Source: Fulvivirga lutea
GTDB lineage: Bacteria; Bacteroidota; Bacteroidia; Cytophagales; Cyclobacteriaceae
Direction: 5' to 3'
Length of the DNA: 64,000 nucleotides
Assembly (NCBI RefSeq): GCF_017068455.1
Contig: NZ_CP070608.1
Coordinates: forward strand, 1,040,501-1,104,500
Positions 1 to 64,000 of the stretch are shown here, piece after piece. The notes below the pieces were generated by a model. That model was not told where the DNA came from. It did no database searches and was given only the letters and a program-made list of their open reading frames with translations. The stretch's first letter is position 1; every line of letters starts with the position of its first letter. The position numbers and the translations under genes are program-made.

Positions 1-83
1 TGAGCGCCAAGTTTCTTCAGAGCCTGATATCTATCTACAGCAAACTGGCAATTAATTAAATGTTTGGTTGCTAATACCTGCAT
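1..83 (-). CDS. N-terminal fragment of a leftward gene, possibly a glycosyltransferase
   Basis: A leftward reading frame begins with ATG at 83-81 and stays open to the window edge (27 residues). It begins MQVLATKHLI and ends RYQALKKLGA. A short beta strand followed by a helix ending in KKLG is the usual opening of GT-B glycosyltransferases (first Rossmann strand, then the first helix), and every neighbour is a polysaccharide gene. The frame is also open upstream of this ATG, through the end of the preceding gene, so an earlier non-ATG start cannot be excluded. The gene lies 52 bases downstream of the GT2 gene on the same strand and could be co-transcribed with it. Too little is visible for a firm family call. 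Confidence 0.4.
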   Translation of the reverse strand, partial: MQVLATKHLINCQFAVDRYQALKKLGA

Positions 84-135
84 ATCTGATTTATAAGAAA
101 TGGCTAAGTTAGAAATATAATTGCGTGAAGAAGAA

Positions 136-1050
136 CTAATTCTTGAATAAATTACGAATAAAATATAATGCTTTTCCTAATCGAATAAACCAACGAGGCT
201 GGTGTCCATATGTTGCCTCATACCATCGTTTCTCGTTTTCAAGGGTGTCTAATCGCTTGAGTAGTAAATCTCTTTCCAGCTCAGTATTTAATACTTTGTT
301 GTTTTCATTATAACCCACATAAATTCTTGATTGGTCTTTAATAAGCTCATATTTCCTTTGGGTATCTGTGTCATCTTCCAAAGCATTTTGAATATGCAAA
401 TTCATGGCAGACTTATAATCTGCATTTTGGTGCGTAATGTATTCGTTACTAACCTGAACATCAAAAGGATGGTTAATGTCATTAAAGCCGGCACGGCACG
501 CTCTTAATGTATAATCAATATGACCTACTCCTCTAAATCCAAAATTTTCTACATCCATGTAACCCACCTTTTTAATTACTTTTGGCGTTAAAGTAAAAAA
601 TGACCCTTGCACATCCTTTCCTTCACAATGGCTTATAAGAGGGTCTTTTTTTACAGGAGGGATAAGATTTTTTTCTGGTCTCCAAGATGTGTCGAAGTGA
701 CAGAGATGATGATAGCCGCTTTCTTGTATAGCATTAATATAGATGTCTTCCCAACCAGGCCTTATAAACTCAATGTCATCATCACATTTGAAACAATAGT
801 CAAAGTCAATATTTTCAAGTTCTTTTATAATTGTGTTAAATTGGTAATGTATTCCTTTCCTATTATTCTTTATTATTGTAACAGAAACTTTAGGAATATG
901 AAGTTTTCCCAGGTATTCTAAGGTGCCATCTGTCGAGCCATCATCGGCAATGATTAATTGCCATTCAGAATTGATATTTTCACAAAAAGAATCAAGAAGG
1001 TTCTTAAGAAAACTTAATCGATTATATGTAGTTACAGCCAGAATGTACAT
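136..1050 (-). CDS. family 2 glycosyltransferase (GT-A fold)
   Basis: A 304-residue GT2 enzyme expected to transfer a sugar from a nucleotide donor at the cytoplasmic face during surface polysaccharide assembly. The opening strand MYILAVTTYNR, the DDGSTDGT nucleotide-binding loop near residue 37 and the KCDDDIEF metal-binding DxD site near residue 90 are all present, so it looks catalytically intact. The donor and acceptor cannot be read from sequence. The C-terminus (about 276-304) carries the tail WYEATYGHQPRWF, which closely resembles the tail of the GT at 3084-4874. It is divergently oriented to the asparagine-synthetase-like gene at 1132, with an 81-base gap. Within that gap a TATCTTTA sequence on the minus strand is one base off the Bacteroidota -7 consensus. 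Confidence 0.85.
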   Translation of the reverse strand: MYILAVTTYNRLSFLKNLLDSFCENINSEWQLIIADDGSTDGTLEYLGKLHIPKVSVTIIKNNRKGIHYQFNTIIKELENIDFDYCFKCDDDIEFIRPGWEDIYINAIQESGYHHLCHFDTSWRPEKNLIPPVKKDPLISHCEGKDVQGSFFTLTPKVIKKVGYMDVENFGFRGVGHIDYTLRACRAGFNDINHPFDVQVSNEYITHQNADYKSAMNLHIQNALEDDTDTQRKYELIKDQSRIYVGYNENNKVLNTELERDLLLKRLDTLENEKRWYEATYGHQPRWFIRLGKALYFIRNLFKN

Positions 1051-1131
1051 TTAAAAATATCTATCTTCACCTTACATTTTGAATAAAGATACTTAAGATA
1101 GAGAACCATTGAGAACTCTAATTGGTAATAA

Positions 1132-3087
1132 ATGCTATACTTTTTAATTATATCCAAAAAAAACACTTCTAACCCATATATACAAAGTAGTGAGGAACTC
1201 TTTAAATTTATACCAAATGGTAGAAATTTACAGTATAATCGATGGCTTACTTTAGGTGAAAGATTGGAAATACATTACTGGTTACCCAAAGACTCATATT
1301 TTGATTACGAGTATTATGAAGACGTTTCAGAAAATCAAATCAGGCTGTTCAATGGGTGGATTAATGATGGAAATCCCTTAAATACACACCTCAATAAGAG
1401 GGACTTAAATAATGTAGAAGGAAATTCAGGGGAATATGTCTATATAAATATGAATTCTGATGGTGATGGTTCATTCAAGAGAAATTTAACATCTTCAGTG
1501 CAAACTTATTTTACTGAAAATGAAGAAATTACCATTATTTCTAATCGAGTAGGTCTCATAAACCATCTCTTGAGACCAAAGTCTTCGTTAAAGGATTGTC
1601 TGGATACAAATTTTTTAGCTTGGTCAATATCAACTTCATGGGCTCACGATGACTCTACGCTTTTTAGAGATATTAAAGTTTTATCTCAGGGTACCAAAAT
1701 CTTCATTCAAAATAACAGTGTTCATTTTGAAAAGAAAGAAGGCGATATTTGGGCAGATCATCATTTTCAGGAATTATATAAAAAAGATACGCATCAATAT
1801 TGGGATATATGTTATGAAAAACTCATAAATAATCTCAATCTTTTTTTTAAATATTTTGACAAGCCATTTAATTTCCCTCTATCTGGTGGGAAAGATAGTA
1901 GACTCTTATTAGGTCTGATATTAAATAGTGAAGGGAGGCACCTTATTAATAAAACGATAACGAACGGGCCACCCTATAGTGGTGAGGTCATAGCCGGGAG
2001 GCTCCTCGCAAATCAACTTAAGTTGGTACATGAAACAAATGAAGGAGGGTATCACGGGTTCGATATGACGGATCGGTTTGGCAAACACATTTTTTTTACA
2101 GAAGGAGAAGTCTCACCCATGGATTTGACTTCTAATTTTGAACGAGTATCAGAAAAAATGGTACTTCGGGGTCAGGAAGTAGGTCTAAGAAATATTAGCG
2201 ATATCAAAGAAAATGATTTTGATCAAATCGAAAGTTGGTTTTATAAACATTTAGGAAATTTTAATCATGTAGGGTTTCTAAAAGAATCTTTTGTGAATGA
2301 AAGGAAAAATGAATTCAAACACCAATGGCTCTATAAAAATCAGGCTGAAACCCTTACTAATTTACACACAAAAAATAGAATTGAAACACGGTTTCTTCGA
2401 TGGGGCGGAAGAATCTGGACGGCCCATAATACTAATGAGTTTACTCCTTTTATTTTTCTGGATGATTACATCGTTAAGTCTACATACAATGCTGGTGTAG
2501 AAGCTAGAATAAATGAAGAGTTTCATTATGAGATAATGAAACGGTGTGGTAATGATTTAATAGAGATTCCATTTTGTAATCAAAAATGGCCTAATAAATA
2601 TAATATTGATTCTAAAATGATAAAACATTATCAAGTTGATAAGAAGCCCATGCGAGGCTCTCATGCAGTTTTGTTTAAAAATCTTGATATTATTAAACAC
2701 TTTGTTTTGGATTCAAATATTGTTGATCTTTTAGAACCAGTGGTTGATTGGGAAGAGTTTAAAGGTTTTAGGCAAGAGAATTTAAAAGGGGGGCATTATC
2801 AGCCTTTTTGGCAATTGGTTCAAATGGCTGCTATTTCTAATTGCAATAGCTTTACCCAAGATGAAGTATGTAGTATCCATGAAAAAATGGATGACTTCCC
2901 TAATCTCAAAGATGATTATGAGAGTCTTGATCCACTGACCTTAGAAAAGTCGAAAACTAACAAGTACAAGGAGGTGATTATTGAATTACTGGCAAAAAAT
3001 GAACTCGAAAACAAGACACAACACGATGAATCAAATTTAGATGGACTTAAAATTTTTGGTTATTATATTACGAAAGCGAAAGGCTAG
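1132..3087 (+). CDS. asparagine-synthetase-like protein lacking the glutaminase cysteine
   Basis: This 651-residue protein contains the ATP-pyrophosphatase domain of the asparagine synthetase class. The PP-loop SGGKDSR is at about residue 252, where the family has SGGxDS. The N-terminal ~230 residues look like a degenerate class II glutamine amidotransferase fold (LFNGWI, then SNRVGLINHLL where functional enzymes have ARDRLGIKPL), but the protein does not begin MC, so the catalytic N-terminal cysteine is missing. It could therefore adenylate a carboxylate and use free ammonia or another amine, similar to beta-lactam-synthetase relatives. In a polysaccharide island, amidation of a uronic acid is one plausible role; this is inference. 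It overlaps the convergent GT at 3084 by four bases. A complete AsnB is present at 55527. Confidence 0.75.
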   Translation: MLYFLIISKKNTSNPYIQSSEELFKFIPNGRNLQYNRWLTLGERLEIHYWLPKDSYFDYEYYEDVSENQIRLFNGWINDGNPLNTHLNKRDLNNVEGNSGEYVYINMNSDGDGSFKRNLTSSVQTYFTENEEITIISNRVGLINHLLRPKSSLKDCLDTNFLAWSISTSWAHDDSTLFRDIKVLSQGTKIFIQNNSVHFEKKEGDIWADHHFQELYKKDTHQYWDICYEKLINNLNLFFKYFDKPFNFPLSGGKDSRLLLGLILNSEGRHLINKTITNGPPYSGEVIAGRLLANQLKLVHETNEGGYHGFDMTDRFGKHIFFTEGEVSPMDLTSNFERVSEKMVLRGQEVGLRNISDIKENDFDQIESWFYKHLGNFNHVGFLKESFVNERKNEFKHQWLYKNQAETLTNLHTKNRIETRFLRWGGRIWTAHNTNEFTPFIFLDDYIVKSTYNAGVEARINEEFHYEIMKRCGNDLIEIPFCNQKWPNKYNIDSKMIKHYQVDKKPMRGSHAVLFKNLDIIKHFVLDSNIVDLLEPVVDWEEFKGFRQENLKGGHYQPFWQLVQMAAISNCNSFTQDEVCSIHEKMDDFPNLKDDYESLDPLTLEKSKTNKYKEVIIELLAKNELENKTQHDESNLDGLKIFGYYITKAKG

Positions 3088-4874
3088 AATCTTCTAAAAA
3101 TCCCACCAATTTTTAAAAACCACTTAGGCAAATGATCGAACGTTCTTGCGTACCAAGCTAAGTCATTTTGTTGTTTTTCGATGGTTCGTTTTTGGTTCAC
3201 AATTGTTCTTTCGTTTTCTATTAAACGTTTACCAAAATCTTCCAGTTTACGCAACATGCGCTCCTCAATAGTCAGATTAAGGTCTATATTATCTTTAATG
3301 TCAAAGTCAAGATAATTATAGTTCCACGCAATTGATTTGACTAGTGCTGTTTGATCGGCATCATTTTTTGAGAAATTATCGAAAATCCTTGTGTCAGTCG
3401 GGGTTTCGATTTCCTGCATCCAGGCTTCTGGATGTTCGATACATATTAACGGGATGCTATTTTTTTGACAATGTAGTCCAAAAAATATGTCAATCATGTG
3501 AGTCTTATCAACCTCAGATAGATCGAAATTCAGGAGACTTGTATGATAGCCCAAAGTACCCGTACCAATAATATGAACATAACGATCTTCTGGGGTTTCC
3601 CTGTAAAAGCTAAAGACTTCTCGCGATGACATATCATAATACCGTTTAAAGCCTTCTTTTAACTCTATCCCATGAGAACCTATGGCAGCCGAATACTGGT
3701 AGTCCTTCAACTTTGAAAGAAGAGTTTTTACATAGTCTGAGGGATAGAGGATGTCGTCATCAAAAGTCAAATGAAATCCATTTTTTGGAGGGGAATAAAA
3801 TTTCCCATTATCAGCTAAATCCCCATGTTCTTGAGAACGAAAAATATCAACCTTGTCGAGCTTAAGGTAATTAGGAACATCATCAAAATTATTTAAATAG
3901 ATTTGCAGGACATCGACTTGTGGAAGTATGGCATTAACCACTTGTTCTAAAATCGATTCTCGTGAAGGGATGGTTACCATTGAACCAGTTATTTGTCTAC
4001 CTTTTAGAGTAACCTCCGAAATATTAACCTCTGGTTCTAATTTTTCTGTGTATCTAACCTTAATTTTATCGTCAACTGGGAAAGGTCTCTGTTTCTGAGG
4101 ATATTCTATGAAAAGTTCGTTTTTACCTGAAATAGAAGTATGCCATTTTTTATAGTTTTCTACATAGGCCGTTCTGGGTGTAGAACCAATTTCAATAGTG
4201 GATGTAAGAGAATCTTCTCTACTTCTATTAAAATAAAGTAATTCCTCGATTGTTCCTCTTGCCCCATTTCCATAAAACTTCATCATTCGAGCGTTAAACT
4301 CATCATCAGCAGCTACACGAACGGTATCGTAAAAACCGAGATCATCAAACACAGTTTTTCTGATCATTGAAGATTGGAAAGCAAGCCTTGGAGCTATAAG
4401 ATGGTTGCCATCGTTATCAAATCGAGTATACTGGCAGAGTACGAATTGTTTAGTTTCAAAACTTTCTAAAAAGCCAACCTGCTTTTTTAACCTGTCTTTG
4501 TCCGATATATCATCTGAGTCCTGGATTGCAATATATCTTCCTCTAGCCTGAGTTAATCCAAAATTCTTTGAGTAGTAAGTGCCACAATTTACTTTATTTC
4601 GATACAGCTGAATTCGGGGATCATTTAATTCTTTGATGATCTCTACGGTATTGTCCGAACTGGCATCATCGACAATGATCAACTCTAGATTTTTATATGT
4701 CTGGCTTAAGATAGATTGAATAGATTCTAGAACATAATTTTCCACATTATATGTGGTCATTATAACTGAAATAAGAGGTTCATTCTTAATCTCAATAAGA
4801 TGGCTGGATGTTGAATTTAAGTTTTCTAACCGGTTGATTGCTTCTATGAGACTTTCTTCAATGTTTTTATCCAT
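3084..4874 (-). CDS. two-domain glycosyltransferase (GT2 plus second GT-A domain)
   Basis: The protein has 596 residues. Residues ~33-240 form a classical GT2 domain (SVIMTTYNVENYV, VDDASSDNT, QDSDDIS). Residues ~290-510 form a second GT-A-like domain that begins TGSMVTIPSRESIL and carries its own acidic site, LTFDDDILYPSDY. Two GT-A active sites in one chain are typical of polymerising or disaccharide-adding synthases (chondroitin-synthase-like layouts are known), but the two domains are not close copies here. The C-terminus (about 545-596) is a short predicted coiled coil ending in WYARTFDHLPKWF, shared with the GT at 136. It is transcribed leftward and divergent from the sulfotransferase at 5125 across a 250-base gap. 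Confidence 0.82.
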   Translation of the reverse strand: MDKNIEESLIEAINRLENLNSTSSHLIEIKNEPLISVIMTTYNVENYVLESIQSILSQTYKNLELIIVDDASSDNTVEIIKELNDPRIQLYRNKVNCGTYYSKNFGLTQARGRYIAIQDSDDISDKDRLKKQVGFLESFETKQFVLCQYTRFDNDGNHLIAPRLAFQSSMIRKTVFDDLGFYDTVRVAADDEFNARMMKFYGNGARGTIEELLYFNRSREDSLTSTIEIGSTPRTAYVENYKKWHTSISGKNELFIEYPQKQRPFPVDDKIKVRYTEKLEPEVNISEVTLKGRQITGSMVTIPSRESILEQVVNAILPQVDVLQIYLNNFDDVPNYLKLDKVDIFRSQEHGDLADNGKFYSPPKNGFHLTFDDDILYPSDYVKTLLSKLKDYQYSAAIGSHGIELKEGFKRYYDMSSREVFSFYRETPEDRYVHIIGTGTLGYHTSLLNFDLSEVDKTHMIDIFFGLHCQKNSIPLICIEHPEAWMQEIETPTDTRIFDNFSKNDADQTALVKSIAWNYNYLDFDIKDNIDLNLTIEERMLRKLEDFGKRLIENERTIVNQKRTIEKQQNDLAWYARTFDHLPKWFLKIGGIFRRF

Positions 4875-5089
4875 TTTTTCTTATATCTTGAAGTTTTTTT
4901 TCTATCTCTATCGACTTAATCACAAACTTCAGTTGAATTATTCTCTTATGTACTGTTTTTGTCATGTTTTTCAATAATTCAGTAGAACTTTAGAACGAAA
5001 GTATTAAATTAAAAAAAACCTAATTAAACTTTAAAGGTGATATAAATTTTGTGTTTCTCTTTCATTTTGAATGCACATAGTGAAAAGAG

Positions 5090-5120
5090 TTTAGATATTT
5101 TAGTGGAGTTTCTAAATTTG
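5090..5120 (+). promoter_or_regulatory. candidate Bacteroidota promoter for the small sulfotransferase gene
   Basis: TTTA at 5090-5093 and TAAATTTG at 5113-5120 are separated by 19 bases. The second matches the Bacteroidota -7 consensus TAnnTTTG exactly, and the first is one base off the -33 consensus TTTG. The -7 box ends four bases before the ATG at 5125, so a transcript from this promoter would be leaderless or nearly so. The rest of the 250-base divergent gap (4875-5112) is AT-rich, and I see no other clear element in it. Confidence 0.55.
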
Positions 5121-5124
5121 ACAA

Positions 5125-5670
5125 ATGAATGTTTTTATCCTATGTACTGGTAGATGCGGATCAACAACCTTCATAAGGGCCTGTAAGTTTATAGAGAATT
5201 TTACATCAGGGCACGAAACGCTTTCTAGAGAGATTGGAAACCGTAGGTTTGCATATTCAGAAAATCATATAGAGGCTGATAATAGGTTATCATGGTTTCT
5301 AGGTGAATTAGAGGAAAGATTTGGGGACAAGGCTTTCTATGTGCATTTAACAAGAGACAAGGATAAAACCGTTAATAGCTTTAATAAAAGATGGGATGGC
5401 ACTGTAAGCATAATAAGAGCATTCTCTGCAGGAATCTTAATGAAGAAAAATGAAATGCTTACTGATGATGAGAAACTTCATATCTGTGAATATTACTACG
5501 ATACAGTGAATAGAAATATTTCTCATTTTCTTAAAAATAAGACTAACAAAATGGCTATTTGTTTAGAAAATATTGAGAATGACTTCGAACTCTTCTGGAA
5601 ATCAATTAATGCTAAAGGTGATATGGATGTTGCCGTAAAAAAGTTTAAAACAAAATATAATCAATCATAA
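5125..5670 (+). CDS. small PAPS-dependent sulfotransferase-like protein
   Basis: A 181-residue protein with the sulfotransferase P-loop-like 5'-phosphosulfate-binding segment CTGRCGSTT at residues 7-15. A probable 3'-phosphate-binding segment, LTRDKDKTVNSF, lies near residue 75, in the order and spacing usual for the superfamily. It is expected to move sulfate from PAPS to a hydroxyl or amine of a glycan. It is shorter than typical sulfotransferases (about 250-300 residues) but keeps both cofactor motifs. It lies inside a glycosyltransferase island, and a second, full-length sulfotransferase occurs at 54639, which supports a sulfated surface polysaccharide. No PAPS-synthesis gene is visible in the window. 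Other P-loop kinases are possible but fit less well. Confidence 0.72.
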   Translation: MNVFILCTGRCGSTTFIRACKFIENFTSGHETLSREIGNRRFAYSENHIEADNRLSWFLGELEERFGDKAFYVHLTRDKDKTVNSFNKRWDGTVSIIRAFSAGILMKKNEMLTDDEKLHICEYYYDTVNRNISHFLKNKTNKMAICLENIENDFELFWKSINAKGDMDVAVKKFKTKYNQS

Positions 5671-5748
5671 TACCGTAATTTGATTTGTAACTAACTTAAT
5701 AATATTCAGGGATTACAATTAGAATTAGGGATATAAATTAAAACTTTA

Positions 5749-8499
5749 ATGCCACACGATTTAAAAGAAGTTCAACAAAAAGTTGATCTACATGAATCTG
5801 AGATCAATTCAAAATTAGATAAGCTAAGGCATAAATTAGCAAAGATAGATGATGACTTGAGTGTCATTAACAACAAGCAAAATAATACTTTTAACAAGCA
5901 GATAGCAAAAATTGAAGAACTTCAGATTCGGAATAGTAACTTATCCAAACAGAATGATGAACTAAAAAATGAAATCAAATCCTTGTTGAAGGATAAGAAT
6001 AATCTAAGAACTAGTTTACAAGAAAAGGAAAAACAGCTTTCAGATTATTGGGAGACTATTCAGAAATTGAGGATAAAAGGAAGACTTAAAAGGTTATTGC
6101 CACAGTTTTTTTTTTCAAGCAAGGAAAATGAACTAAATCGTAATGAAGACTCTATTTTGGAATCTTACGATAGTAATGAAAGTTCCCCTAAGAAGAAATT
6201 ATCTAAAAAATTAACCATCGATTTAAAATCTCAAAAGAAGCTAAATAAAGAAATAAGAGGGTTGTGGTATAATTATTCAGAAGAAACCCTCTTCGATTTA
6301 AATCGAATTTTATCAGACACTAAATCGAATCCGCCAACCATATCTTACATCAGTTATCACATTGCTTTATGGTATGCAGCAATTAATAATTGGAAGGAAT
6401 CTTTACATTTTCAGAGCAAGATAGTTGAAAACACTTTGCCAAAAGAATTAATTAGTCAAGTCGTACTTTTAAAGTTCTTCACGAAGCTTCATTTGAAGGA
6501 AAATGTTGGTGAGTCACTTTTGTTGCCTAAGAATAATGCTAATGACATAGCATTGAGATTTTTGGAAGCCTTTTCCACTGAAATGGAAAAAGGGCAAAAG
6601 GCATTTGAAAATTGTTTGAATCAGACATATCAAAGTATTGAGTCAGTCAATTTTTTCAAAAATAGTGGTGCTAACACCTCTAAAGGAATAGCTAAAAACA
6701 GTAGGCTAAATGTTCCTGAAGTAACGATTTTCTTACCATATTTTGCCCCTAACGATAGTTTACCTGTTGTTTTAGAAAGTTTAACTAACCAGTCAATTAG
6801 AATTACCAAAATTGTAATAATAACTAATCAGGAATTGAACGTAAATAACGCTTTAAGTGTAGGTGACGAAAACATTCAATTAATTAAGGTGCCCTCTCCG
6901 AGTGAGTTCATAAGTACAGTCAATCAATTAATTTTGACTGTTTCTACTGAGTTCATTTTAGTAATGACCGAACTGGGGGTAATTCAATTCAATTTGATTG
7001 AGAAAATGACGGCTGAATTTGAAAATGATTCAGACATAAAATTATTATTTCCTGTTACGGCTCGTGTGAATAGGAACTTTGAATTTATACCATATTTGAG
7101 TGATCAAGGTGTGAGCCTAACTAGCAATACTGATATTTCGTGCTGTTTGATCAAATCACAAGTATTAAATGAGAATTCTGGTTTTTTTAATATAAAAACA
7201 GACTCACTTTTTGAATTTAAAAGTAGACTCGAAAGTTTGTACTCCAAAGGTTCGTGCAAAGAATTTCGAACAGCTTTGCCAAGTTACATTGAGATAAATC
7301 CAGATGAAAAAGACATTAAGTCCGAATATTTCGGTGCAGTAAGAGAATTTAGGGAATCACGTAAATTTTTATTTAAAAAAAATGTGTCTGATGGATCACC
7401 AGACATATCTCGAGTCCCTAATTATTTGACTTACGATGTTAATAACAAGAAGAGATATGATTTAATCGTTATTGCTGACTTTAATCTTAATGGTGGTGCT
7501 TATGTATCAACTTTTCATTACGTTAAAGCTGCATTAGCTTCGTTATTAAATGTAGCAATAGTTCAATGGAGGAGGTATGATCTCAACCCGGAGTTAGAGT
7601 TGAAAGATGAGGTTAGGCAATTGATTGCAGATTCAAAAATTGATATTTTGACATTTGAAGATATCGCGGAAACTGATACCGTGATCGTTGGATACCCAGT
7701 TATAGCCAACAAAAAATTGGATTTAGTCCCGAACATTAAATGTAATAATTTTTTAGTTTTAGTAAATCAATCTGCCGAAAGGTTATACACAGGTGAAGAT
7801 GTAGCGTATGTGCCTACTGAAGTTTACAATAAACTGCAAAATTTATTCAATACCAATCCGACTTGGGTACCTATTTCTGGAATTATAAGAAACTTGATGA
7901 TAGGTGATGATAGGTTCGAAAATTGCCATAAAGAGAATTGGACCCCGCTTATTGACATCGATCAATGGTGTACAAATGATTTGTTTTGGCGCAGAGAAGA
8001 ACATAAAATTCCGGTAATTGGACGTCATTCTAGGGATCATTACACTAAATGGCCCTCAGATAGAGAATCATTAATAAGTGCCTATTGTGTAAATAAGGAT
8101 TGTGAGTTTAGAGTATTAGGGGGAGCTGATCATGCAATAAATCTTATTGGTTTTAATCCCGAAAACTGGAATGTTTTAAATTTCGAGCCCAACCCACAAG
8201 TTTTTCTTTCTCAACTAGATTTTTTTATTCATTATCCTCACGAAGAATGTGTAGAGGCATTTGGAAGAGCCGTCTTAGAGGCAATGGCTATGGGAATTCC
8301 TGTAATTTTACCCCCTATTTTTAAAGACACCTTTGAGGATTACGCACTTTATGCAGAACCTGAACATGTTTGGGACAAGATATCAGCATTATGGGATGAT
8401 GAGAAAAAGTATTTAGCTCAAGCCTCACTTTCTAGAAAATTTGTGCTTGAAAGAGCCGGTTACAACCAACTTAAAGGTCGATTAAAGAGGTTGAATTAG
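5749..8499 (+). CDS. giant glycosyltransferase: coiled coil, helical repeats, degenerate GT-A, GT-B
   Basis: This 916-residue multidomain protein starts with a strongly predicted coiled coil (about 1-105). A basic stretch and a helical TPR-like region with ALWYA near residue 206 follow. Residues ~323-520 resemble a GT2 domain (VTIFLPYFAPNDSL) but lack the DDxS loop and any DxD, so this domain is probably inactive. From ~565 a GT-B Rossmann half begins YDLIVIADFNLNGGAY, followed by a GT4 C-terminal half with EAFGRAVLEAMAMGIPVI near 840, which contains the donor-binding E-x7-E pattern. The second half should therefore be the active transferase. The next gene encodes a protein with the same coiled-coil/helical/GT2/GT-B-half order, so the two look paralogous. 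They are 32 bases apart and probably co-transcribed. Confidence 0.8.
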   Translation: MPHDLKEVQQKVDLHESEINSKLDKLRHKLAKIDDDLSVINNKQNNTFNKQIAKIEELQIRNSNLSKQNDELKNEIKSLLKDKNNLRTSLQEKEKQLSDYWETIQKLRIKGRLKRLLPQFFFSSKENELNRNEDSILESYDSNESSPKKKLSKKLTIDLKSQKKLNKEIRGLWYNYSEETLFDLNRILSDTKSNPPTISYISYHIALWYAAINNWKESLHFQSKIVENTLPKELISQVVLLKFFTKLHLKENVGESLLLPKNNANDIALRFLEAFSTEMEKGQKAFENCLNQTYQSIESVNFFKNSGANTSKGIAKNSRLNVPEVTIFLPYFAPNDSLPVVLESLTNQSIRITKIVIITNQELNVNNALSVGDENIQLIKVPSPSEFISTVNQLILTVSTEFILVMTELGVIQFNLIEKMTAEFENDSDIKLLFPVTARVNRNFEFIPYLSDQGVSLTSNTDISCCLIKSQVLNENSGFFNIKTDSLFEFKSRLESLYSKGSCKEFRTALPSYIEINPDEKDIKSEYFGAVREFRESRKFLFKKNVSDGSPDISRVPNYLTYDVNNKKRYDLIVIADFNLNGGAYVSTFHYVKAALASLLNVAIVQWRRYDLNPELELKDEVRQLIADSKIDILTFEDIAETDTVIVGYPVIANKKLDLVPNIKCNNFLVLVNQSAERLYTGEDVAYVPTEVYNKLQNLFNTNPTWVPISGIIRNLMIGDDRFENCHKENWTPLIDIDQWCTNDLFWRREEHKIPVIGRHSRDHYTKWPSDRESLISAYCVNKDCEFRVLGGADHAINLIGFNPENWNVLNFEPNPQVFLSQLDFFIHYPHEECVEAFGRAVLEAMAMGIPVILPPIFKDTFEDYALYAEPEHVWDKISALWDDEKKYLAQASLSRKFVLERAGYNQLKGRLKRLN

Positions 8500-8531
8500 A
8501 ATAAATGGGAAGCTAATTAGGAAGTTTAACT

Positions 8532-11500
8532 ATGGAAATACACAGTAAGAATGAATTACTTAATAGGTTGACAAAATTTGAACAATTAACGAATACCGAA
8601 ATTGATCTTATTGAAGAAAAAACGGATAAGATAAAAATACAGATTGAGAAGGCTGAACGTATTTTAAACTCAACTATCAAAATAAATTTTGATGATAAAG
8701 AGGCAAAAAAAATCACAAGGCTTTTGAAATACAAACTTTTTAATCTTGGTTTCACTGAAAGGGCATTGTCAGACCTCGAAGAAAAAACTAAGCAAGATAC
8801 AAGTGGAAACCTAAGAAAATTATGTGCTTGGGAGTTAGCTTTATGGTATGCGAATAAGTATAACCAAGAGGCTGCAAAAAAATGTATTTACTATCTAGAA
8901 ATAAATACTGACAATGGTAGCAATATGCACCTTTCCAGTCAGGCCTCGGTGCTAGCGGCTGAAAGTTATGCCCTTTTAAATCAGATTGGGAAGGCCAAAG
9001 AAATTCTTGATCGTTCGTTGGATGTAGAAGAAAATCCTGACGTTTACTTGGGAGTAGCCTCATTGCAAAGTAGTAGCAAAGAAAAAATCAATTGGTTAAA
9101 TAAAGCCTTTAGATATAATAATAATTGTGAAGTTACTTTAACGGGGGACTTTCAGAAACCATTATACGATCAATTGATAACTTTTTCGGAGGCCAAAAAA
9201 GAGGGGCCTCTTGTAACAGTAATTATTCCAGTCTATAATTCTGCTGATACAATCGGAACAGCGCTGCAATCCCTTTTAAATCAGACATGGTATAATATTG
9301 AGATAATTGTTGCCGATGATTGTAGCACAGACCAAACTTTAAAAGTAGTTTCTGAATTTAAGGATGAAAGGGTTAGAGTTATAAAAGCGGAGGTTAATGG
9401 TGGTCCTTATCATGTAAGAAACTTGGCTCTGCTAGAAGCAAAAGGAGAGTATATAACATGCAATGACGCTGATGACTGGTCTCATCCTGAAAAAATTGAG
9501 CTTCAAGTTCTTGAGCTGCAGCGAAATGAAGGTCTAGTGGCTACAATGTCAAGCTGGGCCAGAGTAACTGACGATTTGATTTTTTTTAGACGAGGTAATC
9601 CTGGATTTTTTATACAAATGAATTTATCATCCTTGATGATAAGAAAAGAAGTTGTGTTCAAAAGTCTAGGTGGGTGGGACCAAGTTCGGTTTGGAGCTGA
9701 CTCTGAGTTTCTCCATAGAATAAAAACCTTATTTGGAAACCAGTCTATAATAGTGTTGCCAAATATTTTATCATTAGCCAGGGTTTCTGAAGGGTCTTTA
9801 ACTGATAATAAAAAATTCGGATATCATGGAACCCCCATGGGTGTGAGAAAGGAATATGCTGAATCCTACACCTACTATCATAAGCGTACACGAGAATTAT
9901 TGTATGATATTAGAAATACCTCAAGGCCTTTTCCTGTTCCTAATGCAATGCTCAATCCTAAAACTAAAATGTTATTTTTTGATATGGTGGTTGCATTTGA
10001 TTTTAGAATAGAAAACTCCAATAAAATTGAAGCAATAAAACAAAACATACATGAGGCAACATCTAAAGGGTATTCATGCGGAGTAGTACAAATTTCAAAT
10101 TACAGTTCTGAGGAGAGGAGGGTTGTGAACGAAAACATAAGATCCATCTTAAATAATGACTCAGTTAGAATGATTGTTTATGGAGAGACGGTATCTACTG
10201 AATTATTAATAATATACGACCCATTCATTCTTACGGAGAAACAGGAATATATACCTAAAATTAAAGCTGGGAATTTAATATTAAAATTTAATGATCTATC
10301 ATATGAAAGTGATAATAAAAGCTATTTGAACATTGATAAATGTTTAAATAATATAAAAGATTACTTTGAGAAAGATGCTCATTGGGTTCCTACAAATTAT
10401 ATGTCGAGAAATTCAATGTATATGATTTTTCCAGAGTGTCTGACCAGAATTGAATTATCCAAATCTAATTGGAAGGGAGTAGAACCGCTATTAAAGGAAC
10501 ACGAATCTAAAATACTCTATCAGAGAAACATAGCCCGAAATTATATAATTAGAGAGCAAAACATTCCTAAACTCAAACAATCTTATTATAACTCAGGACT
10601 AGATGCTGTTCCAGACACTTTTGTTTTATATAGAATCATTGGGAATGATCTTTATCCAAGGCATAAAAAAGGGCAGTCACTAGAAAACTTGAGATTTATA
10701 CTAGAAAATGAGCCTGAATTGAAGGATTGTCAAAAAAGGTTTATTGTAAACCGTATTTTTGACGAAACAATTGAAAACGAAATAGTTTCATTGTTGAAAA
10801 AGCATAATGTCAAGTATACAATTATAAAATTTGAAGCCAATGAATATCTTAAAGTAGATTTTAGCATCGACTGTTTTTCACAGCCCAGTTATTTATTGAG
10901 TGAGGAATTTGAAAATTCAGGAGTTTTTGCAAAGTATAGGGCATGGTTAGCACCTTGTTCATTAAAGAATGCCTACTTAATGAATAATAATGGTGCAAGA
11001 AACCTAGCACTTGAAGAAGGAAAAAAAGTTGCAAAATGGGTGCTTCCATGGGATGGGAACTGTTTCATTACAGAAAATGCATGGGAAGAGTTTGTAAATG
11101 ATGTAAAGAGAGACCCATATTTTAGGCATTTCATTGTGCCAATGGCTCGTATCACGAACAATAGAGACTTGCTAAAAAATGATTTTAGACCAAGTGCAAC
11201 AGAAGAACCTCAAATAGCTTTTAGACATGACACAAAGGATATTTTTAATGAAAAATTTGTGTACGGTAGAAGGCCAAAAGTGGAACTTTTTTGGAGACTC
11301 GGGGTGCCAGGAACATGGGATGAATGGAAGCAAGACGATCCTTGGGACCCCACCAGAGGTAGTTTGTCCGAAGAGGCTTATTCTTTTGAATTTGGAGGAT
11401 GGGTTTCTCGTCTTTATTCTGGCATGGGTGAGTTAGAAAAAAAACAAAATGCAGGTAAAAGAGTACTAGCAAGGAACGAGGCTATTTTTAATTCAATAGC

Positions 11501-12254
11501 TTATGTTACATCTCAGTGTGCAGATGCTAAGAAAACGGATAAAGTGTTTTTAAAATCACCTCTTTCAAGTACTTCCATTTCAAAGGGCTCAAGAATCGGA
11601 AACTTGATTTATAAATTAAAAAGCACCAACATAGAACATTCTAGGAATCTTAAAGATATAATGCTGAGTATCATTGCCTTTAGCTTATTTGATTTACCCA
11701 TAAACGGTAAAAACCTTATAAGTAAAACTCACGAAATATTATCGCCAGAAAGTCTGAAAGAATTCTATAGGTCTCAAGCCCAACTTAAATTAGGGACCAA
11801 TAATATGTCTACTTCATTATGCTTTTTTCTGGATTCACTAAGAATTATAAAGGATTCTCAATTATGTACTAGTGATGAATTATCTGAGTTAGATAAATCC
11901 CTATCAGAATATTTTCACTGGCTTTTAAATTCGAAAGAATGCCTTATTTTGAGAATATCTCATGAATATTTAGGTGTGTTATTTGAGCTTCAAGTACTAT
12001 CACTATCTGCCTATTTAAATAATCTTGAATCTCTTTACAAATCAATTATAAGATTGAAATGTAAGTATGCCACTGCATATTTGAATAATGAAAATGTGTT
12101 AGTACATTCTGATCTTTACATTGCATGGCATTTATCAAATAAAATCGCAAAACATTGGGGATGTGAGATTATAGGGATTGATTTGATTAGTGATACGAAT
12201 TATGAAATGCCATCGCTGGAACATGAATTGGACTTTCTTAAACTAATTATATAA
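8532..12254 (+). CDS. giant GT2 fused to a GT-B half, an uncharacterised domain and an alginate-lyase-like domain
   Basis: The protein has 1240 residues. Residues ~1-60 are coiled coil and ~60-220 are helical repeats with ELALWYA near 100. Residues ~228-470 form an intact GT2 domain (VTVIIPVYNSADTI, VADDCSTDQT, CNDADDW). Residues ~475-680 resemble the N-terminal GT-B half of the preceding protein (shared pattern W-V-P-x-x-x-x-x-R, then S-N-W-K-G), but no GT4 donor-binding half follows. Residues ~690-970 form a domain beginning YRIIGNDLYPRHKKGQS, which I recognise only as a recurrent module of large bacterial GTs. Residues ~1040-1240 resemble the helical alginate-lyase fold (YFHWLLNSKE, then ELQVLSLSAYL), but the NNHG catalytic motif expected between these is absent, so it is likely a carbohydrate-binding relic. 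Confidence 0.75.
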   Translation: MEIHSKNELLNRLTKFEQLTNTEIDLIEEKTDKIKIQIEKAERILNSTIKINFDDKEAKKITRLLKYKLFNLGFTERALSDLEEKTKQDTSGNLRKLCAWELALWYANKYNQEAAKKCIYYLEINTDNGSNMHLSSQASVLAAESYALLNQIGKAKEILDRSLDVEENPDVYLGVASLQSSSKEKINWLNKAFRYNNNCEVTLTGDFQKPLYDQLITFSEAKKEGPLVTVIIPVYNSADTIGTALQSLLNQTWYNIEIIVADDCSTDQTLKVVSEFKDERVRVIKAEVNGGPYHVRNLALLEAKGEYITCNDADDWSHPEKIELQVLELQRNEGLVATMSSWARVTDDLIFFRRGNPGFFIQMNLSSLMIRKEVVFKSLGGWDQVRFGADSEFLHRIKTLFGNQSIIVLPNILSLARVSEGSLTDNKKFGYHGTPMGVRKEYAESYTYYHKRTRELLYDIRNTSRPFPVPNAMLNPKTKMLFFDMVVAFDFRIENSNKIEAIKQNIHEATSKGYSCGVVQISNYSSEERRVVNENIRSILNNDSVRMIVYGETVSTELLIIYDPFILTEKQEYIPKIKAGNLILKFNDLSYESDNKSYLNIDKCLNNIKDYFEKDAHWVPTNYMSRNSMYMIFPECLTRIELSKSNWKGVEPLLKEHESKILYQRNIARNYIIREQNIPKLKQSYYNSGLDAVPDTFVLYRIIGNDLYPRHKKGQSLENLRFILENEPELKDCQKRFIVNRIFDETIENEIVSLLKKHNVKYTIIKFEANEYLKVDFSIDCFSQPSYLLSEEFENSGVFAKYRAWLAPCSLKNAYLMNNNGARNLALEEGKKVAKWVLPWDGNCFITENAWEEFVNDVKRDPYFRHFIVPMARITNNRDLLKNDFRPSATEEPQIAFRHDTKDIFNEKFVYGRRPKVELFWRLGVPGTWDEWKQDDPWDPTRGSLSEEAYSFEFGGWVSRLYSGMGELEKKQNAGKRVLARNEAIFNSIAYVTSQCADAKKTDKVFLKSPLSSTSISKGSRIGNLIYKLKSTNIEHSRNLKDIMLSIIAFSLFDLPINGKNLISKTHEILSPESLKEFYRSQAQLKLGTNNMSTSLCFFLDSLRIIKDSQLCTSDELSELDKSLSEYFHWLLNSKECLILRISHEYLGVLFELQVLSLSAYLNNLESLYKSIIRLKCKYATAYLNNENVLVHSDLYIAWHLSNKIAKHWGCEIIGIDLISDTNYEMPSLEHELDFLKLII

Positions 12255-12356
12255 TTGAAATAATAATATTGGAAAATGAAATTAGAAATACACAATTTAT
12301 TTTCTTTATAATTTTAAATTACAGTCCGAATTATTTAATGTAACCAATTTAGACCT

Positions 12357-13016
12357 ATGAATAATAAGATTAAAGTATTCGAGCAGTATGAAAGTATTCC
12401 ATACATAACTAGGCAAAAAGCCAATATTATATACGACCTAATTAGGGAGAATAAACCAGACTTATGCTTGGAATTAGGATTCTACCACGGTAAGAGCTCA
12501 GCAGTCATAGCACAAGCTTTAGAAGATAATGGCAATGGTAAGCTAATTACATTAGATTTGCCTTCAGCTTTTAAAAGAACTCCAAACGTAAATGATGTCT
12601 TATTGTCATTAAACTTATCTCATAGAGTTGATGTGATTACGGATGAAGAGGGTTTTCATTGGTCTTTGATGGATATTTTAGAAAGAGATAAAAAACCTAA
12701 GTTTGATTTTGCATACATTGATGGTGCCCATACTTGGGAAGGAACTGGTTTCGCTGTATTTCTATTAGAGCGTATGTTGAATCCAGGGGCTTATCTAGTT
12801 TTTGATGATTTGAATTGGACAATAGAGCAAAGTAATAAGAACAGAGAGAGAAATGGGAAAAAAATGATAAATACCAAATCTACTTTGAGGCAGTCGCAGA
12901 CACCAGGGGTTCTTAAAGTATTTAATATAATTTGTTCTGAGCCATATTATACTAACCATCAGAGAATTTTAGACTATGGGATCTGTCAAAGATCAAATTT
13001 TAGCTTAATGCATTGA
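12357..13016 (+). CDS. class I SAM-dependent methyltransferase (Methyltransf_24 type)
   Basis: A 219-residue protein with a Rossmann-like methyltransferase core: LCLELGFYHGKSS (motif I) near residue 38, ITLDLPS as the acidic post-II strand, FAYIDGAHTWEG near 119, and YLVFDDLNW near 143. This pattern is typical of small cephalosporin-hydroxylase/Methyltransf_24 relatives that methylate small molecules or sugars. It follows the giant GT by about 100 AT-rich bases, so it may belong to the same rightward transcription unit or have its own promoter; I see no exact TAnnTTTG box. O-methylation of a sugar in the polysaccharide is the likely role, by context only. Confidence 0.75.
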   Translation: MNNKIKVFEQYESIPYITRQKANIIYDLIRENKPDLCLELGFYHGKSSAVIAQALEDNGNGKLITLDLPSAFKRTPNVNDVLLSLNLSHRVDVITDEEGFHWSLMDILERDKKPKFDFAYIDGAHTWEGTGFAVFLLERMLNPGAYLVFDDLNWTIEQSNKNRERNGKKMINTKSTLRQSQTPGVLKVFNIICSEPYYTNHQRILDYGICQRSNFSLMH

Positions 13017-13173
13017 TGAAGTTTTCAGATCTAGACCATACCGAAGATAATTGTTTCAAGATTTAAAACTCGCAATAAACAAGCCGGTGTTATTAAAAAA
13101 AGAAATAGAATATATAAATTCTTCAATTGCCTTACATTGAGAAAATTAAACGAAATATTACAGGTTAATTAAT

Positions 13174-14622
13174 ATGCTTTTTAACTCATTAGAATTTACT
13201 ATATTCTTACCAGTAGTTTTTACTATATATTGGGTATTACAGAAATCAAAGCTTAAATATCAAAATTTTTGGATTCTTGCATCCAGCTATTTCTTCTATG
13301 GTTGGTGGGACTGGAGGTTTTTAGGGCTGATACTTTTCAGCACACTTGTAGATTACTTTGCGGCCAAGTCAATTTCAAGTTCAAATGGCAATAATAGAAA
13401 GCTTTATCTATGGCTGAGTATTTGTGTTAATTTAGGGTTTCTCGGGTTTTTTAAATATTTCAATTTCTTTATTGATAGCCTTAAAAACTCAGTATTATTC
13501 TTTGGAGGTGAGTTAGATGTAGCAACTTTAGAAATTGTGCTTCCAGTTGGAATTAGTTTTTATACCTTCCAGACCCTTAGTTATACCATTGATGTATATA
13601 GAGGTAAAATAAAACCTACTGATGATTTTATTGCATTTGCTGCATTTGTTAGCTTTTTTCCCCAATTAGTAGCTGGGCCAATTGAAAGGGCAAGCAATTT
13701 ACTTCCTCAATTTTTTACGAAAAGGACATTTTCTTATTCTCTTGCAATTGATGGTCTAAGACAAATATTGTGGGGATTGTTCAAAAAAATGGTTATTGCT
13801 GATAATTGTGCAACATTCGCAAACTTAATATTTAATAATAGCGATGATTATTCAGGAAGTACACTCTTTGTTGGTGCGATGTTTTTTGCTTTTCAGATAT
13901 ATGGAGACTTTTCTGGCTATTCCGACATAGCTATTGGGACAGCTAGACTGTTTGGTTTTAATTTGATGAAGAATTTTGCATTTCCATATTTCTCCAGAGA
14001 TATAGCTGAATTCTGGAGACGATGGCATATTTCATTATCAACTTGGTTTAGAGATTATTTATATATACCCTTAGGTGGTAGTAAAGTTGGTAGCATCACA
14101 AAGATTAGAAATGTCTTTATCATATTTATAGTAAGTGGTTTTTGGCACGGTGCGAATTGGACATTTATTGTTTGGGGAGCTTTAAACGCTTTGTTTTTTA
14201 TTCCATTATTAGTTTTAAATAGAAATAGAAAAAATTTGGATTTTGATGAACATCAAAATGTTTGGATTTATTTAAAAAATTTATTTAATCGCGTTCTGAC
14301 TTTCATTCTTGTGACAATTGCTTGGGTATTTTTTAGAGCGGAGAGTATTGATCATGCTTTGAACTATCTAAAGTCAATGTTTACCAAAGCGTTATTTACT
14401 TCTTTAGATTCGAAAATATTGGAGGATAGCACTGTACTCTTTTATTTGATATCGATTTTTATATTGTTAGAGTGGGTAGGTAGAAAGAATGAATATGCAT
14501 TGGAGAAATTAGGTATGAGTTGGCCAATGTTAATTAGGTGGTCGTTCTATGGGTTGATTATATTTTCAATTGGAATGTTCATGGTTACTGAAGAAACTCC
14601 ATTTATTTATTTCCAGTTCTAA
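13174..14622 (+). CDS. MBOAT family membrane O-acyltransferase (AlgI-like)
   Basis: This 482-residue polytopic membrane protein belongs to the MBOAT family, whose members move acyl groups, usually acetate, across the membrane onto extracytoplasmic glycans. Diagnostic segments are FFPQLVAGPIERAS near residue 164, the FWRRWHISLSTWFRDYLY block near 288 with its invariant histidine, and FWHGANWTFIVWGALNA near 324, where the second catalytic histidine lies. About ten hydrophobic helices are visible. Length matches AlgI/DltB-type proteins. The following gene encodes a membrane-anchored SGNH protein, the standard partner of this family (AlgJ/AlgX or DltD-like), and the gap of under 15 bases suggests co-translation. 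It most probably O-acetylates the polysaccharide made by this island. Confidence 0.9.
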   Translation: MLFNSLEFTIFLPVVFTIYWVLQKSKLKYQNFWILASSYFFYGWWDWRFLGLILFSTLVDYFAAKSISSSNGNNRKLYLWLSICVNLGFLGFFKYFNFFIDSLKNSVLFFGGELDVATLEIVLPVGISFYTFQTLSYTIDVYRGKIKPTDDFIAFAAFVSFFPQLVAGPIERASNLLPQFFTKRTFSYSLAIDGLRQILWGLFKKMVIADNCATFANLIFNNSDDYSGSTLFVGAMFFAFQIYGDFSGYSDIAIGTARLFGFNLMKNFAFPYFSRDIAEFWRRWHISLSTWFRDYLYIPLGGSKVGSITKIRNVFIIFIVSGFWHGANWTFIVWGALNALFFIPLLVLNRNRKNLDFDEHQNVWIYLKNLFNRVLTFILVTIAWVFFRAESIDHALNYLKSMFTKALFTSLDSKILEDSTVLFYLISIFILLEWVGRKNEYALEKLGMSWPMLIRWSFYGLIIFSIGMFMVTEETPFIYFQF

Positions 14623-14633
14623 AAGATTTATTG

Positions 14634-15569
14634 ATGATGGGAAGATTTATTTTAAAGCTTACGGCCTTTTTATTTTTTTCATTTATTATTTACACACTTA
14701 CCCTCATACTTTTTGGAGAGTATTTGCCATCAGAATGGAATAATAACTTGAATTATAAAACAGCTTCTGGGGGTCATGCACTAACAAGATTTAGAGAGGT
14801 TAAAACTGTTAAAAGTGCAGATGTTTTAATAGTAGGATCTTCTCATGCCTACAGAGGGTTTGATCCTAGGATTTTTTCTGAATATGGATATAACTCCTTC
14901 TTCAATCTTGGCTCAAGTTCGCAAACACATTTGCAAACCGAGGTATTGCTAGAAAGATATTTAAAAAAGTTAAACCCAAAATTGATTATTTATGAAGTTT
15001 ACCCAGGTACGTTTAAAGCTGATGGGATTGAGTCATCGTTAGATATTATTGCCAATGATAAAAATGACTTTGAATCATTTAAGTTGATTTTTAAACATAA
15101 ACATATAAAGATAGTGAACTCATTTATCTACGGATTATACAGAGATATTTCAGGTTTAAATAAAGGAATAAAGGAATCTAAAAGAAAAAAAGGGGATGAG
15201 TATATTGACGGAGGCTATGTTCAGAAGAAAAATAAGACATTTAGAAATGTTAGCAATTCAAAAAAATGGTGGAAAGTAAGAGATCAACAATTAGATGCTT
15301 TTGATGGAATTATTAAAAGCTTAAAAGATATGAATATAAAGTTCGTATTAGTTCAAGCTCCAATTACTTCCTCTTTTTACCAAGCTCATCAAAATAACGA
15401 TTATTTTGATAGCCTAATGGATTCGCGCGGTACATACTTTAATTTTAACAAATTAGTCGAATTGAATGATTCAATACATTTTTATGATCGACACCATTTA
15501 AATCAAGCAGGAGTTAATATCTTTAACAAGAAATTAATTCAAATATTAAAGGAAAAGGACATGATTTAA
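14634..15569 (+). CDS. membrane-anchored SGNH-like acyl-transfer partner of the MBOAT protein
   Basis: A protein of about 311 residues with one N-terminal membrane anchor (about 5-27) and an extracytoplasmic SGNH/GDSL-like domain. Block I reads IVGSSHAYRGFDP near residue 64, and the block V catalytic dyad reads YDRHHLNQAGV near 283, equivalent to the DxxH of the family. It probably accepts the acyl group exported by the MBOAT protein upstream and places it on the glycan, as AlgJ/AlgX and DltD do; the sequence resembles them in layout only. The frame starts TTG-ATG-ATG at 14631; I prefer one of the ATGs (14634 or 14637). Its stop overlaps that of the convergent gene at 15566. Confidence 0.75.
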   Translation: MMGRFILKLTAFLFFSFIIYTLTLILFGEYLPSEWNNNLNYKTASGGHALTRFREVKTVKSADVLIVGSSHAYRGFDPRIFSEYGYNSFFNLGSSSQTHLQTEVLLERYLKKLNPKLIIYEVYPGTFKADGIESSLDIIANDKNDFESFKLIFKHKHIKIVNSFIYGLYRDISGLNKGIKESKRKKGDEYIDGGYVQKKNKTFRNVSNSKKWWKVRDQQLDAFDGIIKSLKDMNIKFVLVQAPITSSFYQAHQNNDYFDSLMDSRGTYFNFNKLVELNDSIHFYDRHHLNQAGVNIFNKKLIQILKEKDMI

Positions 15570-16969
15570 GCATTCGGTTGAGCATTAAATTTCAGTATAC
15601 CTTTGTGGGAATTAATCAATTCCATATTAAAGTCTAATTCCTTACACCATTCCATTCCAATTTGCTGCTCATCTTCACGATATCCATCGTCCAACAAGAT
15701 TGTTGTTTTGCTATCTATATATTCCTTAAGAATTGGAATAGCCGGATATCTGGATTGTGCTTGAATACCTCCAGGAGGGCCATCAATAGAAATCAAAGAT
15801 AAAGGTTCATCGATGTTCAAACCTTTAACATCATACCACATCCATTTTTTACCATTGATTTCATATTCAATCAAGGGGCAATAGTACAAGTCAATATAAT
15901 CATTAAGTCTATGGGCCTGAATTTGACTAAATGTTTTTTCATAATATTCTTTTTCATGCTCTATTGAAATTACTTTACCCTTACCTTTTTTCTTCACACT
16001 ATACCCTGATAAAATGGTAGTTATTCCTGAACCAACATCTAGTATCTTGCTATCTCCATTAGATTTTAAAATTGAATCTATCAATATAAGTCCATAATCA
16101 GATGAAATTGCCCAATCAGACATTATTGGTAATGGATGGTTTAATTGAATGAGTCCATGAATTGAAAATAGAGCATCAATCCTGTTATAATTTTGCTTTA
16201 CATCCAACCGAATGTTCTCGGTATTTTTAGTAGAATTTTTAGTAAGTTGTTCCAGTTTCAAGTAAATAGTTTCGTCTTTTTTAGTTGATTTTAAAAACCC
16301 ATTATTTAAGGCTTTAAGATGATTAATTGACTGGTCTTTAGAATAGTTAGCCAACTGTTTTATTTCACTATATATTAATGCGGAAGTATTCCTTAATTCC
16401 TTGTCTATTAATTTAGTTGTTTTGTCTATACTTCTTTCAATTTCAACAACTTGCTCAACAATTCTCAAATGATTCTCAAACTCTTTTTTGTTAACTAATT
16501 TTGTTTCTAATTGATCCTTATGCTTTTCCAATTCTTGAATTAGAAATGTTTTAGAAGTAAGATTATCTAATACTTTTAGCTGCTTCTCGAAAGATTCTAA
16601 AATTTTTATGATCTTAGAACTAAAAATGTTCAAATTACTGGCCAGTTGTTTGATATTATTACTTTGTATATTCTTTACATTACTAAGTTCAATATTTACT
16701 TTTTGTAGTACATCAGAGATAAATCTATCATTTTGATCTCTTTTTAAAAGATCATTTCTAAAATTAACCATTTGATCATTGATGTATACAAAATAAGTGG
16801 TTGCTAAAAAGTAAAATAATGCAATTGAAAAGTAAAAGAGGCTAGCAAGAAATATTTCTAAATAACCTAACTTATTAATACCAAAGTGCACAAATGACCA
16901 AAAACCACTATTTGTGATAAATAGAAATATGCAGATTAATTTTATTCTGTAGTGATTTAAATATTTCAT
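15566..16969 (-). CDS. membrane-anchored coiled-coil protein with a C-terminal methyltransferase-like domain
   Basis: This 467-residue protein has an unusual architecture. Two hydrophobic helices (about 8-30 and 37-63) are followed by a long, mostly helical, coiled-coil-like segment (about 64-275). The C-terminal domain (about 285-467) has a SAM-binding glycine motif, ILDVGSGITT, an acidic strand VISIEHEKEY, and LISIDGPPGG, then ILLDDGYRED. The class I methyltransferase assignment is good for the C-terminal part; the specific reaction is unknown. By analogy, a coiled coil joined to a methyltransferase recalls WbdD-type chain-terminating rulers of O-antigen synthesis, but there is no kinase domain and the order differs. 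It lies downstream of the leftward sugar-nucleotide operon, separated by 54 bases that contain a hairpin. Confidence 0.7.
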   Translation of the reverse strand: MKYLNHYRIKLICIFLFITNSGFWSFVHFGINKLGYLEIFLASLFYFSIALFYFLATTYFVYINDQMVNFRNDLLKRDQNDRFISDVLQKVNIELSNVKNIQSNNIKQLASNLNIFSSKIIKILESFEKQLKVLDNLTSKTFLIQELEKHKDQLETKLVNKKEFENHLRIVEQVVEIERSIDKTTKLIDKELRNTSALIYSEIKQLANYSKDQSINHLKALNNGFLKSTKKDETIYLKLEQLTKNSTKNTENIRLDVKQNYNRIDALFSIHGLIQLNHPLPIMSDWAISSDYGLILIDSILKSNGDSKILDVGSGITTILSGYSVKKKGKGKVISIEHEKEYYEKTFSQIQAHRLNDYIDLYYCPLIEYEINGKKWMWYDVKGLNIDEPLSLISIDGPPGGIQAQSRYPAIPILKEYIDSKTTILLDDGYREDEQQIGMEWCKELDFNMELINSHKGILKFNAQPNA

Positions 16970-16984
16970 GATTTTTGTTTTTTA

Positions 16985-17014
16985 TAAAGGTTCCTGATAG
17001 TACAAAAACCTTTA
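16985..17014. terminator. 8-bp stem-loop between rmlB and the coiled-coil methyltransferase gene
   Basis: TAAAGGTT (16985-16992) and AACCTTTA (17007-17014) are perfect inverted copies flanking a 14-base loop. The hairpin lies just past the stop of rmlB (leftward). No clean U-tract follows on the minus strand, so it may be an attenuator, an RNA-processing stem or a weak terminator. Confidence 0.35.
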
Positions 17015-17023
17015 ATTGTGCCC

Positions 17024-18010
17024 TTAATTATTTAAATACCAATCAATTGTTAGTTCTATACCCTCTTTAAACTTGAGTTGTGGCTCCCATCCCAGTTCAG
17101 CTTTTATCTTTGAAGAATCAATTGCATATCGATGATCATGACCAGCCCGGTCTTGTACAAAAGAAATCAATTTAGATGATTCACCTGTCTTCCTTTCAAG
17201 TTTTTTATCCATAATATCACAAATTAAATTTACTATATCGATATTTTTCCATTCATTAAAACCCCCAACATTATATGTTTCTCCCAATTTCCCTTCGTGA
17301 AAAATTAGTTCAATTGCCTTAGCATGATCTTCAACATAAAGCCAGTCTCGAATATTGTCACCTTTACCATAAACAGGTAAAGGTTTTTTGTTTTTGATAT
17401 TATAGATCATCAAAGGGATAAGCTTTTCGGGAAACTGGTTTGGCCCATAATTATTGGAGCAATTGGACATTTTAATTGGTAGATTATAGGTGTTAGCATA
17501 AGCTCTCACAAAATGGTCTGAACTTGCTTTTGAAGCGGAATAGGGCGATTTAGGGTCGTAAGGTGTAGTTTCTGTGAAATATCCTTTTTCACCTAATGAA
17601 CCAAATACTTCGTCAGTTGAGATATGATAAAATACGTGATTTGGAAAATTATTCTTCCAATTAGCAACAGCACAATTAAGAAGATTTACCGTACCAAGTA
17701 CATTAGTATTAACAAAGCTCAATGGATCTGATATGGAACGATCAACATGCGATTCTGCCGCTAAATGAATGATATCAGTTATTTTCTCATCATCGAATAC
17801 CTTGTTTAATAATTCAATGTCACAAATATTACCTTTTACAAATTTATAATTATTAGCTCCTTCAACATCTCGCAAGTTTTCAAGATTACCTGCATAGGTA
17901 AGAGCGTCCAAATTTATTATTTCATATTGCGGATATTTAGTAACAAATAATCTGACAACATGCGATCCTATAAATCCTGCTCCTCCGGTAATTAAAATGC
18001 GCTTGCTCAT
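17024..18010 (-). CDS. rmlB: dTDP-glucose 4,6-dehydratase
   Basis: A 328-residue extended short-chain dehydrogenase that converts dTDP-glucose to dTDP-4-keto-6-deoxyglucose using bound NAD. Visible features are the GGAGFIGSH dinucleotide motif at residues 8-16, the STDEVFGS segment with the catalytic TDE near 131, YSASKASSDHF with the active-site Tyr-Lys pair near 156, and NCSNNYGPNQFPEKLIP near 182. Length is close to the ~350 usual for RmlB. It is the last gene of a tightly packed leftward operon, three bases after rmlC. No rmlD follows, so the final sugar may not be L-rhamnose unless rmlD is elsewhere. Confidence 0.95.
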   Translation of the reverse strand: MSKRILITGGAGFIGSHVVRLFVTKYPQYEIINLDALTYAGNLENLRDVEGANNYKFVKGNICDIELLNKVFDDEKITDIIHLAAESHVDRSISDPLSFVNTNVLGTVNLLNCAVANWKNNFPNHVFYHISTDEVFGSLGEKGYFTETTPYDPKSPYSASKASSDHFVRAYANTYNLPIKMSNCSNNYGPNQFPEKLIPLMIYNIKNKKPLPVYGKGDNIRDWLYVEDHAKAIELIFHEGKLGETYNVGGFNEWKNIDIVNLICDIMDKKLERKTGESSKLISFVQDRAGHDHRYAIDSSKIKAELGWEPQLKFKEGIELTIDWYLNN

Positions 18011-18013
18011 GGT

Positions 18014-18565
18014 TTATTCAAATTGAGATTTAAATGACTGAAAATTCAATTGGTTTAAATCTTTATCAGATACTAAAACCTTGTCCTTAGGTATTTTCCA
18101 ATCAATATTTAAATCAGTATCGTTGAATTTCAATCCTCCTTCTGAAGATTTATTATAAAAATTATCACATTTATACAAAATTTCAGCATTTTCGGAAATT
18201 ACTGAGAAGCCATGGGCAAATCCTTTAGGTATTAGAAGCTGCTTTTTGTTTTCGGCTGATAACATGACGGAAAGATGTTTGCCATACGTTGAGCTTGACT
18301 TACGAATATCTACAACAACATCTAAAATTTCTCCTGAAATGGCTCTAATGAGTTTTGTTTGAGCATAAGGCGGATTTTGGAAATGTAGTCCTCTAATGAC
18401 TCCATATTCAGAAAGTGAATGATTATCTTGTACAAAGTTATTATCAATACCTAATTCCTTTAATTTATTATAATTATAGCTCTCCATAAAAAAGCCACGA
18501 CTATCCACAATTACTTTAGGTACCAGAATAAGTAGACCCTCAAAATCTGTTTTAATAATTTCCAT
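18014..18565 (-). CDS. rmlC: dTDP-4-dehydrorhamnose 3,5-epimerase
   Basis: A 183-residue cupin enzyme that epimerises dTDP-4-keto-6-deoxyglucose at C3 and C5. The hallmark segments are DSRGFFMESYN near residue 21, QDNHSLSEYGVIRGLHFQ near 46 (with the catalytic histidine in GLHFQ) and LIPKGFAHGFSV near 111. Length is normal for the family. Its ATG overlaps the stop codon of rmlA by one base, so translational coupling is expected. The enzyme acts after RmlB even though its gene precedes rmlB in the operon. A 3-epimerase-only specificity (toward 6-deoxy-talose or other 6-deoxyhexoses) cannot be excluded by eye, which matters because rmlD is not present here. Confidence 0.93.
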   Translation of the reverse strand: MEIIKTDFEGLLILVPKVIVDSRGFFMESYNYNKLKELGIDNNFVQDNHSLSEYGVIRGLHFQNPPYAQTKLIRAISGEILDVVVDIRKSSSTYGKHLSVMLSAENKKQLLIPKGFAHGFSVISENAEILYKCDNFYNKSSEGGLKFNDTDLNIDWKIPKDKVLVSDKDLNQLNFQSFKSQFE

Positions 18566-19437
18566 TACTTCAACCCTTTAGACACGGCCATAAGATATTG
18601 ACCATAATTATTCTTTAAAAGAGGTTCAGCTAGTTTTAGTAATTGATCTCTAGTTATATATCCCATGTTAAATGCAATTTCTTCAATGCATGCAATTTTC
18701 AACCCTTGTCTCTCCTCAATAGACTCTACAAAATTAGAAGCTTGTAATAAAGAATGATGAGTGCCCGTATCTAGCCATGCCATTCCTCTTCCTAATAATT
18801 GAACATTAAGTGTTCCTTCAGCCAAATACATATTATTTAAATCTGTTATTTCTAATTCGCCTCTTGCAGAGGGCTGGATTTTTTTTGCTTTCTTCACAAC
18901 CGTATTGTCGTAAAAATATAAACCCGTTACAGCAAAGTGAGACTTTGGTGTTTTAGGTTTCTCTTCTATTGATATTGCCTTATTTTCCTCATCAAACTCT
19001 ACAACACCATATCTTTCTGGGTCTTTTACATAATAGCCAAAAACAGTTGCCCCTGATGGTTGAGTAGCAGCCTCTCTTAGTGTTTTTGAAAAATTATATC
19101 CATAAAAGATATTATCTCCCAGTACAAGTGCTACACTATCATCTCCTATAAAATCTTCTCCGAGTATAAATGCCTGCGCAAGACCATCAGGTGAAGGCTG
19201 AATGACATACGAAAAACTTATACCCAATTCTGATCCATCACCAAGTAGTTTTTGAAATGTACCTATATCATCCGGTGTAGAAATTATTAATATATCTCTA
19301 ATACCTGCCATCATTAGAACAGATAATGGATAATAGATCATTGGCTTGTCGTAGATTGGAAGTATTTGTTTAGAGACTCCTTTTGTAATTGGATAAAGTC
19401 TTGTACCAGAACCTCCTGCTAATATTATTCCCTTCAC
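18565..19437 (-). CDS. rmlA: glucose-1-phosphate thymidylyltransferase
   Basis: A 290-residue nucleotidyltransferase that joins dTTP and glucose-1-phosphate to make dTDP-glucose, the first step of the RmlABC pathway. The N-terminal signature [17 protein letters not shown] at residues 8-24 contains the nucleotide-binding glycines, Arg and Lys. Downstream are [10 protein letters not shown] near 106, [20 protein letters not shown] near 160 and [12 protein letters not shown] near 217. Length equals the family norm. The start codon is GTG at 19437; it is the only sensible start, because the next upstream bases belong to the end of galE, two bases away. Confidence 0.95.
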
Positions 19438-19439
19438 GA

Positions 19440-20456
19440 TTAATTAATAAGTTTTTTCTGCCATCTCCAGGCATCTTGTAATGCTTCATCCAAAGATTTT
19501 GACGCTTTCCAACCTAAAGTTTTGTTTATGTAGCTTGCTTCAGCATATACTTTTTCAACATCTCCAGGTCTTCTTTCACCAATGCTGTAATTCAGTTGCA
19601 ATTTGTTTACTTTTTCGAATGTTTTAATTACATCTAAAACGGAATTACCAGTTCCTGTTCCCACATTGATATAATCAACAAGATTTTCCTTCTTGTTAAT
19701 CAAGTATTGAATTGCCGATACATGTGCCTTCGCAAGATCCACTACATGAATATAATCACGAATACATGTACCATCTTCAGTGTTGTAATCATTGCCAAAT
19801 ACAATCAATTTTTCCCTAATCCCGGCTGCAGTTTGTGTAATAAAAGGTACCAAATTATTGGGAACGCCTAATGGTAATTCGCCAATTAATGCAGATGGAT
19901 GAGCTCCAATAGGATTGAAGTACCTTAACGCCAAGGCTTTTATGTTCTTTCCAGATTTGTAATAGTCTTCAATAATATCTTCACACATTTGCTTCGTCCT
20001 ACCATAAGGAGATTCAGCGGTTTTTTTTGGTGATTTTTCAGTCACAGGCAATTTATCCGGTTGTCCATAAACTGTGCATGAAGATGAAAAAACCAAATTT
20101 TCGCAACCAGTAGCTTCCATCCATTTTAAAATGGAAATGGTTGAGCCAATATTATTCTCAAAGTACGTTAAGGGTTCTTTGGCAGATTCACCAACAGCTT
20201 TATAGGCTGCAAAATGAATACAACCATTTATTTTATAATCTTTTGTAACCTTTATCAACCAATCAACATTACCACAATCTCCTTCTAACAGTATGGGTTG
20301 TTTTCCGGTGATTTCTTTTATTCTGTCTACTACAAATCGCTCTGAATTACTGAAGTTGTCAACAATAATTGGGTCATAACCGGAATTTATTAGTTCAACA
20401 CATGTGTGCGAACCTATATATCCGGCTCCTCCAGTTACTAAAATGAAGTTGGTCAT
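19440..20456 (-). CDS. galE: UDP-glucose 4-epimerase
   Basis: A 338-residue extended SDR enzyme that interconverts UDP-glucose and UDP-galactose. It shows [11 protein letters not shown] at residues 8-18, [12 protein letters not shown] near 79, [10 protein letters not shown] near 124, and the catalytic [11 protein letters not shown] near 151. [18 protein letters not shown] near 178 is the classic GalE substrate-pocket segment, which distinguishes it from the WbpP/TviC type at 21710. The ATG overlaps the upstream tviB-like stop in an ATGA arrangement. It would supply galactose units (or GalNAc, if the pocket allows) for the polysaccharide. Confidence 0.93.
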
Positions 20457-21703
20457 AAACGGGCAGTTATGGTCGAAGGCTCTAAATATGCCTTTACATC
20501 ATAAATTACTGATTTTTCGTCAGTTAGATTCTTAAGATCAATGTTTTTAAATTGATTATGGCCTACAGCCAATATAATTGCGTTGTATGTACCATTTAAA
20601 GTTTCTGTAAGTTCAATTTTATATTCATGCTTTACCTCTTCTTTGTCCGCCTCAGGATCATATACTTCAATAGTAGCACCAAAGTCTGTTAACTCATCAA
20701 TTACATCTATCACACGACTATTACGTATGTCAGGACAATTTTCTTTAAAAGTAATTCCTAGTACAAGTATTCTGCTTTTGCTAATTGGGTTCCCCTTGTT
20801 AGACATGAGTTTGATGACTTTATTTGCCACATACATCCCCATGTTATCATTTATTCTTCTGCCAGCCAATATCACTTGTGGATTATAACCTAAACTCTCT
20901 GCCTTATAAGTGAGATAATATGGGTCTACACCAATACAGTGCCCACCAACAAGACCTGGTTTAAATGGCAGGAAATTCCATTTTGTCCCTGCAGCTTCTA
21001 ATACTTCATGAGTATCAATTCCCACTCTATCAAATATCATTGCCAATTCATTCACAAATGCAATATTCAAATCTCTTTGGGAGTTCTCAATCACCTTGGC
21101 TGCTTCAGCAACTTTAATGCTTGATGCTTTAAACGTACCTGCAGTAATTATCTTTTTATAAAGGTCATCAACTTTATTTGCGATTTCAACCGTACTACCA
21201 CTAGTCACTTTCTTTATTGACGGGAGTCTATGTTCTTTATCACCTGGATTAATCCTTTCGGGAGAATAACCACAGAAAAAGTCAATATTGAACTTCAAAC
21301 CACTATTCAATTCAAGAATTGGCACACATACTTCTTCAGTACACCCAGGGAATACGGTTGATTCATAAATTACTATATCATTTTTAGAAAGAAGTTTACC
21401 TATCATTTCACTTGCCTTTATAAGTGGTGTAAGGTCTGGGTTGTTATGACTATCAATGGGTGTTGGGACAGTAATTATGTAAACGGTGGCATCAGCAATA
21501 TCAGCTGTATCATATGTAAATGTTAACTTCTCTGATTCTACTAGTTCATTCTTGTTAACTTCTTTCGTGAAATCGTTGCCATTCTTTAACTCATCAATAC
21601 GCTTACGATTTATATCAAAGCCAACAGTATCCAATATTTTTCCAAATTCAACTGCCAATGGAAGTCCTACGTATCCTAAACCAATAATTGCTACTTTATT
21701 CAT
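20453..21703 (-). CDS. tviB: UDP-N-acetylhexosamine 6-dehydrogenase (TviB/WbpA type)
   Basis: A 416-residue UDP-sugar dehydrogenase that oxidises C6 of the sugar twice to give a UDP-uronic acid. The N-terminal NAD site [12 protein letters not shown] is at residues 6-17, ITVPTPID lies near 78, [12 protein letters not shown] near 114 and [11 protein letters not shown] near 146. The segment with the catalytic cysteine, [15 protein letters not shown], lies near 252. The [12 protein letters not shown] version and the pairing with a WbpP-type epimerase favour the UDP-GlcNAc/GalNAc dehydrogenase group rather than UDP-glucose dehydrogenase. With the next gene upstream it would give UDP-GalNAcA, as in Vi antigen and several O-antigens. 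The precise substrate needs biochemical proof. Confidence 0.88.
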
Positions 21704-21709
21704 TTTTTA

Positions 21710-22675
21710 TCAATTTATTTTCTCATTTGTTGTATACCAATAATAAACTTTGGCTAATCCCTCTTTAAAGTAAACTTCAGGCTGATACCCTAATAGTTTT
21801 GAAATTTTTGCTATATCAGCCTTGGAATGTTTTACATCTCCTTTACGCTCCGGGCCATATTGCGCCTGGATATCTTTTTTCGAAACTTCTTTTAGAATTT
21901 CCACCATTTCATTCAAAGATGTCTGCTCCCCACAGGCAACATTATAAATTTGATTTAAGGCCTCATCATCTTCTGTAAATATTCCAAGTACATTCGCCTG
22001 AACTGCGTTGGTCACATATGTAAAATCCCTGGAAGTAACTCCATCTCCATTAATGGTTGGGCTATCACCTTCTAAAAATGCTTTACAAAATATTGGAATT
22101 ACAGCGGCATATGGATTGTCCGGGCTTTGTTTTGGCCCAAACACGTTAAAGTACCTGAAGCCAATAAAATCCAGGTCATAAGTCTTCTTAAAAACTGCAG
22201 CATATTGCTCAATTGCAAATTTTGTAATGGCATACGGGCTAAGCGGGTTGCCAATTACATCTTCTTTTTTTGGCAGAGTAGGGCTATCGCCATAGGTACT
22301 GGATGAACAGGCCAAAAGCACACGATCAATTTTATTAATAACTGCTGCATGCAATATATTGACTGTGCCATCGATATTAACAGATGTTGTTAGCATCGGA
22401 TTTTCGATTGATCTGGGCACTGAGCCCAATGCCGCTTGATGCGAGATGACATCATAACCCTTTGTCAACTCCACCATTTTGTCATAATCGCGTATATCAG
22501 CCTCTTCAAAATCAAACTTAGGATGATCATTAAATTCATCCAGGTTACTTCTGTAACCGTTTGACATGTTATCAATTACCCTTACATGTTCCACACGCTC
22601 GTCATTCAGTAGTGCTTCTACTAAGTTAGAGCCAATAAAACCTGCACCGCCTGTAACTATAACCTTTTTACCCAT
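21710..22675 (-). CDS. tviC: UDP-GlcNAc 4-epimerase-like SDR (WbpP/TviC type)
   Basis: A 321-residue extended SDR with GGAGFIGSNLVEALL at 9-23, HQAALGSVPRSIENP near 80 and SSSTYGDSPTLPK near 124. The catalytic YAITKFAIEQYA follows near 148, and FRYFNVFGPKQSPDNPYAAV lies near 174. This last block and the SVPRS loop are typical of WbpP/TviC enzymes, which epimerise UDP-GlcNAc or UDP-GlcNAcA at C4. It is the first gene of the leftward sugar-nucleotide operon and is followed six bases later by the matching dehydrogenase. It is divergent from ccmB across 92 bases that contain a strong promoter match. A dTDP/UDP-glucuronate 4-epimerase is the main alternative. Confidence 0.85.
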   Translation of the reverse strand: MGKKVIVTGGAGFIGSNLVEALLNDERVEHVRVIDNMSNGYRSNLDEFNDHPKFDFEEADIRDYDKMVELTKGYDVISHQAALGSVPRSIENPMLTTSVNIDGTVNILHAAVINKIDRVLLACSSSTYGDSPTLPKKEDVIGNPLSPYAITKFAIEQYAAVFKKTYDLDFIGFRYFNVFGPKQSPDNPYAAVIPIFCKAFLEGDSPTINGDGVTSRDFTYVTNAVQANVLGIFTEDDEALNQIYNVACGEQTSLNEMVEILKEVSKKDIQAQYGPERKGDVKHSKADIAKISKLLGYQPEVYFKEGLAKVYYWYTTNEKIN

Positions 22676-22689
22676 GAGTAGATTTTCAG

Positions 22690-22722
22690 CAAAACTAACA
22701 ATAATGTGTTTAAGGCATCAAA
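22690..22722 (-). promoter_or_regulatory. promoter of the leftward sugar-nucleotide operon
   Basis: Read on the minus strand, TTTG (22722-22719) is followed after 21 bases by TAGTTTTG (22697-22690). Both match the Bacteroidota sigma-ABfr consensus TTTG / TAnnTTTG exactly, with legal spacing. The -7 box ends 14 bases before the tviC ATG at 22675. This is the best promoter match in the window and would drive tviC-tviB-galE-rmlA-rmlC-rmlB. Confidence 0.7.
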
Positions 22723-22767
22723 ATAGTTCGATATTTGATAAAATTGTGAGAAAGTAAACTCAAAAAA

Positions 22768-23424
22768 TTGGTCTACGAATTTATAAAGAAAGAATTCAAA
22801 CAGGAGTGGCGCAACAGATATGCGCTGAATGGCATATTGCTGTACCTGGTTTGCACAATTTTTATATGCTATTTGAGCTTCAATGTGCGAACTAATCAGC
22901 TTACACCAATTACCTGGAATGCCTTATTCTGGATCATTATGCTGTTTGCTTCGGTTAATGCCGTTGCGAAGAGTTTTATGGGTGAAAAATCAGAAAGGCA
23001 ATTATACTACTACACCATTGTTAGTCCGCAGGCATTGATAATTGCCAGAGTGCTTTATAATTCAATGCTCTTATTGCTTATGTCGTTTGTTGGCTTTGCA
23101 TTCTATTCACTTATTTTAGGTAATCCAGTTCAGGATCAAACGCTGTTCCTGATAAATCTTTTTTTAGCATCTATTGGGTTTTCCTCGACACTGACATTGA
23201 TTTCCGCCATCGCCTCTAAAGCAGGAAGCAATCAAACGCTAATGGCCATATTAGGCTTTCCCATTCTTCTTCCAATATTACTGATGGTTATCAAAGTGTC
23301 TAAAAATGCGATGGATGGGCTTGATTGGTCTTCAAGTTTAGATGAACTCTTAACCTTATTGGCAATTAATCTAATTGTGGGGGCGGTATCTTACTTGTTA
23401 TTCCCGTATCTTTGGCGCACATAA
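22768..23424 (+). CDS. ccmB: cytochrome c maturation ABC permease CcmB
   Basis: A 218-residue integral membrane protein with about six hydrophobic helices and a charged N-terminus (FIKKEFKQEWRNRYALNG) that matches CcmB. It contains the family's conserved segment MGEKSERQLYYYTIVSPQA near 73 and the GFPILLPILLMVIK block near 165. With the CcmA ATPase it forms the ABC transporter that acts on the CcmC/CcmE heme complex. No ccmA is in the window, so it must lie elsewhere. The only start available after the last in-frame stop is TTG at 22768. ccmC follows after 14 bases. Confidence 0.88.
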   Translation: MVYEFIKKEFKQEWRNRYALNGILLYLVCTIFICYLSFNVRTNQLTPITWNALFWIIMLFASVNAVAKSFMGEKSERQLYYYTIVSPQALIIARVLYNSMLLLLMSFVGFAFYSLILGNPVQDQTLFLINLFLASIGFSSTLTLISAIASKAGSNQTLMAILGFPILLPILLMVIKVSKNAMDGLDWSSSLDELLTLLAINLIVGAVSYLLFPYLWRT

Positions 23425-23438
23425 AAAAGCACTGAATT

Positions 23439-24095
23439 ATGCGTCAATATTGGTGGAAAATAGTCACCATTATTTTATTACTCTACACTTTTTTAGGTGG
23501 CCTATTAATGGAAGTACCTAGGCTGAATATTCTTAACGAGACCATACGGGCACTTTATTTTCATGTGCCAATGTGGTTTGGGATGATTATCCTTTTAACT
23601 GTGTCCGTTGTGTATTCTATTCGATATTTGAAGAGTAACGATCAATCATTAGACTCAAAGGCCATTGAGTTCGCCAATGTTGGAGTTGTATTTGGAATAT
23701 TTGGAATTTTAACTGGAATGTTTTGGGCGCAGTATACATGGGGAGCCTGGTGGAGTGGTGATCCAAAACAAAATGCATCGGCTATTGGCTTACTTATTTA
23801 TTTTGCCTATTTCATATTGAGAGGCTCTATTGAAAACGAAGAGCAAAGAGCCAGAATCAGTGCGATCTATAATATTTTCGCTTTTGCAGCACTAATTCCT
23901 TTACTATTCATTCTTCCAAGACTGACGGATTCGTTACACCCCGGTAACGGAGGAAACCCGGGCTTTAATGCCTATGATTTGGACAGTAAATTGAGATTGG
24001 TTTTTTATCCGGCAGTAATAGCCTGGACCATGTTAGGAGTTTGGATTGCAACAATTAGAATACGATTAAGAAATTTGGAATATAAAACACTATGA
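23439..24095 (+). CDS. ccmC: heme-handling protein CcmC
   Basis: A 218-residue member of the heme-handling protein family with six membrane helices. The tryptophan-rich WWD segment, WGAWWSGDPKQNASAIG, is near residue 105. Flanking histidines that may ligate heme occur in LYFHVPMW near residue 38 and in TDSLHPG near 165. CcmC loads heme onto CcmE at the periplasmic face. It lies second in the ccmBCDEF operon and overlaps the small ccmD-like gene by four bases (ATGA), so coupled translation is expected. Confidence 0.93.
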   Translation: MRQYWWKIVTIILLLYTFLGGLLMEVPRLNILNETIRALYFHVPMWFGMIILLTVSVVYSIRYLKSNDQSLDSKAIEFANVGVVFGIFGILTGMFWAQYTWGAWWSGDPKQNASAIGLLIYFAYFILRGSIENEEQRARISAIYNIFAFAALIPLLFILPRLTDSLHPGNGGNPGFNAYDLDSKLRLVFYPAVIAWTMLGVWIATIRIRLRNLEYKTL

Positions 24096-24340
24096 AAAAG
24101 TGGTTGTTGATATTAATGATGTTTGCAACATCATTTTCATTTAGTCAGGAGAAAATTCCTGTGACTGAATCTGATTATCAGAATTCTGAAGTTCCAATGG
24201 CTGATAGGCTTAGAGAAGATGGTAAAATCTATGTTTTAACAGGAATTATCATGATCATTCTCATTGGAACCTTGGGCTATTTGGTGGTAATTGACAAAAA
24301 AATTAGCAGAGTAGAGAAAACGTTGGAGAATAAACAATGA
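24092..24340 (+). CDS. CcmD-like small membrane protein
   Basis: An 82-residue protein with an N-terminal hydrophobic segment that looks like a signal peptide (MKKWLLILMMFATSFSFSQ). A short periplasmic stretch follows, then one membrane helix (about 49-68) and a charged tail ending KKISRVEKTLENKQ. The C-terminal helix plus charged tail matches the CcmD role of holding the CcmC-CcmE complex together. Its place between ccmC and ccmE, with four-base overlaps on both sides, is the strongest argument, since CcmD proteins share little sequence. It is longer than classical CcmD because of the N-terminal extension, as is usual in Bacteroidota. Confidence 0.75.
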   Translation: MKKWLLILMMFATSFSFSQEKIPVTESDYQNSEVPMADRLREDGKIYVLTGIIMIILIGTLGYLVVIDKKISRVEKTLENKQ

Positions 24341-24747
24341 AAAGATCACACATTATAGCAATAGTATTAATTGCGGCAGCCATTGGCATAATTATTTCAA
24401 CGGCCGGTGATGCGAGTAGCTATGTTACTTTTGATAAGGCCTATGAAATGGCCAGTAATGGGAATACAAAAAGTATCCATGTAGTAGGTGAGTTAACGAA
24501 GAATGCAAATGGTGAGGTTACAGGTATTTTTCCTTCTCAGGATAAACTTTCCTTTCGCTTCATTATGCAAGACGAAAATGGTAAGCAACAGGAAGTTTTT
24601 TATAACGAACCTGTGCCGCCTGATTTCAAAAGATCTGAAAAAGTGGTGGTGATTGGTTCTTATAATCAGGACTTATTTATTGCAGACAAAATATTAATGA
24701 AATGCCCTTCTAAGTATCAGGAAGAGACAGTGAATGCTGAAATGTAG
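24337..24747 (+). CDS. ccmE: heme chaperone CcmE, cysteine-type (CxxxY)
   Basis: A 136-residue protein with an N-terminal membrane anchor and the OB-fold periplasmic domain of CcmE (HVVGELTKN, LSFRFIMQDENG, VFYNEPVPPDFK, KVVVIGSY). It binds heme covalently and hands it to CcmF. Classical CcmE binds heme through a histidine in HxxxY. Here the matching C-terminal segment is LMKCPSKYQEE, so Cys123 replaces the histidine and Tyr127 is kept. Cysteine-type CcmE is known from archaea and some bacteria with a variant System I that lacks CcmH; no ccmH is seen here either. The gene overlaps ccmD by four bases and ccmF follows 15 bases later. Confidence 0.9.
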   Translation: MKRSHIIAIVLIAAAIGIIISTAGDASSYVTFDKAYEMASNGNTKSIHVVGELTKNANGEVTGIFPSQDKLSFRFIMQDENGKQQEVFYNEPVPPDFKRSEKVVVIGSYNQDLFIADKILMKCPSKYQEETVNAEM

Positions 24748-24762
24748 GGAAAATAAATTTTT

Positions 24763-27300
24763 ATGATTCATGAATTTATAGGTGACCTGGGTCACCTTTT
24801 TGTAATTACAGCGCTGATAAGCGCAATATATGCGGCCTTTAGTTTTTATAAGGCATCTAGCCACGATGATCTTAAGCAGTCAGCAAACTGGAAGATAAAT
24901 GGACGCACCTCTTTTTACGTTCATGCGATTTCTGTATTTGGAATCGTTTTTTGTCTGTTTTTTATTATTTACAATCATTATTTTGAGTATCACTATGCCT
25001 GGTCTCATTCATCCAGGAGGTTGCCGGGGCATTATATGATTTCATGCTTCTGGGAAGGTCAGGAAGGAAGTTTTTTACTCTGGATGTTCTGGCATGCTTT
25101 GCTCGGTTTGGTGATCATTTTTACCAATAAGTATTGGGAGGCACCGGTAATGACTATTTTCTCAACCGTGCAGGCGTTTTTAAGTTCGATGATTTTAGGG
25201 GTTGTGATTCCAGGGCTAGAATTGAAATTAGGTAGCTCACCTTTTATTTTATTAAGAGATGCATTAGATGCCCCAATCTTTACCAGTCAACCTAATTTTG
25301 TACCCGAAGATGGTACAGGGCTAAATCCCCTGCTCCAGAATTATTGGATGGTTATACACCCGCCTACCTTATTCCTTGGTTTTGCCACTACTGTAATACC
25401 TTTTGCGTATTGCATTGCGGGACTTTGGCAGAAGAAATATACCGAGTGGATTCGCCCGGCATTACCCTGGGCACTGTTTTCTGCAGCGATTTTAGGAATT
25501 GGCATATTAATGGGTGGCTACTGGGCCTATGAAACACTAAATTTTGGTGGCTACTGGAATTGGGATCCTGTTGAAAATGCAGTGTATGTTCCTTGGCTTT
25601 TCCTAGTTGCTGCCATTCATACCATGATTGCCTACAAGAATAGTAGCACAGCTTTAAAATCTGCCATTGTGTTGGTCATCACTTCCTTTGTATTAATTCT
25701 TTATTCCACATTCTTAACGCGAAGTGGGATTTTAGGAAATGCATCTGTACATTCATTCACTGATTTAGGCCTTTCAGGCCAACTGCTGATCTACCTTGTT
25801 TTCTTTACTTTATTATCGATTGTCTTGGCAATTTATAGATGGAAAGAAGTGCCAACAAGTGAGAAAGAGGCGCATACTTACTCTCGAGAATTCTGGATTT
25901 TCATCGGAGCTTTATCATTATGCTTAATGGGGTTTCAGGTGCTAATTCCAACCTCTATCCCGGTATTTAACAAGGTGGTTGAGTTGTTTGGATCTGTTGG
26001 AAACTTTGCACCACCAGCCAACCAGATCGAATATTACAGCAAATTTCAATTATGGTTTGCCGTTGTTGTGGCACTACTATCAGGTGTAGGACAATTCTTT
26101 TGGTGGAAAAAAATTGAACTGAAAGATTTAAAAAGCAGTCTCTCAGGGCCGTTGGTTTTAACACTTATTCTAAGTGCTATAATGATACTTTTGGGGGATG
26201 TAGCCAAACCGGCATATATCATTTTGTTATTAGCCGGAGTATTTACTATTGTAGCCAATGGTAAAATTTTAATTCAACTTTTTAAATCTTCGCCAAAGTT
26301 GTCTGGTGGCGCCATTACCCATATTGGTGTTGGGTTAATGCTCATCGGTATCCTTTTCTCTTCCGGGTATTCCAAGGTGGTTTCTCTCAACAATACGGGC
26401 ATGCTCATCTCAAAAGAAGGCTCTAATGAGTTCAATAGTGAGAATTTGCTCCTTTTTGTGAATGAGCCTAAAACCATGCTAGATTATGAGTTGACGTACA
26501 GAGGCGAGCGCGTGGAGGAGGTAAATGAAGGTGTTTATATTGATAAAAATGATATTACAAATACGGCAATCCCTCATTTAGTCACCCTCAAAAGAGATGT
26601 AGTAGAAGGTGAAAATATCTTGTTTAACTCAGGCGATACGGTAGAAATTGCTCCTGAGAATACCTATTATGAGATTGAGTACAAATCAAATTCTGGAAAG
26701 ACTTTCACACTTTACCCTCGGGCTCAAATTAATGAAGATATGGGTGGATTGTTGGCTTCACCTGACATAAAAAGAGGGATTGCGAGTGACTTATACACGC
26801 ATGTTAGCTCCGTAAGAAATCCTAATGAAGATGTGGACTGGAGTGAGCAGGAAGAATTCAACGTTGGAATGGAAGAAAACTTCTTTGTCAATGATTATGT
26901 GACACAGGTATTAGGTGTACGTAGAATTGATGAAGTAGAAGGTGTGGACCTAAGCCCAGATGATGTGGCCATTAAGGCATTTATAAAAGTACAGGGCGAA
27001 GTAAAAGAATATGTAGCCACACCAATTTTTCTCATTAAAGACGGTCTTGTTGGTCGAATTCCAGATGAAATTAGCGACTTAGGCTTGAGGTTAACTTTAC
27101 TCAATGTGCATCCTGAAACCAGCAGTTTTTCAGTAGCTGCTAATACCAGGCAAAAAAACTGGGTAGTGATGAAGGCTCTTGAAAAACCGTTTATCAATGT
27201 GCTATGGTTAGGTACTTTGGTATTGGTAGCCGGTTTTGTTGTTGCAATTAACAGACGATATTCCGAATTTCAGAAAATGAAACAAAAGGGATTGGAATAA
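24763..27300 (+). CDS. ccmF: cytochrome c synthetase CcmF
   Basis: An 845-residue polytopic protein that attaches heme from CcmE to apocytochrome c. It shows WEGQEGSFLLWMFWH near residue 97, MVIHPPTLFLGF near 195 and the WWD signature GGYWNWDPVENAVYVPWL near 262. LYSTFLTRSGILGNASVHSF follows near 315; its histidine is a heme-ligand position in the family. It is longer than the ~650 of E. coli CcmF because of a large soluble periplasmic domain (about 555-800) before the last helix. It is fifth in the ccm cluster, and its stop overlaps the start of the DUF2520 gene, so downstream genes may be co-transcribed. Confidence 0.93.
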   Translation: MIHEFIGDLGHLFVITALISAIYAAFSFYKASSHDDLKQSANWKINGRTSFYVHAISVFGIVFCLFFIIYNHYFEYHYAWSHSSRRLPGHYMISCFWEGQEGSFLLWMFWHALLGLVIIFTNKYWEAPVMTIFSTVQAFLSSMILGVVIPGLELKLGSSPFILLRDALDAPIFTSQPNFVPEDGTGLNPLLQNYWMVIHPPTLFLGFATTVIPFAYCIAGLWQKKYTEWIRPALPWALFSAAILGIGILMGGYWAYETLNFGGYWNWDPVENAVYVPWLFLVAAIHTMIAYKNSSTALKSAIVLVITSFVLILYSTFLTRSGILGNASVHSFTDLGLSGQLLIYLVFFTLLSIVLAIYRWKEVPTSEKEAHTYSREFWIFIGALSLCLMGFQVLIPTSIPVFNKVVELFGSVGNFAPPANQIEYYSKFQLWFAVVVALLSGVGQFFWWKKIELKDLKSSLSGPLVLTLILSAIMILLGDVAKPAYIILLLAGVFTIVANGKILIQLFKSSPKLSGGAITHIGVGLMLIGILFSSGYSKVVSLNNTGMLISKEGSNEFNSENLLLFVNEPKTMLDYELTYRGERVEEVNEGVYIDKNDITNTAIPHLVTLKRDVVEGENILFNSGDTVEIAPENTYYEIEYKSNSGKTFTLYPRAQINEDMGGLLASPDIKRGIASDLYTHVSSVRNPNEDVDWSEQEEFNVGMEENFFVNDYVTQVLGVRRIDEVEGVDLSPDDVAIKAFIKVQGEVKEYVATPIFLIKDGLVGRIPDEISDLGLRLTLLNVHPETSSFSVAANTRQKNWVVMKALEKPFINVLWLGTLVLVAGFVVAINRRYSEFQKMKQKGLE

Positions 27301-28091
27301 TGGCCTTAGGCAAACGCATTGCAATGATTGGTTCTGGAAATGTGGCATGGCATTTAGCGCCTGCCTTGGAAAATGCCGGACACATTATTGTAGAAGTATT
27401 TAGCCGATCAAAAAAAAATGCCAGTGCCCTTGTAGATCGCTTATACCAGGCGGAGATTAAAGAAGATTTAGACTTTTCAGATAGTACAGCAGAGCTATTC
27501 ATCATTGCGGTTACTGATGACTGTATTTCTGAAGTGGCACAGGAATTGGCCTTACCAGAAAATGCAATTGTTGTTCATACTTCAGGAGCTCAATCGCTGG
27601 GTGAATTGGGTTACACTGCCACAGAAGCTATTGGAGTATTTTACCCGCTGCAAACCTTTAGCAAATCGAAAAAGGTAAAGTTTGAAGAGATTCCCATTTG
27701 CATAGAGGCAGAAGATAAAGACACGGAGAGGGTGCTGTTGACTATCGCGAAAAGCATTAGCAATAATGTACAGTTGGTAAGTACTGTGGATAGAAAGGCA
27801 TTGCACGTTGCGGCTGTTTTTGCATGTAATTTCACTAACCATTGTCTGACACTTTCGGAACAGATACTAAATTCCAAAAAGCTGGATTTCGATATTCTTA
27901 AGCCGTTAATTATTGAAACAATAAATAAAGGGTTGGAACTTGGTCCATCCAATGCTCAAACCGGGCCAGCCAAGCGGCATGATTTCCAAACTTTAGACCA
28001 CCACATGGAGTTTTTAAGCGAGAATGAAGAGCTAGCAGAGCTTTACAGGCTGTTCTCACAAAACATTGTAGATAATTACCCTATCGACTGA
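27300..28091 (+). CDS. Rossmann-like DUF2520 oxidoreductase
   Basis: A 263-residue protein with an N-terminal NAD(P) site, IAMIGSGNVAWHLAPAL, at about 8-24. Next come LFIIAVTDDCISEVA near 62 and VVHTSGAQSLGEL near 90. A helical C-terminal DUF2520 domain holds KALHVAAVFACNFTNHC near 165 and GPAKRHDFQTLDHHMEFL near 222. The layout resembles ProC or ketopantoate/6-phosphogluconate dehydrogenase relatives. The family has no established reaction, so none is assigned. The start overlaps the last base of ccmF, and the next gene begins at its final base. Confidence 0.8.
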   Translation: MALGKRIAMIGSGNVAWHLAPALENAGHIIVEVFSRSKKNASALVDRLYQAEIKEDLDFSDSTAELFIIAVTDDCISEVAQELALPENAIVVHTSGAQSLGELGYTATEAIGVFYPLQTFSKSKKVKFEEIPICIEAEDKDTERVLLTIAKSISNNVQLVSTVDRKALHVAAVFACNFTNHCLTLSEQILNSKKLDFDILKPLIIETINKGLELGPSNAQTGPAKRHDFQTLDHHMEFLSENEELAELYRLFSQNIVDNYPID

Positions 28092-28687
28092 TGTCTTCTC
28101 ACCACATTGTTAGAGACGAACAAGAACCTGCTTTACTTTTACTAAATCAAGATTATTCTACTGATTTACTCGGTAACTTATTAGAATGGAGCCCAACTGT
28201 AATTATTGATTCTGAGATTGCAAATGCAGTGGGTAATGGTGGATTCAAAGTAGATATAGTGATAGGTACTGAAAAGAAATTAGTTGAAGCGAAGGGGTTT
28301 TTACAAGCTCAAGAGCCTGTTAAATACCTTTCAAAAAATGAAAGTGATGACTCATTTCTTCAGGCACTTTACTATTTGTCCGCGGCAAACTATAAAGCCA
28401 TAAATGTTTTGGCCGATATCAACGATAAATATGTCAATGAGAGCCAACCATTCTTACCAAAACTGACCATTGTTTTTTATGGCGATGGTTATAAATGGTA
28501 CTTTGTAAAGGATGCTACATTCAAAAAATGGTTAAAGGCCGGGCAGAAAATTAAATTGTTTGACACTGGTTTGCTGACAGACTACAAGAATTTGAAGGAA
28601 AATAAAAGTGAACTGATTGTTGTGCAAGATGGGCAGGCGGAGCTATCCGTTACTACTCCTGGGTTTTGGCTAGGCGAGACTATTTGA
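28091..28687 (+). CDS. thiamine-pyrophosphokinase-like protein with lost catalytic motifs
   Basis: A 198-residue protein. Its start, MSSHHIVRDEQEPALLL, and the following LLEWSPTVIID are the recognisable opening of the Bacteroidota thiamine pyrophosphokinase family, as I recall it. The family's catalytic motifs are not conserved, however: where family members have GDFDS it has GTEKK (near residue 61), and where they have a TDH segment it has ADINDKYV. The C-terminal half (about 125-198) fits a beta-rich substrate-binding domain. It may be a non-catalytic relative or bind another ligand. It is coupled to the DUF2520 gene and overlaps the convergent prmC by 18 bases. Family placement rests on memory of the N-terminus, so confidence is moderate. 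Confidence 0.5.
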   Translation: MSSHHIVRDEQEPALLLLNQDYSTDLLGNLLEWSPTVIIDSEIANAVGNGGFKVDIVIGTEKKLVEAKGFLQAQEPVKYLSKNESDDSFLQALYYLSAANYKAINVLADINDKYVNESQPFLPKLTIVFYGDGYKWYFVKDATFKKWLKAGQKIKLFDTGLLTDYKNLKENKSELIVVQDGQAELSVTTPGFWLGETI

Positions 28688-29539
28688 TGCCCTTACTATT
28701 CTATCCTTGCCGTTGATGTCGGCAATGATGGCTACATTCTTATAGCCTTTCTGTTCGAGCATAAATTTGATTTTATCCCCAAATTTTTCATTAATCTCAA
28801 AATATAATCGGCCGTCTTCTTTTAATGAGCCTAAGGCATGCTCGGCTATTCGCTCATAAAATATCAGCGGATTTTCGTCACTCACGTACAGGGCGGTTCC
28901 TGGTTCATACTTGGTAACGTTTGGCTTCATCAGTTCCTTTTCAGAATATAATACGTAAGGTGGGTTACTTACAATAACATCTAAACCTTGTACAGGAAAT
29001 GGCTCTTTTAGCGCATCAATCATCAAAAACTCCAACTCAACATTATGTTTTTGAGCATTTTGTCGAGCTACCTTAATTACACGAGGGTCAAAATCAATTG
29101 CGAAGGCCTTATTTAGTTTCAGCTCTTTAACAATGGTAATAGGAATACAGCCTGTACCAGTTCCTACATCGAGAAGTTTTATTTTCTTATCCTTATAATC
29201 CTTAATTATCAGGTTTACCAGTTCTTCAGTCTCGTTCCTTGGAATTAGAACGGCAGGATTTACTTCAAACTTTCTACCGAAAAAATCTGCTTCACCTATA
29301 ATATATTGAATAGGTTCGTGATTGTTAATTCGATCTAAAAACCGCTTGAGCTCTTTAATCTCGTTTTTACTTAGATTGATCGATCTGTCAGAAATAATCT
29401 CAGACTTGTCAATCTTAAAAAAGCGATTGATCACCATGTAAGCAAGGCTTTGAATTTCCGTTTCAGGCTCTTCAATTTGGATATATTCGATAATCCATTT
29501 AAGAACTTTTTTGGTAGAATCGGGAATAATTTCTGACAT
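28670..29539 (-). CDS. prmC: peptide chain release factor N5-glutamine methyltransferase
   Basis: A 289-residue methyltransferase that modifies the glutamine of the GGQ loop in release factors RF1 and RF2. The helical N-terminal domain spans ~1-85, with HEPIQYIIGEADFFGRKFEV near 75. The SAM motif KLLDVGTGTGCIPI is near 122, and the catalytic NPPY sits in VIVSNPPYVLYSEKE near 191. Length is normal. It is transcribed alone leftward, divergent from ribD, with a TAGCTTTG -7 box upstream. Confidence 0.93.
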   Translation of the reverse strand: MSEIIPDSTKKVLKWIIEYIQIEEPETEIQSLAYMVINRFFKIDKSEIISDRSINLSKNEIKELKRFLDRINNHEPIQYIIGEADFFGRKFEVNPAVLIPRNETEELVNLIIKDYKDKKIKLLDVGTGTGCIPITIVKELKLNKAFAIDFDPRVIKVARQNAQKHNVELEFLMIDALKEPFPVQGLDVIVSNPPYVLYSEKELMKPNVTKYEPGTALYVSDENPLIFYERIAEHALGSLKEDGRLYFEINEKFGDKIKFMLEQKGYKNVAIIADINGKDRIVRASNSLA

Positions 29540-29571
29540 TGTGGTTAATCAGATAGGGTTTACTAACATTG

Positions 29572-29579
29572 CAAAGCTA
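29572..29579 (-). promoter_or_regulatory. -7 box upstream of prmC
   Basis: On the minus strand 29579-29572 reads TAGCTTTG, an exact TAnnTTTG match, 32 bases upstream of the prmC ATG. I found no clear TTTG at the -33 position, so this is a half-supported promoter. Confidence 0.45.
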
Positions 29580-29608
29580 GTAAAAATCACATCAGAAAAA
29601 ACAGAGAC

Positions 29609-30634
29609 TTGACGCAAGACCATACATACATGCTTAGAGCTTTGGAGTTGGCTTCAAACGGCTTAGGCTATGTGAGTCCGAACCCAATGGTTGGTTGTGT
29701 TATTGTTCATAATAACAAAATTATAGGCGAAGGTTGGCATCGAAAGTATGGCGAGGCACATGCAGAAGTAAATGCGATTAACAGTGTTAAAGATAAATCT
29801 AAACTGAGTGAGAGTACTGTGTATGTGACACTTGAACCTTGCGCACATACCGGTAAAACTCCTCCTTGTGCAGATTTATTGATTGAGCACAGTGTAAATA
29901 AAGTAGTGATCGCCAATGTAGATACTAATCCTTTGGTTGGGGGAAAAGGTATTGAAAAGCTGAGAAATGCAGGAATTGAAGTGGAGACAGGCCGGATGGA
30001 AGAGGAAGGTAGGGAATTGAATAGGCGCTTTTTCACTTTCATTGAGAAGAAACGGCCGTATGTGCTATTAAAATGGGCTCAAACTGCTGATGGATATATT
30101 GCCAGAAAAGATTATGATTCCAAATGGATTAGCGGGGAAGAAAGTAGAAAGTTGGTGCATAAATGGCGGTCTGAAGAGCCTGGAATTATGGTAGCTACTC
30201 ATACTGCCAAGTATGATAACCCAAGATTGGATGTACGCGACTGGAGTGGTAACAATCCTGTCAGAATTGTAATTGATAAAAACTTAGAACTCCCCCAGAA
30301 CTTAAATCTATTTGACGGTACGATTCCTACACTTTGCTATAACATGAAGAAACATGAGGAGCAAGGAGCAATTACTTACGTGAAAGTTAGTGAGAATGAT
30401 TTGCTGGATAATATTCTGACTGATTTATATGAACGTGGAATTCAATCGGTTTTGGTAGAGGGTGGAGCAGCTCTTCATAAGAATTTTATTGATGAATACT
30501 TGTGGGATGAAGCCAGGGTGTTCGTTTCTAAAAATACCTTTGGTGGTGGCATTGATGCAGCACGTATATCTTTGCCTTTTCAGGAAGAACTTATTGGTGA
30601 AGATAAGTTGTTAGTGTACAGGAATAAGAAATGA
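29609..30634 (+). CDS. ribD: bifunctional riboflavin biosynthesis deaminase/reductase RibD
   Basis: A 341-residue two-domain enzyme carrying out the second and third steps of riboflavin synthesis. The N-terminal CMP/dCMP-deaminase-like domain (1-145) has the zinc site HAEVNAI near 50 and EPCAHTGKTPPCADLL near 77. The C-terminal reductase domain has ARKDYDSKWISGEESR near 165, VATHTAKYDNPRLDVR near 190 and SVLVEGGAALH near 289. The frame starts at TTG 29609, which gives the HTYMLRALELA opening typical of RibD. The first ATG (29630) would start at MLRALEL and just retains the domain, so either start is possible. Confidence 0.92.
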   Translation: MTQDHTYMLRALELASNGLGYVSPNPMVGCVIVHNNKIIGEGWHRKYGEAHAEVNAINSVKDKSKLSESTVYVTLEPCAHTGKTPPCADLLIEHSVNKVVIANVDTNPLVGGKGIEKLRNAGIEVETGRMEEEGRELNRRFFTFIEKKRPYVLLKWAQTADGYIARKDYDSKWISGEESRKLVHKWRSEEPGIMVATHTAKYDNPRLDVRDWSGNNPVRIVIDKNLELPQNLNLFDGTIPTLCYNMKKHEEQGAITYVKVSENDLLDNILTDLYERGIQSVLVEGGAALHKNFIDEYLWDEARVFVSKNTFGGGIDAARISLPFQEELIGEDKLLVYRNKK

Positions 30635-30642
30635 CATTAAAC

Positions 30643-30716
30643 CGTCATCGCGATCCGCCAGTTGGCGGAGTGGCGATCTTTTATTTAAGGATTGCTTCAC
30701 TACGTTCGCAATGACG
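30643..30716. repeat. small palindromic intergenic repeat
   Basis: This 74-base element has imperfect inverted ends: CGTCATCGCG at the left and CGCAATGACG at the right. It contains an inner perfect stem TCCGCCA/TGGCGGA (30654-30669, 2-base loop) and TTGCTTCACTACGTTCGC near the right end. It fits the dispersed CGTCATTGCGA-type intergenic palindromes common in Bacteroidota genomes. It lies between ribD and msrC and would fold as RNA on either strand. It is more GC-rich than its surroundings. Confidence 0.6.
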
Positions 30717-30730
30717 ATAATAATAAAATT

Positions 30731-31213
30731 ATGGCAGAAGAATTAATCATAAACACATCGGCTGATAAGAAGGAAAAGTACGAATCGTTGCTTCCTCAAA
30801 TTGAGGGACTAATTTCTTACGAGGACGATTTAATAGCCAATCTTTCCAATATTACCGCGGCATTGAAATTTGGAATGAATTTCTTTTGGGTAGGTTTCTA
30901 CATTGTAAAGAATGAAGAATTAGTACTTGGACCATTTCAGGGGCCGATTGCTTGTACTAGAATTAGAATGGGCAAAGGGGTGTGTGGTACTGCCTGGGAG
31001 AAAAATGAAACAGTTCTTGTGCCTAACGTTGACGAATTCCCTGGCCACATTGCTTGCAGTTCAGATTCTAAATCTGAAATTGTATTATGTGCTTCTAAAG
31101 AAGGTGAAGTAAAACTAATTCTGGATGTGGACAGCGATAAGTTAAACGACTTTGATGAAGTTGATAAGGAGCATTTAGAGAGGTTGATGAAGTTGATAGA
31201 GGAGAAGTTGTAA
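30731..31213 (+). CDS. msrC: free methionine-R-sulfoxide reductase (GAF domain)
   Basis: A 160-residue GAF-domain protein of the fRMsr family, which reduces free methionine-R-sulfoxide. Cysteines are near residues 74, 84 and 108, in IACTRIRMGKGVCGTAW and GHIACSSDSKSEIVLC. Their spacing of 10 and 24 equals that of the catalytic and resolving cysteines of the E. coli enzyme (84, 94, 118). The frame is open from 30692, but the extra 13 residues would be encoded by the palindromic repeat, so I chose the ATG at 30731. Confidence 0.88.
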   Translation: MAEELIINTSADKKEKYESLLPQIEGLISYEDDLIANLSNITAALKFGMNFFWVGFYIVKNEELVLGPFQGPIACTRIRMGKGVCGTAWEKNETVLVPNVDEFPGHIACSSDSKSEIVLCASKEGEVKLILDVDSDKLNDFDEVDKEHLERLMKLIEEKL

Positions 31214-31232
31214 ATTGTTTTATTGGGTTGAA

Positions 31233-31256
31233 GATTATTTGAGCATTGAAATAATC
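31233..31256. terminator. stem-loop between convergent msrC and membrane-protein genes
   Basis: GATTATTT (31233-31240) and AAATAATC (31249-31256) form a perfect 8-bp stem with an 8-base loop, located 20 bases after the msrC stop. It overlaps the last codons of the leftward gene ending at 31235. No strong U-tract is present; a bidirectional terminator role is plausible. Confidence 0.4.
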
Positions 31257-31528
31257 AACAGTAATATGAATATTGAAGTATAAATCCAAAAAAGTCTTCT
31301 TGATAATTTTGTCAACTTTATAATTAATGATATTTGTTTTGATGTTTGTTCGGATTTTGACTGTTCGTATAGCTGAGTCAACTCCTTCACTGTATATCCA
31401 ATATTATAACTTACATTTTCAATTTTAAAATTATTTCTTCGTATAAGTCTATTTGTGATGAAATTCAAAGTCCATCCAAGAATGAATAAAAGAACTGAAA
31501 ACGCAATTAGTGTATATAGAAAAGGCAC
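31235..31528 (-). CDS. small membrane protein of unknown function
   Basis: A 97-residue protein with two hydrophobic helices: one at residues 4-26 (LYTLIAFSVLLFILGWTLNF) and one near the C-terminus (WIYTSIFILLLIISML). Between them is a basic and then charged cytoplasmic or periplasmic segment. I do not recognise a family. It stands alone between msrC (convergent) and psd (same strand, 60 bases downstream of psd). The composition looks coding and fits a real membrane protein. Confidence 0.5.
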   Translation of the reverse strand: MPFLYTLIAFSVLLFILGWTLNFITNRLIRRNNFKIENVSYNIGYTVKELTQLYEQSKSEQTSKQISLIIKLTKLSRRLFWIYTSIFILLLIISMLK

Positions 31529-31588
31529 AAGACTATTTTCTTAAATGCTGTGAGATATTATTAAATAAGTACGAACCCAAAGTCACAG

Positions 31589-32242
31589 CTACAGCTCCGC
31601 CAGCACAGTCCTTCCACCCAACGTTTTGTCACCTTCTTTTACAAGAACTTTAGTGCCAACAGGTAGAAAAACATCAACTCGAGAGCCGAATTTAATGAAG
31701 CCGAACTCAGCACCATGCTCAAGTTTATCGCCTTCTTTCACGTACCATTTTATACGTCTGGCTACAGCACCGGCAATTTGACGAACAAGAACAGATACTC
31801 CATTTTCGGTTTTTAAAACCATCGTAGTTCGTTCGTTTTCAGTGCTGCTTTTCGGGTGCCATGCCACTAGGTATTTACCGGCATGGTATTTAAAGAACTC
31901 AACAACGCCTTTCACCGGTGTGCGGTTAACATGCACATTTACAGGCGACATAAAAATGGAAATTTGAATTCTTCTGTCTTTTAAATATTCTTCTTCAGTC
32001 GTTTCTTCAATAACCACTACTTTTCCATCAGCCGGGGCGATTACCTGGTTAGGCTGTACAGATATCTTTATCAATGGATTTCTGAAGAACTGAAGAACAA
32101 GAAGGAAGATTATTGCACTGGCAATGCCTATTAACTTCACTACCGTTGTACTACCCACGTAGAAATATAATCCTATGTTGATGGCTGCAAGCACCAAAAG
32201 CATTACAGCCAATAATAATCTTCCTTCTTTATGTATTGTCAC
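31589..32242 (-). CDS. psd: phosphatidylserine decarboxylase proenzyme
   Basis: A membrane enzyme that decarboxylates phosphatidylserine to phosphatidylethanolamine and self-cleaves to form its pyruvoyl group. The cleavage site is the Gly-Ser in FIKFGSRVDVFLP near the C-terminus, and VNVHVNRTPVKG and YFKYHAGKYLVAWHPKSS-like segments precede it. It is the short form (217 residues) common in Bacteroidota. I set the start at GTG 32242, which gives the family-typical opening V-T-I-H-K-E-G and an 8-base gap (32243-32252) after gdhA. The longer frame to 32296 would overlap gdhA by 44 bases. Confidence 0.9.
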   Translation of the reverse strand: MTIHKEGRLLLAVMLLVLAAINIGLYFYVGSTTVVKLIGIASAIIFLLVLQFFRNPLIKISVQPNQVIAPADGKVVVIEETTEEEYLKDRRIQISIFMSPVNVHVNRTPVKGVVEFFKYHAGKYLVAWHPKSSTENERTTMVLKTENGVSVLVRQIAGAVARRIKWYVKEGDKLEHGAEFGFIKFGSRVDVFLPVGTKVLVKEGDKTLGGRTVLAEL

Positions 32243-32252
32243 AATAAAATAA

Positions 32253-33527
32253 TTAGAATCCGCCTCTAAACTTATAAGTTTTGGCCACTTTGTCAATAGC
32301 TACTATATAGGCAGCAATACGCATTGATACATCATGCTCTTGAGATGTGCGATACACATTATCAAACGCATCTTTCATAATCCTGTCAGAACGTCTGTTT
32401 ACACGCTCGCCAGTCCATTTGTAACCTAATCGGTTTTGCACCCACTCAAAGTAAGAAACCGTTACACCACCAGCATTCGCCAAAATATCCGGTGCAACCA
32501 TAATTCCTTTGTCGTGTATAATGTTATCAGCCTTTGCAGATGTAGGACCATTAGCTCCTTCAACAATCAATTTAGCTTTAATATTATCAGCGTTGCCGGA
32601 GTTAATTACATCTTCAGTAGCAGCCGGTACAAGTACATCTACTTCCAATGTTAGTAGTTCGTCATTGCCTATTTTCTCAGCACCTGTGAATCCGTCTAAC
32701 GTTCCGTTATTACCATTTCTGTAATCAATAGCCTTTTGTATATCTATACCGTTTTCGTTGTGGTAAGCTCCTGAAAGGTCACTGATAGAAACAACCTTCA
32801 CCCCTCTTTCTTCAAGAAGTAAAGCTGCAAAAGAACCTACGTTACCAAAACCTTGAACAGCGCAAGTAGCTTTATAAGGATTGATTTTTAATTTCTCCAT
32901 GGCGGCTAATGCAGAAACCATTACGCCACGACCAGTTGCTTCAGTTCTGCCTAAAGATCCACCCAATACTAATGGCTTACCAGTAACTACAGAGTTAATA
33001 GTCATACCCTGTGTTCTCGAGTATTCATCCATCAACCAGGCCATTTCTCTTGGTCCTGTTCCCATGTCAGGAGCAGGAATATCTCTGTCAGGTCCGAAAA
33101 TTTCTAACATGGCAAGTGTGTAAGAACGTGTTAAACGCTCAATCTCACCAGCAGACATTTCACGAGGGTTACATTTAATACCACCTTTGGCTCCACCGTA
33201 AGGAATATCCACAACGGCACATTTCCAGGTCATCCAGGCAGCTAGGGCTTTTACCTCATCTAAATGGACACCCGGATCGAAACGGATACCTCCTTTTGAA
33301 GGTCCGAGAATGTTGGAGTGAATTACACGATAGCCATCAAAAACTTTGATGCTGCCGTCATCCATCGTAATGGGCAAGGAAACAATTACTTGCTTTGCCG
33401 GAGATTTTAATACATTGTAAACTTCCTCGTCTAATCCTAAAATTTGAGAAGCTACATGAAAACGAGACATCATCGCTTCGAATGGATTCTGTTCGTCTTT
33501 AAGTGGTGCAGGTTCTATGTAACCCAT
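32253..33527 (-). CDS. gdhA: glutamate dehydrogenase (Glu/Leu/Phe/Val family)
   Basis: A protein of about 424 residues that reversibly deaminates glutamate to 2-oxoglutarate. It shows GPSKGGIRFDPGVHLDEVK near 72, PYGGAKGGI near 105 with the catalytic lysine, and PAPDMGTGPREMAWLMDEY near 148. The dinucleotide motif VQGFGNVGSFAA is near 212. The ~424-residue length fits the small hexameric NAD-type group. The frame opens at TTG 33533 but ATG 33527 (MGYIEPAP) is preferred. A TAAATTTG box lies upstream. psd follows ten bases later on the same strand, an unexpected metabolic partner. Confidence 0.93.
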   Translation of the reverse strand: MGYIEPAPLKDEQNPFEAMMSRFHVASQILGLDEEVYNVLKSPAKQVIVSLPITMDDGSIKVFDGYRVIHSNILGPSKGGIRFDPGVHLDEVKALAAWMTWKCAVVDIPYGGAKGGIKCNPREMSAGEIERLTRSYTLAMLEIFGPDRDIPAPDMGTGPREMAWLMDEYSRTQGMTINSVVTGKPLVLGGSLGRTEATGRGVMVSALAAMEKLKINPYKATCAVQGFGNVGSFAALLLEERGVKVVSISDLSGAYHNENGIDIQKAIDYRNGNNGTLDGFTGAEKIGNDELLTLEVDVLVPAATEDVINSGNADNIKAKLIVEGANGPTSAKADNIIHDKGIMVAPDILANAGGVTVSYFEWVQNRLGYKWTGERVNRRSDRIMKDAFDNVYRTSQEHDVSMRIAAYIVAIDKVAKTYKFRGGF

Positions 33528-33559
33528 AAACAATAAAATTTGAATGTTTAAATCGATTG

Positions 33560-33567
33560 CAAATTTA
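33560..33567 (-). promoter_or_regulatory. -7 box upstream of gdhA
   Basis: On the minus strand 33567-33560 reads TAAATTTG, an exact match to the Bacteroidota -7 element, 32 bases before the gdhA ATG. A GTTT about 20 bases further upstream is a weak -33 candidate. Confidence 0.45.
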
Positions 33568-33598
33568 TGGAATATTACTCCATATAAACCTGCAGATT

Positions 33599-34429
33599 TT
33601 AAAAGATTTTCAAGAATGCTGATATAAATGGGGCCGAAAGTAGTAGTCCGTCAAAGCGATCTAAGAATCCGCCATGCCCTGGGATTAAACGGCCGCTGTC
33701 TTTTATTTCTATGCTTCGCTTAAATAATGATTCTACTAAATCGCCATAGGTTCCGCAAATTGTTATGATAAATCCAATAGAAATCCACTGCCAGGTATCT
33801 AACACTGCAGTGAAATGCGATATAGTATAGGCCATACCCACGGCAAGTATGAGACCTCCGGTAAAACCTTCCCAGGACTTTTTTGGTGAAACACGTTCGA
33901 AAAGCTTTCTCTTACCATATCGAACTCCGGTAAAGTAGGCGCCTGTATCATTTGCCCAAAGTATAAACATAGAGCCTAAGATTAATTCGTAGGCGTAAAT
34001 GGTTTGCGAAAAGGCAATCACGTTAAGTAAAGAAAAGGGCACTGAAATATAGAACACCCCGAGAAACGTAAATGCAATCCCCCGAAAGGGTTTTAATTCT
34101 TTTTTTCTGTAGAGGTAGATTAAATAATTAAGAGCCCCGATAGGGAAAATAAGCAAGTAAAAATTAGGCCCTAAATACCCGCCTTCTATCAGGAAAGACA
34201 AGGTAAAAATGGTTCCACCCATAAACGTTCCATAGGTTTTTAGAGGGAGCATACCATCGAGGCCAACGAGTTTATAAAACTCCAATTGGGTAATAATACA
34301 AATGGCTAAGAAAAGTGTGAAATACATCCACTGACTGTAATAGGTACCAAAGCCCAGGAGCAACACTCCTATTATAGCGGCAATAATGCGCTGAGTAAGA
34401 TTACTATATTTACTTAAAATCGATGTCAT
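33599..34429 (-). CDS. cdsA: phosphatidate cytidylyltransferase
   Basis: A 276-residue polytopic enzyme that makes CDP-diacylglycerol from phosphatidate and CTP, the precursor of all phospholipids here. The C-terminal CDS signature is clear: SLFKRSIEIKDSGRLIPGHG then GFLDRFDGLLLSAP near 238-265. The segments WANDTGAYFTGVRYGKRKLF and SPKKSWEG near 157-187 are also typical. About eight membrane helices are visible. Its start overlaps the end of the DUF2007 gene by 20 bases, so coupled translation is likely. psd, which acts two steps later, lies just downstream on the same strand after gdhA. Confidence 0.93.
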   Translation of the reverse strand: MTSILSKYSNLTQRIIAAIIGVLLLGFGTYYSQWMYFTLFLAICIITQLEFYKLVGLDGMLPLKTYGTFMGGTIFTLSFLIEGGYLGPNFYLLIFPIGALNYLIYLYRKKELKPFRGIAFTFLGVFYISVPFSLLNVIAFSQTIYAYELILGSMFILWANDTGAYFTGVRYGKRKLFERVSPKKSWEGFTGGLILAVGMAYTISHFTAVLDTWQWISIGFIITICGTYGDLVESLFKRSIEIKDSGRLIPGHGGFLDRFDGLLLSAPFISAFLKIF

Positions 34430-34619
34430 TCTGAATGATCTGCTTGGACCTAATTACATCATCGGGAAGTACCAGTACTTCTAATGCACCGAAATTATTG
34501 TAGGAGGAGTCTTTCTTATTTAGAATGACCGATTGAATTCCAAAATCTTCTAAAACGCCTTTTACAATTTCGGCCCTATAAGACATTTCCGTTGAAAAAA
34601 CCTTCTGCCATTTAGCCAT
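34410..34619 (-). CDS. DUF2007 small protein
   Basis: A 69-residue protein with the DUF2007 layout: W-Q-K-V-F at the start, the helix YRAEIVKGVLEDFGI, a strand with SVILNKKDSSYNNFG, and VLVLPDDVIRSKQII at the end. The fold is a small ferredoxin-like domain sometimes described as a putative signal transducer; the function is not established. It lies between a CPBP protease-like gene and cdsA on the same strand, with 4-base and overlapping junctions, so all three form one operon. Confidence 0.85.
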   Translation of the reverse strand: MAKWQKVFSTEMSYRAEIVKGVLEDFGIQSVILNKKDSSYNNFGALEVLVLPDDVIRSKQIIQNDIDFK

Positions 34620-34623
34620 GAAT

Positions 34624-35547
34624 TCAATTAGAATGTAGTTTCCGAAAATAATAAACTAGACCAACGGTAATAATAGTGAATATTCCCACAGAAGCCAAAG
34701 TAGGTGACTCGGTATTTTGAATATCATAGTCTATTGCGCCTGAATTGGCCAAATAAATCATGATAAGGGTGAAGCCATTATTAGTAAAATGCGCGACCAC
34801 CGGCACCCAGAAATTACCGGACCAGAAGTAGAGATAACCGAACATGGCGCCAAGCAACATTCTGGGAATAAACCCAAAAAACTGCATATGAATGCAACTG
34901 AACAAAATGGCGCTTACCCATATGGCCAAATGGATCTTTCCGGTACCTTGATAAATTCTATTTTGTAGTAGACCTCTGAAAACATACTCCTCGGCAAAGG
35001 CCGGAAATACAGCTATAATAATAAAGGCTATAGCAAAATCTCCGAAGCTGCTAAAGTTGGTGAGAAAGATAGTCATTTCCATAGCCTGATCTTCCAGGCT
35101 ACGTGCCCAATTTTCAAAGCCTTGCATCCAAGATGGAAAAGACAGTTCCGAATTCCATTCGATGAAAAAGGAATTCACACCCATGAAACTGATAGTGATA
35201 AATATACTCAGAAATATTCCTCGAGGATCACTCACTCTAGTGTTTAGTCCCCTCATGAAATCGCTCTCCCTTAGTTTTAAGTAAATGGCTGGTAGAAGTA
35301 TCATGCCAATAGTAGCCCCACCTTGTAGAAAATAAAGGAGCACTTTACCATCAGGACTGTTTGCAGGATTTGAAATGGAGTTTTGAAGCTCTAGGATTGA
35401 TGCATCTGTAAATGGAAGTGAAATGACTAGACCGATGAGTGGACCCAGAATGGTAAAACCTATGATTGACAGAATTAACAGGATAAAAGCACTCGTAATA
35501 CTATGAGATGCGTTTGAATCAGATATGCCATTTTCTAAATCAGTCAT
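34624..35547 (-). CDS. CPBP family intramembrane metalloprotease-like protein
   Basis: A 307-residue membrane protein of the CPBP (Abi, Rce1-like) family. The motif-1 glutamates are in FAEEYVFRGLLQNRIY near residue 188. The second motif, ILFSCIHMQFFGFIPRMLLG, is near 213, and the third, VVAHFTNNGFTL, near 252. The two glutamates and two histidines expected for metal binding are all present, so it may be active. Substrates are unknown. It is first in the operon with DUF2007 and cdsA and is divergent from dusB. Confidence 0.87.
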   Translation of the reverse strand: MTDLENGISDSNASHSITSAFILLILSIIGFTILGPLIGLVISLPFTDASILELQNSISNPANSPDGKVLLYFLQGGATIGMILLPAIYLKLRESDFMRGLNTRVSDPRGIFLSIFITISFMGVNSFFIEWNSELSFPSWMQGFENWARSLEDQAMEMTIFLTNFSSFGDFAIAFIIIAVFPAFAEEYVFRGLLQNRIYQGTGKIHLAIWVSAILFSCIHMQFFGFIPRMLLGAMFGYLYFWSGNFWVPVVAHFTNNGFTLIMIYLANSGAIDYDIQNTESPTLASVGIFTIITVGLVYYFRKLHSN

Positions 35548-35555
35548 ATTTTATC

Positions 35556-35563
35556 TAAATTTG
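35556..35563 (+). promoter_or_regulatory. -7 box upstream of dusB
   Basis: TAAATTTG is an exact TAnnTTTG match, 40 bases before the dusB ATG, in the 56-base divergent gap. The -33 position has no clear TTTG. Confidence 0.4.
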
Positions 35564-35603
35564 CACTTCGAATTTTAAAGCCTCTAATATAGGCAGAAGT
35601 GAG

Positions 35604-36599
35604 ATGGTTAAAATAGGAAATAATGAGATCGGTGAATTCCCACTGTTACTGGCACCCATGGAGGATGTTAGTGACCCGCCTTTCCGTGCTGTTTGTAAGG
35701 AAAATGGTGCTGATCTTATGTACACTGAATTCATTTCTGCTGAAGGTCTGATTCGTGATGCTGAGAAAAGTGTTCAAAAGCTTGATATCTACGATTACGA
35801 GCGCCCTATTGGTATCCAGATTTTTGGGGACAAGATAGAATCTATGCGAGAAGCTGCTGCTATTGCAGAGGCTGCTCAACCCGAGATTGTGGATATTAAT
35901 TACGGTTGCCCAGTGAAAAAGGTCGCCTGCAAGGGGGCGGGAGCAGGTATTTTGCTTGACATTCCTAAGATGCAGAAGATGACTGAGGAGATTGTGAAGC
36001 AAGTAAGTCTACCAGTTACGGTTAAAACTCGGCTTGGTTGGGACGATAGTACCATCAAAATTGTAGAAGTAGCTAAGCGGTTACAGGATGTAGGTATACA
36101 GGCACTTTCAATTCATGGCAGAACACGCCAACAGATGTACAAAGGCGTGGCCGACTGGACAAAAATTGCTGAGGTGAAGAACCACCCGGATATCCATATC
36201 CCAATTTTTGGGAATGGTGATATTGATTCACCTGAAAAGGCTCTTGAATACAAGAATAAATATGGAGTTGATGGTATCATGATAGGCCGGGCCGCTATTG
36301 GTTATCCCTGGATATTTAATGAGATAAAGCATTATCTGAAAACAGGAGAAAAGCTTGAAGGACCATCTTTAACTGATAGAGTAAACGTAACCAGAAAGCA
36401 TCTGGACTTTTCTGTTGAGTGGAAAGGTGAGCGTCAAGGCATATTTGAAATGCGCAGGCATTACACTAATTATTTCAGAGGAATTCCAAATTTCAAGCCG
36501 TATAGAACACAACTCGTCAATCTGGAGACACACGCTGAAATTGTTGATCTTTTAGAGGAGATTAATGAAAAATTTCAGGAAGTTTACGCGGTCGTATAA
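35604..36599 (+). CDS. dusB: tRNA-dihydrouridine synthase
   Basis: A 331-residue FMN enzyme that reduces uridines in tRNA to dihydrouridine. It begins with the FMN-binding strand LLAPMEDVSDPPFRAVC. Further segments are QIFGDKIESMREAA near 73, VDINYGCPVKKVACKGAGAG near 96 with the catalytic cysteine, and TVKTRLGWDD near 137. SIHGRTRQQMYKG follows near 168 and IPIFGNGDIDS near 198. The DusB-type NYGCPVKK segment supports the DusB branch. An EamA transporter follows after 21 bases and may share the transcript. Confidence 0.93.
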   Translation: MVKIGNNEIGEFPLLLAPMEDVSDPPFRAVCKENGADLMYTEFISAEGLIRDAEKSVQKLDIYDYERPIGIQIFGDKIESMREAAAIAEAAQPEIVDINYGCPVKKVACKGAGAGILLDIPKMQKMTEEIVKQVSLPVTVKTRLGWDDSTIKIVEVAKRLQDVGIQALSIHGRTRQQMYKGVADWTKIAEVKNHPDIHIPIFGNGDIDSPEKALEYKNKYGVDGIMIGRAAIGYPWIFNEIKHYLKTGEKLEGPSLTDRVNVTRKHLDFSVEWKGERQGIFEMRRHYTNYFRGIPNFKPYRTQLVNLETHAEIVDLLEEINEKFQEVYAVV

Positions 36600-36620
36600 C
36601 GGCTAGTTTATCCTCTATTT

Positions 36621-37505
36621 ATGGAAAAGAACACTAACCTAATTGCCGGGTTTTTACTCGCAATTTTGGCAATTATTTGGGGTAGTTCATTTATCCTTAT
36701 CAAACGCGGATTAGATGTGTTTGATGCTGGAGAAGTTGGTGCAATAAGAATCATTGCTGCATCGGTTTTTCTTATTCCATTCGCTATTCAGGGATTGAAA
36801 AATGTTGAAAAAAGACATTGGAAACTTCTACTTGCCGTAGGATTTTTTGGAAGCCTTTTGCCTGCATTTTTATTCGCAAAGGCACAAACGCAAATAGCCA
36901 GTTCAGTAGCAGGTATATTAAACGCCCTCACACCACTTTTTACTATGATTATTGGTGCTTTGTTTTTCACACAGAAATTTACAGCTCGAACTATATTAGG
37001 CTTGATTATAGGATTTGGAGGCACGGTAATCTTGATATTAGCCGGACCAGGCGGAAGTATTGCTTCGCTAAATTACTATGCTTTATATGTGGTGCTTGCT
37101 ACAATTTTTTATGGTGCCAATCTTAATCTTATCAAGTTCAAAATTCAAGATTTAAGAGCTAGAACTATCACCAGTTTATCACTGGCATTGGTGGGTCCAC
37201 TAGCCGCAATTTATTTATTTGGGGCTACTGACTTTATTAACAAAGTTTCAACTGTAGAGGGTGCCTTATTTTCATTAGGGGCCATTGTTTTGCTTGGCGT
37301 AATGGGTACGGCAATAGCGCTTATTTTATTTAATCAACTAGTAAAGATCACCAGCCCTATTTTTACTAGTTCGGTTACTTATCTTATTCCTATTGTTGCT
37401 GTTATGTGGGGCATTTGGGATGGGGAGCTGTTATATCCAGGCCATTATATTGGGATGGTGGCTATTATCTTAGGAGTATACCTTGCAAATCGAAAGAAAA
37501 AATAA
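36621..37505 (+). CDS. EamA/DMT family transporter
   Basis: A 294-residue membrane protein with ten hydrophobic helices and two EamA repeats. The first repeat starts AIIWGSSFILIKRGLD near residue 17; the second begins near LYVVLATIFYGANLNLIK at 153. Members export or import small metabolites such as amino acids or nucleotide sugars; the substrate cannot be told. Length is standard for the family. A palindromic repeat element lies 38 bases downstream. Confidence 0.88.
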   Translation: MEKNTNLIAGFLLAILAIIWGSSFILIKRGLDVFDAGEVGAIRIIAASVFLIPFAIQGLKNVEKRHWKLLLAVGFFGSLLPAFLFAKAQTQIASSVAGILNALTPLFTMIIGALFFTQKFTARTILGLIIGFGGTVILILAGPGGSIASLNYYALYVVLATIFYGANLNLIKFKIQDLRARTITSLSLALVGPLAAIYLFGATDFINKVSTVEGALFSLGAIVLLGVMGTAIALILFNQLVKITSPIFTSSVTYLIPIVAVMWGIWDGELLYPGHYIGMVAIILGVYLANRKKK

Positions 37506-37542
37506 AGAAAGCATCACAAATGGCAGACTAAATAAGTACTAA

Positions 37543-37627
37543 GTCATTCTGACGAAGGAAGAATCTTACTCAGTTGTTAACTAGTACATTATTAAAGGAG
37601 TAAGATCCCTCGCTTTCTCGGGATGAC
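37543..37627. repeat. palindromic intergenic element with ~27-base inverted ends
   Basis: The left end GTCATTCTGACGAAGGAAGA and the right end (reverse complement GTCATCCCGAGAAAGCGAGG) match at most positions. They run into a perfect inner stem ATCTTACTC/GAGTAAGAT. This is the GTCATCCCGA-type dispersed repeat seen in many Bacteroidota genomes. It lies between the EamA gene and the convergent DUF2723 gene and can form a long hairpin, so it may also terminate transcription from both sides. No target-site duplication is obvious. Confidence 0.6.
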
Positions 37628-37671
37628 CTGAAATTTGAGATGATTTCTTCTGATAATATTAATCAGAAAGT

Positions 37672-40635
37672 TTAAAAACCTCCCCTGTTCAGGTTTAATC
37701 CACCTACCACTTCATCATAAGCATCTTCGTACTTTTTCGCTAGTTCATCCTCACCGTTTCTGTAAAGGTTTCTTTGTAATAGATCCAGGATAACAAGATT
37801 CACCTGAATTTCATAGCCTAATGCACCGTTGCTGGTATCTAACAGATACTTAAGCATAGCTACCGATCTATCACCCAAAACTTTTGAAATCTCAATGGCT
37901 CTTTCATTTTCACCTAACTGGAATAAGTAACTCACAGATCGTGCAGTAGTGTAGTCGAAAGGAATAGCTTCGTCTGGCATAGTGTCTAAATTGAATAATA
38001 AAGCCTTTCTTGCGCGTTCTTTATCGCCACGATCTAAAAGCGCTTCAACCAAGGTATTAAAGCTACTTCTGTGGTTCAGTACAAAGTTTCTATAATCCTC
38101 ATTGTAGTACACATTAGGATTATCCAATTCACGATAATAGAAGTTGTTCATTAAATTGTCATACATCTTATTCACATCAACAAAATCTACTTCAGGTTTC
38201 GGGTTTTTAATCGGAAGTATTCTGTAAGCATTACCTTCTTGTATTGCCCACGGGCTCAAATCAAAATTGATTTGTTGCATAGATGTGTTGTTGATATAAA
38301 TAGGACGCTCCCAATTTGATGAGGCGATGTTATCTAAAATGGCCAAATCTTTTTTCTCAATACCACCTTTGCCTTTTTTTAGTTTGAATATCATATTATC
38401 GACAAGTAAACTGTCCATTCCTTCAGGTATTATACCTAGGCTTCGCACATGGTCTTTATCAATTGGAATTGAGAATGTTTTACTTGGAACTACGTTACTT
38501 CCAGGATACAACTTAAGTCTTTTGTCATTATTTTTTAATAAGTTGAGAAATTGTCTGACATCAAGAACATCTACTCCTAAGTCCTCATAATAGAGATAAT
38601 CATTAAAACCGCCTTGTTTGTAATTGTCTAATGTTAGCGTAAAAGGGAATGGTTCAGATTCGTACACCTGACGCATCATTTGTGAAATGTACCAATCAGT
38701 ATTGTAGTAACTTAAAACAGTTACTCGTACGTCTGTTCTAAATCCTTCCACATCCTGAGAATACCACAATGGGAAAGTGTCATTATCTCCACCCGTATAT
38801 AAAATGGCATTAGGCGCAACTGATGCCAGAAAGTTTTTAGCAGAATCTACAGAGAAGTAACGATTACTTCTATTGTGATCATCCCAACCTTGCTGTGCCA
38901 TGATTGCGGGAGCTATTAAACAAAGTCCGGTTGCTACAATGGCAGACACCTTTTTAGGTGCTACTTTTGCGATTAACTCGCCCAAGGCTAGCACAGCAAA
39001 ACCAATCCAAATGGCAAAAGCATAATAAGAACCCACATAAATATAATCTCGTTCTCTCGGTTCTGTTGGTGGTGAATTAAGATACAGAATTAGGGCTAAT
39101 CCTGTAAGGAAGAATAACATAGCTACCACAGCAAACTCTCGTTTACTTTTTGAGTATTGAAAAATCATTCCAATAATTCCTAAAATCAATGGAATCATAA
39201 AGAAGTTATTTCTACCTGCATTGTTAGCAATTTTATCTGGCACACTCTTAAAAGCATCGTTAATACTTAGCCAGTTTGCATCTTGCCAATCACCTTCTCT
39301 GCCAGCAAAATTCCAAAGGAAATAGCGCATGTACATCCAACCCATCTGGTGCTTAAACATGAAAACCATATTATCAATAAAGGAAGGTTTTTCACCTTCT
39401 CGAAGTCCAGTTACCTCTCTATAACGCTCAACATGATGAGGTGCGTTGCTATACATTCTTGGTAGAATAGTTGTGTGAGCAGGATCGTAAACATATGACC
39501 TAGATCTTTCTACAATTTCATATTTGTCTTTCCCTTTTTTGTAAGATGGAGAACCCTCTTCCATGTCAATTGGTTGTGCTGTAAAATATTGGCCGTGAAG
39601 TAAAGGTCTGCTTCCGTATTGCTCACGCTTTAAATACTTAACAAATGACATCACATCAGATGGGTCGTTCTCATTGATTGGCGTATTGTAATTTGATCTT
39701 ATTAGAACAATAGCATAAGAAGAATAGCCAATCAATATAAAAGCAAGGCCTAATAATGAAGTATGTAGTAATTCTCTTTGCTGTTTAAGTGAATATAAAA
39801 TCCCGAAAATTAGCCCGCTAACGATTAAAGCTCCAATAAATAAAGCACCAGAACCAAAAGGGAGGCCAAGTGTATTCACAAAGAAAATCTCAAAGCTTCC
39901 TGCCAATGATGGGAGCCCCGGGATAATAATGTTGTTGATTAGAATGATAATCCCTCCACTTACTGCCAGCGCAGATATAATGCCCCAAGTAGTAGGTTGT
40001 TTGTATTTTTTGAAATAGTAGATTAATCCTAATGCAGGTATTGTAACGAGGTTCAAAAGGTGAACTCCAATGGATAATCCCATCATATAAGCGATAAGAA
40101 TCAACCACCTGTTGGCTCTACTTTCATCTTCTATTAATTCCCATTTTAAAATAGCCCATACTACAAAAGCTGTAAAGAAGGACGATAAACCATATACTTC
40201 CGCTTCAACCGCAGAAAACCAGAAAGAATCACTAAAAGTATAGGCCAGAGAACCAACAGCAGAGGCGCCCAGAATCATGATGGTCTGTTCAATTTTAATA
40301 TCCTCCAAAGAAGTGATTTTCAATAACTTTCTTGAAAGCATGGAGATTGTCCAGAATAAAAATAAAATAGTGAATGAGCTGGCCAATACACTAATCATGT
40401 TAATCCAATAAGCAACTTCGGTTGTATCACCAAAAGCTAAGAAGGAGAACATTCTACCTAAAAGAAGGAAAAACGGAGCGCCAGGAGGGTGTGGAACCAT
40501 TAGTTTGTAAGAAACAGCGATAAACTCACCACAGTCCCAATAACTGGCGGTTTCTTCTAATGTTAATAAGTAAACGATTGTACTTATTGCAAAAACAGCC
40601 CAACCACCAATATTATTTAGTCTAGTAAAATTCAT
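37672..40635 (-). CDS. DUF2723 polytopic membrane protein, GT-C-like
   Basis: A 987-residue protein with about twelve hydrophobic helices in the first ~570 residues, followed by a large soluble C-terminal part. The opening LLTLEETASYWDCGEFIAVS carries the acidic residues of the DUF2723 signature (related to PMT-type GT-C glycosyltransferases), and VPHPPGAPFFLLLGRMFS follows near 47. LYTGGDNDTFPLWYSQD lies near 613 at the start of the soluble domain. The C-terminus (about 820-970) has helical repeats. In Bacteroidota these proteins are candidate O-glycosyltransferases for exported proteins; this is family knowledge, not proven here. It stands alone. Confidence 0.85.
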   Translation of the reverse strand: MNFTRLNNIGGWAVFAISTIVYLLTLEETASYWDCGEFIAVSYKLMVPHPPGAPFFLLLGRMFSFLAFGDTTEVAYWINMISVLASSFTILFLFWTISMLSRKLLKITSLEDIKIEQTIMILGASAVGSLAYTFSDSFWFSAVEAEVYGLSSFFTAFVVWAILKWELIEDESRANRWLILIAYMMGLSIGVHLLNLVTIPALGLIYYFKKYKQPTTWGIISALAVSGGIIILINNIIIPGLPSLAGSFEIFFVNTLGLPFGSGALFIGALIVSGLIFGILYSLKQQRELLHTSLLGLAFILIGYSSYAIVLIRSNYNTPINENDPSDVMSFVKYLKREQYGSRPLLHGQYFTAQPIDMEEGSPSYKKGKDKYEIVERSRSYVYDPAHTTILPRMYSNAPHHVERYREVTGLREGEKPSFIDNMVFMFKHQMGWMYMRYFLWNFAGREGDWQDANWLSINDAFKSVPDKIANNAGRNNFFMIPLILGIIGMIFQYSKSKREFAVVAMLFFLTGLALILYLNSPPTEPRERDYIYVGSYYAFAIWIGFAVLALGELIAKVAPKKVSAIVATGLCLIAPAIMAQQGWDDHNRSNRYFSVDSAKNFLASVAPNAILYTGGDNDTFPLWYSQDVEGFRTDVRVTVLSYYNTDWYISQMMRQVYESEPFPFTLTLDNYKQGGFNDYLYYEDLGVDVLDVRQFLNLLKNNDKRLKLYPGSNVVPSKTFSIPIDKDHVRSLGIIPEGMDSLLVDNMIFKLKKGKGGIEKKDLAILDNIASSNWERPIYINNTSMQQINFDLSPWAIQEGNAYRILPIKNPKPEVDFVDVNKMYDNLMNNFYYRELDNPNVYYNEDYRNFVLNHRSSFNTLVEALLDRGDKERARKALLFNLDTMPDEAIPFDYTTARSVSYLFQLGENERAIEISKVLGDRSVAMLKYLLDTSNGALGYEIQVNLVILDLLQRNLYRNGEDELAKKYEDAYDEVVGGLNLNRGGF

Positions 40636-40696
40636 GAAACTCCATTAAAAATTGCATCGCGAAATTAAGGAACTAATGACAATTAACCATATACAA

Positions 40697-41323
40697 TTAC
40701 TTATACACGAGTATATAGAACCCCAGCCACAGGAAAAAGAAAAGAACGTACGAGCTAAAGATAATATTATAAGCAATGGATTTCTTCTTGCTAGCCATGG
40801 TGTGAATACCTTCTACCAAAACAAACCAATAGGCCACTTCAAAAACATTGAGCGCCTTTAATGGATAAAAGTATTGATCAGAAAGTTCAGAAGTGTCGGC
40901 TAAATTAATGAGTGAGAGAGGATAGAATTCTCTAATCATGAAGATATTAGGGTCTGTTTCAATGAACATGAACCAGCAGATTTTAAGGAACTCGGGAATT
41001 AGAAAGACAGATTCAGAAATGAGAACCACTTTCCATACTTGTGCATAGGTAATTCGGTAACCATACATAAAGCACCCTACCCAAATAATGAAAGCGATGA
41101 TCACAAACTTCCATAAATATACCACGGGTATTGTGAGATATTGGAGCGCATTAATTGCATGAAAAACTCCCATCTCTCCACGTTCGGCCAGTATCTCGAA
41201 GGCAACTGTGGCGTTTTCAATAAATGTCTTTTTTACAATAAGCAAAACAAGTGTTGCTACACACAGCATGATAAAAAATGCAATTGTGTTCACATCATAA
41301 ATACCTTTCGACTCGTTTTTCAT
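40697..41323 (-). CDS. integral membrane protein of unknown function
   Basis: A 208-residue protein with five or six hydrophobic helices, including AFFIMLCVATLVLLIV near residue 15 and VVYLWKFVIIAFIIWVGCFM near 70. A periplasmic-looking acidic loop with ETDPNIF lies near 122. The arrangement resembles Yip1-type or sulfate/ABC-accessory small permeases, but I see no diagnostic motif, so no family is assigned. It is divergent from the TPR protein gene at 41432 and follows the DUF2723 gene on the same strand (upstream of it by 61 bases). Confidence 0.65.
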   Translation of the reverse strand: MKNESKGIYDVNTIAFFIMLCVATLVLLIVKKTFIENATVAFEILAERGEMGVFHAINALQYLTIPVVYLWKFVIIAFIIWVGCFMYGYRITYAQVWKVVLISESVFLIPEFLKICWFMFIETDPNIFMIREFYPLSLINLADTSELSDQYFYPLKALNVFEVAYWFVLVEGIHTMASKKKSIAYNIIFSSYVLFFFLWLGFYILVYK

Positions 41324-41418
41324 GGTTGAAAATTAGTAATTAACTCTCATAGTTAAACCTATAGGCATGATTAACGGTTGGAACGAAATTTGAAAGATCA
41401 ATTGATGATTATAATTGA

Positions 41419-41426
41419 TAAATTTG
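41419..41426 (+). promoter_or_regulatory. -7 box close to the TPR gene start
   Basis: TAAATTTG at 41419-41426 is an exact -7 match and ends five bases before the ATG at 41432. No TTTG is found at standard spacing (TTTG at 41389-41392 is 26 bases away). If used, the transcript would be practically leaderless. Confidence 0.4.
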
Positions 41427-41431
41427 CAGCA

Positions 41432-42613
41432 ATGAAGTACATCATTACCACCATATTGGTTCTGGCAGCAATTCTGCAGGGTAATGCCCTAAATGCTGAT
41501 AGTGTTAAGAAGGAAGACCATATCATTCTCATTGCCGATATGCAATTACAGATTGATATCAATCAGGCAATGAATGATATGTACAATTTTAAGTTTGATA
41601 AGGCCGAAAAGCAGTTTCGATGGCTGAAACAAAAGTATGGCTGGCACCCGCTTCCTTATTTCCTCATTGGTTTGAATGAGTGGTGGAAAATAATGCCCAA
41701 TCTCGATGATAAAAGTCACGATGGCAAGTTCATTGCCTATATGGATACCGTCATAAGTATTTCTGAACGATTGCACGAAATGCCAAAACATGAAGTAGAA
41801 GCATCTTTTTTCTTAGCTGCGGCATATGGGTTTTTAGGCAGACTTCATTCTAGTGAAGAACGTAGAGACTGGAGTAAATCTGCTTTCGCTGGAAAGAATG
41901 CATTAAAATACATGAAAGAAAGTGAGGGTATGCATCATTTAAGTCCGGAGTTATTGTTTGGCGATGCATTGTTCAATTATTTTTCTGTGTGGGTTCCAGA
42001 GAATTATCCATTGTTAAAACCGTTGCTGGTTTTTTTTCCCAAGGGCGATAAAAAGTTGGGGATAGAGCAATTGAGAGAAGTGTCTTATAATGCCTTTTAT
42101 ACACGAACAGAAGCCCAGGTTTTTTTGATGCGAATATTGGGCGGGTACGAAGGTATGCCTCGAAAAGCACTTCAAATAAGCGAATACCTGCATCAGACTT
42201 ATCCTGACAATCCTTATTTTCATCGTTACTATGCACGCTTGCTCTACAGCAGTGGCAATTATGCTGCAGCCCGGCCTGTGTCAGAAGATATTATTGCCAA
42301 GATAGATAGTGGCATGGTGGGCTATGAGGCTACTAGTGGAAGATATGCTGCTTTTTTCCTTGGTCAAATTTATGATCATAAAAAAGACAATGAAAAGGCT
42401 AAATACTATTATAAGAGAGCAGTTGAATTTTCTAAATCAATTGGCGCAACCGATACAGGCTACTATCATTACGCACTTCTATCGCTAGGAAAAATTTACA
42501 AAGAAGAAGGTGATGAGAAAACTGCCAAAATGTACTTGAAACAGGTGAAAGACGATGCCAAACGAAAATCATCAGTTCACAAAAAAGCTCGGGAGGAGTT
42601 GAAGGATTTTTAG
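41432..42613 (+). CDS. exported TPR protein
   Basis: A protein of about 393 residues with an N-terminal signal peptide (KYIITTILVLAAILQGNALNA) and several tetratricopeptide-like helical pairs along the chain. Examples are KAEKQFRWLKQKYGWHPLPY near 49 and KAKYYYKRAVEFSK near 335. It should be periplasmic and act as a scaffold or binding protein. The frame is open from a TTG at 41378, but the ATG at 41432 begins exactly at the signal peptide. It overlaps the last bases of the convergent phosphodiesterase-like gene at 42610. No specific role can be assigned. Confidence 0.78.
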   Translation: MKYIITTILVLAAILQGNALNADSVKKEDHIILIADMQLQIDINQAMNDMYNFKFDKAEKQFRWLKQKYGWHPLPYFLIGLNEWWKIMPNLDDKSHDGKFIAYMDTVISISERLHEMPKHEVEASFFLAAAYGFLGRLHSSEERRDWSKSAFAGKNALKYMKESEGMHHLSPELLFGDALFNYFSVWVPENYPLLKPLLVFFPKGDKKLGIEQLREVSYNAFYTRTEAQVFLMRILGGYEGMPRKALQISEYLHQTYPDNPYFHRYYARLLYSSGNYAAARPVSEDIIAKIDSGMVGYEATSGRYAAFFLGQIYDHKKDNEKAKYYYKRAVEFSKSIGATDTGYYHYALLSLGKIYKEEGDEKTAKMYLKQVKDDAKRKSSVHKKAREELKDF

Positions 42614-44028
42614 CTTTTAGCTATTGCATCAATCAAATTAGTTTGCATATAATCAGCGGGTTTAACGCCAAAGTTGGCTAGTATGCTAGGAGCTATACGC
42701 TTACTATTAACACCTGCTACTCTCTCAGCTTTATCCCGATTAGTTGGATCAAAAACAATCAAAATACCTTGAGGGATATGATAAGCTGTGCCGGATGCTT
42801 CGTCTTGGATCGGTTCATTTACTAAACCATAGTCTTTTAAATTGATAATTTCTTCCTTGAATTTCACATCGTTTTCTTCAAGATTTCTGTGACCCAAATC
42901 GATGCTTATAAATCCATTTTCCTTGATTCTTGATTCGATTTTATCTCCTTTAATATCAAACTGTTTTAGAATTTCAATTAGTTCAGATCTTTTGCTATCA
43001 TTCTTAAATGAGGCATTATATTGCGGATGCATGGCAGGTAGAATACTATAATCCTCATTGGTAAAGCCCAGTTTATTCAAGAACAGATCGAAATTCTTTG
43101 CCAACAACTCAGATTTTTGTTCCATGGCTAATGTAGACTCTTGCCCCATGCTACTCGCGATGATAAGTTTGTATTCTGGATTTGACTTCACAAAATCAAC
43201 AACGTCAGATAAGAAGCCATCGAATTTATGCATTGCATAGTCTATTTCTTTAGAATAGCGGTTTTTCCATTCATCGCTTAACAAATACTCCTCATAATCT
43301 TCCGGAAAAGTAGCAGCCCAGTATCGGTGCATGGTAGCTGCAACATGATTAGAGAAAAATGTACTGAATTGTGGTTTGTGCTTCTTCAGTTGCTTTAAAA
43401 AAACATCGAAGGCCATTATTGACTGGAAGCTTCTTCTTCGAACAACCTTCCAACTGCTAAGCTTCTCATCAACTAGTTGTTTTGCAATGGCAGAAACTGT
43501 TTTAGCTCTCACACCAATAGTTGATAGGTTAGTGCCTAATTTTAGAGCCGCTTTTTTATCAAACCCAGAATTTACATTTCTAGCCGACCCCTTCACCATA
43601 GCTAAATTGAACTCTTGAAACGGTTGTATTTCTTTTGGATGAGTTTCTGAACCCCATGCAAAGGGATCAGGAATATAAAAGTCATATTCCTTGGCATTTG
43701 TTGGTAAAGGGTAGGAATGGAGTGACCCACAAACGCCTGTTTTAATGCTATTTTCTTGCAATATCTGCCATACAGGAGGGTACTTTTTGTTTAGTTCCGA
43801 AAGGTCCTCTCCAAAATCTTTTATTTTGTGGACAGAATTATCAACCCCTCTATGCAAGGTAGGCCAGGTACTCCATGGATGAAGGTGTCCTTGATCATCT
43901 GTAACCGTTTCAAATTGCTTTGATATAGGGAGTATTTGAGCAAGAGTAGAATTAGGGTATTTCCTAACAAAGTAATCAATGACTTTGAATGGTACTTCAT
44001 TAAGTTCAAATAGTATTATCTTAGCCAT
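42610..44028 (-). CDS. alkaline-phosphatase-superfamily protein (type I phosphodiesterase-like)
   Basis: This 472-residue protein has the alpha/beta core of the superfamily. IILFELNEVPFKVI at the start aligns with the first metal-ligand strand, with Glu-Leu-Asn where Asp is usual. Then come WSTWPTLHRGVDN near 53, where the nucleophile Thr lies, and LIIASSMGQES near 289, where most have SDHG. The end reads YHIPQGILIVF then RIAPSILANFGVKPADYM near 450, matching the final metal-histidine and IAPTIL segments. The altered ligands suggest altered metal binding or activity. Only 14 bases separate its start from the divergent membrane protein gene at 44043. A role in glycan phospho-modification is possible from context. 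Confidence 0.75.
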   Translation of the reverse strand: MAKIILFELNEVPFKVIDYFVRKYPNSTLAQILPISKQFETVTDDQGHLHPWSTWPTLHRGVDNSVHKIKDFGEDLSELNKKYPPVWQILQENSIKTGVCGSLHSYPLPTNAKEYDFYIPDPFAWGSETHPKEIQPFQEFNLAMVKGSARNVNSGFDKKAALKLGTNLSTIGVRAKTVSAIAKQLVDEKLSSWKVVRRRSFQSIMAFDVFLKQLKKHKPQFSTFFSNHVAATMHRYWAATFPEDYEEYLLSDEWKNRYSKEIDYAMHKFDGFLSDVVDFVKSNPEYKLIIASSMGQESTLAMEQKSELLAKNFDLFLNKLGFTNEDYSILPAMHPQYNASFKNDSKRSELIEILKQFDIKGDKIESRIKENGFISIDLGHRNLEENDVKFKEEIINLKDYGLVNEPIQDEASGTAYHIPQGILIVFDPTNRDKAERVAGVNSKRIAPSILANFGVKPADYMQTNLIDAIAKS

Positions 44029-44042
44029 AACTATTAAATTAT

Positions 44043-45362
44043 ATGGAGCTTAAAGACTTTATTGTAACCCCAATAGTTTTACTTATTATCTACTTCCTGG
44101 CCTACAAAATTAGGCCAAAAGTGTGTACTGTTCATACAAAAAAATACTTTCTGCCTGCACTTACCTTAAAATTTATTGGCGCCATTGCTTTAGGCTTGAT
44201 CTATCAATTTTATTATGGAGGAGGAGATACATTTGGCTATACGACTTACGGCTCTCATTTTATTTGGGAAGCATTTAAGGATAATCCGTTCAATGCTACT
44301 AGGTTAATATTTCTTGATAATATTTTCAGATCAGACTTGTATGAATACACGCAATTCATGTGGTACTATGATGATCCACCAGCATATTTTATTGTGAGAC
44401 TGGCAGGCATATTATCAATAATTACTTTTGACACTTACTCTTCTGTGGCCATTCTATTTGCAATTATAGGTTTTTCCGGGTTATGGGCTTTTTATAATGC
44501 ATTAGTAAAAATATATCCTGAATTGCACTTTAAATTAGCCCTCGCCTTTTTTGCCGTACCCTCAGTCATATTTTGGGGTTCAGGGGTAATGAAAGATACA
44601 ATAACAGTTAGTGCTGTGGCATGGGTATCATATGCATTATTTGAAATTTTCATATTCAAGAACAGAACGATTTTTACTCTCACTATACTAATGCTAAGTA
44701 TCTGGATTATTTATATTATTAAAATCTTCATTTTGTTTTGTTTAATTCCTGCCGCAATGCTTTGGATTTACATATTGTATGTAGGAAGGATTAAATCTGC
44801 AGTTCTTAGATATACAATACAACCTGTATTAATTGTAATTCCTGTTGCAGTAAGCATTTTTGGATTATCTACCTTAACCGAGGGAAATCAGCGTTATTCA
44901 TTTGATAATATTCTATCAACAGCAGAAATAACAGCGTATGACAACTCTCTTTGGACAGTTCGTCAGGAAGGATCTGGCTATAATCTTGGGGATTATGATT
45001 TTACACCTATCGGTTTAGTTCGGAAGTTTATCCCGGCAGTTTGGGTGACATTATTTAGGCCATATTTGTGGGAAGCCAATAGTGTTGTTATGTTGTTATC
45101 GGCTATTGAAAGTTTCTTATTGTTAGCATTCGTTCTTGCAATCTTATTAAATAGTGGTTTGGTGACTTTTACTAAGAAAGGATTGTTAAACCCTCATGTA
45201 ATTATGAGCTTGTTTTTTAGCATTACGTTTGCATTTGCAGTAGGAATTTCCTCAGGAAATTTTGGTTCTCTGGTAAGATATAAAATTCCAATAATTCCGT
45301 TCTTTTTAATTGCATTGATATTAATACAGTTTCATTCAAAAAGAGACAAAAAGTTATCTTGA
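44043..45362 (+). CDS. polytopic membrane protein, candidate Wzy polymerase or GT-C transferase
   Basis: A 439-residue protein with about ten to twelve hydrophobic helices. A large first external loop carries YYGGGDTFGYTTYGSHF near 58 and YYDDPPAYFIVRLAG near 113. FAVPSVIFWGSGVMKDT follows near 173. An acidic first loop is a GT-C feature, and the helix count also fits a Wzy O-antigen polymerase. The Wzx gene is 1.3 kb away. The sequence alone does not decide between these. Its 3' end overlaps the convergent GT gene (45332-45362). Confidence 0.6.
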   Translation: MELKDFIVTPIVLLIIYFLAYKIRPKVCTVHTKKYFLPALTLKFIGAIALGLIYQFYYGGGDTFGYTTYGSHFIWEAFKDNPFNATRLIFLDNIFRSDLYEYTQFMWYYDDPPAYFIVRLAGILSIITFDTYSSVAILFAIIGFSGLWAFYNALVKIYPELHFKLALAFFAVPSVIFWGSGVMKDTITVSAVAWVSYALFEIFIFKNRTIFTLTILMLSIWIIYIIKIFILFCLIPAAMLWIYILYVGRIKSAVLRYTIQPVLIVIPVAVSIFGLSTLTEGNQRYSFDNILSTAEITAYDNSLWTVRQEGSGYNLGDYDFTPIGLVRKFIPAVWVTLFRPYLWEANSVVMLLSAIESFLLLAFVLAILLNSGLVTFTKKGLLNPHVIMSLFFSITFAFAVGISSGNFGSLVRYKIPIIPFFLIALILIQFHSKRDKKLS

Positions 45363-46435
45363 TTAGATTTAACTGAATAATAATTCAAAACCGTCTTTCT
45401 TCCTTCTGCTCCGGTATTTTTTCTTAAATCAGTATCGTTAATTAATTTTTTAAGAGTTACATACCATTCGTCATTATTTTTACATATATAACCATTAACA
45501 CCATTAGAGATTATGGAACTATTAATGCCAACAGGTGAAGCAACAGCAACTTTTTCTAAAGACATATATTGAAGTATTTTAAATCCACATTTTCCTTCAC
45601 TCCATTTATCTGCGGCTAAAGGCATAATTCCAATATCAATAGATAGAAGATCATTAATTTCAGTTTTCAGATTCCATGGTATATATTCCATGAATTCTAA
45701 TTTGAATGTTGGTGCTTTGTTGGAGATTATCAGGAATCTAAAATCCAATTCATTATGAAGTCTCTGAATTACAGGTAATACTATTTTAAGATATTTCATC
45801 GTAGTATGCGTTCCTGTCCATCCAATTACTGTCTGATTTTCACTCAGTTTTGAATTGAAAGCTTTGTGTAGATCATTATTGTCTCCAAATAAACTTGGGT
45901 TATGAAGATTCTCGGTATCAATAGTGGTGGGATTAATTAAAATATTCGAATTATATTGAGATGCAAAACTTGCTAAATAAGAATTACCGCAACTGACTTT
46001 ATAACTCCAGCTACAGATTAGAGATACTTTAGAGTACCACTTTAGCTTTGAAATAATTTTATTTTCATCTGAAACATTTGGTATCCAAATTGCATCATCA
46101 AAATCATAGACAATCTTTTTGCTGAATACTTTGACAATTAGCCATTCTAAAATAGGAGGCCCAATAGGGCTAGCTTCTCTGTGAATAAAAATATAGTCAA
46201 ATTGCTTTATTCGGAATAGAATAAAAAATCGCTTAATAAATCCTTTAACCACTGATAAAACCTTCAGAAAAGCATACTTATTTATATAAAGAATTTTCCA
46301 GTCCTCATAGTTCAAAAAAGATTGAATTTCAAAGGGAACACCTTTTTCCTTTAATAAGGTATAATACTGCTCAAACCTAAATCTTTGGGAAGGCGCGACT
46401 CCTCTAGGGTAAGGTGTAAGAAAAAGTATTTTCAT
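45332..46435 (-). CDS. family 4 glycosyltransferase (GT-B)
   Basis: A protein of about 367 residues. It begins ILFLTPYPRGVAPSQRFRFE, a standard GT-B opening in this group, and DDAIWIPNVSDE near 118 is typical of the same group. The C-terminal donor-binding half has WTGTHTTMKYL near 225 and GIMPLAADKWSEGKCGFKIL near 282, with the E-x-K-C-G-F-K pattern, then YMSLEKVAVASPVG. The frame is open 11 residues further upstream, but ATG 46435 fits the family start. Sugar specificity is unknown. It is divergent from wzx. Confidence 0.85.
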   Translation of the reverse strand: MKILFLTPYPRGVAPSQRFRFEQYYTLLKEKGVPFEIQSFLNYEDWKILYINKYAFLKVLSVVKGFIKRFFILFRIKQFDYIFIHREASPIGPPILEWLIVKVFSKKIVYDFDDAIWIPNVSDENKIISKLKWYSKVSLICSWSYKVSCGNSYLASFASQYNSNILINPTTIDTENLHNPSLFGDNNDLHKAFNSKLSENQTVIGWTGTHTTMKYLKIVLPVIQRLHNELDFRFLIISNKAPTFKLEFMEYIPWNLKTEINDLLSIDIGIMPLAADKWSEGKCGFKILQYMSLEKVAVASPVGINSSIISNGVNGYICKNNDEWYVTLKKLINDTDLRKNTGAEGRKTVLNYYSVKSNQDNFLSLFE

Positions 46436-46517
46436 TTGTTTTGAGCTTCGATGAATAAGATTAATCAACTTTACGCAAATTAAAGAAATTGAATAGGTTT
46501 AATAATAGATACATTAT

Positions 46518-46537
46518 ATGATGAATCACTTCATCAT
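46518..46537. promoter_or_regulatory. 8-bp perfect inverted repeat in the wzx upstream region
   Basis: ATGATGAA and TTCATCAT flank a four-base TCAC centre. It lies in the 201-base divergent gap (46436-46636) between the GT4 gene and wzx, about 100 bases before the wzx ATG. A second short inverted repeat, TTCCT/AGGAA, is at 46580-46594. Either could be an operator for a dimeric regulator of the rightward glycan operon. I see no exact TAnnTTTG box in this gap. Confidence 0.4.
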
Positions 46538-46636
46538 TATTCTATTTAGATTAATTATAAGCCTTATAATAATTAGAACTTCCTGAGTGAGGAAATGACC
46601 CAATTGGCACTTAAGAATTTTTTGAAATAATTATCA

Positions 46637-48097
46637 ATGGCGGATCAAATTAAGTCTCAAATATTTTCAGGAATTAAATGGAATTCAATTGGTCAGTTGG
46701 TTAGACAATCTTATTCAATTGTTATCTCAATTATATTGGCTCGTTTGCTACTTCCTGAAGAATTTGGCTTGGTTGCTATGCTATTCATTTTTGCAGAACT
46801 AGCAAATGCATTTGTAAATTCTGGGTTGTCGGCATCTTTAATTCAACGAAAGAATATATCGAGTGAAGAATGCTCAACTGTCTTTTATTTTAGTATAGCG
46901 GTAGCACTATTTCTATATGTTTTATTCTACTTATCCGCTCCATTAATAGCTCATTTTTATGAAAATGATGCTCTTATAAATTTAGTTAAGTTTTATGCAC
47001 TTGGCTTTCTCTTAAGATCCTTTGATGTAGTACCAAATGCATTATTTACCAGAAATCTTAATTATAAAACCATTAATACTATTCAATCAGTTGCAAGCAT
47101 ATCTTCGGGTGTAGTAGCGGTATGCATGGCCTATCTTGGTTATGGACCTTATAGCTTAGTTGGCCAGGCAATTGCTCTTTCAGCTGTTTCGGCCATCATG
47201 AGTAATTTGCTAAGTAATTGGAAGCCGACTTTTGTTTTTAGCATTTCTAAATTTAAAGAGATGTATTCATTTGGCGTAAGAATATTTTTTGCTTCATTGT
47301 TAGACAAAATTTTCAACGCTATAGATAATATGATTATCGGTAAACTTTTTGGCGCCAATATTTTAGGGTTTTACAATCGAGGAAAATCAACCAAAGATAT
47401 TCCTGTAAGAAATATGGTGAACATAGCAACAAACATTGTTTTTCCCATTTTTTCCAAAATTGATTCAATAAATGAATTAAGGAGTGTCTTCAATAGATAT
47501 ATTGGTTTAATTTCTTATGTCATATGCCCCGTTATGTTAATGTTATTTATAACATCAGATTCATTTATTTATTTATTGTTTTCTGAAAAGTGGATGCAGT
47601 CGGTTCCTTACCTTAGATTATTTTGTATCCTGGGCATTACAATACCTTTTAATAATGTAATGGCACATACTATTTTGTCTAGAGGTGATTATAAAAAGTA
47701 TTTAAGGATTGAACTTGTGAAAAAAGGGGTAATTTTTATCGGGATGGTATTCGGGTTATTTTTTGATGCTTATTGGTTCTTATTAATCCTGGTTGTTACA
47801 CATTATATAGGACTTCTGATAATAACTATTGAAGTTGCTAAATACATAAAGAGTAGCGCTTTAGATATAATTAAAATTATTATGCCCCCGTTCGTTATAT
47901 CGATGCTTATAATCATACCAATGTACTTTATTGGCACATTAAATATTTGGTCTAACGAGCTAATTAAGTTCGTTGTGCAGTGTGTAGTAGGAATTATAAG
48001 TTATTATCTTTTCTCAGCTGCATTTCGTATCAGTGAGCAACGATATATCATCTCAGAAATTAAGAATAGATTTAATACAAGCATAAAAAGTTCTTAA
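46637..48097 (+). CDS. wzx: Wzx-type polysaccharide flippase (MOP superfamily)
   Basis: A 486-residue membrane protein with about 12-14 hydrophobic helices. Segments typical of the polysaccharide-synthesis/teichuronic-acid (WzxC-like) group are QIFSGIKWNSIGQLVRQS at the start, LPEEFGLVAM near 38, NMIIGKLFGANILGFYNRG near 231 and FSEKWMQSVPYLRLFCI near 316. It should flip lipid-linked oligosaccharide repeats to the periplasm for polymerisation by Wzy. It is the first gene of a long rightward operon (about 46.6-58.6 kb) in which junctions are short or overlapping. Confidence 0.9.
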   Translation: MADQIKSQIFSGIKWNSIGQLVRQSYSIVISIILARLLLPEEFGLVAMLFIFAELANAFVNSGLSASLIQRKNISSEECSTVFYFSIAVALFLYVLFYLSAPLIAHFYENDALINLVKFYALGFLLRSFDVVPNALFTRNLNYKTINTIQSVASISSGVVAVCMAYLGYGPYSLVGQAIALSAVSAIMSNLLSNWKPTFVFSISKFKEMYSFGVRIFFASLLDKIFNAIDNMIIGKLFGANILGFYNRGKSTKDIPVRNMVNIATNIVFPIFSKIDSINELRSVFNRYIGLISYVICPVMLMLFITSDSFIYLLFSEKWMQSVPYLRLFCILGITIPFNNVMAHTILSRGDYKKYLRIELVKKGVIFIGMVFGLFFDAYWFLLILVVTHYIGLLIITIEVAKYIKSSALDIIKIIMPPFVISMLIIIPMYFIGTLNIWSNELIKFVVQCVVGIISYYLFSAAFRISEQRYIISEIKNRFNTSIKSS

Positions 48098-48112
48098 ACC
48101 TGAATTTTTAAA

Positions 48113-48991
48113 ATGTCTTTTAAAACATACTTACAAAAACTAAATAAATTTTCTCTTTTAGAGCGACCATTAATTATGGTTTTCTCAATAAGCTCTTATT
48201 TATTGGATAAGTTACCTAAAGGCTTAATTGATACCCATATAATTTTTAGGCAACTACTTAAAAACGGTTTCCAGATAAGTCGAGATGGCGGAAATAACCT
48301 CATAACGGGTTTTAATAATTTAAAAACTGGAGTTGTAATTAAAAGAGACTCATCAGATGCGAGCGTTTTAAAACAGATTCTAATTGATATGGAATATGAA
48401 CCTGTAGTTAAACTTTTGCAAAACAATAATATAATGCCCGATAAGATAATTGATGCGGGAGCGAATATAGGCCTAACAACACTTTATCTTAAATCTATTT
48501 TTCCTGATGCAATTGTTATTGCACTTGAGCCCAATAAATCAACATTCTTAAGGATGAGGAACAATTTTGAGCTTAATGGTTGTTTAAATGTAATTTCTTT
48601 AAATATAGGGATATGGAATAGCAATGCTTTTTTAATTCCAGATAATACCTTTAGAGATGGTCAGGATTGGTCTTTCAGACTCATAGAATCTGATAGCAAA
48701 TCGAATCAAAATATTGAAGTTAGATCTTTAGAAAGTCTCCTTGACGAATATAAATGGGACGTAGTTGATTTTTTAAAAGTAGATATAGAAGGCGCTGAAA
48801 GTAAACTTTTTGAAAATAAGGAACTGGTTCAAAACTGGTTACCTAGGGTAAAGGCAATTGCTATAGAGATACACGATGAATTTAACTGTAAAGATAGAAT
48901 TTTGAGGATTTTATCTGAATATCAATTTCAAGTGGAATTTTGTGGTGAGTTGTCTGTTGGAGTAAACCAAAGGTTGGTTAAAAAATCATAG
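48113..48991 (+). CDS. FkbM family methyltransferase
   Basis: A 292-residue SAM-dependent methyltransferase. KIIDAGANIGLTTLYLKSIF is near residue 112 (motif I), VIALEPNKSTFLRMRNN follows near 138, and VDFLKVDIEGAESKLF near 218 is the FkbM signature. It most probably O-methylates a sugar of the polysaccharide. It lies 15 bases after wzx and 3 bases before the next gene. The N-terminal ~70 residues are extra to the methyltransferase core. Confidence 0.88.
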   Translation: MSFKTYLQKLNKFSLLERPLIMVFSISSYLLDKLPKGLIDTHIIFRQLLKNGFQISRDGGNNLITGFNNLKTGVVIKRDSSDASVLKQILIDMEYEPVVKLLQNNNIMPDKIIDAGANIGLTTLYLKSIFPDAIVIALEPNKSTFLRMRNNFELNGCLNVISLNIGIWNSNAFLIPDNTFRDGQDWSFRLIESDSKSNQNIEVRSLESLLDEYKWDVVDFLKVDIEGAESKLFENKELVQNWLPRVKAIAIEIHDEFNCKDRILRILSEYQFQVEFCGELSVGVNQRLVKKS

Positions 48992-48994
48992 AAT

Positions 48995-49990
48995 TTGAAA
49001 AGGATAGTTATACTCATACCGTATTTTGGTGATTGGCCGCCATTTATAAATATTTATCTTCAATCATGTGCTTTCAATAAGGAAATTCTGGATGTTATCT
49101 TTATAACAGATTTACCTGCCATAAAAAATGCCCCTGAAAATGTAAATTTTCATCATATTTCATTTGACGGATTAAAAAAGCATATTGAGGATAAGCTAGA
49201 ATTAAAATTACCCAACATAGCACCATACAAGTTATGTGATTTTAGGCCTGCTTACGGAGTACTCTTCAAAGAGCTTGTTAAAGATTATGATTTCTGGGGC
49301 TATGGTGACATTGATTTAATTTATGGTGAATTAAACAGGTTTATTACGGATGATATACTGAATAATTATGATTTATTAGCCTTTAAGAAGGGTCACTTAC
49401 ATGGGCCCTTTTCATTATATAGGAATAATGAAGATGTTAATTTGTTATATAGGAAGGGCAATTTTAAAGAAATATTCCAAACCGAAGAATATCTTTCTTA
49501 TGATGAGTTTAGTCGAAATCCATTTTATACTGAAATAGAAGACGAACAAGAAATATTGAAATTACCTAATAATAACATCTCTGTTATTGTATTTAAAGAG
49601 CAAATAGCTAAAAATCTATCGGTTTATAATGTTCAATATGCTAAAGAGAATTTAACGAAAAGAGAAATTATAGCTTACAGTCAAGGGAGGCTTTATAATT
49701 ATCACACTAATGAAAATTACATATTTTATCACTGGGTGTTAGAGAAGAGATTCATTTGGTTTAACTATCCAAATTGGATATTACAAGCCCCCAAAGAATT
49801 TTACATGAGTTTAACTGGGTTTTACAATATTGAAGAATTCAAGATTTACACCTATTTACACTATAAAAAAATGATTGTCGGAATGATCAAATGGTGGTAT
49901 TTGAAAATCAAAAATTACATTAAAAGGAAAGTGGGATTAGTAGTAACTTTGGACACTTACCCTAAAAGAGGCTGGGTTAAACCCCTTTAA
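48995..49990 (+). CDS. DUF6625-type glycosyltransferase-like protein
   Basis: A 331-residue GT-A-like protein that opens RIVILIPYFGDWPPFINIYL and carries a probable DxD donor site in FWGYGDIDLIYGEL near residue 100. YKLCDFRPAYGVLF near 79 is another strongly conserved-looking block. This pattern matches the DUF6625 group found in bacterial polysaccharide clusters. The start is TTG, three bases after the FkbM stop, and no better start is available. The sugar transferred is unknown. Confidence 0.78.
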   Translation: MKRIVILIPYFGDWPPFINIYLQSCAFNKEILDVIFITDLPAIKNAPENVNFHHISFDGLKKHIEDKLELKLPNIAPYKLCDFRPAYGVLFKELVKDYDFWGYGDIDLIYGELNRFITDDILNNYDLLAFKKGHLHGPFSLYRNNEDVNLLYRKGNFKEIFQTEEYLSYDEFSRNPFYTEIEDEQEILKLPNNNISVIVFKEQIAKNLSVYNVQYAKENLTKREIIAYSQGRLYNYHTNENYIFYHWVLEKRFIWFNYPNWILQAPKEFYMSLTGFYNIEEFKIYTYLHYKKMIVGMIKWWYLKIKNYIKRKVGLVVTLDTYPKRGWVKPL

Positions 49991-49993
49991 GCC

Positions 49994-51148
49994 ATGAAAA
50001 AAATTCGTATTCTTCATTTAATTACTGACCTTGGAAAAGGTGGCGCTGAGCGATTTCTTTTGGACTTATGCAAGGAGCTGGAAAACTATGCGAATATTGA
50101 TTTTAGAGTTGGCGTCCTATATGACAACAATCGAAATCAAATATTTACTTCTAATCTTCCTATTGTTCAACTGAATTACACTTCTCATTCTTTCAGGCGA
50201 GTAAATGATTGTATAGAATACAAAAAACTATTGAACGAGTTTAAACCCCACATTATCCATTCACACAGATTTTTAGCTGAGTTTTTGTCGTCTTATTATG
50301 TAAACCCAAACATATGCTATGTATGCCACGGACATGATAATATGATACAACTCAATCGTCCATCGCTCAATACTTTTATGAACAAGAGATTGTTACTTAA
50401 TTATCTTGAGCGACTTCACTTAATTTTTAATAAATATAATCGAGTACCAACCTATTTTATAGCAAATTCTAGACATACAGAGAACTACTATAGAAAGGTT
50501 CTCCCGAGGCATATGATAAGCAATGTCAAATTGATTGAATATGGATTTGACTCGAAAAAATTTTATGATTCAAAACAAAAGAGTCTTCCTAAGACCAATG
50601 AAAGGCTTAAAATCATAAATGTTGGAAGTTTTCAAAAAAAGAAGAATCAAAAATTTATAGTAGAAATTGGCAAGGCACTTAGAGATCGAGCAATTGATTT
50701 TGAAATTCATTTGCTCGGGGATGGGGAATTAAGGCAAGATGTTGAAAAGCAGGTACATAAAAACGACCTGACACAATATATTTATTTCCATGGTGTGGTT
50801 GATAATGTAGAAGATTGGTTAAAAAAATCTCATCTCTATCTTCATACTGCATGGTATGAGCCTTTCGGACTTGTTTTCTTGGAAGCCATGGCGGCAGGTT
50901 TACCATGCATAGCATATAACGGTCAGGGTAATAGAGATTTAATTAAAAACGGCAAAAATGGCTACTTTTTGGAGGAACATTCTGCCTCTTTATTTGCTGA
51001 GAAGATAATAGAACTAATATCAAATGAACAATTATATTTAGAAATATCTAATTATTGCAAGTCCTTCGCTTTGAACTATGATATTGAAATCAAGACTAAA
51101 GAATTGATTGACTTTTATAACCAAATTGTATCGGAGTTAAAAGAATAA
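49994..51148 (+). CDS. family 4 glycosyltransferase (GT-B)
   Basis: A 384-residue GT4 enzyme. The N-terminal half starts IRILHLITDLGKGGAERFLL (with the GGAE acceptor-side loop). The C-terminal half has INVGSFQKKKNQKFIVEI near 205 and EPFGLVFLEAMAAGLPCIAY near 295, containing the donor-phosphate-binding E-x7-E motif. It is probably retaining and active. It follows the DUF6625 gene by three bases in the same operon. Confidence 0.9.
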   Translation: MKKIRILHLITDLGKGGAERFLLDLCKELENYANIDFRVGVLYDNNRNQIFTSNLPIVQLNYTSHSFRRVNDCIEYKKLLNEFKPHIIHSHRFLAEFLSSYYVNPNICYVCHGHDNMIQLNRPSLNTFMNKRLLLNYLERLHLIFNKYNRVPTYFIANSRHTENYYRKVLPRHMISNVKLIEYGFDSKKFYDSKQKSLPKTNERLKIINVGSFQKKKNQKFIVEIGKALRDRAIDFEIHLLGDGELRQDVEKQVHKNDLTQYIYFHGVVDNVEDWLKKSHLYLHTAWYEPFGLVFLEAMAAGLPCIAYNGQGNRDLIKNGKNGYFLEEHSASLFAEKIIELISNEQLYLEISNYCKSFALNYDIEIKTKELIDFYNQIVSELKE

Positions 51149-51171
51149 GAGTTAACTATCTTAACAATAAA

Positions 51172-52101
51172 ATGGAGGAGAATAAACATATCAAATTGCC
51201 TTTAGGCACAGTTTCATTATCTCCAGAACTCGGTTCCTACTATATCGATATGAGACCGGCTAAAATTCATTATCAACCTAATATTTGGGGAGGCGATTTT
51301 GATCAAAATGGAGTGCCTCGAATAAGTTTTAAAGGTGAGCTTGGTTACTTTCCAATTAATATAGCCCAATATGGCTTTATGCTCCATGCTGAATGGTTAG
51401 AAACAGGAAATATAGAAACTCTTGAATTAATGAAGAGTTGCCTGAATGTGTTGGAGGAAATTAAAACTGAAAACAATGACCATTGCGTATGGTGGCATAA
51501 TGAAATAAATTATAGATATAATATTGAACCTCCATGGGCCTCAGCAATGGCTCAAGGTGAATTAATCTCCTTTTATTTAAGAATGTATCAAATACTAGGA
51601 GAAACAGATTTACTCAACACAGCATTAAAATCATATGAATTTATGCGTGTAAATGTTTCAGAGGGGGGTGTAAGACAGTATAGCGAAGATTTAGGAACAT
51701 GGCTGGAAGAATATCCTTCTGATCCACCATCTTTTGTACTTAATGGGTTCATTTATGCTATTTTTGGTATATACGATTTATACAGAGTTACAAGAAATGA
51801 GTTGATTAATGAGGATTTGCAAAGGTTATTAAATACGGTAAAAAATAACCTTAGTAAATTCGATGCGGGATTTTGGTCTTATTACGATCTTCAAAAAAAA
51901 GAGTTAGTGCGTTATTATTATCAAAAGAATGTCCATATTCCTCAATTAAATGTACTATATCAGTTAACTAATGAACCAGTATTTTTAAAATACGCTGAAA
52001 AGTGGGAGAGACAACTTACAAGTATTAATTATTTGATTGTGAAAATTATGTACAGAGTTTTACCAAGAGTAAGAAAATTGAAAAAGTTAATCTCATTTTG
52101 A
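51172..52101 (+). CDS. D-glucuronyl C5-epimerase family protein
   Basis: A 309-residue protein related to the C-terminal catalytic domain of animal heparan sulfate glucuronyl C5-epimerase. It shows PPWASAMAQGELISFYLR near 120, and WLEEYPSDPPSFVLNGF near 180, where the animal enzymes have EEYPTTPSSFVLNGF. It ends with a VHIPQL block followed by NEPVFLKYAEKW near 260-290, where they have a HINQL block and SPVFKEFVKRW. The family inverts C5 of glucuronate to iduronate within the polymer or a lipid-linked intermediate. No signal peptide is seen, so it would act in the cytoplasm, before Wzx export. Its partner genes include a sulfotransferase at 54639. Substrate identity is inferred. Confidence 0.82.
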   Translation: MEENKHIKLPLGTVSLSPELGSYYIDMRPAKIHYQPNIWGGDFDQNGVPRISFKGELGYFPINIAQYGFMLHAEWLETGNIETLELMKSCLNVLEEIKTENNDHCVWWHNEINYRYNIEPPWASAMAQGELISFYLRMYQILGETDLLNTALKSYEFMRVNVSEGGVRQYSEDLGTWLEEYPSDPPSFVLNGFIYAIFGIYDLYRVTRNELINEDLQRLLNTVKNNLSKFDAGFWSYYDLQKKELVRYYYQKNVHIPQLNVLYQLTNEPVFLKYAEKWERQLTSINYLIVKIMYRVLPRVRKLKKLISF

Positions 52102-53321
52102 ATCTCTATTTTTTATGTGACCAATACCCGATTGGTAAAGGGGAGTTTTTTGTAGACAATGAAATTAAAATTCTTGCCTCATACTTTGATGAAGTTTATA
52201 TATTCATTCCTAGACAGTCAGCTTACGACTTAGGAAGGCAGGTACCCAAAAATCTTAAAGTTATAGAGTATGATCTGAACTTTAGTAAGTGGGATGTTAT
52301 AAGGTATTACTATTTATTTTTTAAACTATTTTTTCTAGCAGAGCTAGTCTTTGCCATTAAAAAGTTAGGGTTTTCTCAATGCCTTAATAGCCTTAAGATC
52401 ATGATTGTTGATGTTTTAAAGGCAAAGAAGCTTAGTTTGCTTCTATTCAAGTCAATATCACTCAATCCTAAGAAAGAAGGATTATTATATTCATATTGGA
52501 ATGACTATAAGGCGCTATCAATAGCCTTAATAAAACAAAAATACCCACTAATAAAAGGCATATCACGAGCACATGGTTGGGATGTCTTCGCAGAAAGGCA
52601 ACGCATTCCATACTTACCATTTAAGAAATTTATATGTAGTAGTTTGGAGCAGACTTATTCAATTTCCACTTCAGGGATGAATGAATTGTTAAGTGTGTAC
52701 GGCCTGCCTTCAGATAAGATTAGCGTTAGTAGATTAGGGACAATTAATAATGCCTCTTATAACATGAATAATCCTACTAATGGATTTACAATATGTAGTT
52801 GTTCAAATTTAATTCCACTTAAGCGAGTTCATTTAATAATAGAAATATTGAGCTTGCTTAAAACCAAGGATGTTCATTGGATACATTTTGGGGATGGCCC
52901 ACAAAAAGATGAATTGATGTCGTTAGCCAAGATAAGATTAAAGGAAAGTAGTTATACCTTTTCAGGTCTTGTTCCTAATCATGAGATAATAGAACATTAT
53001 ACTAATAATTTCATTGACTTATTTATAAATGTTAGCAGTTCAGAGGGAATACCTGTAAGTATTATGGAAGCAATGTCGGCAGGGATACCTGTGATAGCCA
53101 CTAATGTTGGAGGTAGTGCTGAAATTGTAAATAACAATAATGGATTTTTGATTGAGAGGGACTTTAATATTGAACAGGCGGCAGAATTGATTGACCATTA
53201 TTTCTCCAGACCTGTTGATTATCGTGAACAAAAGAGAGAAGCAGCCTACTCCTATTGGCACAAGCACTATAATGCTAATATTAACTATCATACTTTTGCA
53301 CAGGCAATAATTCATGTATGA
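52098..53321 (+). CDS. family 4 glycosyltransferase (GT-B)
   Basis: A 407-residue GT4 enzyme. LYFLCDQYPIGKGEFFVDNE at the start is typical of GT4 enzymes of this kind. SRAHGWDVFAERQR near 155, ICSCSNLIPLKRVHLIIE near 232 and SSSEGIPVSIMEAMSAGIPV near 314 follow, the last with the E-x7-E donor site. The start is TTG and overlaps the preceding TGA stop (TTGA), so re-initiation is expected. The next gene also overlaps by four bases. Confidence 0.88.
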   Translation: MNLYFLCDQYPIGKGEFFVDNEIKILASYFDEVYIFIPRQSAYDLGRQVPKNLKVIEYDLNFSKWDVIRYYYLFFKLFFLAELVFAIKKLGFSQCLNSLKIMIVDVLKAKKLSLLLFKSISLNPKKEGLLYSYWNDYKALSIALIKQKYPLIKGISRAHGWDVFAERQRIPYLPFKKFICSSLEQTYSISTSGMNELLSVYGLPSDKISVSRLGTINNASYNMNNPTNGFTICSCSNLIPLKRVHLIIEILSLLKTKDVHWIHFGDGPQKDELMSLAKIRLKESSYTFSGLVPNHEIIEHYTNNFIDLFINVSSSEGIPVSIMEAMSAGIPVIATNVGGSAEIVNNNNGFLIERDFNIEQAAELIDHYFSRPVDYREQKREAAYSYWHKHYNANINYHTFAQAIIHV

Positions 53322-54583
53322 GAAAAATACTTATAATAAGTTACTTTTTTCCTCCAAGCATTCTCACAGCATCTAATCGAGTTGAAGGGTGGGCCAAGCA
53401 TTTGGCTAAATTCGGTTATTATCCCATTGTAATAACTAGAAATTGGGACATTCAAGGATCGCAGGAAAAGCAACGGTTGCAAACTAGTGGTAAAAAAATA
53501 GAGGTTAACTACCATGATGATTTTGAGGTGCACTATCTACCATATAGATCTTCATTTAGAGATATATGTTTGAATAGAAACTGGAGATTTTTATCACGCG
53601 TGCTCACATTTTTTGAATTGATATTAAGGAATTTTACTGTTCAAATTATACCTTATCGCAACCTGTATTTTTATGCTAAAAAAATAATTAAAAAAAATAC
53701 AGATATAACGGGAGTACTCATATCAGCAAACCCTTTTGAGCAATTCCTTTTTGGTTTTAAATTAAAAAAACTATTTCCTGAGTTAAAGTGGATTGCAGAA
53801 TATAGAGATGAATGGACAACAAGAAAAGAATATGACAGTACAAGAGGCAAAAATTCTCTAGTTAAATTTCTTGAGAGAAGGTCGGAAACTAAATGGTTGA
53901 AAGAAGCTGATTTGGTATTTACAACCTGTTCTTATTTTTCAAATAGAATATCTCAGCTATTGAATCAAAATGTTGAAGTAATACCTCATGGGATGGTAGA
54001 TGCGTTGCTAGCTACAGATGATAGGGAAATTGATAAACAAAAGTTTAAGATTGTTTATGGGGGTACTTTGTATTCAAATCAGCCTGTCGAAAGCTTTCTT
54101 AGAGCCTGGCAGTCTTTCGCTAGAGATAAAGAAGATACAGAACTTTTGTTTTTAGGTGCTAATGTTGATTCATCCGTAAATATACGTCTGCAGCCTTATG
54201 TTTGTGAAAATGTAAAAGTAACCGAACGAATAAAACGAGTAGAATCTGATAAAATGCATCAGGAAGCAGCTATTTTATTGCTTCTACCTTATGATAATAT
54301 GAAGGGTTGGCCCTCAAGTAAATTATATCATTATCTCACCTATAAACGGCCAATTCTACTATTTCCGAATGATCATGATATTATGGAAGAAGTACTTATG
54401 GATACCAAATTAGGAATTATTCCAAAAAGTGAACCTGAACTTGTTTCTATATTAGAATTAAACTATGAAAGTTGGAAGAAAGGTCGATTTAATCCTATTA
54501 AAGGCGAAAATATTCATAAATATACTCAGGCACAGCAGGCTAAAATACTATCTGAATATTTGAATCAATTAAATGCCAATTAA
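53318..54583 (+). CDS. GT-B glycosyltransferase
   Basis: A 421-residue protein with a GT-B opening, ILIISYFFPPSILTASNRVEG, and EYRDEWTTRKEY near 166 in the acceptor half. The C-terminal half starts KIVYGGTLYSNQPVESFLRA near 246 and has KGWPSSKLYHYLTYKRPILL near 330, an SSKLxxYL donor-side pattern in place of the usual E-x7-E. It is clearly a relative of the WcaI/GT4 group, though more distant than its neighbours. Translation is coupled by an ATGA overlap with the gene before it. Confidence 0.8.
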   Translation: MRKILIISYFFPPSILTASNRVEGWAKHLAKFGYYPIVITRNWDIQGSQEKQRLQTSGKKIEVNYHDDFEVHYLPYRSSFRDICLNRNWRFLSRVLTFFELILRNFTVQIIPYRNLYFYAKKIIKKNTDITGVLISANPFEQFLFGFKLKKLFPELKWIAEYRDEWTTRKEYDSTRGKNSLVKFLERRSETKWLKEADLVFTTCSYFSNRISQLLNQNVEVIPHGMVDALLATDDREIDKQKFKIVYGGTLYSNQPVESFLRAWQSFARDKEDTELLFLGANVDSSVNIRLQPYVCENVKVTERIKRVESDKMHQEAAILLLLPYDNMKGWPSSKLYHYLTYKRPILLFPNDHDIMEEVLMDTKLGIIPKSEPELVSILELNYESWKKGRFNPIKGENIHKYTQAQQAKILSEYLNQLNAN

Positions 54584-54638
54584 TGGTATCCCATTCTATA
54601 GTTATAAATTTAGATGAGGTCAAGGCACTAAAACCAGT

Positions 54639-55526
54639 ATGAGGAAAATCGATTTAATGATAATAGGAGCACAAAAAGCTGGTACTACTTCGCTAAAAAA
54701 TTATTTAGCTGAGCATCCAGACATTGGTGTGCATATTACAGAAGAACTAGCTTATTTTCAATCTGAAAATGAATATTCAAAAGGTTTCGATACATCCTTT
54801 AAAAGAAGTTACCTTAAACAAAATGCTAAGGTTATTGTAGCGAAAAATGCGGGCCTTTATGAACGGGAGTTGTATTTAAGTAGATTAAGCGGACATAATA
54901 AAGACTGTAAAATTGTCTTTATCATAAGAAATCCTGTAGATAGGGCATTCTCATCTTATTTAATGGAAAAAAGAGAAGGATTTATTGATTTTGATTCTAA
55001 AAAACTTGTAGATATAATATCGTCAGATGATCCTTATGACAAGAACTATTTCAGAAAGTTTTTAGGGTTAGGATTGTATTCAATTCATTTGCAAAACATA
55101 TTAGCTCATTTCCCAAAAGAGAATGTACACATATTTACTTTTGAGGAATTAAAGTCAGATGCACAGCAGGTTTGTTCAAAAATATTTGAGATTCTGAATA
55201 TTGATCCTACGATTTATATTAACGCAAATAAGGTTTACAACAAAAGAAAACACATACGTTCCAAACGTTTGGCAAGAATATTAAATAGATTGAAACAAGA
55301 GGAGAATCCATTGAAAAGGGTTTCTAAAAAGATTATCCCATATCGATGGTTTTTAAAATTATCAAAACGCATTCAATCAATTAATTACACAAAAGAAGAA
55401 ACCCAGCGTGAAGTATTGAGTGATGATGTTAGAATGCAATTAATTGAATTTTATAAACCCTACAATTTGAAATTGTCAAAAATGATTGGGAGAGAATTAA
55501 GTGATTGGAATAAGGTAAGGAATTAA
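54639..55526 (+). CDS. PAPS-dependent sulfotransferase
   Basis: A 295-residue sulfotransferase of the type that includes heparan sulfate sulfotransferases. The 5'-phosphosulfate loop IIGAQKAGTTSLKNYLAEHP is at 8-27, and the 3'-phosphate-binding segment IVFIIRNPVDRAFSSYLME is near 90. LYSIHLQNILAHFPKENVHI near 145 is also typical. No signal peptide or membrane helix is seen, so it should act in the cytoplasm with PAPS. Together with the C5-epimerase two genes upstream it argues for a sulfated uronic-acid-containing polymer. asnB starts at the very next base after its stop. Confidence 0.87.
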   Translation: MRKIDLMIIGAQKAGTTSLKNYLAEHPDIGVHITEELAYFQSENEYSKGFDTSFKRSYLKQNAKVIVAKNAGLYERELYLSRLSGHNKDCKIVFIIRNPVDRAFSSYLMEKREGFIDFDSKKLVDIISSDDPYDKNYFRKFLGLGLYSIHLQNILAHFPKENVHIFTFEELKSDAQQVCSKIFEILNIDPTIYINANKVYNKRKHIRSKRLARILNRLKQEENPLKRVSKKIIPYRWFLKLSKRIQSINYTKEETQREVLSDDVRMQLIEFYKPYNLKLSKMIGRELSDWNKVRN

Positions 55527-57374
55527 ATGTGTGGCATAGCTGGTATTTACGGAAATTTCAAGAATCAGGAAATAACTATTAGAAATATTACTAATAAGTT
55601 GAAACACCGTGGCCCTGATTCTGAAGGCTATTATGTAAATACAACATCAGGAATTGCCTTAGGTCATAGGCGGTTAAGCATCCTTGATTTATCAGAGAAT
55701 GGAAATCAGCCATTCTATTCTCATTGCAAGAGGTATGTAATGGTATATAATGGCGAAGTGTTTAATTACAAAGAAATCGCTTCGAACCTGAATATAAACC
55801 TTAAAACGAATTGTGATTCCGAAGCAATTATTGAGGCGTTTGTTTTAGTGGGTAAACAATTTGTACATCAATTAAATGGTATGTTTGCCATTGTAATATA
55901 TGATACTTTAAAAAATTCGATTTACTTATTTCGGGATAGATTGGGGATTAAACCATTATTCTATTTATATAATCCATCCAACAATCAGTTTGCTTTTTCA
56001 TCAGAGATTAAATCACTTAAACCACTACTTTCAGAAAGCCAACCAGATATAAATCAACACTCCTTGGCTGAATTTTTACACTTAGGTTATATTTCTCAGT
56101 CTTCAACAATTTATAGTGACATCCTAAAATTTCCATCTGGTAGTTATGGCGTCTATCATGATAATCATTTAGAAATAGACTCTTATTGGGAGCCAGAGAC
56201 CCATATATCAACTGAAGTGATTAAAGATGAAATTGAGGCTAAAGATAGATTAAGTGAATTGCTTACAGATGCTGTAAGAATGAGAATGATAGCCGATGTA
56301 CCGCTAGGTACATTTCTTAGTGGGGGCATAGATTCAAGTATTGTTACTGCCTTCGCACAAAGACTTTCTGACTTGCCTATAAAAACATTTTCTATAGGGT
56401 TTAAAGACAATAAATATAACGAAAGTGTATTTGCAAAATCTGTGGCAAAACATTTGGGAACGGAACATTATGAATTCATACTTACAGAGCAAGATGCTTT
56501 AGATCAAATTACTAACTTATTGGATATATATGATGAACCATTTGCTGATTCATCTGCAATTCCCACTTTGTTAGTAAGCAGGATGGCTCGAAAAGAAGTG
56601 ACCGTAGCTCTTTCTGGTGATGGTGGAGATGAGCAGTTTATGGGTTATGGCATGTATGACTGGTCTAACCGACTGTCAAATCCAATTATAAATACATTTA
56701 GAAAGCCATTAGCCTATGGTTTAAAAACAGTAGGAAATAACCGTTTAATGCGTGGAGCGGAAGTTTTGAATTATTATTCAAAAAAAAATATCGAAAGTCA
56801 TATATTCTCTCAAGAGCAATATTTATTCTCTGAACGAGAATTGAATTTAATATTAGTTAATCCCCCAGATGAGTTGGCCATTTTTAAAAATTTTGGAAAA
56901 ATACCTCGAAAACTAACTGCATCTGAAAAACAATCATTCTTTGATTTAAAATATTACCTAAAAGATGATTTGTTAGTAAAAGTTGATCGAGCTTCTATGT
57001 TTCATTCATTAGAGGTAAGAGTTCCACTTCTAGATCACAATTTGGTTGAATTTACACTTAATCTTGATGAGAAGTTGAAAATAAAAAAAGGTATTAAAAA
57101 GTACCTGCTAAAACAAGTACTCTATGATTACGTACCTGAAAGCTATTTTAACAGACCCAAATGGGGGTTTTCAATTCCGCTAGAGCGTTGGCTCAGCACT
57201 AGTTTAAAGTATCTTTTAGATGAATATTTGTCTAAAGAAGTAGTGGAAGATTGCGGCATTGTAAACTGGGAGATTGTGAGAGATATCAAAACACAGTTTT
57301 TTTCTGGTAGAGTTTTTTTATACAATAGATTATGGGCACTTATATTAATACATAAATGGATAAAGGCTCAGTAA
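55527..57374 (+). CDS. asnB: glutamine-hydrolysing asparagine-synthetase-type amidotransferase
   Basis: A 615-residue AsnB. It begins MCGIAGIYG with the catalytic N-terminal cysteine. HRGPDSEGYYV is near 28, LGHRRLSILDLSENGNQPF near 46, and the RDRLGIKPLFY block near 137. The ATP-pyrophosphatase loop LSGGIDSSI is near 264, and VDRASMFHSLEVRVPLLDH near 488. All catalytic motifs are intact. Within polysaccharide operons such proteins usually amidate a uronic acid rather than make asparagine (WbpS is the known example), and tviB here would supply that acid. It starts immediately after the sulfotransferase stop. Confidence 0.9.
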   Translation: MCGIAGIYGNFKNQEITIRNITNKLKHRGPDSEGYYVNTTSGIALGHRRLSILDLSENGNQPFYSHCKRYVMVYNGEVFNYKEIASNLNINLKTNCDSEAIIEAFVLVGKQFVHQLNGMFAIVIYDTLKNSIYLFRDRLGIKPLFYLYNPSNNQFAFSSEIKSLKPLLSESQPDINQHSLAEFLHLGYISQSSTIYSDILKFPSGSYGVYHDNHLEIDSYWEPETHISTEVIKDEIEAKDRLSELLTDAVRMRMIADVPLGTFLSGGIDSSIVTAFAQRLSDLPIKTFSIGFKDNKYNESVFAKSVAKHLGTEHYEFILTEQDALDQITNLLDIYDEPFADSSAIPTLLVSRMARKEVTVALSGDGGDEQFMGYGMYDWSNRLSNPIINTFRKPLAYGLKTVGNNRLMRGAEVLNYYSKKNIESHIFSQEQYLFSERELNLILVNPPDELAIFKNFGKIPRKLTASEKQSFFDLKYYLKDDLLVKVDRASMFHSLEVRVPLLDHNLVEFTLNLDEKLKIKKGIKKYLLKQVLYDYVPESYFNRPKWGFSIPLERWLSTSLKYLLDEYLSKEVVEDCGIVNWEIVRDIKTQFFSGRVFLYNRLWALILIHKWIKAQ

Positions 57375-58585
57375 AACATATACTTTATTTGTCTTACGAT
57401 GGAATGACAGATCCTTTAGGTCAGTCTCAAGTGCTCCCTTATTTAGTTGGTCTTTCAAATAAAGGTTTTAAATTTTCATTGCTCTCATTCGAGAAAAAGG
57501 TAAATAGTGATAATGAAAAAATAATTAATGAAATTATTAATACGGTTGATATATCGTGGTTTCCACAATCCTATTCGAAAAGACCTCCTGTACTATCAAC
57601 AATTTGGGACATCATTAAGATGTATAATGCTTCGAAAAGAATCTTAAAGAAAAACCCTTATGTTATTGTTCATTGTAGGAGTTATGTGGCAGCCCTTGTC
57701 GGTCTAAAGCTGAAAAAGAAATTCGGAATTAAATTCGTATTTGACATGCGCGGGTTCTGGGTAGACGAACGAGTTGAAGGAGGTATTTGGAAGTTATCCA
57801 ATCCGTTTTATAAATTAATCTATAGGTTTTTTAAAGAAAAGGAATCTTATTTCTTTAATGATAGTGATTACATAATTTCATTAACCCAGGCTGGTAAAGA
57901 AGAAATAATTAGTAATTATTTATCTAAAAATGTACCTATCGAAGTAATACCATGTTGTGTTAATAGTGATTTGTTTGATTATAAAACGGTAAATCATAAT
58001 AGGCAAATTGGACTACAAAGTACTTTAAAACTTGACACAGATAATTTCATAATCTCATATTTAGGATCTATTGGTACTTGGTATATGTTGGATGAAATGC
58101 TTGAATTCTTTAAAGAGCTTTTAAACAAAAAACCAAATGCAATTTTTCTATTCATAACAGCTGATAATCCTTTAATAATAGAGAGGAAAGCTAGTGAGTT
58201 AGGTATTAATAAAAATCAGATTAGAATTACTAAAGTTACTAGGAAGGAAGTCCCAGATTATTTAGCGCTAAGTGATGTAGCCCTATTTTTTATAAAACCT
58301 GTTTATTCTAAAATCGCTTCATCTCCTACCAAATTAGCTGAAATTATGGCAATGGGGATTCCAATTATTTGTAATGACAATGTAGGTGACATTAAAAGCA
58401 TAGTAAATGACGAGGTTGGTTATGTTATTAATCAATTTACTAAATCAGAATATCAAAATGCTATTCGTAAAATACCAAGGCTAATGCAAAAGGATAAGTT
58501 AAAGATTAGAAATCAATCGATAAGACAATTTAATTTGGATCGTGGTATAGACAAGTATGCTAATGCATACAATAAGCTAGTTTGA
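57356..58585 (+). CDS. family 4 glycosyltransferase (GT-B)
   Basis: A 409-residue GT4-like enzyme. It opens HILYLSYDGMTDPLGQSQVL, a Bacteroidota-typical start, with FDMRGFWVDERVEGG near 129. In the donor half are ISYLGSIGTWYMLDEMLEFF near 232 and IASSPTKLAEIMAMGIPIIC near 320, with S-P-T-K-x-x-E in place of the usual E-x7-E. Its ATG lies 19 bases inside the end of asnB. It is the last gene of the rightward operon that begins at wzx. Confidence 0.86.
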   Translation: MDKGSVKHILYLSYDGMTDPLGQSQVLPYLVGLSNKGFKFSLLSFEKKVNSDNEKIINEIINTVDISWFPQSYSKRPPVLSTIWDIIKMYNASKRILKKNPYVIVHCRSYVAALVGLKLKKKFGIKFVFDMRGFWVDERVEGGIWKLSNPFYKLIYRFFKEKESYFFNDSDYIISLTQAGKEEIISNYLSKNVPIEVIPCCVNSDLFDYKTVNHNRQIGLQSTLKLDTDNFIISYLGSIGTWYMLDEMLEFFKELLNKKPNAIFLFITADNPLIIERKASELGINKNQIRITKVTRKEVPDYLALSDVALFFIKPVYSKIASSPTKLAEIMAMGIPIICNDNVGDIKSIVNDEVGYVINQFTKSEYQNAIRKIPRLMQKDKLKIRNQSIRQFNLDRGIDKYANAYNKLV

Positions 58586-58635
58586 AAAATAGGGTTACAT
58601 CCAGTCAAATAATAATATAAATTGAAATTAAAGGT

Positions 58636-61600
58636 TTGACAATTAACTTATCAGAAAATATTCTCAATCTTACCTCAACTCTTTTACTGTCGTTAGTGGT
58701 ACTAAATAGTTATGGGCAATCCGTATTGGATGTTACAGTTAATAATTCAGTATGTATTGAGCAACAGTTGAACATAGAAAACAATTCAACTGGATTCACT
58801 AACTATTTTTGGGATTTTTGTATTGGTGACTTCAATGAAGAGCCCATAATCAATTCCTCTAGTATTACTGGAATGAATTTTGGGTCAGGCATTGAGCTGG
58901 TGGAAGATCAGGGAAACTGGTTTGGGTTTGTGCTGGACCGTGGAGCCGGATTCGAGGTGTTCAGGTTAGACTTTGGTGATAGTCCATTGAATGATCCTAT
59001 AGTTACGGAACTTAATTTAACAGACGGACTCTTCTTAAAACCACCAGATGATATATCAGTTTTAAAATTTAACAACGTTTGGCATGCTGTAATAGGTTAT
59101 AGAGAAACAGGTGGGGAAATTATAAGATTAGATTTCGGACCATCATTAACGAATAATAATCCTGTTGAAATAAATCTTGGAAATTTCGGGTATACAACCA
59201 ATGCCATTAGAAATGTACAATTGATTGATCAATCTGGTGATTTAGTACTGATGCTAGCTCCAAACACAGGCTTCAGTTTTTGGCGTATTAATTATGGTGA
59301 TTCGTTTGATAATGAAATAGATATATTAACTGATGTGATTAAAACAACAGCTCCTGAAGCTGATTTAAATAGACTCATGGGTTTTGATATAAAAATAATA
59401 AATGGTGATTATATTCTTCATTGTGTAACAATAAATGCTGCTAAAATTATGCGATTAAATTTTGGTAGTAGTTTAATGAACACCCCGACATGGGATGCTA
59501 TTTATAATTTTACTGGACCTTCAAATTCCCATGATATAGATCTGGTGAGAGATGGCAGTAATTTTTACGGATATGTTAGCAACTCTAGTCAGTCACCTAA
59601 GGTTTTCAATTTTGGCGACCTAACTGCTGTACAACAACCTGCTGAGATTAGTTATAGCGCAACCATACCGACCATTGATGCTATTGATGTATTTCGTTTT
59701 GATGGACGCTCCTTTATTTACGGGGTTAATAATTCTGTGTTTAACCGTATTGAGCATTATTATAATTGTCCTGTTAATCTTCAAACAAATGCGGAAAATG
59801 AACCTGAAATTTTTTATAACGAGGAAGGCTCTTATGAAATTAGTTTAGAATGTACCGCACCAGAAGGGGTTAGTAATTTCACTGAAACGATCACAGTATC
59901 TCCCGATATTGCCCCCACTATCTCCTTCGCCAACCAGACCATCTGCCAATCTTCACCCATCCAATTCTCGTCAACCACGGATGGTACAGGGTTAACCTAT
60001 ACCTGGGACTTTGGAGATGGAAGTCCAACTTCGGGTGACGCTAACCCAACTCACAGCTATGCCTCTGCCGGAGAATATGAAGTAAAGTTAAGTATTGAAG
60101 ATGGCACATGTGGAAACTTTACTAAACAAACCATTACTGTTTACCCAGAACCAGCCCCTGATTTCACAATTCCTAGTGGCAATATCTGCACCAATCAAAA
60201 CTACCTATTCACAAATGATACGCCCGGTAATTTCGATGGCCTCATCAGCTACACATGGCAGCTTGATGGTGAAACTGTTTCTACTGATGAAGACCTAGGC
60301 TTACTATTTACCTCTGGCGGAACCAAGGAACTGAAACTTATTGCTAGCATTCCCGGGTGTGATGTAGAGATAGCTAAAAACCTAACTGATATTAAGGAAG
60401 GATCACTTTCCGAATTTGTTTTCGATGATGCCTGCATTGGTGAACTTGTACAATTTACTAACCAGTCCATTGGAGCTATTACAGATTTCAATTGGGATTT
60501 TGGTAATGGTTTTTCTTCTACACTGGAAAATCCCCAACTTGAGTTTGCTGATGCAGGCACATTTGAGGTAACGCTTGAATTAACAAATGCTGATGGATGC
60601 GTCACTTCTGATCAGCAATTAATCACCATTCATCCATTGCCAGAAGTGAATTTTGAATCTGATCTGTCATGTGAAAACTTACCCACGCAATTCAATGATC
60701 TTTCATCGGTAACCCTTGACAATTTAAATAGCTGGAGTTGGAATTTTGATGATGGATCTGAACCAGTGACTTCACAAAATACATCACATGTTTTTAGTGA
60801 GAATGATAATTACGATGTAAAGCTGATTGTGGGCACCACCTTTGGTTGCCTGGATAGTTTAACACAAACTATTACAGTATTGGAAGCCCCAGAAGCTGAA
60901 TTTTCTTTTGATAAATTGTGTGAAGATGTGGTTATCAATTTTTCAGATGAGTCCATACCATTGGCAGATGAGGCTATTACCAATTGGGCTTGGAATATTG
61001 GTGGAGTATTTCGTGGACAGCAAAACCCCTCATACACGTTCGAAGAACCTATAGATTATCCGGTTTCATTAACTATTACTTCAGAAAACCTCTGTACTTC
61101 CACGATTGAAAAAGTGATAAGTATACCACCTTCACCTTCACCTTCTTTTATAGTTGAAGATAATTGCACCAATGAATTAACACGTTTAATAGATGTTACT
61201 GAGATCTCTGGAGATGAAATTACCAGTTGGAGTTGGACGTATGATGAGCAACAACTAGGGACTGAATCATCCGTAGAAAATTTATTTAGCGATTCAGGTA
61301 CATATCTGGTGAGTATGAATTTGCTTACTGCCAATGGATGCGAGTATGAGGTCAGTCAAAACGTTGAAGTGTTTCAGGCACCACAGGCGTCTTTTAGCCC
61401 ATCAACAACATTTGGCGCTCCTGAATTGGAGGTTGATTTTGTAAATAACTCGACCGGGGCAATAACTTATCGCTGGGATTTTATGGATGGAAACACTTCT
61501 GAGGCAATTAATCCAACAAATAATTTTACCTCTATTGGAGAATACGATGTTCAATTGATCGCCATTAATGAACAGGATTGCCGAGATACAGTATCGCAAA

Positions 61601-62190
61601 GAATTAGTGTTTTGGAACCTACATTAGATCTTGAAATAACTAGTTTAATGTTGGTTGAACGACCAAATGGAGACGCTATATCTCTAACTATTTCAAATAG
61701 TGGTAGTATCCGTCATGATAGTCTATTAGTTACACTAGATTTAGGTGGCGAGGCTTCATTTCAACAAATATTACGAAGTGAGTTATTACCTCAAGAAACC
61801 ATCACCAGACAACTTGAATTGGGCCTTACCAACAGAAGGCTTAATTATTTGTGTGCCACGGTTCAGAGTTTTTATGCCATCGAAGAAGAAAATTCTGATA
61901 ATAATAACTCATGCATCACTTACAACAATGCCAATCTGGTAACCAGCTTGCCATACCCAAATCCTTCAAACGGAATCGTTACTATTGATCTTATAACTAC
62001 TGAAGAAGCAGACGTACAGATACAAATTGTTAATAGTCAGGGACATTTAATATCTTCATTTTCTGATGTTAAGCCACGAGGTAATAATAATCTTGTTCTT
62101 GATTTATCAGAATTATCAGGAGGAACGTATCTCATAAGACTCAAACTTCTTGGTACAGAAAAGCTTTACAGGGTGATGATCAGCAATTAG
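58636..62190 (+). CDS. T9SS-exported protein with a 53-residue repeat region and PKD domains
   Basis: This 1184-residue protein starts at TTG, the best start before a signal peptide (LNLTSTLLLSLVVLNSYGQS). Residues ~100-330 contain five repeats of about 53 residues, each marked by a [RK]-x-[LI]-[DN]-[FY]-G-x-S-like motif (RLDFGDS, RLDFGPS, RINYGDS, RLNFGSS, FNFGD). They probably form a beta propeller. From ~425 to ~1000 there are about seven PKD-type domains (YTWDFGDGSPTSG, FNWDFGNGFSS, WSWNFDDGSEP, YRWDFMDGNTS and others). A CARDB-like stretch precedes a type IX secretion C-terminal domain (about 1103-1184: LPYPNPSNGIVTID, then GTYLIRLKL). It is a cell-surface or secreted adhesin-like protein. 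Confidence 0.85.
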   Translation: MTINLSENILNLTSTLLLSLVVLNSYGQSVLDVTVNNSVCIEQQLNIENNSTGFTNYFWDFCIGDFNEEPIINSSSITGMNFGSGIELVEDQGNWFGFVLDRGAGFEVFRLDFGDSPLNDPIVTELNLTDGLFLKPPDDISVLKFNNVWHAVIGYRETGGEIIRLDFGPSLTNNNPVEINLGNFGYTTNAIRNVQLIDQSGDLVLMLAPNTGFSFWRINYGDSFDNEIDILTDVIKTTAPEADLNRLMGFDIKIINGDYILHCVTINAAKIMRLNFGSSLMNTPTWDAIYNFTGPSNSHDIDLVRDGSNFYGYVSNSSQSPKVFNFGDLTAVQQPAEISYSATIPTIDAIDVFRFDGRSFIYGVNNSVFNRIEHYYNCPVNLQTNAENEPEIFYNEEGSYEISLECTAPEGVSNFTETITVSPDIAPTISFANQTICQSSPIQFSSTTDGTGLTYTWDFGDGSPTSGDANPTHSYASAGEYEVKLSIEDGTCGNFTKQTITVYPEPAPDFTIPSGNICTNQNYLFTNDTPGNFDGLISYTWQLDGETVSTDEDLGLLFTSGGTKELKLIASIPGCDVEIAKNLTDIKEGSLSEFVFDDACIGELVQFTNQSIGAITDFNWDFGNGFSSTLENPQLEFADAGTFEVTLELTNADGCVTSDQQLITIHPLPEVNFESDLSCENLPTQFNDLSSVTLDNLNSWSWNFDDGSEPVTSQNTSHVFSENDNYDVKLIVGTTFGCLDSLTQTITVLEAPEAEFSFDKLCEDVVINFSDESIPLADEAITNWAWNIGGVFRGQQNPSYTFEEPIDYPVSLTITSENLCTSTIEKVISIPPSPSPSFIVEDNCTNELTRLIDVTEISGDEITSWSWTYDEQQLGTESSVENLFSDSGTYLVSMNLLTANGCEYEVSQNVEVFQAPQASFSPSTTFGAPELEVDFVNNSTGAITYRWDFMDGNTSEAINPTNNFTSIGEYDVQLIAINEQDCRDTVSQRISVLEPTLDLEITSLMLVERPNGDAISLTISNSGSIRHDSLLVTLDLGGEASFQQILRSELLPQETITRQLELGLTNRRLNYLCATVQSFYAIEEENSDNNNSCITYNNANLVTSLPYPNPSNGIVTIDLITTEEADVQIQIVNSQGHLISSFSDVKPRGNNNLVLDLSELSGGTYLIRLKLLGTEKLYRVMISN

Positions 62191-62244
62191 CATTCTGGTA
62201 ATAATCTAATAATACATCTGTTAAGCTACTATCTTTTTAATTTT

Positions 62245-62252
62245 TATCTTTG
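62245..62252 (+). promoter_or_regulatory. -7 box of the Lrp/AsnC gene
   Basis: TATCTTTG is an exact match to the Bacteroidota -7 consensus, 28 bases before the ATG at 62281. The -33 position holds CTGTTA, a weak match to TTTG. Confidence 0.55.
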
Positions 62253-62254
62253 CG

Positions 62255-62269
62255 CCAAATAAAATTTGG
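62255..62269. promoter_or_regulatory. 15-base palindrome in the Lrp leader, candidate autoregulatory operator
   Basis: CCAAAT-AAA-ATTTGG is a perfect inverted repeat. It starts three bases after the -7 box and lies between it and the ATG, so a protein bound there would block transcription start or clearance. AT-rich palindromes are the usual targets of Lrp/AsnC proteins, and the gene immediately downstream encodes one. Autoregulation is inference. Confidence 0.5.
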
Positions 62270-62280
62270 TCAAACTCAAA

Positions 62281-62754
62281 ATGAAGAATAAAATTAAATT
62301 AGATAAAATCGATCGGAAGATCCTTGAAATCCTTCAGTCGAATGCTAAAATTACGAATGCTAATCTGGCTACTAAAATTGGCCTTTCTCCAGCTCCTACA
62401 CTCGAGCGAGTTAAAAAACTGGAGAACTCAGGTATTATTAAAAGCTATCACGCAAAGTTAGATACAGACATTGTAGGGTTAGGTGTTAGCACATTTGTGA
62501 TGGTATCTCTGAAAGGGCATAACAAAGACAATATTGACAAGTTCATTGAGAGCATTGCAGAGATAGATGAAATTATTGAGTGCCATCATATCACTGGTTC
62601 TGGTGATTTTATTCTGAAGATTATCGCTGAAGATATCGCTGCTTATCAACGATTAATGCTCGAAAAGGTGAGTAATATAGATGTCGTGGATAGTATGCAA
62701 TCTATGGTAATCTTATCTACATTTAAAGACAGTAAAATAATGCCGCTTCCTTAA
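62281..62754 (+). CDS. Lrp/AsnC family transcriptional regulator
   Basis: A protein of about 157 residues. The N-terminal winged HTH has LDKIDRKILEILQSNAKITN, then NLATKIGLSPAPTLERVKKL near 28-47. The C-terminal RAM ligand-binding domain holds VSTFVMVSLKGH near 75 and ECHHITGSGDFILKI near 105. The frame can be extended to TTG 62266, but the ATG at 62281 gives the typical length and leaves the palindrome in the leader. Ligands of the family are usually amino acids. A PRTase gene follows after two bases. Confidence 0.92.
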   Translation: MKNKIKLDKIDRKILEILQSNAKITNANLATKIGLSPAPTLERVKKLENSGIIKSYHAKLDTDIVGLGVSTFVMVSLKGHNKDNIDKFIESIAEIDEIIECHHITGSGDFILKIIAEDIAAYQRLMLEKVSNIDVVDSMQSMVILSTFKDSKIMPLP

Positions 62755-62756
62755 TT

Positions 62757-63263
62757 ATGGTAGAAAGTAAATCACTCGTACTGGATAACAAACAGGTTAA
62801 CCAAAAGATCAGGCGTATGGCCTTCCAAATCTTTGAAAATAATTTCAATGAGAAGGAAATTGTATTGGCCGGAATCAAAAATAAAGGCTATATACTGGCT
62901 CAGTTATTACAGGAGCAACTGAATGAAATAGCTTCATTTAAAACACGCTTAGTGGGCGTTTCTTTAGATAAAGAAGCTCCTACACAGAGTAATATTTCAC
63001 TCGATTGTGACGAAAAAGAGGTAAAAAATAAGACAATCATCTTAATTGATGATGTTTCTAACACGGGAAGAACGATGGCTTACAGCTTAAAGCCATTTTT
63101 AAATATTAAGGTTAAAAAGCTGGAAACCTCTGTTTTGGTAAATAGAAGTCATACTCAATTTCCCATTTCAATAAAATATAGCGGTTTTGAGCTAGCGACA
63201 ACCATTAAAGAGCATGTAGAAGTTCTTTTAGAAAAGGAAGAGAAATGCGTGTACCTTCTGTAG
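62757..63263 (+). CDS. PyrR-like phosphoribosyltransferase
   Basis: A 168-residue type I PRTase. The PRPP-binding loop IILIDDVSNTGRTMAYSL is near residue 97, and AGIKNKGYILAQLL near 37 is the second conserved block. VNRSHTQFPISIKYSG, TTIKEHVEV and a C-terminal ECVYLL-like end resemble PyrR, the uracil phosphoribosyltransferase and pyrimidine attenuator protein. Length is near the ~180 of PyrR. Whether it binds RNA cannot be told. It is co-transcribed with the Lrp-type regulator. Confidence 0.8.
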   Translation: MVESKSLVLDNKQVNQKIRRMAFQIFENNFNEKEIVLAGIKNKGYILAQLLQEQLNEIASFKTRLVGVSLDKEAPTQSNISLDCDEKEVKNKTIILIDDVSNTGRTMAYSLKPFLNIKVKKLETSVLVNRSHTQFPISIKYSGFELATTIKEHVEVLLEKEEKCVYLL

Positions 63264-63323
63264 TAAGATTCAATTGAAATACTATGATGCTACCCTTATC
63301 TTGCATGTTCAATTTTAATTCGT

Positions 63324-64000
63324 ATGTCAGTTTCAGAAAAACTTTTAGAGTCTAAGTTGGAAAGAGATAGGGAAAAGCAGGAAATAGAGAGACTTCGAAG
63401 CAAACTGGCCAATCTACAGGAAAGGCTCGAAGTTTACGAAACTGCGGCTGATGGTGCCAATGATGGCTTGTGGGATTGGGATTTCACGAAGAACAAACCT
63501 TTTGTTTCAAGACCATGGAAAACCATGGTAGGGTTAGACCCTGATTATGATGTAACTCAAATCGATGGTTTATGGGAATCACTGCTCCATCCTGACGATT
63601 TTGAGCGCTGTACAAAGTATTTTTCAGATTTTGTAGAAAGTGAAAATACTTTTTACAGACAAGAATTTCGATTACGGCATACTGATGGTTCATACCGATG
63701 GATACTCTCAAAAGGAAAGGCCATAAGAGATGATAATGGTAAGCTATTGCGATTATCAGGTTCTCATACAGATATTACCGACAGAAAAGAAGCTGCTGAT
63801 GCAGTAGTTAAAAGTGAGAAAAAATATAAATCACTGTTCGAGAATTCACTGGTTGGAATGTTCCGCACAGATTTCAAGACAGGTGAAGTATTAGATAGCA
63901 ATGAAAAGTTTTGGGAAATACTTGGCGTAGAAAAATACGAAGGAGTTAAAACAGTTGACTTTTACAAATCTGAAAAGGATCGCCAATTTGTTATCGATTT
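63324..64000 (+). CDS. PAS-domain sensor protein, N-terminal part (cut by window end)
   Basis: An ATG at 63324 opens a frame that runs to the window edge without a stop (225 codons). The first ~40 residues are a coiled coil (EIERLRSKLANLQERLEVYE). Residues ~43-155 form a PAS_3-type domain (GANDGLWDWDF, WESLLHPDDFERC, LRHTDGSYRWILSKGKAIRD) ending in the PAC segment SGSHTDITDRKEA. A second PAS domain starts near 165 (YKSLFENSLVGMFRTDF). A histidine kinase or diguanylate-type output domain is likely beyond the edge. A TATCTTGC sequence at 63296-63303 is close to the -7 consensus. Confidence 0.85.
   Translation, partial: MSVSEKLLESKLERDREKQEIERLRSKLANLQERLEVYETAADGANDGLWDWDFTKNKPFVSRPWKTMVGLDPDYDVTQIDGLWESLLHPDDFERCTKYFSDFVESENTFYRQEFRLRHTDGSYRWILSKGKAIRDDNGKLLRLSGSHTDITDRKEAADAVVKSEKKYKSLFENSLVGMFRTDFKTGEVLDSNEKFWEILGVEKYEGVKTVDFYKSEKDRQFVID

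Follow-up and report, generated by a model that had tools for sequence, protein, structure and literature searches.

Bacterial routes to iduronic acid have received little attention; one bacterial enzyme identified for its synthesis is mentioned in the introduction of a 2026 paper (PMC13308652). In the animal C5-epimerase Glce, E499, Y500, N510, Y560, and Y578 have been named as catalytic residues (PMC13308652, section 6), and the enzyme works on substrates that are at least six sugars long (PMC13308652). The glucuronyl C5-epimerase RED65_08024 (Raedts 2013) is active in vitro on desulfated heparin/HS, according to the available portions of three papers (PMC13308652, PMC4432689, PMC12834895), and its natural target was given as unknown as of 2015 (PMC4432689, available portion). 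Clusters for sulfated bacterial polysaccharides have already been published (PMC8205485, PMC11641403, and PMC7356697, each available in part). Here we describe a locus in 64,000 nucleotides of Fulvivirga lutea contig NZ_CP070608.1 (positions 1,040,501 to 1,104,500; the window), for which the original prediction was a heparan/dermatan-like sulfated polymer.

A Glce-family protein in a Wzx operon

Ten closely spaced genes on the same strand (46637-58585; gaps of -19 to +55 bases) form a tight operon that begins with a PF13440 flippase, which bears out the Wzx operon proposed originally (Table 1). Scans of the operon for promoters and terminators gave chance-level results. The upstream multi-pass protein at 44043 matched no Pfam or NCBIfam family, and homologues of it are present in the epimerase loci L066, L068, and L070. 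A WcaJ-type initiating transferase is encoded in the genome, outside the window. The Wzx/Wzy pathway parts found are Wzx, several glycosyltransferases, and a WcaJ-type initiator, with Wzy a candidate by hydrophobicity alone. AsnB-type amidotransferases usually amidate uronic acids, and the one encoded here may do so.

Table 1. Features of the locus and of related genes in the window (window coordinates)
Feature	Coordinates	Strand	Evidence and remarks
Small protein, sulfotransferase-like predicted fold	5125..5670	+	AlphaFold model pLDDT 90
TviB-type UDP-GlcNAc C6-dehydrogenase, possible HexNAcA donor supply	20453..21703	-	NF011729, 586 bits (cut-off 592)
TviC-like UDP-GlcNAcA C4-epimerase	21710..22675	-	Best model NF011728, 291 bits, well below cut-off 760
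Multi-pass membrane protein, candidate Wzy/EpsG-like polymerase	44043..45362	+	13 partly overlapping hydrophobic segments
GT4-type glycosyltransferase	45332..46468	- (opposite to operon)	PF13692, E 9.4e-9
Wzx-type flippase	46637..48097	+	PF13440, E 1.9e-82; NCBIfam Wzx/MOP flippase models, below cut-off
FkbM-type methyltransferase	48113..48991	+	PF05050, E 3.4e-16; homologue near epimerase in L066 and L068
DUF6625 protein, probable glycosyltransferase, cassette member	48995..49990	+	PF20330, E 1.6e-54
GT4 glycosyltransferase GT4a, cassette member	49994..51148	+	PF00534, E 9.2e-35
Glce-type uronosyl C5-epimerase (predicted)	51172..52101	+	Single helical-barrel domain; basic C-terminal tail, residues 283-309
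GT4 glycosyltransferase GT4b	52098..53321	+	PF00534, E 3.8e-28; 4-base overlap with epimerase gene
GT4-like glycosyltransferase GTc	53318..54583	+	Weak PF13439/PF13692, below cut-off
PAPS-dependent sulfotransferase, read as variable decoration gene	54639..55526	+	Sulfotransfer_1 (PF00685), E 5.4e-20
AsnB-type glutamine amidotransferase	55527..57374	+	PF00733, E 3.9e-99; TIGR03108, 513 bits, below cut-off
GT4 glycosyltransferase GT4d	57356..58585	+	PF00534, E 2.1e-14

The 309-residue product of 51172-52101 matched PF06662 over residues 110-279 (E = 3.6e-49; 167.3 bits against a curated cut-off of 23.3). Its nearest solved structures were human and zebrafish Glce (phmmer; 6hzz, E = 2.8e-25; 4pw2, E = 1e-21), and 60 of the 165 residues aligned with the human enzyme were identical. 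The segments on which the resemblance to Glce had been proposed (EEYP, SFVLNGF, HIPQL, and PVFLKYAEKW) were all there. All five Glce catalytic residues were kept, as E180, Y181, N191, Y238, and Y250; the catalytic tyrosines that the original prediction singled out for checking are thus present, together with E180 and N191. AlphaFold predicted a single helical domain (pLDDT 86), and the comparison of this model with known structures, also called for at the outset, returned Glce as all of the best eight Foldseek matches (E = 1.7e-12 to 2.5e-11; for 6hzz, E = 1.7e-12, rmsd 2.1 Å, TMq 0.60). The N-terminal beta-hairpin and beta-sandwich domains of animal Glce were absent from the model. Judged by this model, the protein is a member of the Glce catalytic-domain family and not an animal-type Glce. 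Because the beta domains are absent and Glce acts on such long substrates, the specificity of Glce is not transferable to it.

The recurrent cassette and the basic C-terminal tail

We compared 80 named loci, 10 from the nearest relatives and 70 more distant; an epimerase ORF was called in 76, and in 45 of these the sequence extended 5 kb or more on both sides. In the ten nearest relatives, the epimerase was found in a recurrent DUF6625-GT4-GT4-GT cassette: the DUF6625 protein lay at most two genes away in 6 of 10, and homologues of GT4a, GT4b, and GTc occurred in 7, 6, and 7 of 10, respectively. A methyltransferase occupied the sulfotransferase slot in three of these ten. Of 14 phylum-survey loci, 5 had a GTc homologue no more than two genes from the epimerase, and AsnB homologues flanked it in 21/66 distant, 2/10 close, and 3/14 phylum loci.

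Across 91 family proteins (a set that leaves out the four named loci lacking a called ORF: L081, L124, L136, and L141), E180 was conserved in 91, N191 and Y238 in 89 each, and Y181 in 76; its substitution in the other 15 counts against the function that we favor below. The motif equivalent to Y578 was recognized by pattern in 90 of the 91 and in all 15 sequences of alignment A1. The L064 protein falls outside this pattern, yet by eye it has a tyrosine at that place, and a near clade carries a one-residue insertion (YYYQKNVH) by the same column. A same-family survey gave 18 matching genomes; 15 held weak matches only (E values between 9.8e-6 and 9.9e-4; the Pfam cut-off was exceeded in six), which we took as superfamily noise and left uncounted. 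One scan for viral copies, with a single sequence as query, gave no pattern match.

Where in the cell might the enzyme act? A hydrophobicity scan of 51172-52101 found no hydrophobic segment or export signal. A C-terminal tail of at least 12 residues was present in 88 of the 91 family members, with a median net charge of +6. The last 20 residues reached +5 in 70% of the 88 tailed epimerases versus 2.5% of 158 comparison proteins from the same loci (GT, AsnB, DUF6625, and FkbM types), and in 43 of 86 epimerases they were more basic than any other 20-residue stretch of the same protein. The tailless members (L058, L061, and L062) have a hydrophobic N terminus in place of the tail. AlphaFold confidence for the tail of 51172-52101 was low (73 and 62 in the final two full blocks). 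These data suggest that the epimerase is probably cytoplasmic and held at the membrane by its basic tail, which could also bind a partner other than the membrane.

Sulfotransferase genes and uronate supply

The solved relatives of the sulfotransferase at 54639-55526 include 3rnl ("Sulfotransferase"; E = 9.6e-20) and HS 3-O-sulfotransferases (E = 8.5e-17), consistent with the heparan-type enzyme predicted there. The claim of a smaller sulfotransferase at 5125 held for the predicted fold and not for the family: the protein matched no Pfam or NCBIfam family and had no convincing solved relative by sequence, and two of eight members of its own family matched Sulfotransfer_4 at E = 0.028 or weaker. 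Its model resembles sulfotransferases 5x2b and 4gbm (TMq 0.62-0.64, E about 4e-4), the best match by E value being a receptor-complex chain (TMq 0.36), with many further low-TM matches. The protein is thus a putative sulfotransferase with a compatible predicted fold.

The PAPS synthesis genes whose presence had been proposed as a check, cysC/cysD/cysN, were found 11 kb outside the window and about 57 kb from the operon. We therefore observed two marks of sulfated-polysaccharide operons, a sulfotransferase in the operon and PAPS synthesis genes in the genome. PAPS supply dedicated to sulfation was rejected: the PAPS reductase gene cysH is also present, so that PAPS is not reserved for sulfation, and cysNDC is common to assimilation.

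We also rejected a conserved epimerase-sulfotransferase pair. A custom sulfotransferase profile, iterated from four seeds and of limited reach, picked up a single case among the 80 named loci, in L067 (one of the ten nearest relatives; Pfam-confirmed), and gave no match in the 70 more distant loci. Among the 14 phylum-survey loci, the fetched stretch held a Pfam-confirmed sulfotransferase in two (L055, at 4.6 kb; L062, at 7.8 kb). In L060, we noted a custom-profile match unlisted by the PF00685 search and a second P-loop protein without a Pfam family. PF00685 was found somewhere in the genome in 5 of the 10 nearest relatives. It occurred in 12/25 epimerase genomes versus 83/381 of the remaining phylum-draw genomes (P = 0.006; mixed sampling, since the 25 combine genomes of that draw with one from the same family and ten from named relatives), and within one phylum draw in 6/14 epimerase genomes (P = 0.096). 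This association speaks mildly for the original prediction. At the locus itself, the sulfotransferase looks like a variable, lineage-specific decoration and not proof of a heparan-like polymer.

The gene at 20453, put forward as a UDP-uronic acid dehydrogenase, does encode a dehydrogenase; it is of the TviB (UDP-GlcNAc) type, however, and UDP-glucose dehydrogenase models scored 160 bits or less. Because it is TviB-type and adjoins a TviC-like gene, its expected product is UDP-GlcNAcA/GalNAcA and not UDP-GlcA, as judged by these family matches. It lies about 30 kb from the operon. The gene for UDP-GlcA supply is instead a TuaD-type UDP-glucose dehydrogenase at genome position 493928-495238 (549 bits; model cut-off 700). 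Thus, of the three activities on which the polymer was predicted, the uronate leg fails at 20453, although UDP-GlcA could come from the TuaD-type gene. Such a gene was present in F. lutea and in 33 of the 39 other epimerase genomes examined; the 40 were hand-chosen (25 epimerase genomes and 15 from the 70 distant loci, five of the 15 for a UDP-HexNAc-type gene near the epimerase).

Proposed function and comparison with known systems

We propose, with moderate confidence, that a cytoplasmic, membrane-attached Glce-type uronosyl C5-epimerase converts lipid-linked GlcA to iduronate before flipping, sulfation being a lineage-specific decoration. GT4a, GT4b, and GTc would build the sugars around the target uronic acid. 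The epimerase would then act on a GlcA residue inside the oligosaccharide repeat unit carried by undecaprenyl, on the inner side of the membrane, abstracting the C5 proton and returning it to give L-iduronic acid. After this step, the sulfotransferase and the AsnB-type amidotransferase would decorate the unit. Wzx would flip the epimerized unit, and a Wzy-like polymerase would join the units into a product that may contain iduronate and sulfate. A broader version, in which widespread membrane-tethered single-domain Glce-type epimerases edit lipid-linked uronic acids (GlcA and, in some, HexNAcA) before flipping, with the same unit sulfated here, is tentative and on present evidence rather doubtful.

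Could the operon make a GAG-like (heparan/dermatan-like) sulfated polymer that is epimerized after polymerization, as originally predicted? The pairing of an epimerase with an HS-type sulfotransferase in one operon, the PAPS genes near the window, the PF00685 association, and a report of sulfated polymers of GAG-like type in Pontiella (PMC7356697, available portion) all speak for it. However, Wzx and several GT4-type transferases occur here with no GAG-synthase-type family among the 13 proteins scanned (ten from the operon and three upstream), and these transferases together with Wzx point to a heteropolysaccharide more than to a polymer of GAG-like disaccharides. Moreover, Wzx/Wzy systems flip first and then polymerize (PMC8205485, available portion), whereas the epimerase has no export signal; the dehydrogenase cited is TviB-type, and the sulfotransferase beside the epimerase is not conserved. 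We therefore rejected this polymer as the main reading and regard it as very improbable. It is also improbable, if slightly less so, that the PF06662 protein is a lyase/hydrolase-like or inactive relative in glycan turnover. Its fold, in Foldseek, is also common to hydrolases and 2-epimerases, and exported family members exist, one adjoining SusC/SusD-type genes and two adjoining FAD-oxidase-type genes, so that the fold serves other roles too; yet 51172-52101 lacks an export signal, lies in a biosynthetic operon, and combines a complete Glce catalytic set with recurrent glycosyltransferase linkage.

A C5-epimerase acting at the same stage might instead convert an N-acetylhexosaminuronic acid (GlcNAcA, GalNAcA, or ManNAcA) to its L-sugar C5 epimer, which we consider unlikely. 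The uronate donor genes closest to the operon are of the TviB/TviC type, with the TuaD-type gene farther away, which counts against GlcA as the substrate. In L083, L098, and L137, a dehydrogenase that directly abuts the epimerase scored best with UDP-HexNAc models (below cut-offs), and no TuaD-type UDP-glucose dehydrogenase was found in the L098 and L137 genomes, which are MAGs of unstated completeness. These three cases are distant, however (30-34% identity), TuaD-type genes are otherwise frequent, and the active site agrees with that of an enzyme whose known substrate is GlcA.

If the broader version above is correct, F. lutea would carry a surface glycan in which an iduronate-type sugar and sulfate occur together, both introduced by relatives of animal heparan enzymes. 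The cassette is defined, carries an enzyme predicted to be catalytically complete, and recurs in Flavobacteriales and relatives; the substrate, the partner transferases, and whether epimerization precedes or follows flipping can all be addressed directly. Compact C5-epimerases that do without the extra domains of the animal enzyme could help make heparin-like sugars.

Like animal Glce (6hzz and 4pw2), the 51172-52101 protein has the catalytic helical domain and the five catalytic residues. Unlike it, the bacterial protein lacks the beta-hairpin, beta-sandwich, signal, and membrane span, is 309 residues long, and has a basic C-terminal tail and a Wzx operon around its gene. Bermanella marisrubri RED65_08024 is likewise a bacterial Glce relative, compared here by its description in the available text. 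Agl32 of Halobacterium salinarum is a prokaryotic C5-epimerase that acts on a lipid-linked, also sulfated oligosaccharide (PMC13308652), but it resembles the AGE superfamily, and the catalytic residues of Glce are missing from it (PMC13308652, section 6); by that account, it would be an analogue in logic and not a homologue. In the available text on the Vibrio KMM 8419 cluster (PMC11641403), sulfotransferases lie among glycosyltransferase genes, as here, a heptose epimerase is the only "epimerase" found, cysNDC lies inside the cluster, unlike the distant cysNDC of F. lutea, and capsule export relies on an ABC transporter. The synechan (xss) cluster, as described in the available part of PMC8205485, also has sulfotransferases among its glycosyltransferase genes and, as here, combines them with Wzx/Wzy.

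The epimerase and its operon

In phmmer searches, the closest solved structures to the epimerase encoded at 51172-52101 were those of Glce, the animal heparan sulfate glucuronyl C5-epimerase (human 6hzz, E 2.8e-25, and 6i01; zebrafish 4pw2); the human enzyme is identical to it at 60 of 165 aligned positions. The Glce catalytic residues listed in PMC13308652 (E499, Y500, N510, Y560, and Y578) map in this alignment to E180, Y181, N191, Y238, and Y250; all three catalytic tyrosines are thus present. An AlphaFold model from a 15-sequence input (pLDDT 86.4, pTM 0.86) had eight top PDB matches, all Glce (E 1.7e-12 to 2.5e-11, rmsd 2.0 to 2.5 Å, TMq 0.58 to 0.60). Cellobiose 2-epimerases, YihS, and GH76 enzymes came next, none better than E 2.5e-5. 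The original prediction of a Glce-like protein was borne out: this is a genuine Glce-family enzyme inside a genuine surface-polysaccharide operon (46637-58585), whose ten plus-strand genes are separated by -19 to +55 bases.

Features of the epimerase operon, in gene order, and of associated loci
Feature	Position	Strand	Assignment
GT4-type gene	upstream of operon	opposite to operon	
Multi-pass membrane protein	upstream of operon		candidate polymerase
Wzx		+	
FkbM methyltransferase		+	
DUF6625		+	
GT4a	49994-51148	+	glycosyltransferase
Epimerase	51172-52101	+	309 aa; PF06662, E 3.6e-49
GT4b	52098-53321	+	glycosyltransferase
GTc	53318-54583	+	glycosyltransferase
Sulfotransferase	54639-55526	+	PF00685, E 5.4e-20
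AsnB-type amidotransferase		+	
GT4d	57356-58585	+	glycosyltransferase
Small protein	5125-5670		no Pfam family; sulfotransferase-like predicted fold
cysN, cysD, cysC	G000 (this genome) C1:1027000-1029795, outside window		adjoin inositol-phosphatase-family gene

Profile searches of the upstream membrane protein found no Pfam or NCBIfam family. The operon sulfotransferase, one of four PF00685 genes in the genome, has entry 3rnl and HS 3-O-sulfotransferases as PDB relatives. A genome search recovered cysC, cysD, and cysN, followed by a WcaJ-type initiating transferase, also outside the window; cysH is encoded as well, so PAPS also serves assimilation. A pheS-type gene (phenylalanyl-tRNA synthetase alpha) adjoins both cysNDC (L028:5475-9295) and the epimerase-bearing polysaccharide locus of another genome, G027 (L032:2962-3987); this neighborhood is possibly a shared insertion site for surface-glycan genes.

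Across 91 family proteins, alignment showed S124, Q128, R137, E179, E180, and G192 to be invariant (epimerase numbering). N191 and Y238 are each kept in 89, Y181 is kept in 76, and a motif equivalent to Glce Y578 was found by pattern in 90. A C-terminal tail of at least 12 residues is present in 88 members (median net charge, +6); 70% of them have a charge of at least +5 over their final 20 residues, compared to 2.5% of 158 other proteins from the same loci (GT-, AsnB-, DUF6625-, and FkbM-type). The tail is more basic than any other 20-residue stretch of its own protein in 43 of 86 members. These sequences are most naturally read as those of a cytoplasmic enzyme that attaches to the inner membrane, the site at which Wzx/Wzy systems, as described in PMC8205485, assemble their lipid-linked units.

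The tailless members (L058, L061, and L062) carry an N-terminal hydrophobic segment followed by Cys, and both termini of G027's member (L031) carry a hydrophobic segment. The exported-looking proteins of L061 and L062 adjoin an FAD-oxidase gene, and another (L033:9989-10906) adjoins SusD (PF07980) and a TonB-plug receptor; these four exported-looking proteins (L033, L058, L061, and L062) form a second, probably non-biosynthetic branch. In a KSB1 MAG (L123:4087-5430), the PF06662 domain is fused with a hexapeptide-repeat acyltransferase domain, pointing to epimerization coupled with acylation.

A recurrent cassette with a variable sulfotransferase

Strong PF06662 matches occurred in 3 of 147 genomes of the same taxonomic family and, at E 1e-12, in 14 of 395 genomes drawn from the phylum (own genome included in both); order-level BLAST with the epimerase hit only its own genome among 390. 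Methanocaldococcus jannaschii, a control in the same-family and phylum surveys, has a PF06662 protein over the family cut-off. A genome_contigs scan yielded 308 relatives; the analysis continued with the best 80 (L065 to L144). The ten nearest among these are 42 to 58% identical and come from records titled Taishania, Crocinitomicaceae, Flavobacteriales, Flammeovirgaceae, Bacteroidales, and Bacteroidetes. Their fetched stretches, two of which (L066 and L069) stop near the epimerase, encode at E below 1e-15 GT4a (7/10), GTc (7/10), GT4b (6/10), DUF6625 (6/10), EpsG-like (3/10), FkbM (2/10), and AsnB (2/10) neighbors. L066 preserves the gene order: an EpsG-like gene, then, after two intervening genes, Wzx, FkbM, and DUF6625, and, with one gene between, the epimerase.

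Only one of the ten has a sulfotransferase near the epimerase (L067, 3.2 kb off). Behind GTc, where Fulvivirga encodes its sulfotransferase, 3 of the 7 GTc-bearing loci have a PF13489 methyltransferase (L068, L070, and L067, the last cut by the contig end and slightly below cut-off) and the other 4 something else; we read this position as a putative exchangeable decoration slot. Within the phylum draw, PF00685 was found in 6 of the 14 genomes with the epimerase versus 83 of 381 others (P = 0.096), the epimerase and PF00685 draws being taken as identical since their handles coincide. When all 25 epimerase genomes surveyed were taken together, with mixed sampling, 12 had PF00685, including 5 of the 10 nearest relatives, versus the same 381 (P = 0.006). 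Epimerase genomes thus tend to carry sulfotransferases, mostly away from the epimerase locus. The heparan-like sulfated polymer originally predicted is not supported as stated. The second, smaller sulfotransferase proposed for it (5125-5670) belongs to a protein family without a Pfam assignment, present in 9 of 245 genomes of the same taxonomic family (this genome counted). Its model (pLDDT 90) is fold-compatible with sulfotransferases (TM-score 0.62 to 0.64), which were not its top match by E value.

Uronic acid supply and the converted residue

Against the TviB (UDP-GlcNAc dehydrogenase) model, the dehydrogenase proposed to supply the uronic acid (20453-21703) reaches 586 bits (cut-off, 592), compared to 160 bits or less against UDP-glucose dehydrogenase models, and its neighbor is TviC-like; it is probably not the UDP-GlcA source. 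UDP-GlcA can nevertheless be made, since the one other gene in the genome passing the nucleotide-sugar dehydrogenase cut-off is TuaD-type (493928-495238; 549 bits, under that model's cut-off of 700).

It is fairly likely that the epimerase acts on a uronic acid within a glycan precursor, and we somewhat favor GlcA, which would be converted to IdoA before flipping. The TuaD-type protein was searched in 40 epimerase genomes of our choosing, own included: the 25 surveyed plus 15 of 70 distant loci, 5 of them chosen for a UDP-HexNAc-type gene near the epimerase. Matches of at least 43% identity occurred in 34 (one spanning 297 residues only) and were missing from G403, G305, and G199 (best match, 35 to 36%), which have exported epimerase forms, and from G886 (37%), G971, and G975 (both 30% or less). 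HexNAcA as the converted residue appears unlikely, although dehydrogenases scoring best with UDP-HexNAc models, under their cut-offs, abut the epimerase in L083, L098 (G971), and L137 (G975). In the last two genomes the abutting enzyme is among the TuaD matches, and in G971 the sole one; however, MAG incompleteness could explain their missing TuaD-type gene. In L098:8445-10804 and L137:338-2639, the gene directly 5' of the epimerase is UDP-ManNAc-dehydrogenase-like (under model cut-off). HexNAcA is a candidate in Fulvivirga too, because the nearest supply genes are TviB/TviC-type.

Comparison with known systems

Our searches of one literature library found no paper linking a C5-epimerase to a sulfotransferase in Bacteroidetes exopolysaccharide, and none linking one to iduronic acid and undecaprenyl; prokaryotic candidates, some perhaps from this clade, may have been listed earlier. 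PMC13308652 names one bacterial enzyme of this activity as identified, from Bermanella, and PMC4432689 states its natural target as unknown. Bacterial gene clusters that make sulfated polysaccharides and include sulfotransferases are already described (PMC8205485, PMC11641403, and PMC7356697). Unlike animal Glce, which has beta domains, the Fulvivirga epimerase is predicted to be a single helical domain. The target of the archaeal Agl32, an enzyme that its authors' analysis found unrelated to Glce-type enzymes, is a lipid-linked glycan that carries sulfate as well (PMC13308652); by analogy, Agl32 would offer a precedent for the logic of epimerizing a lipid-linked, sulfated glycan.
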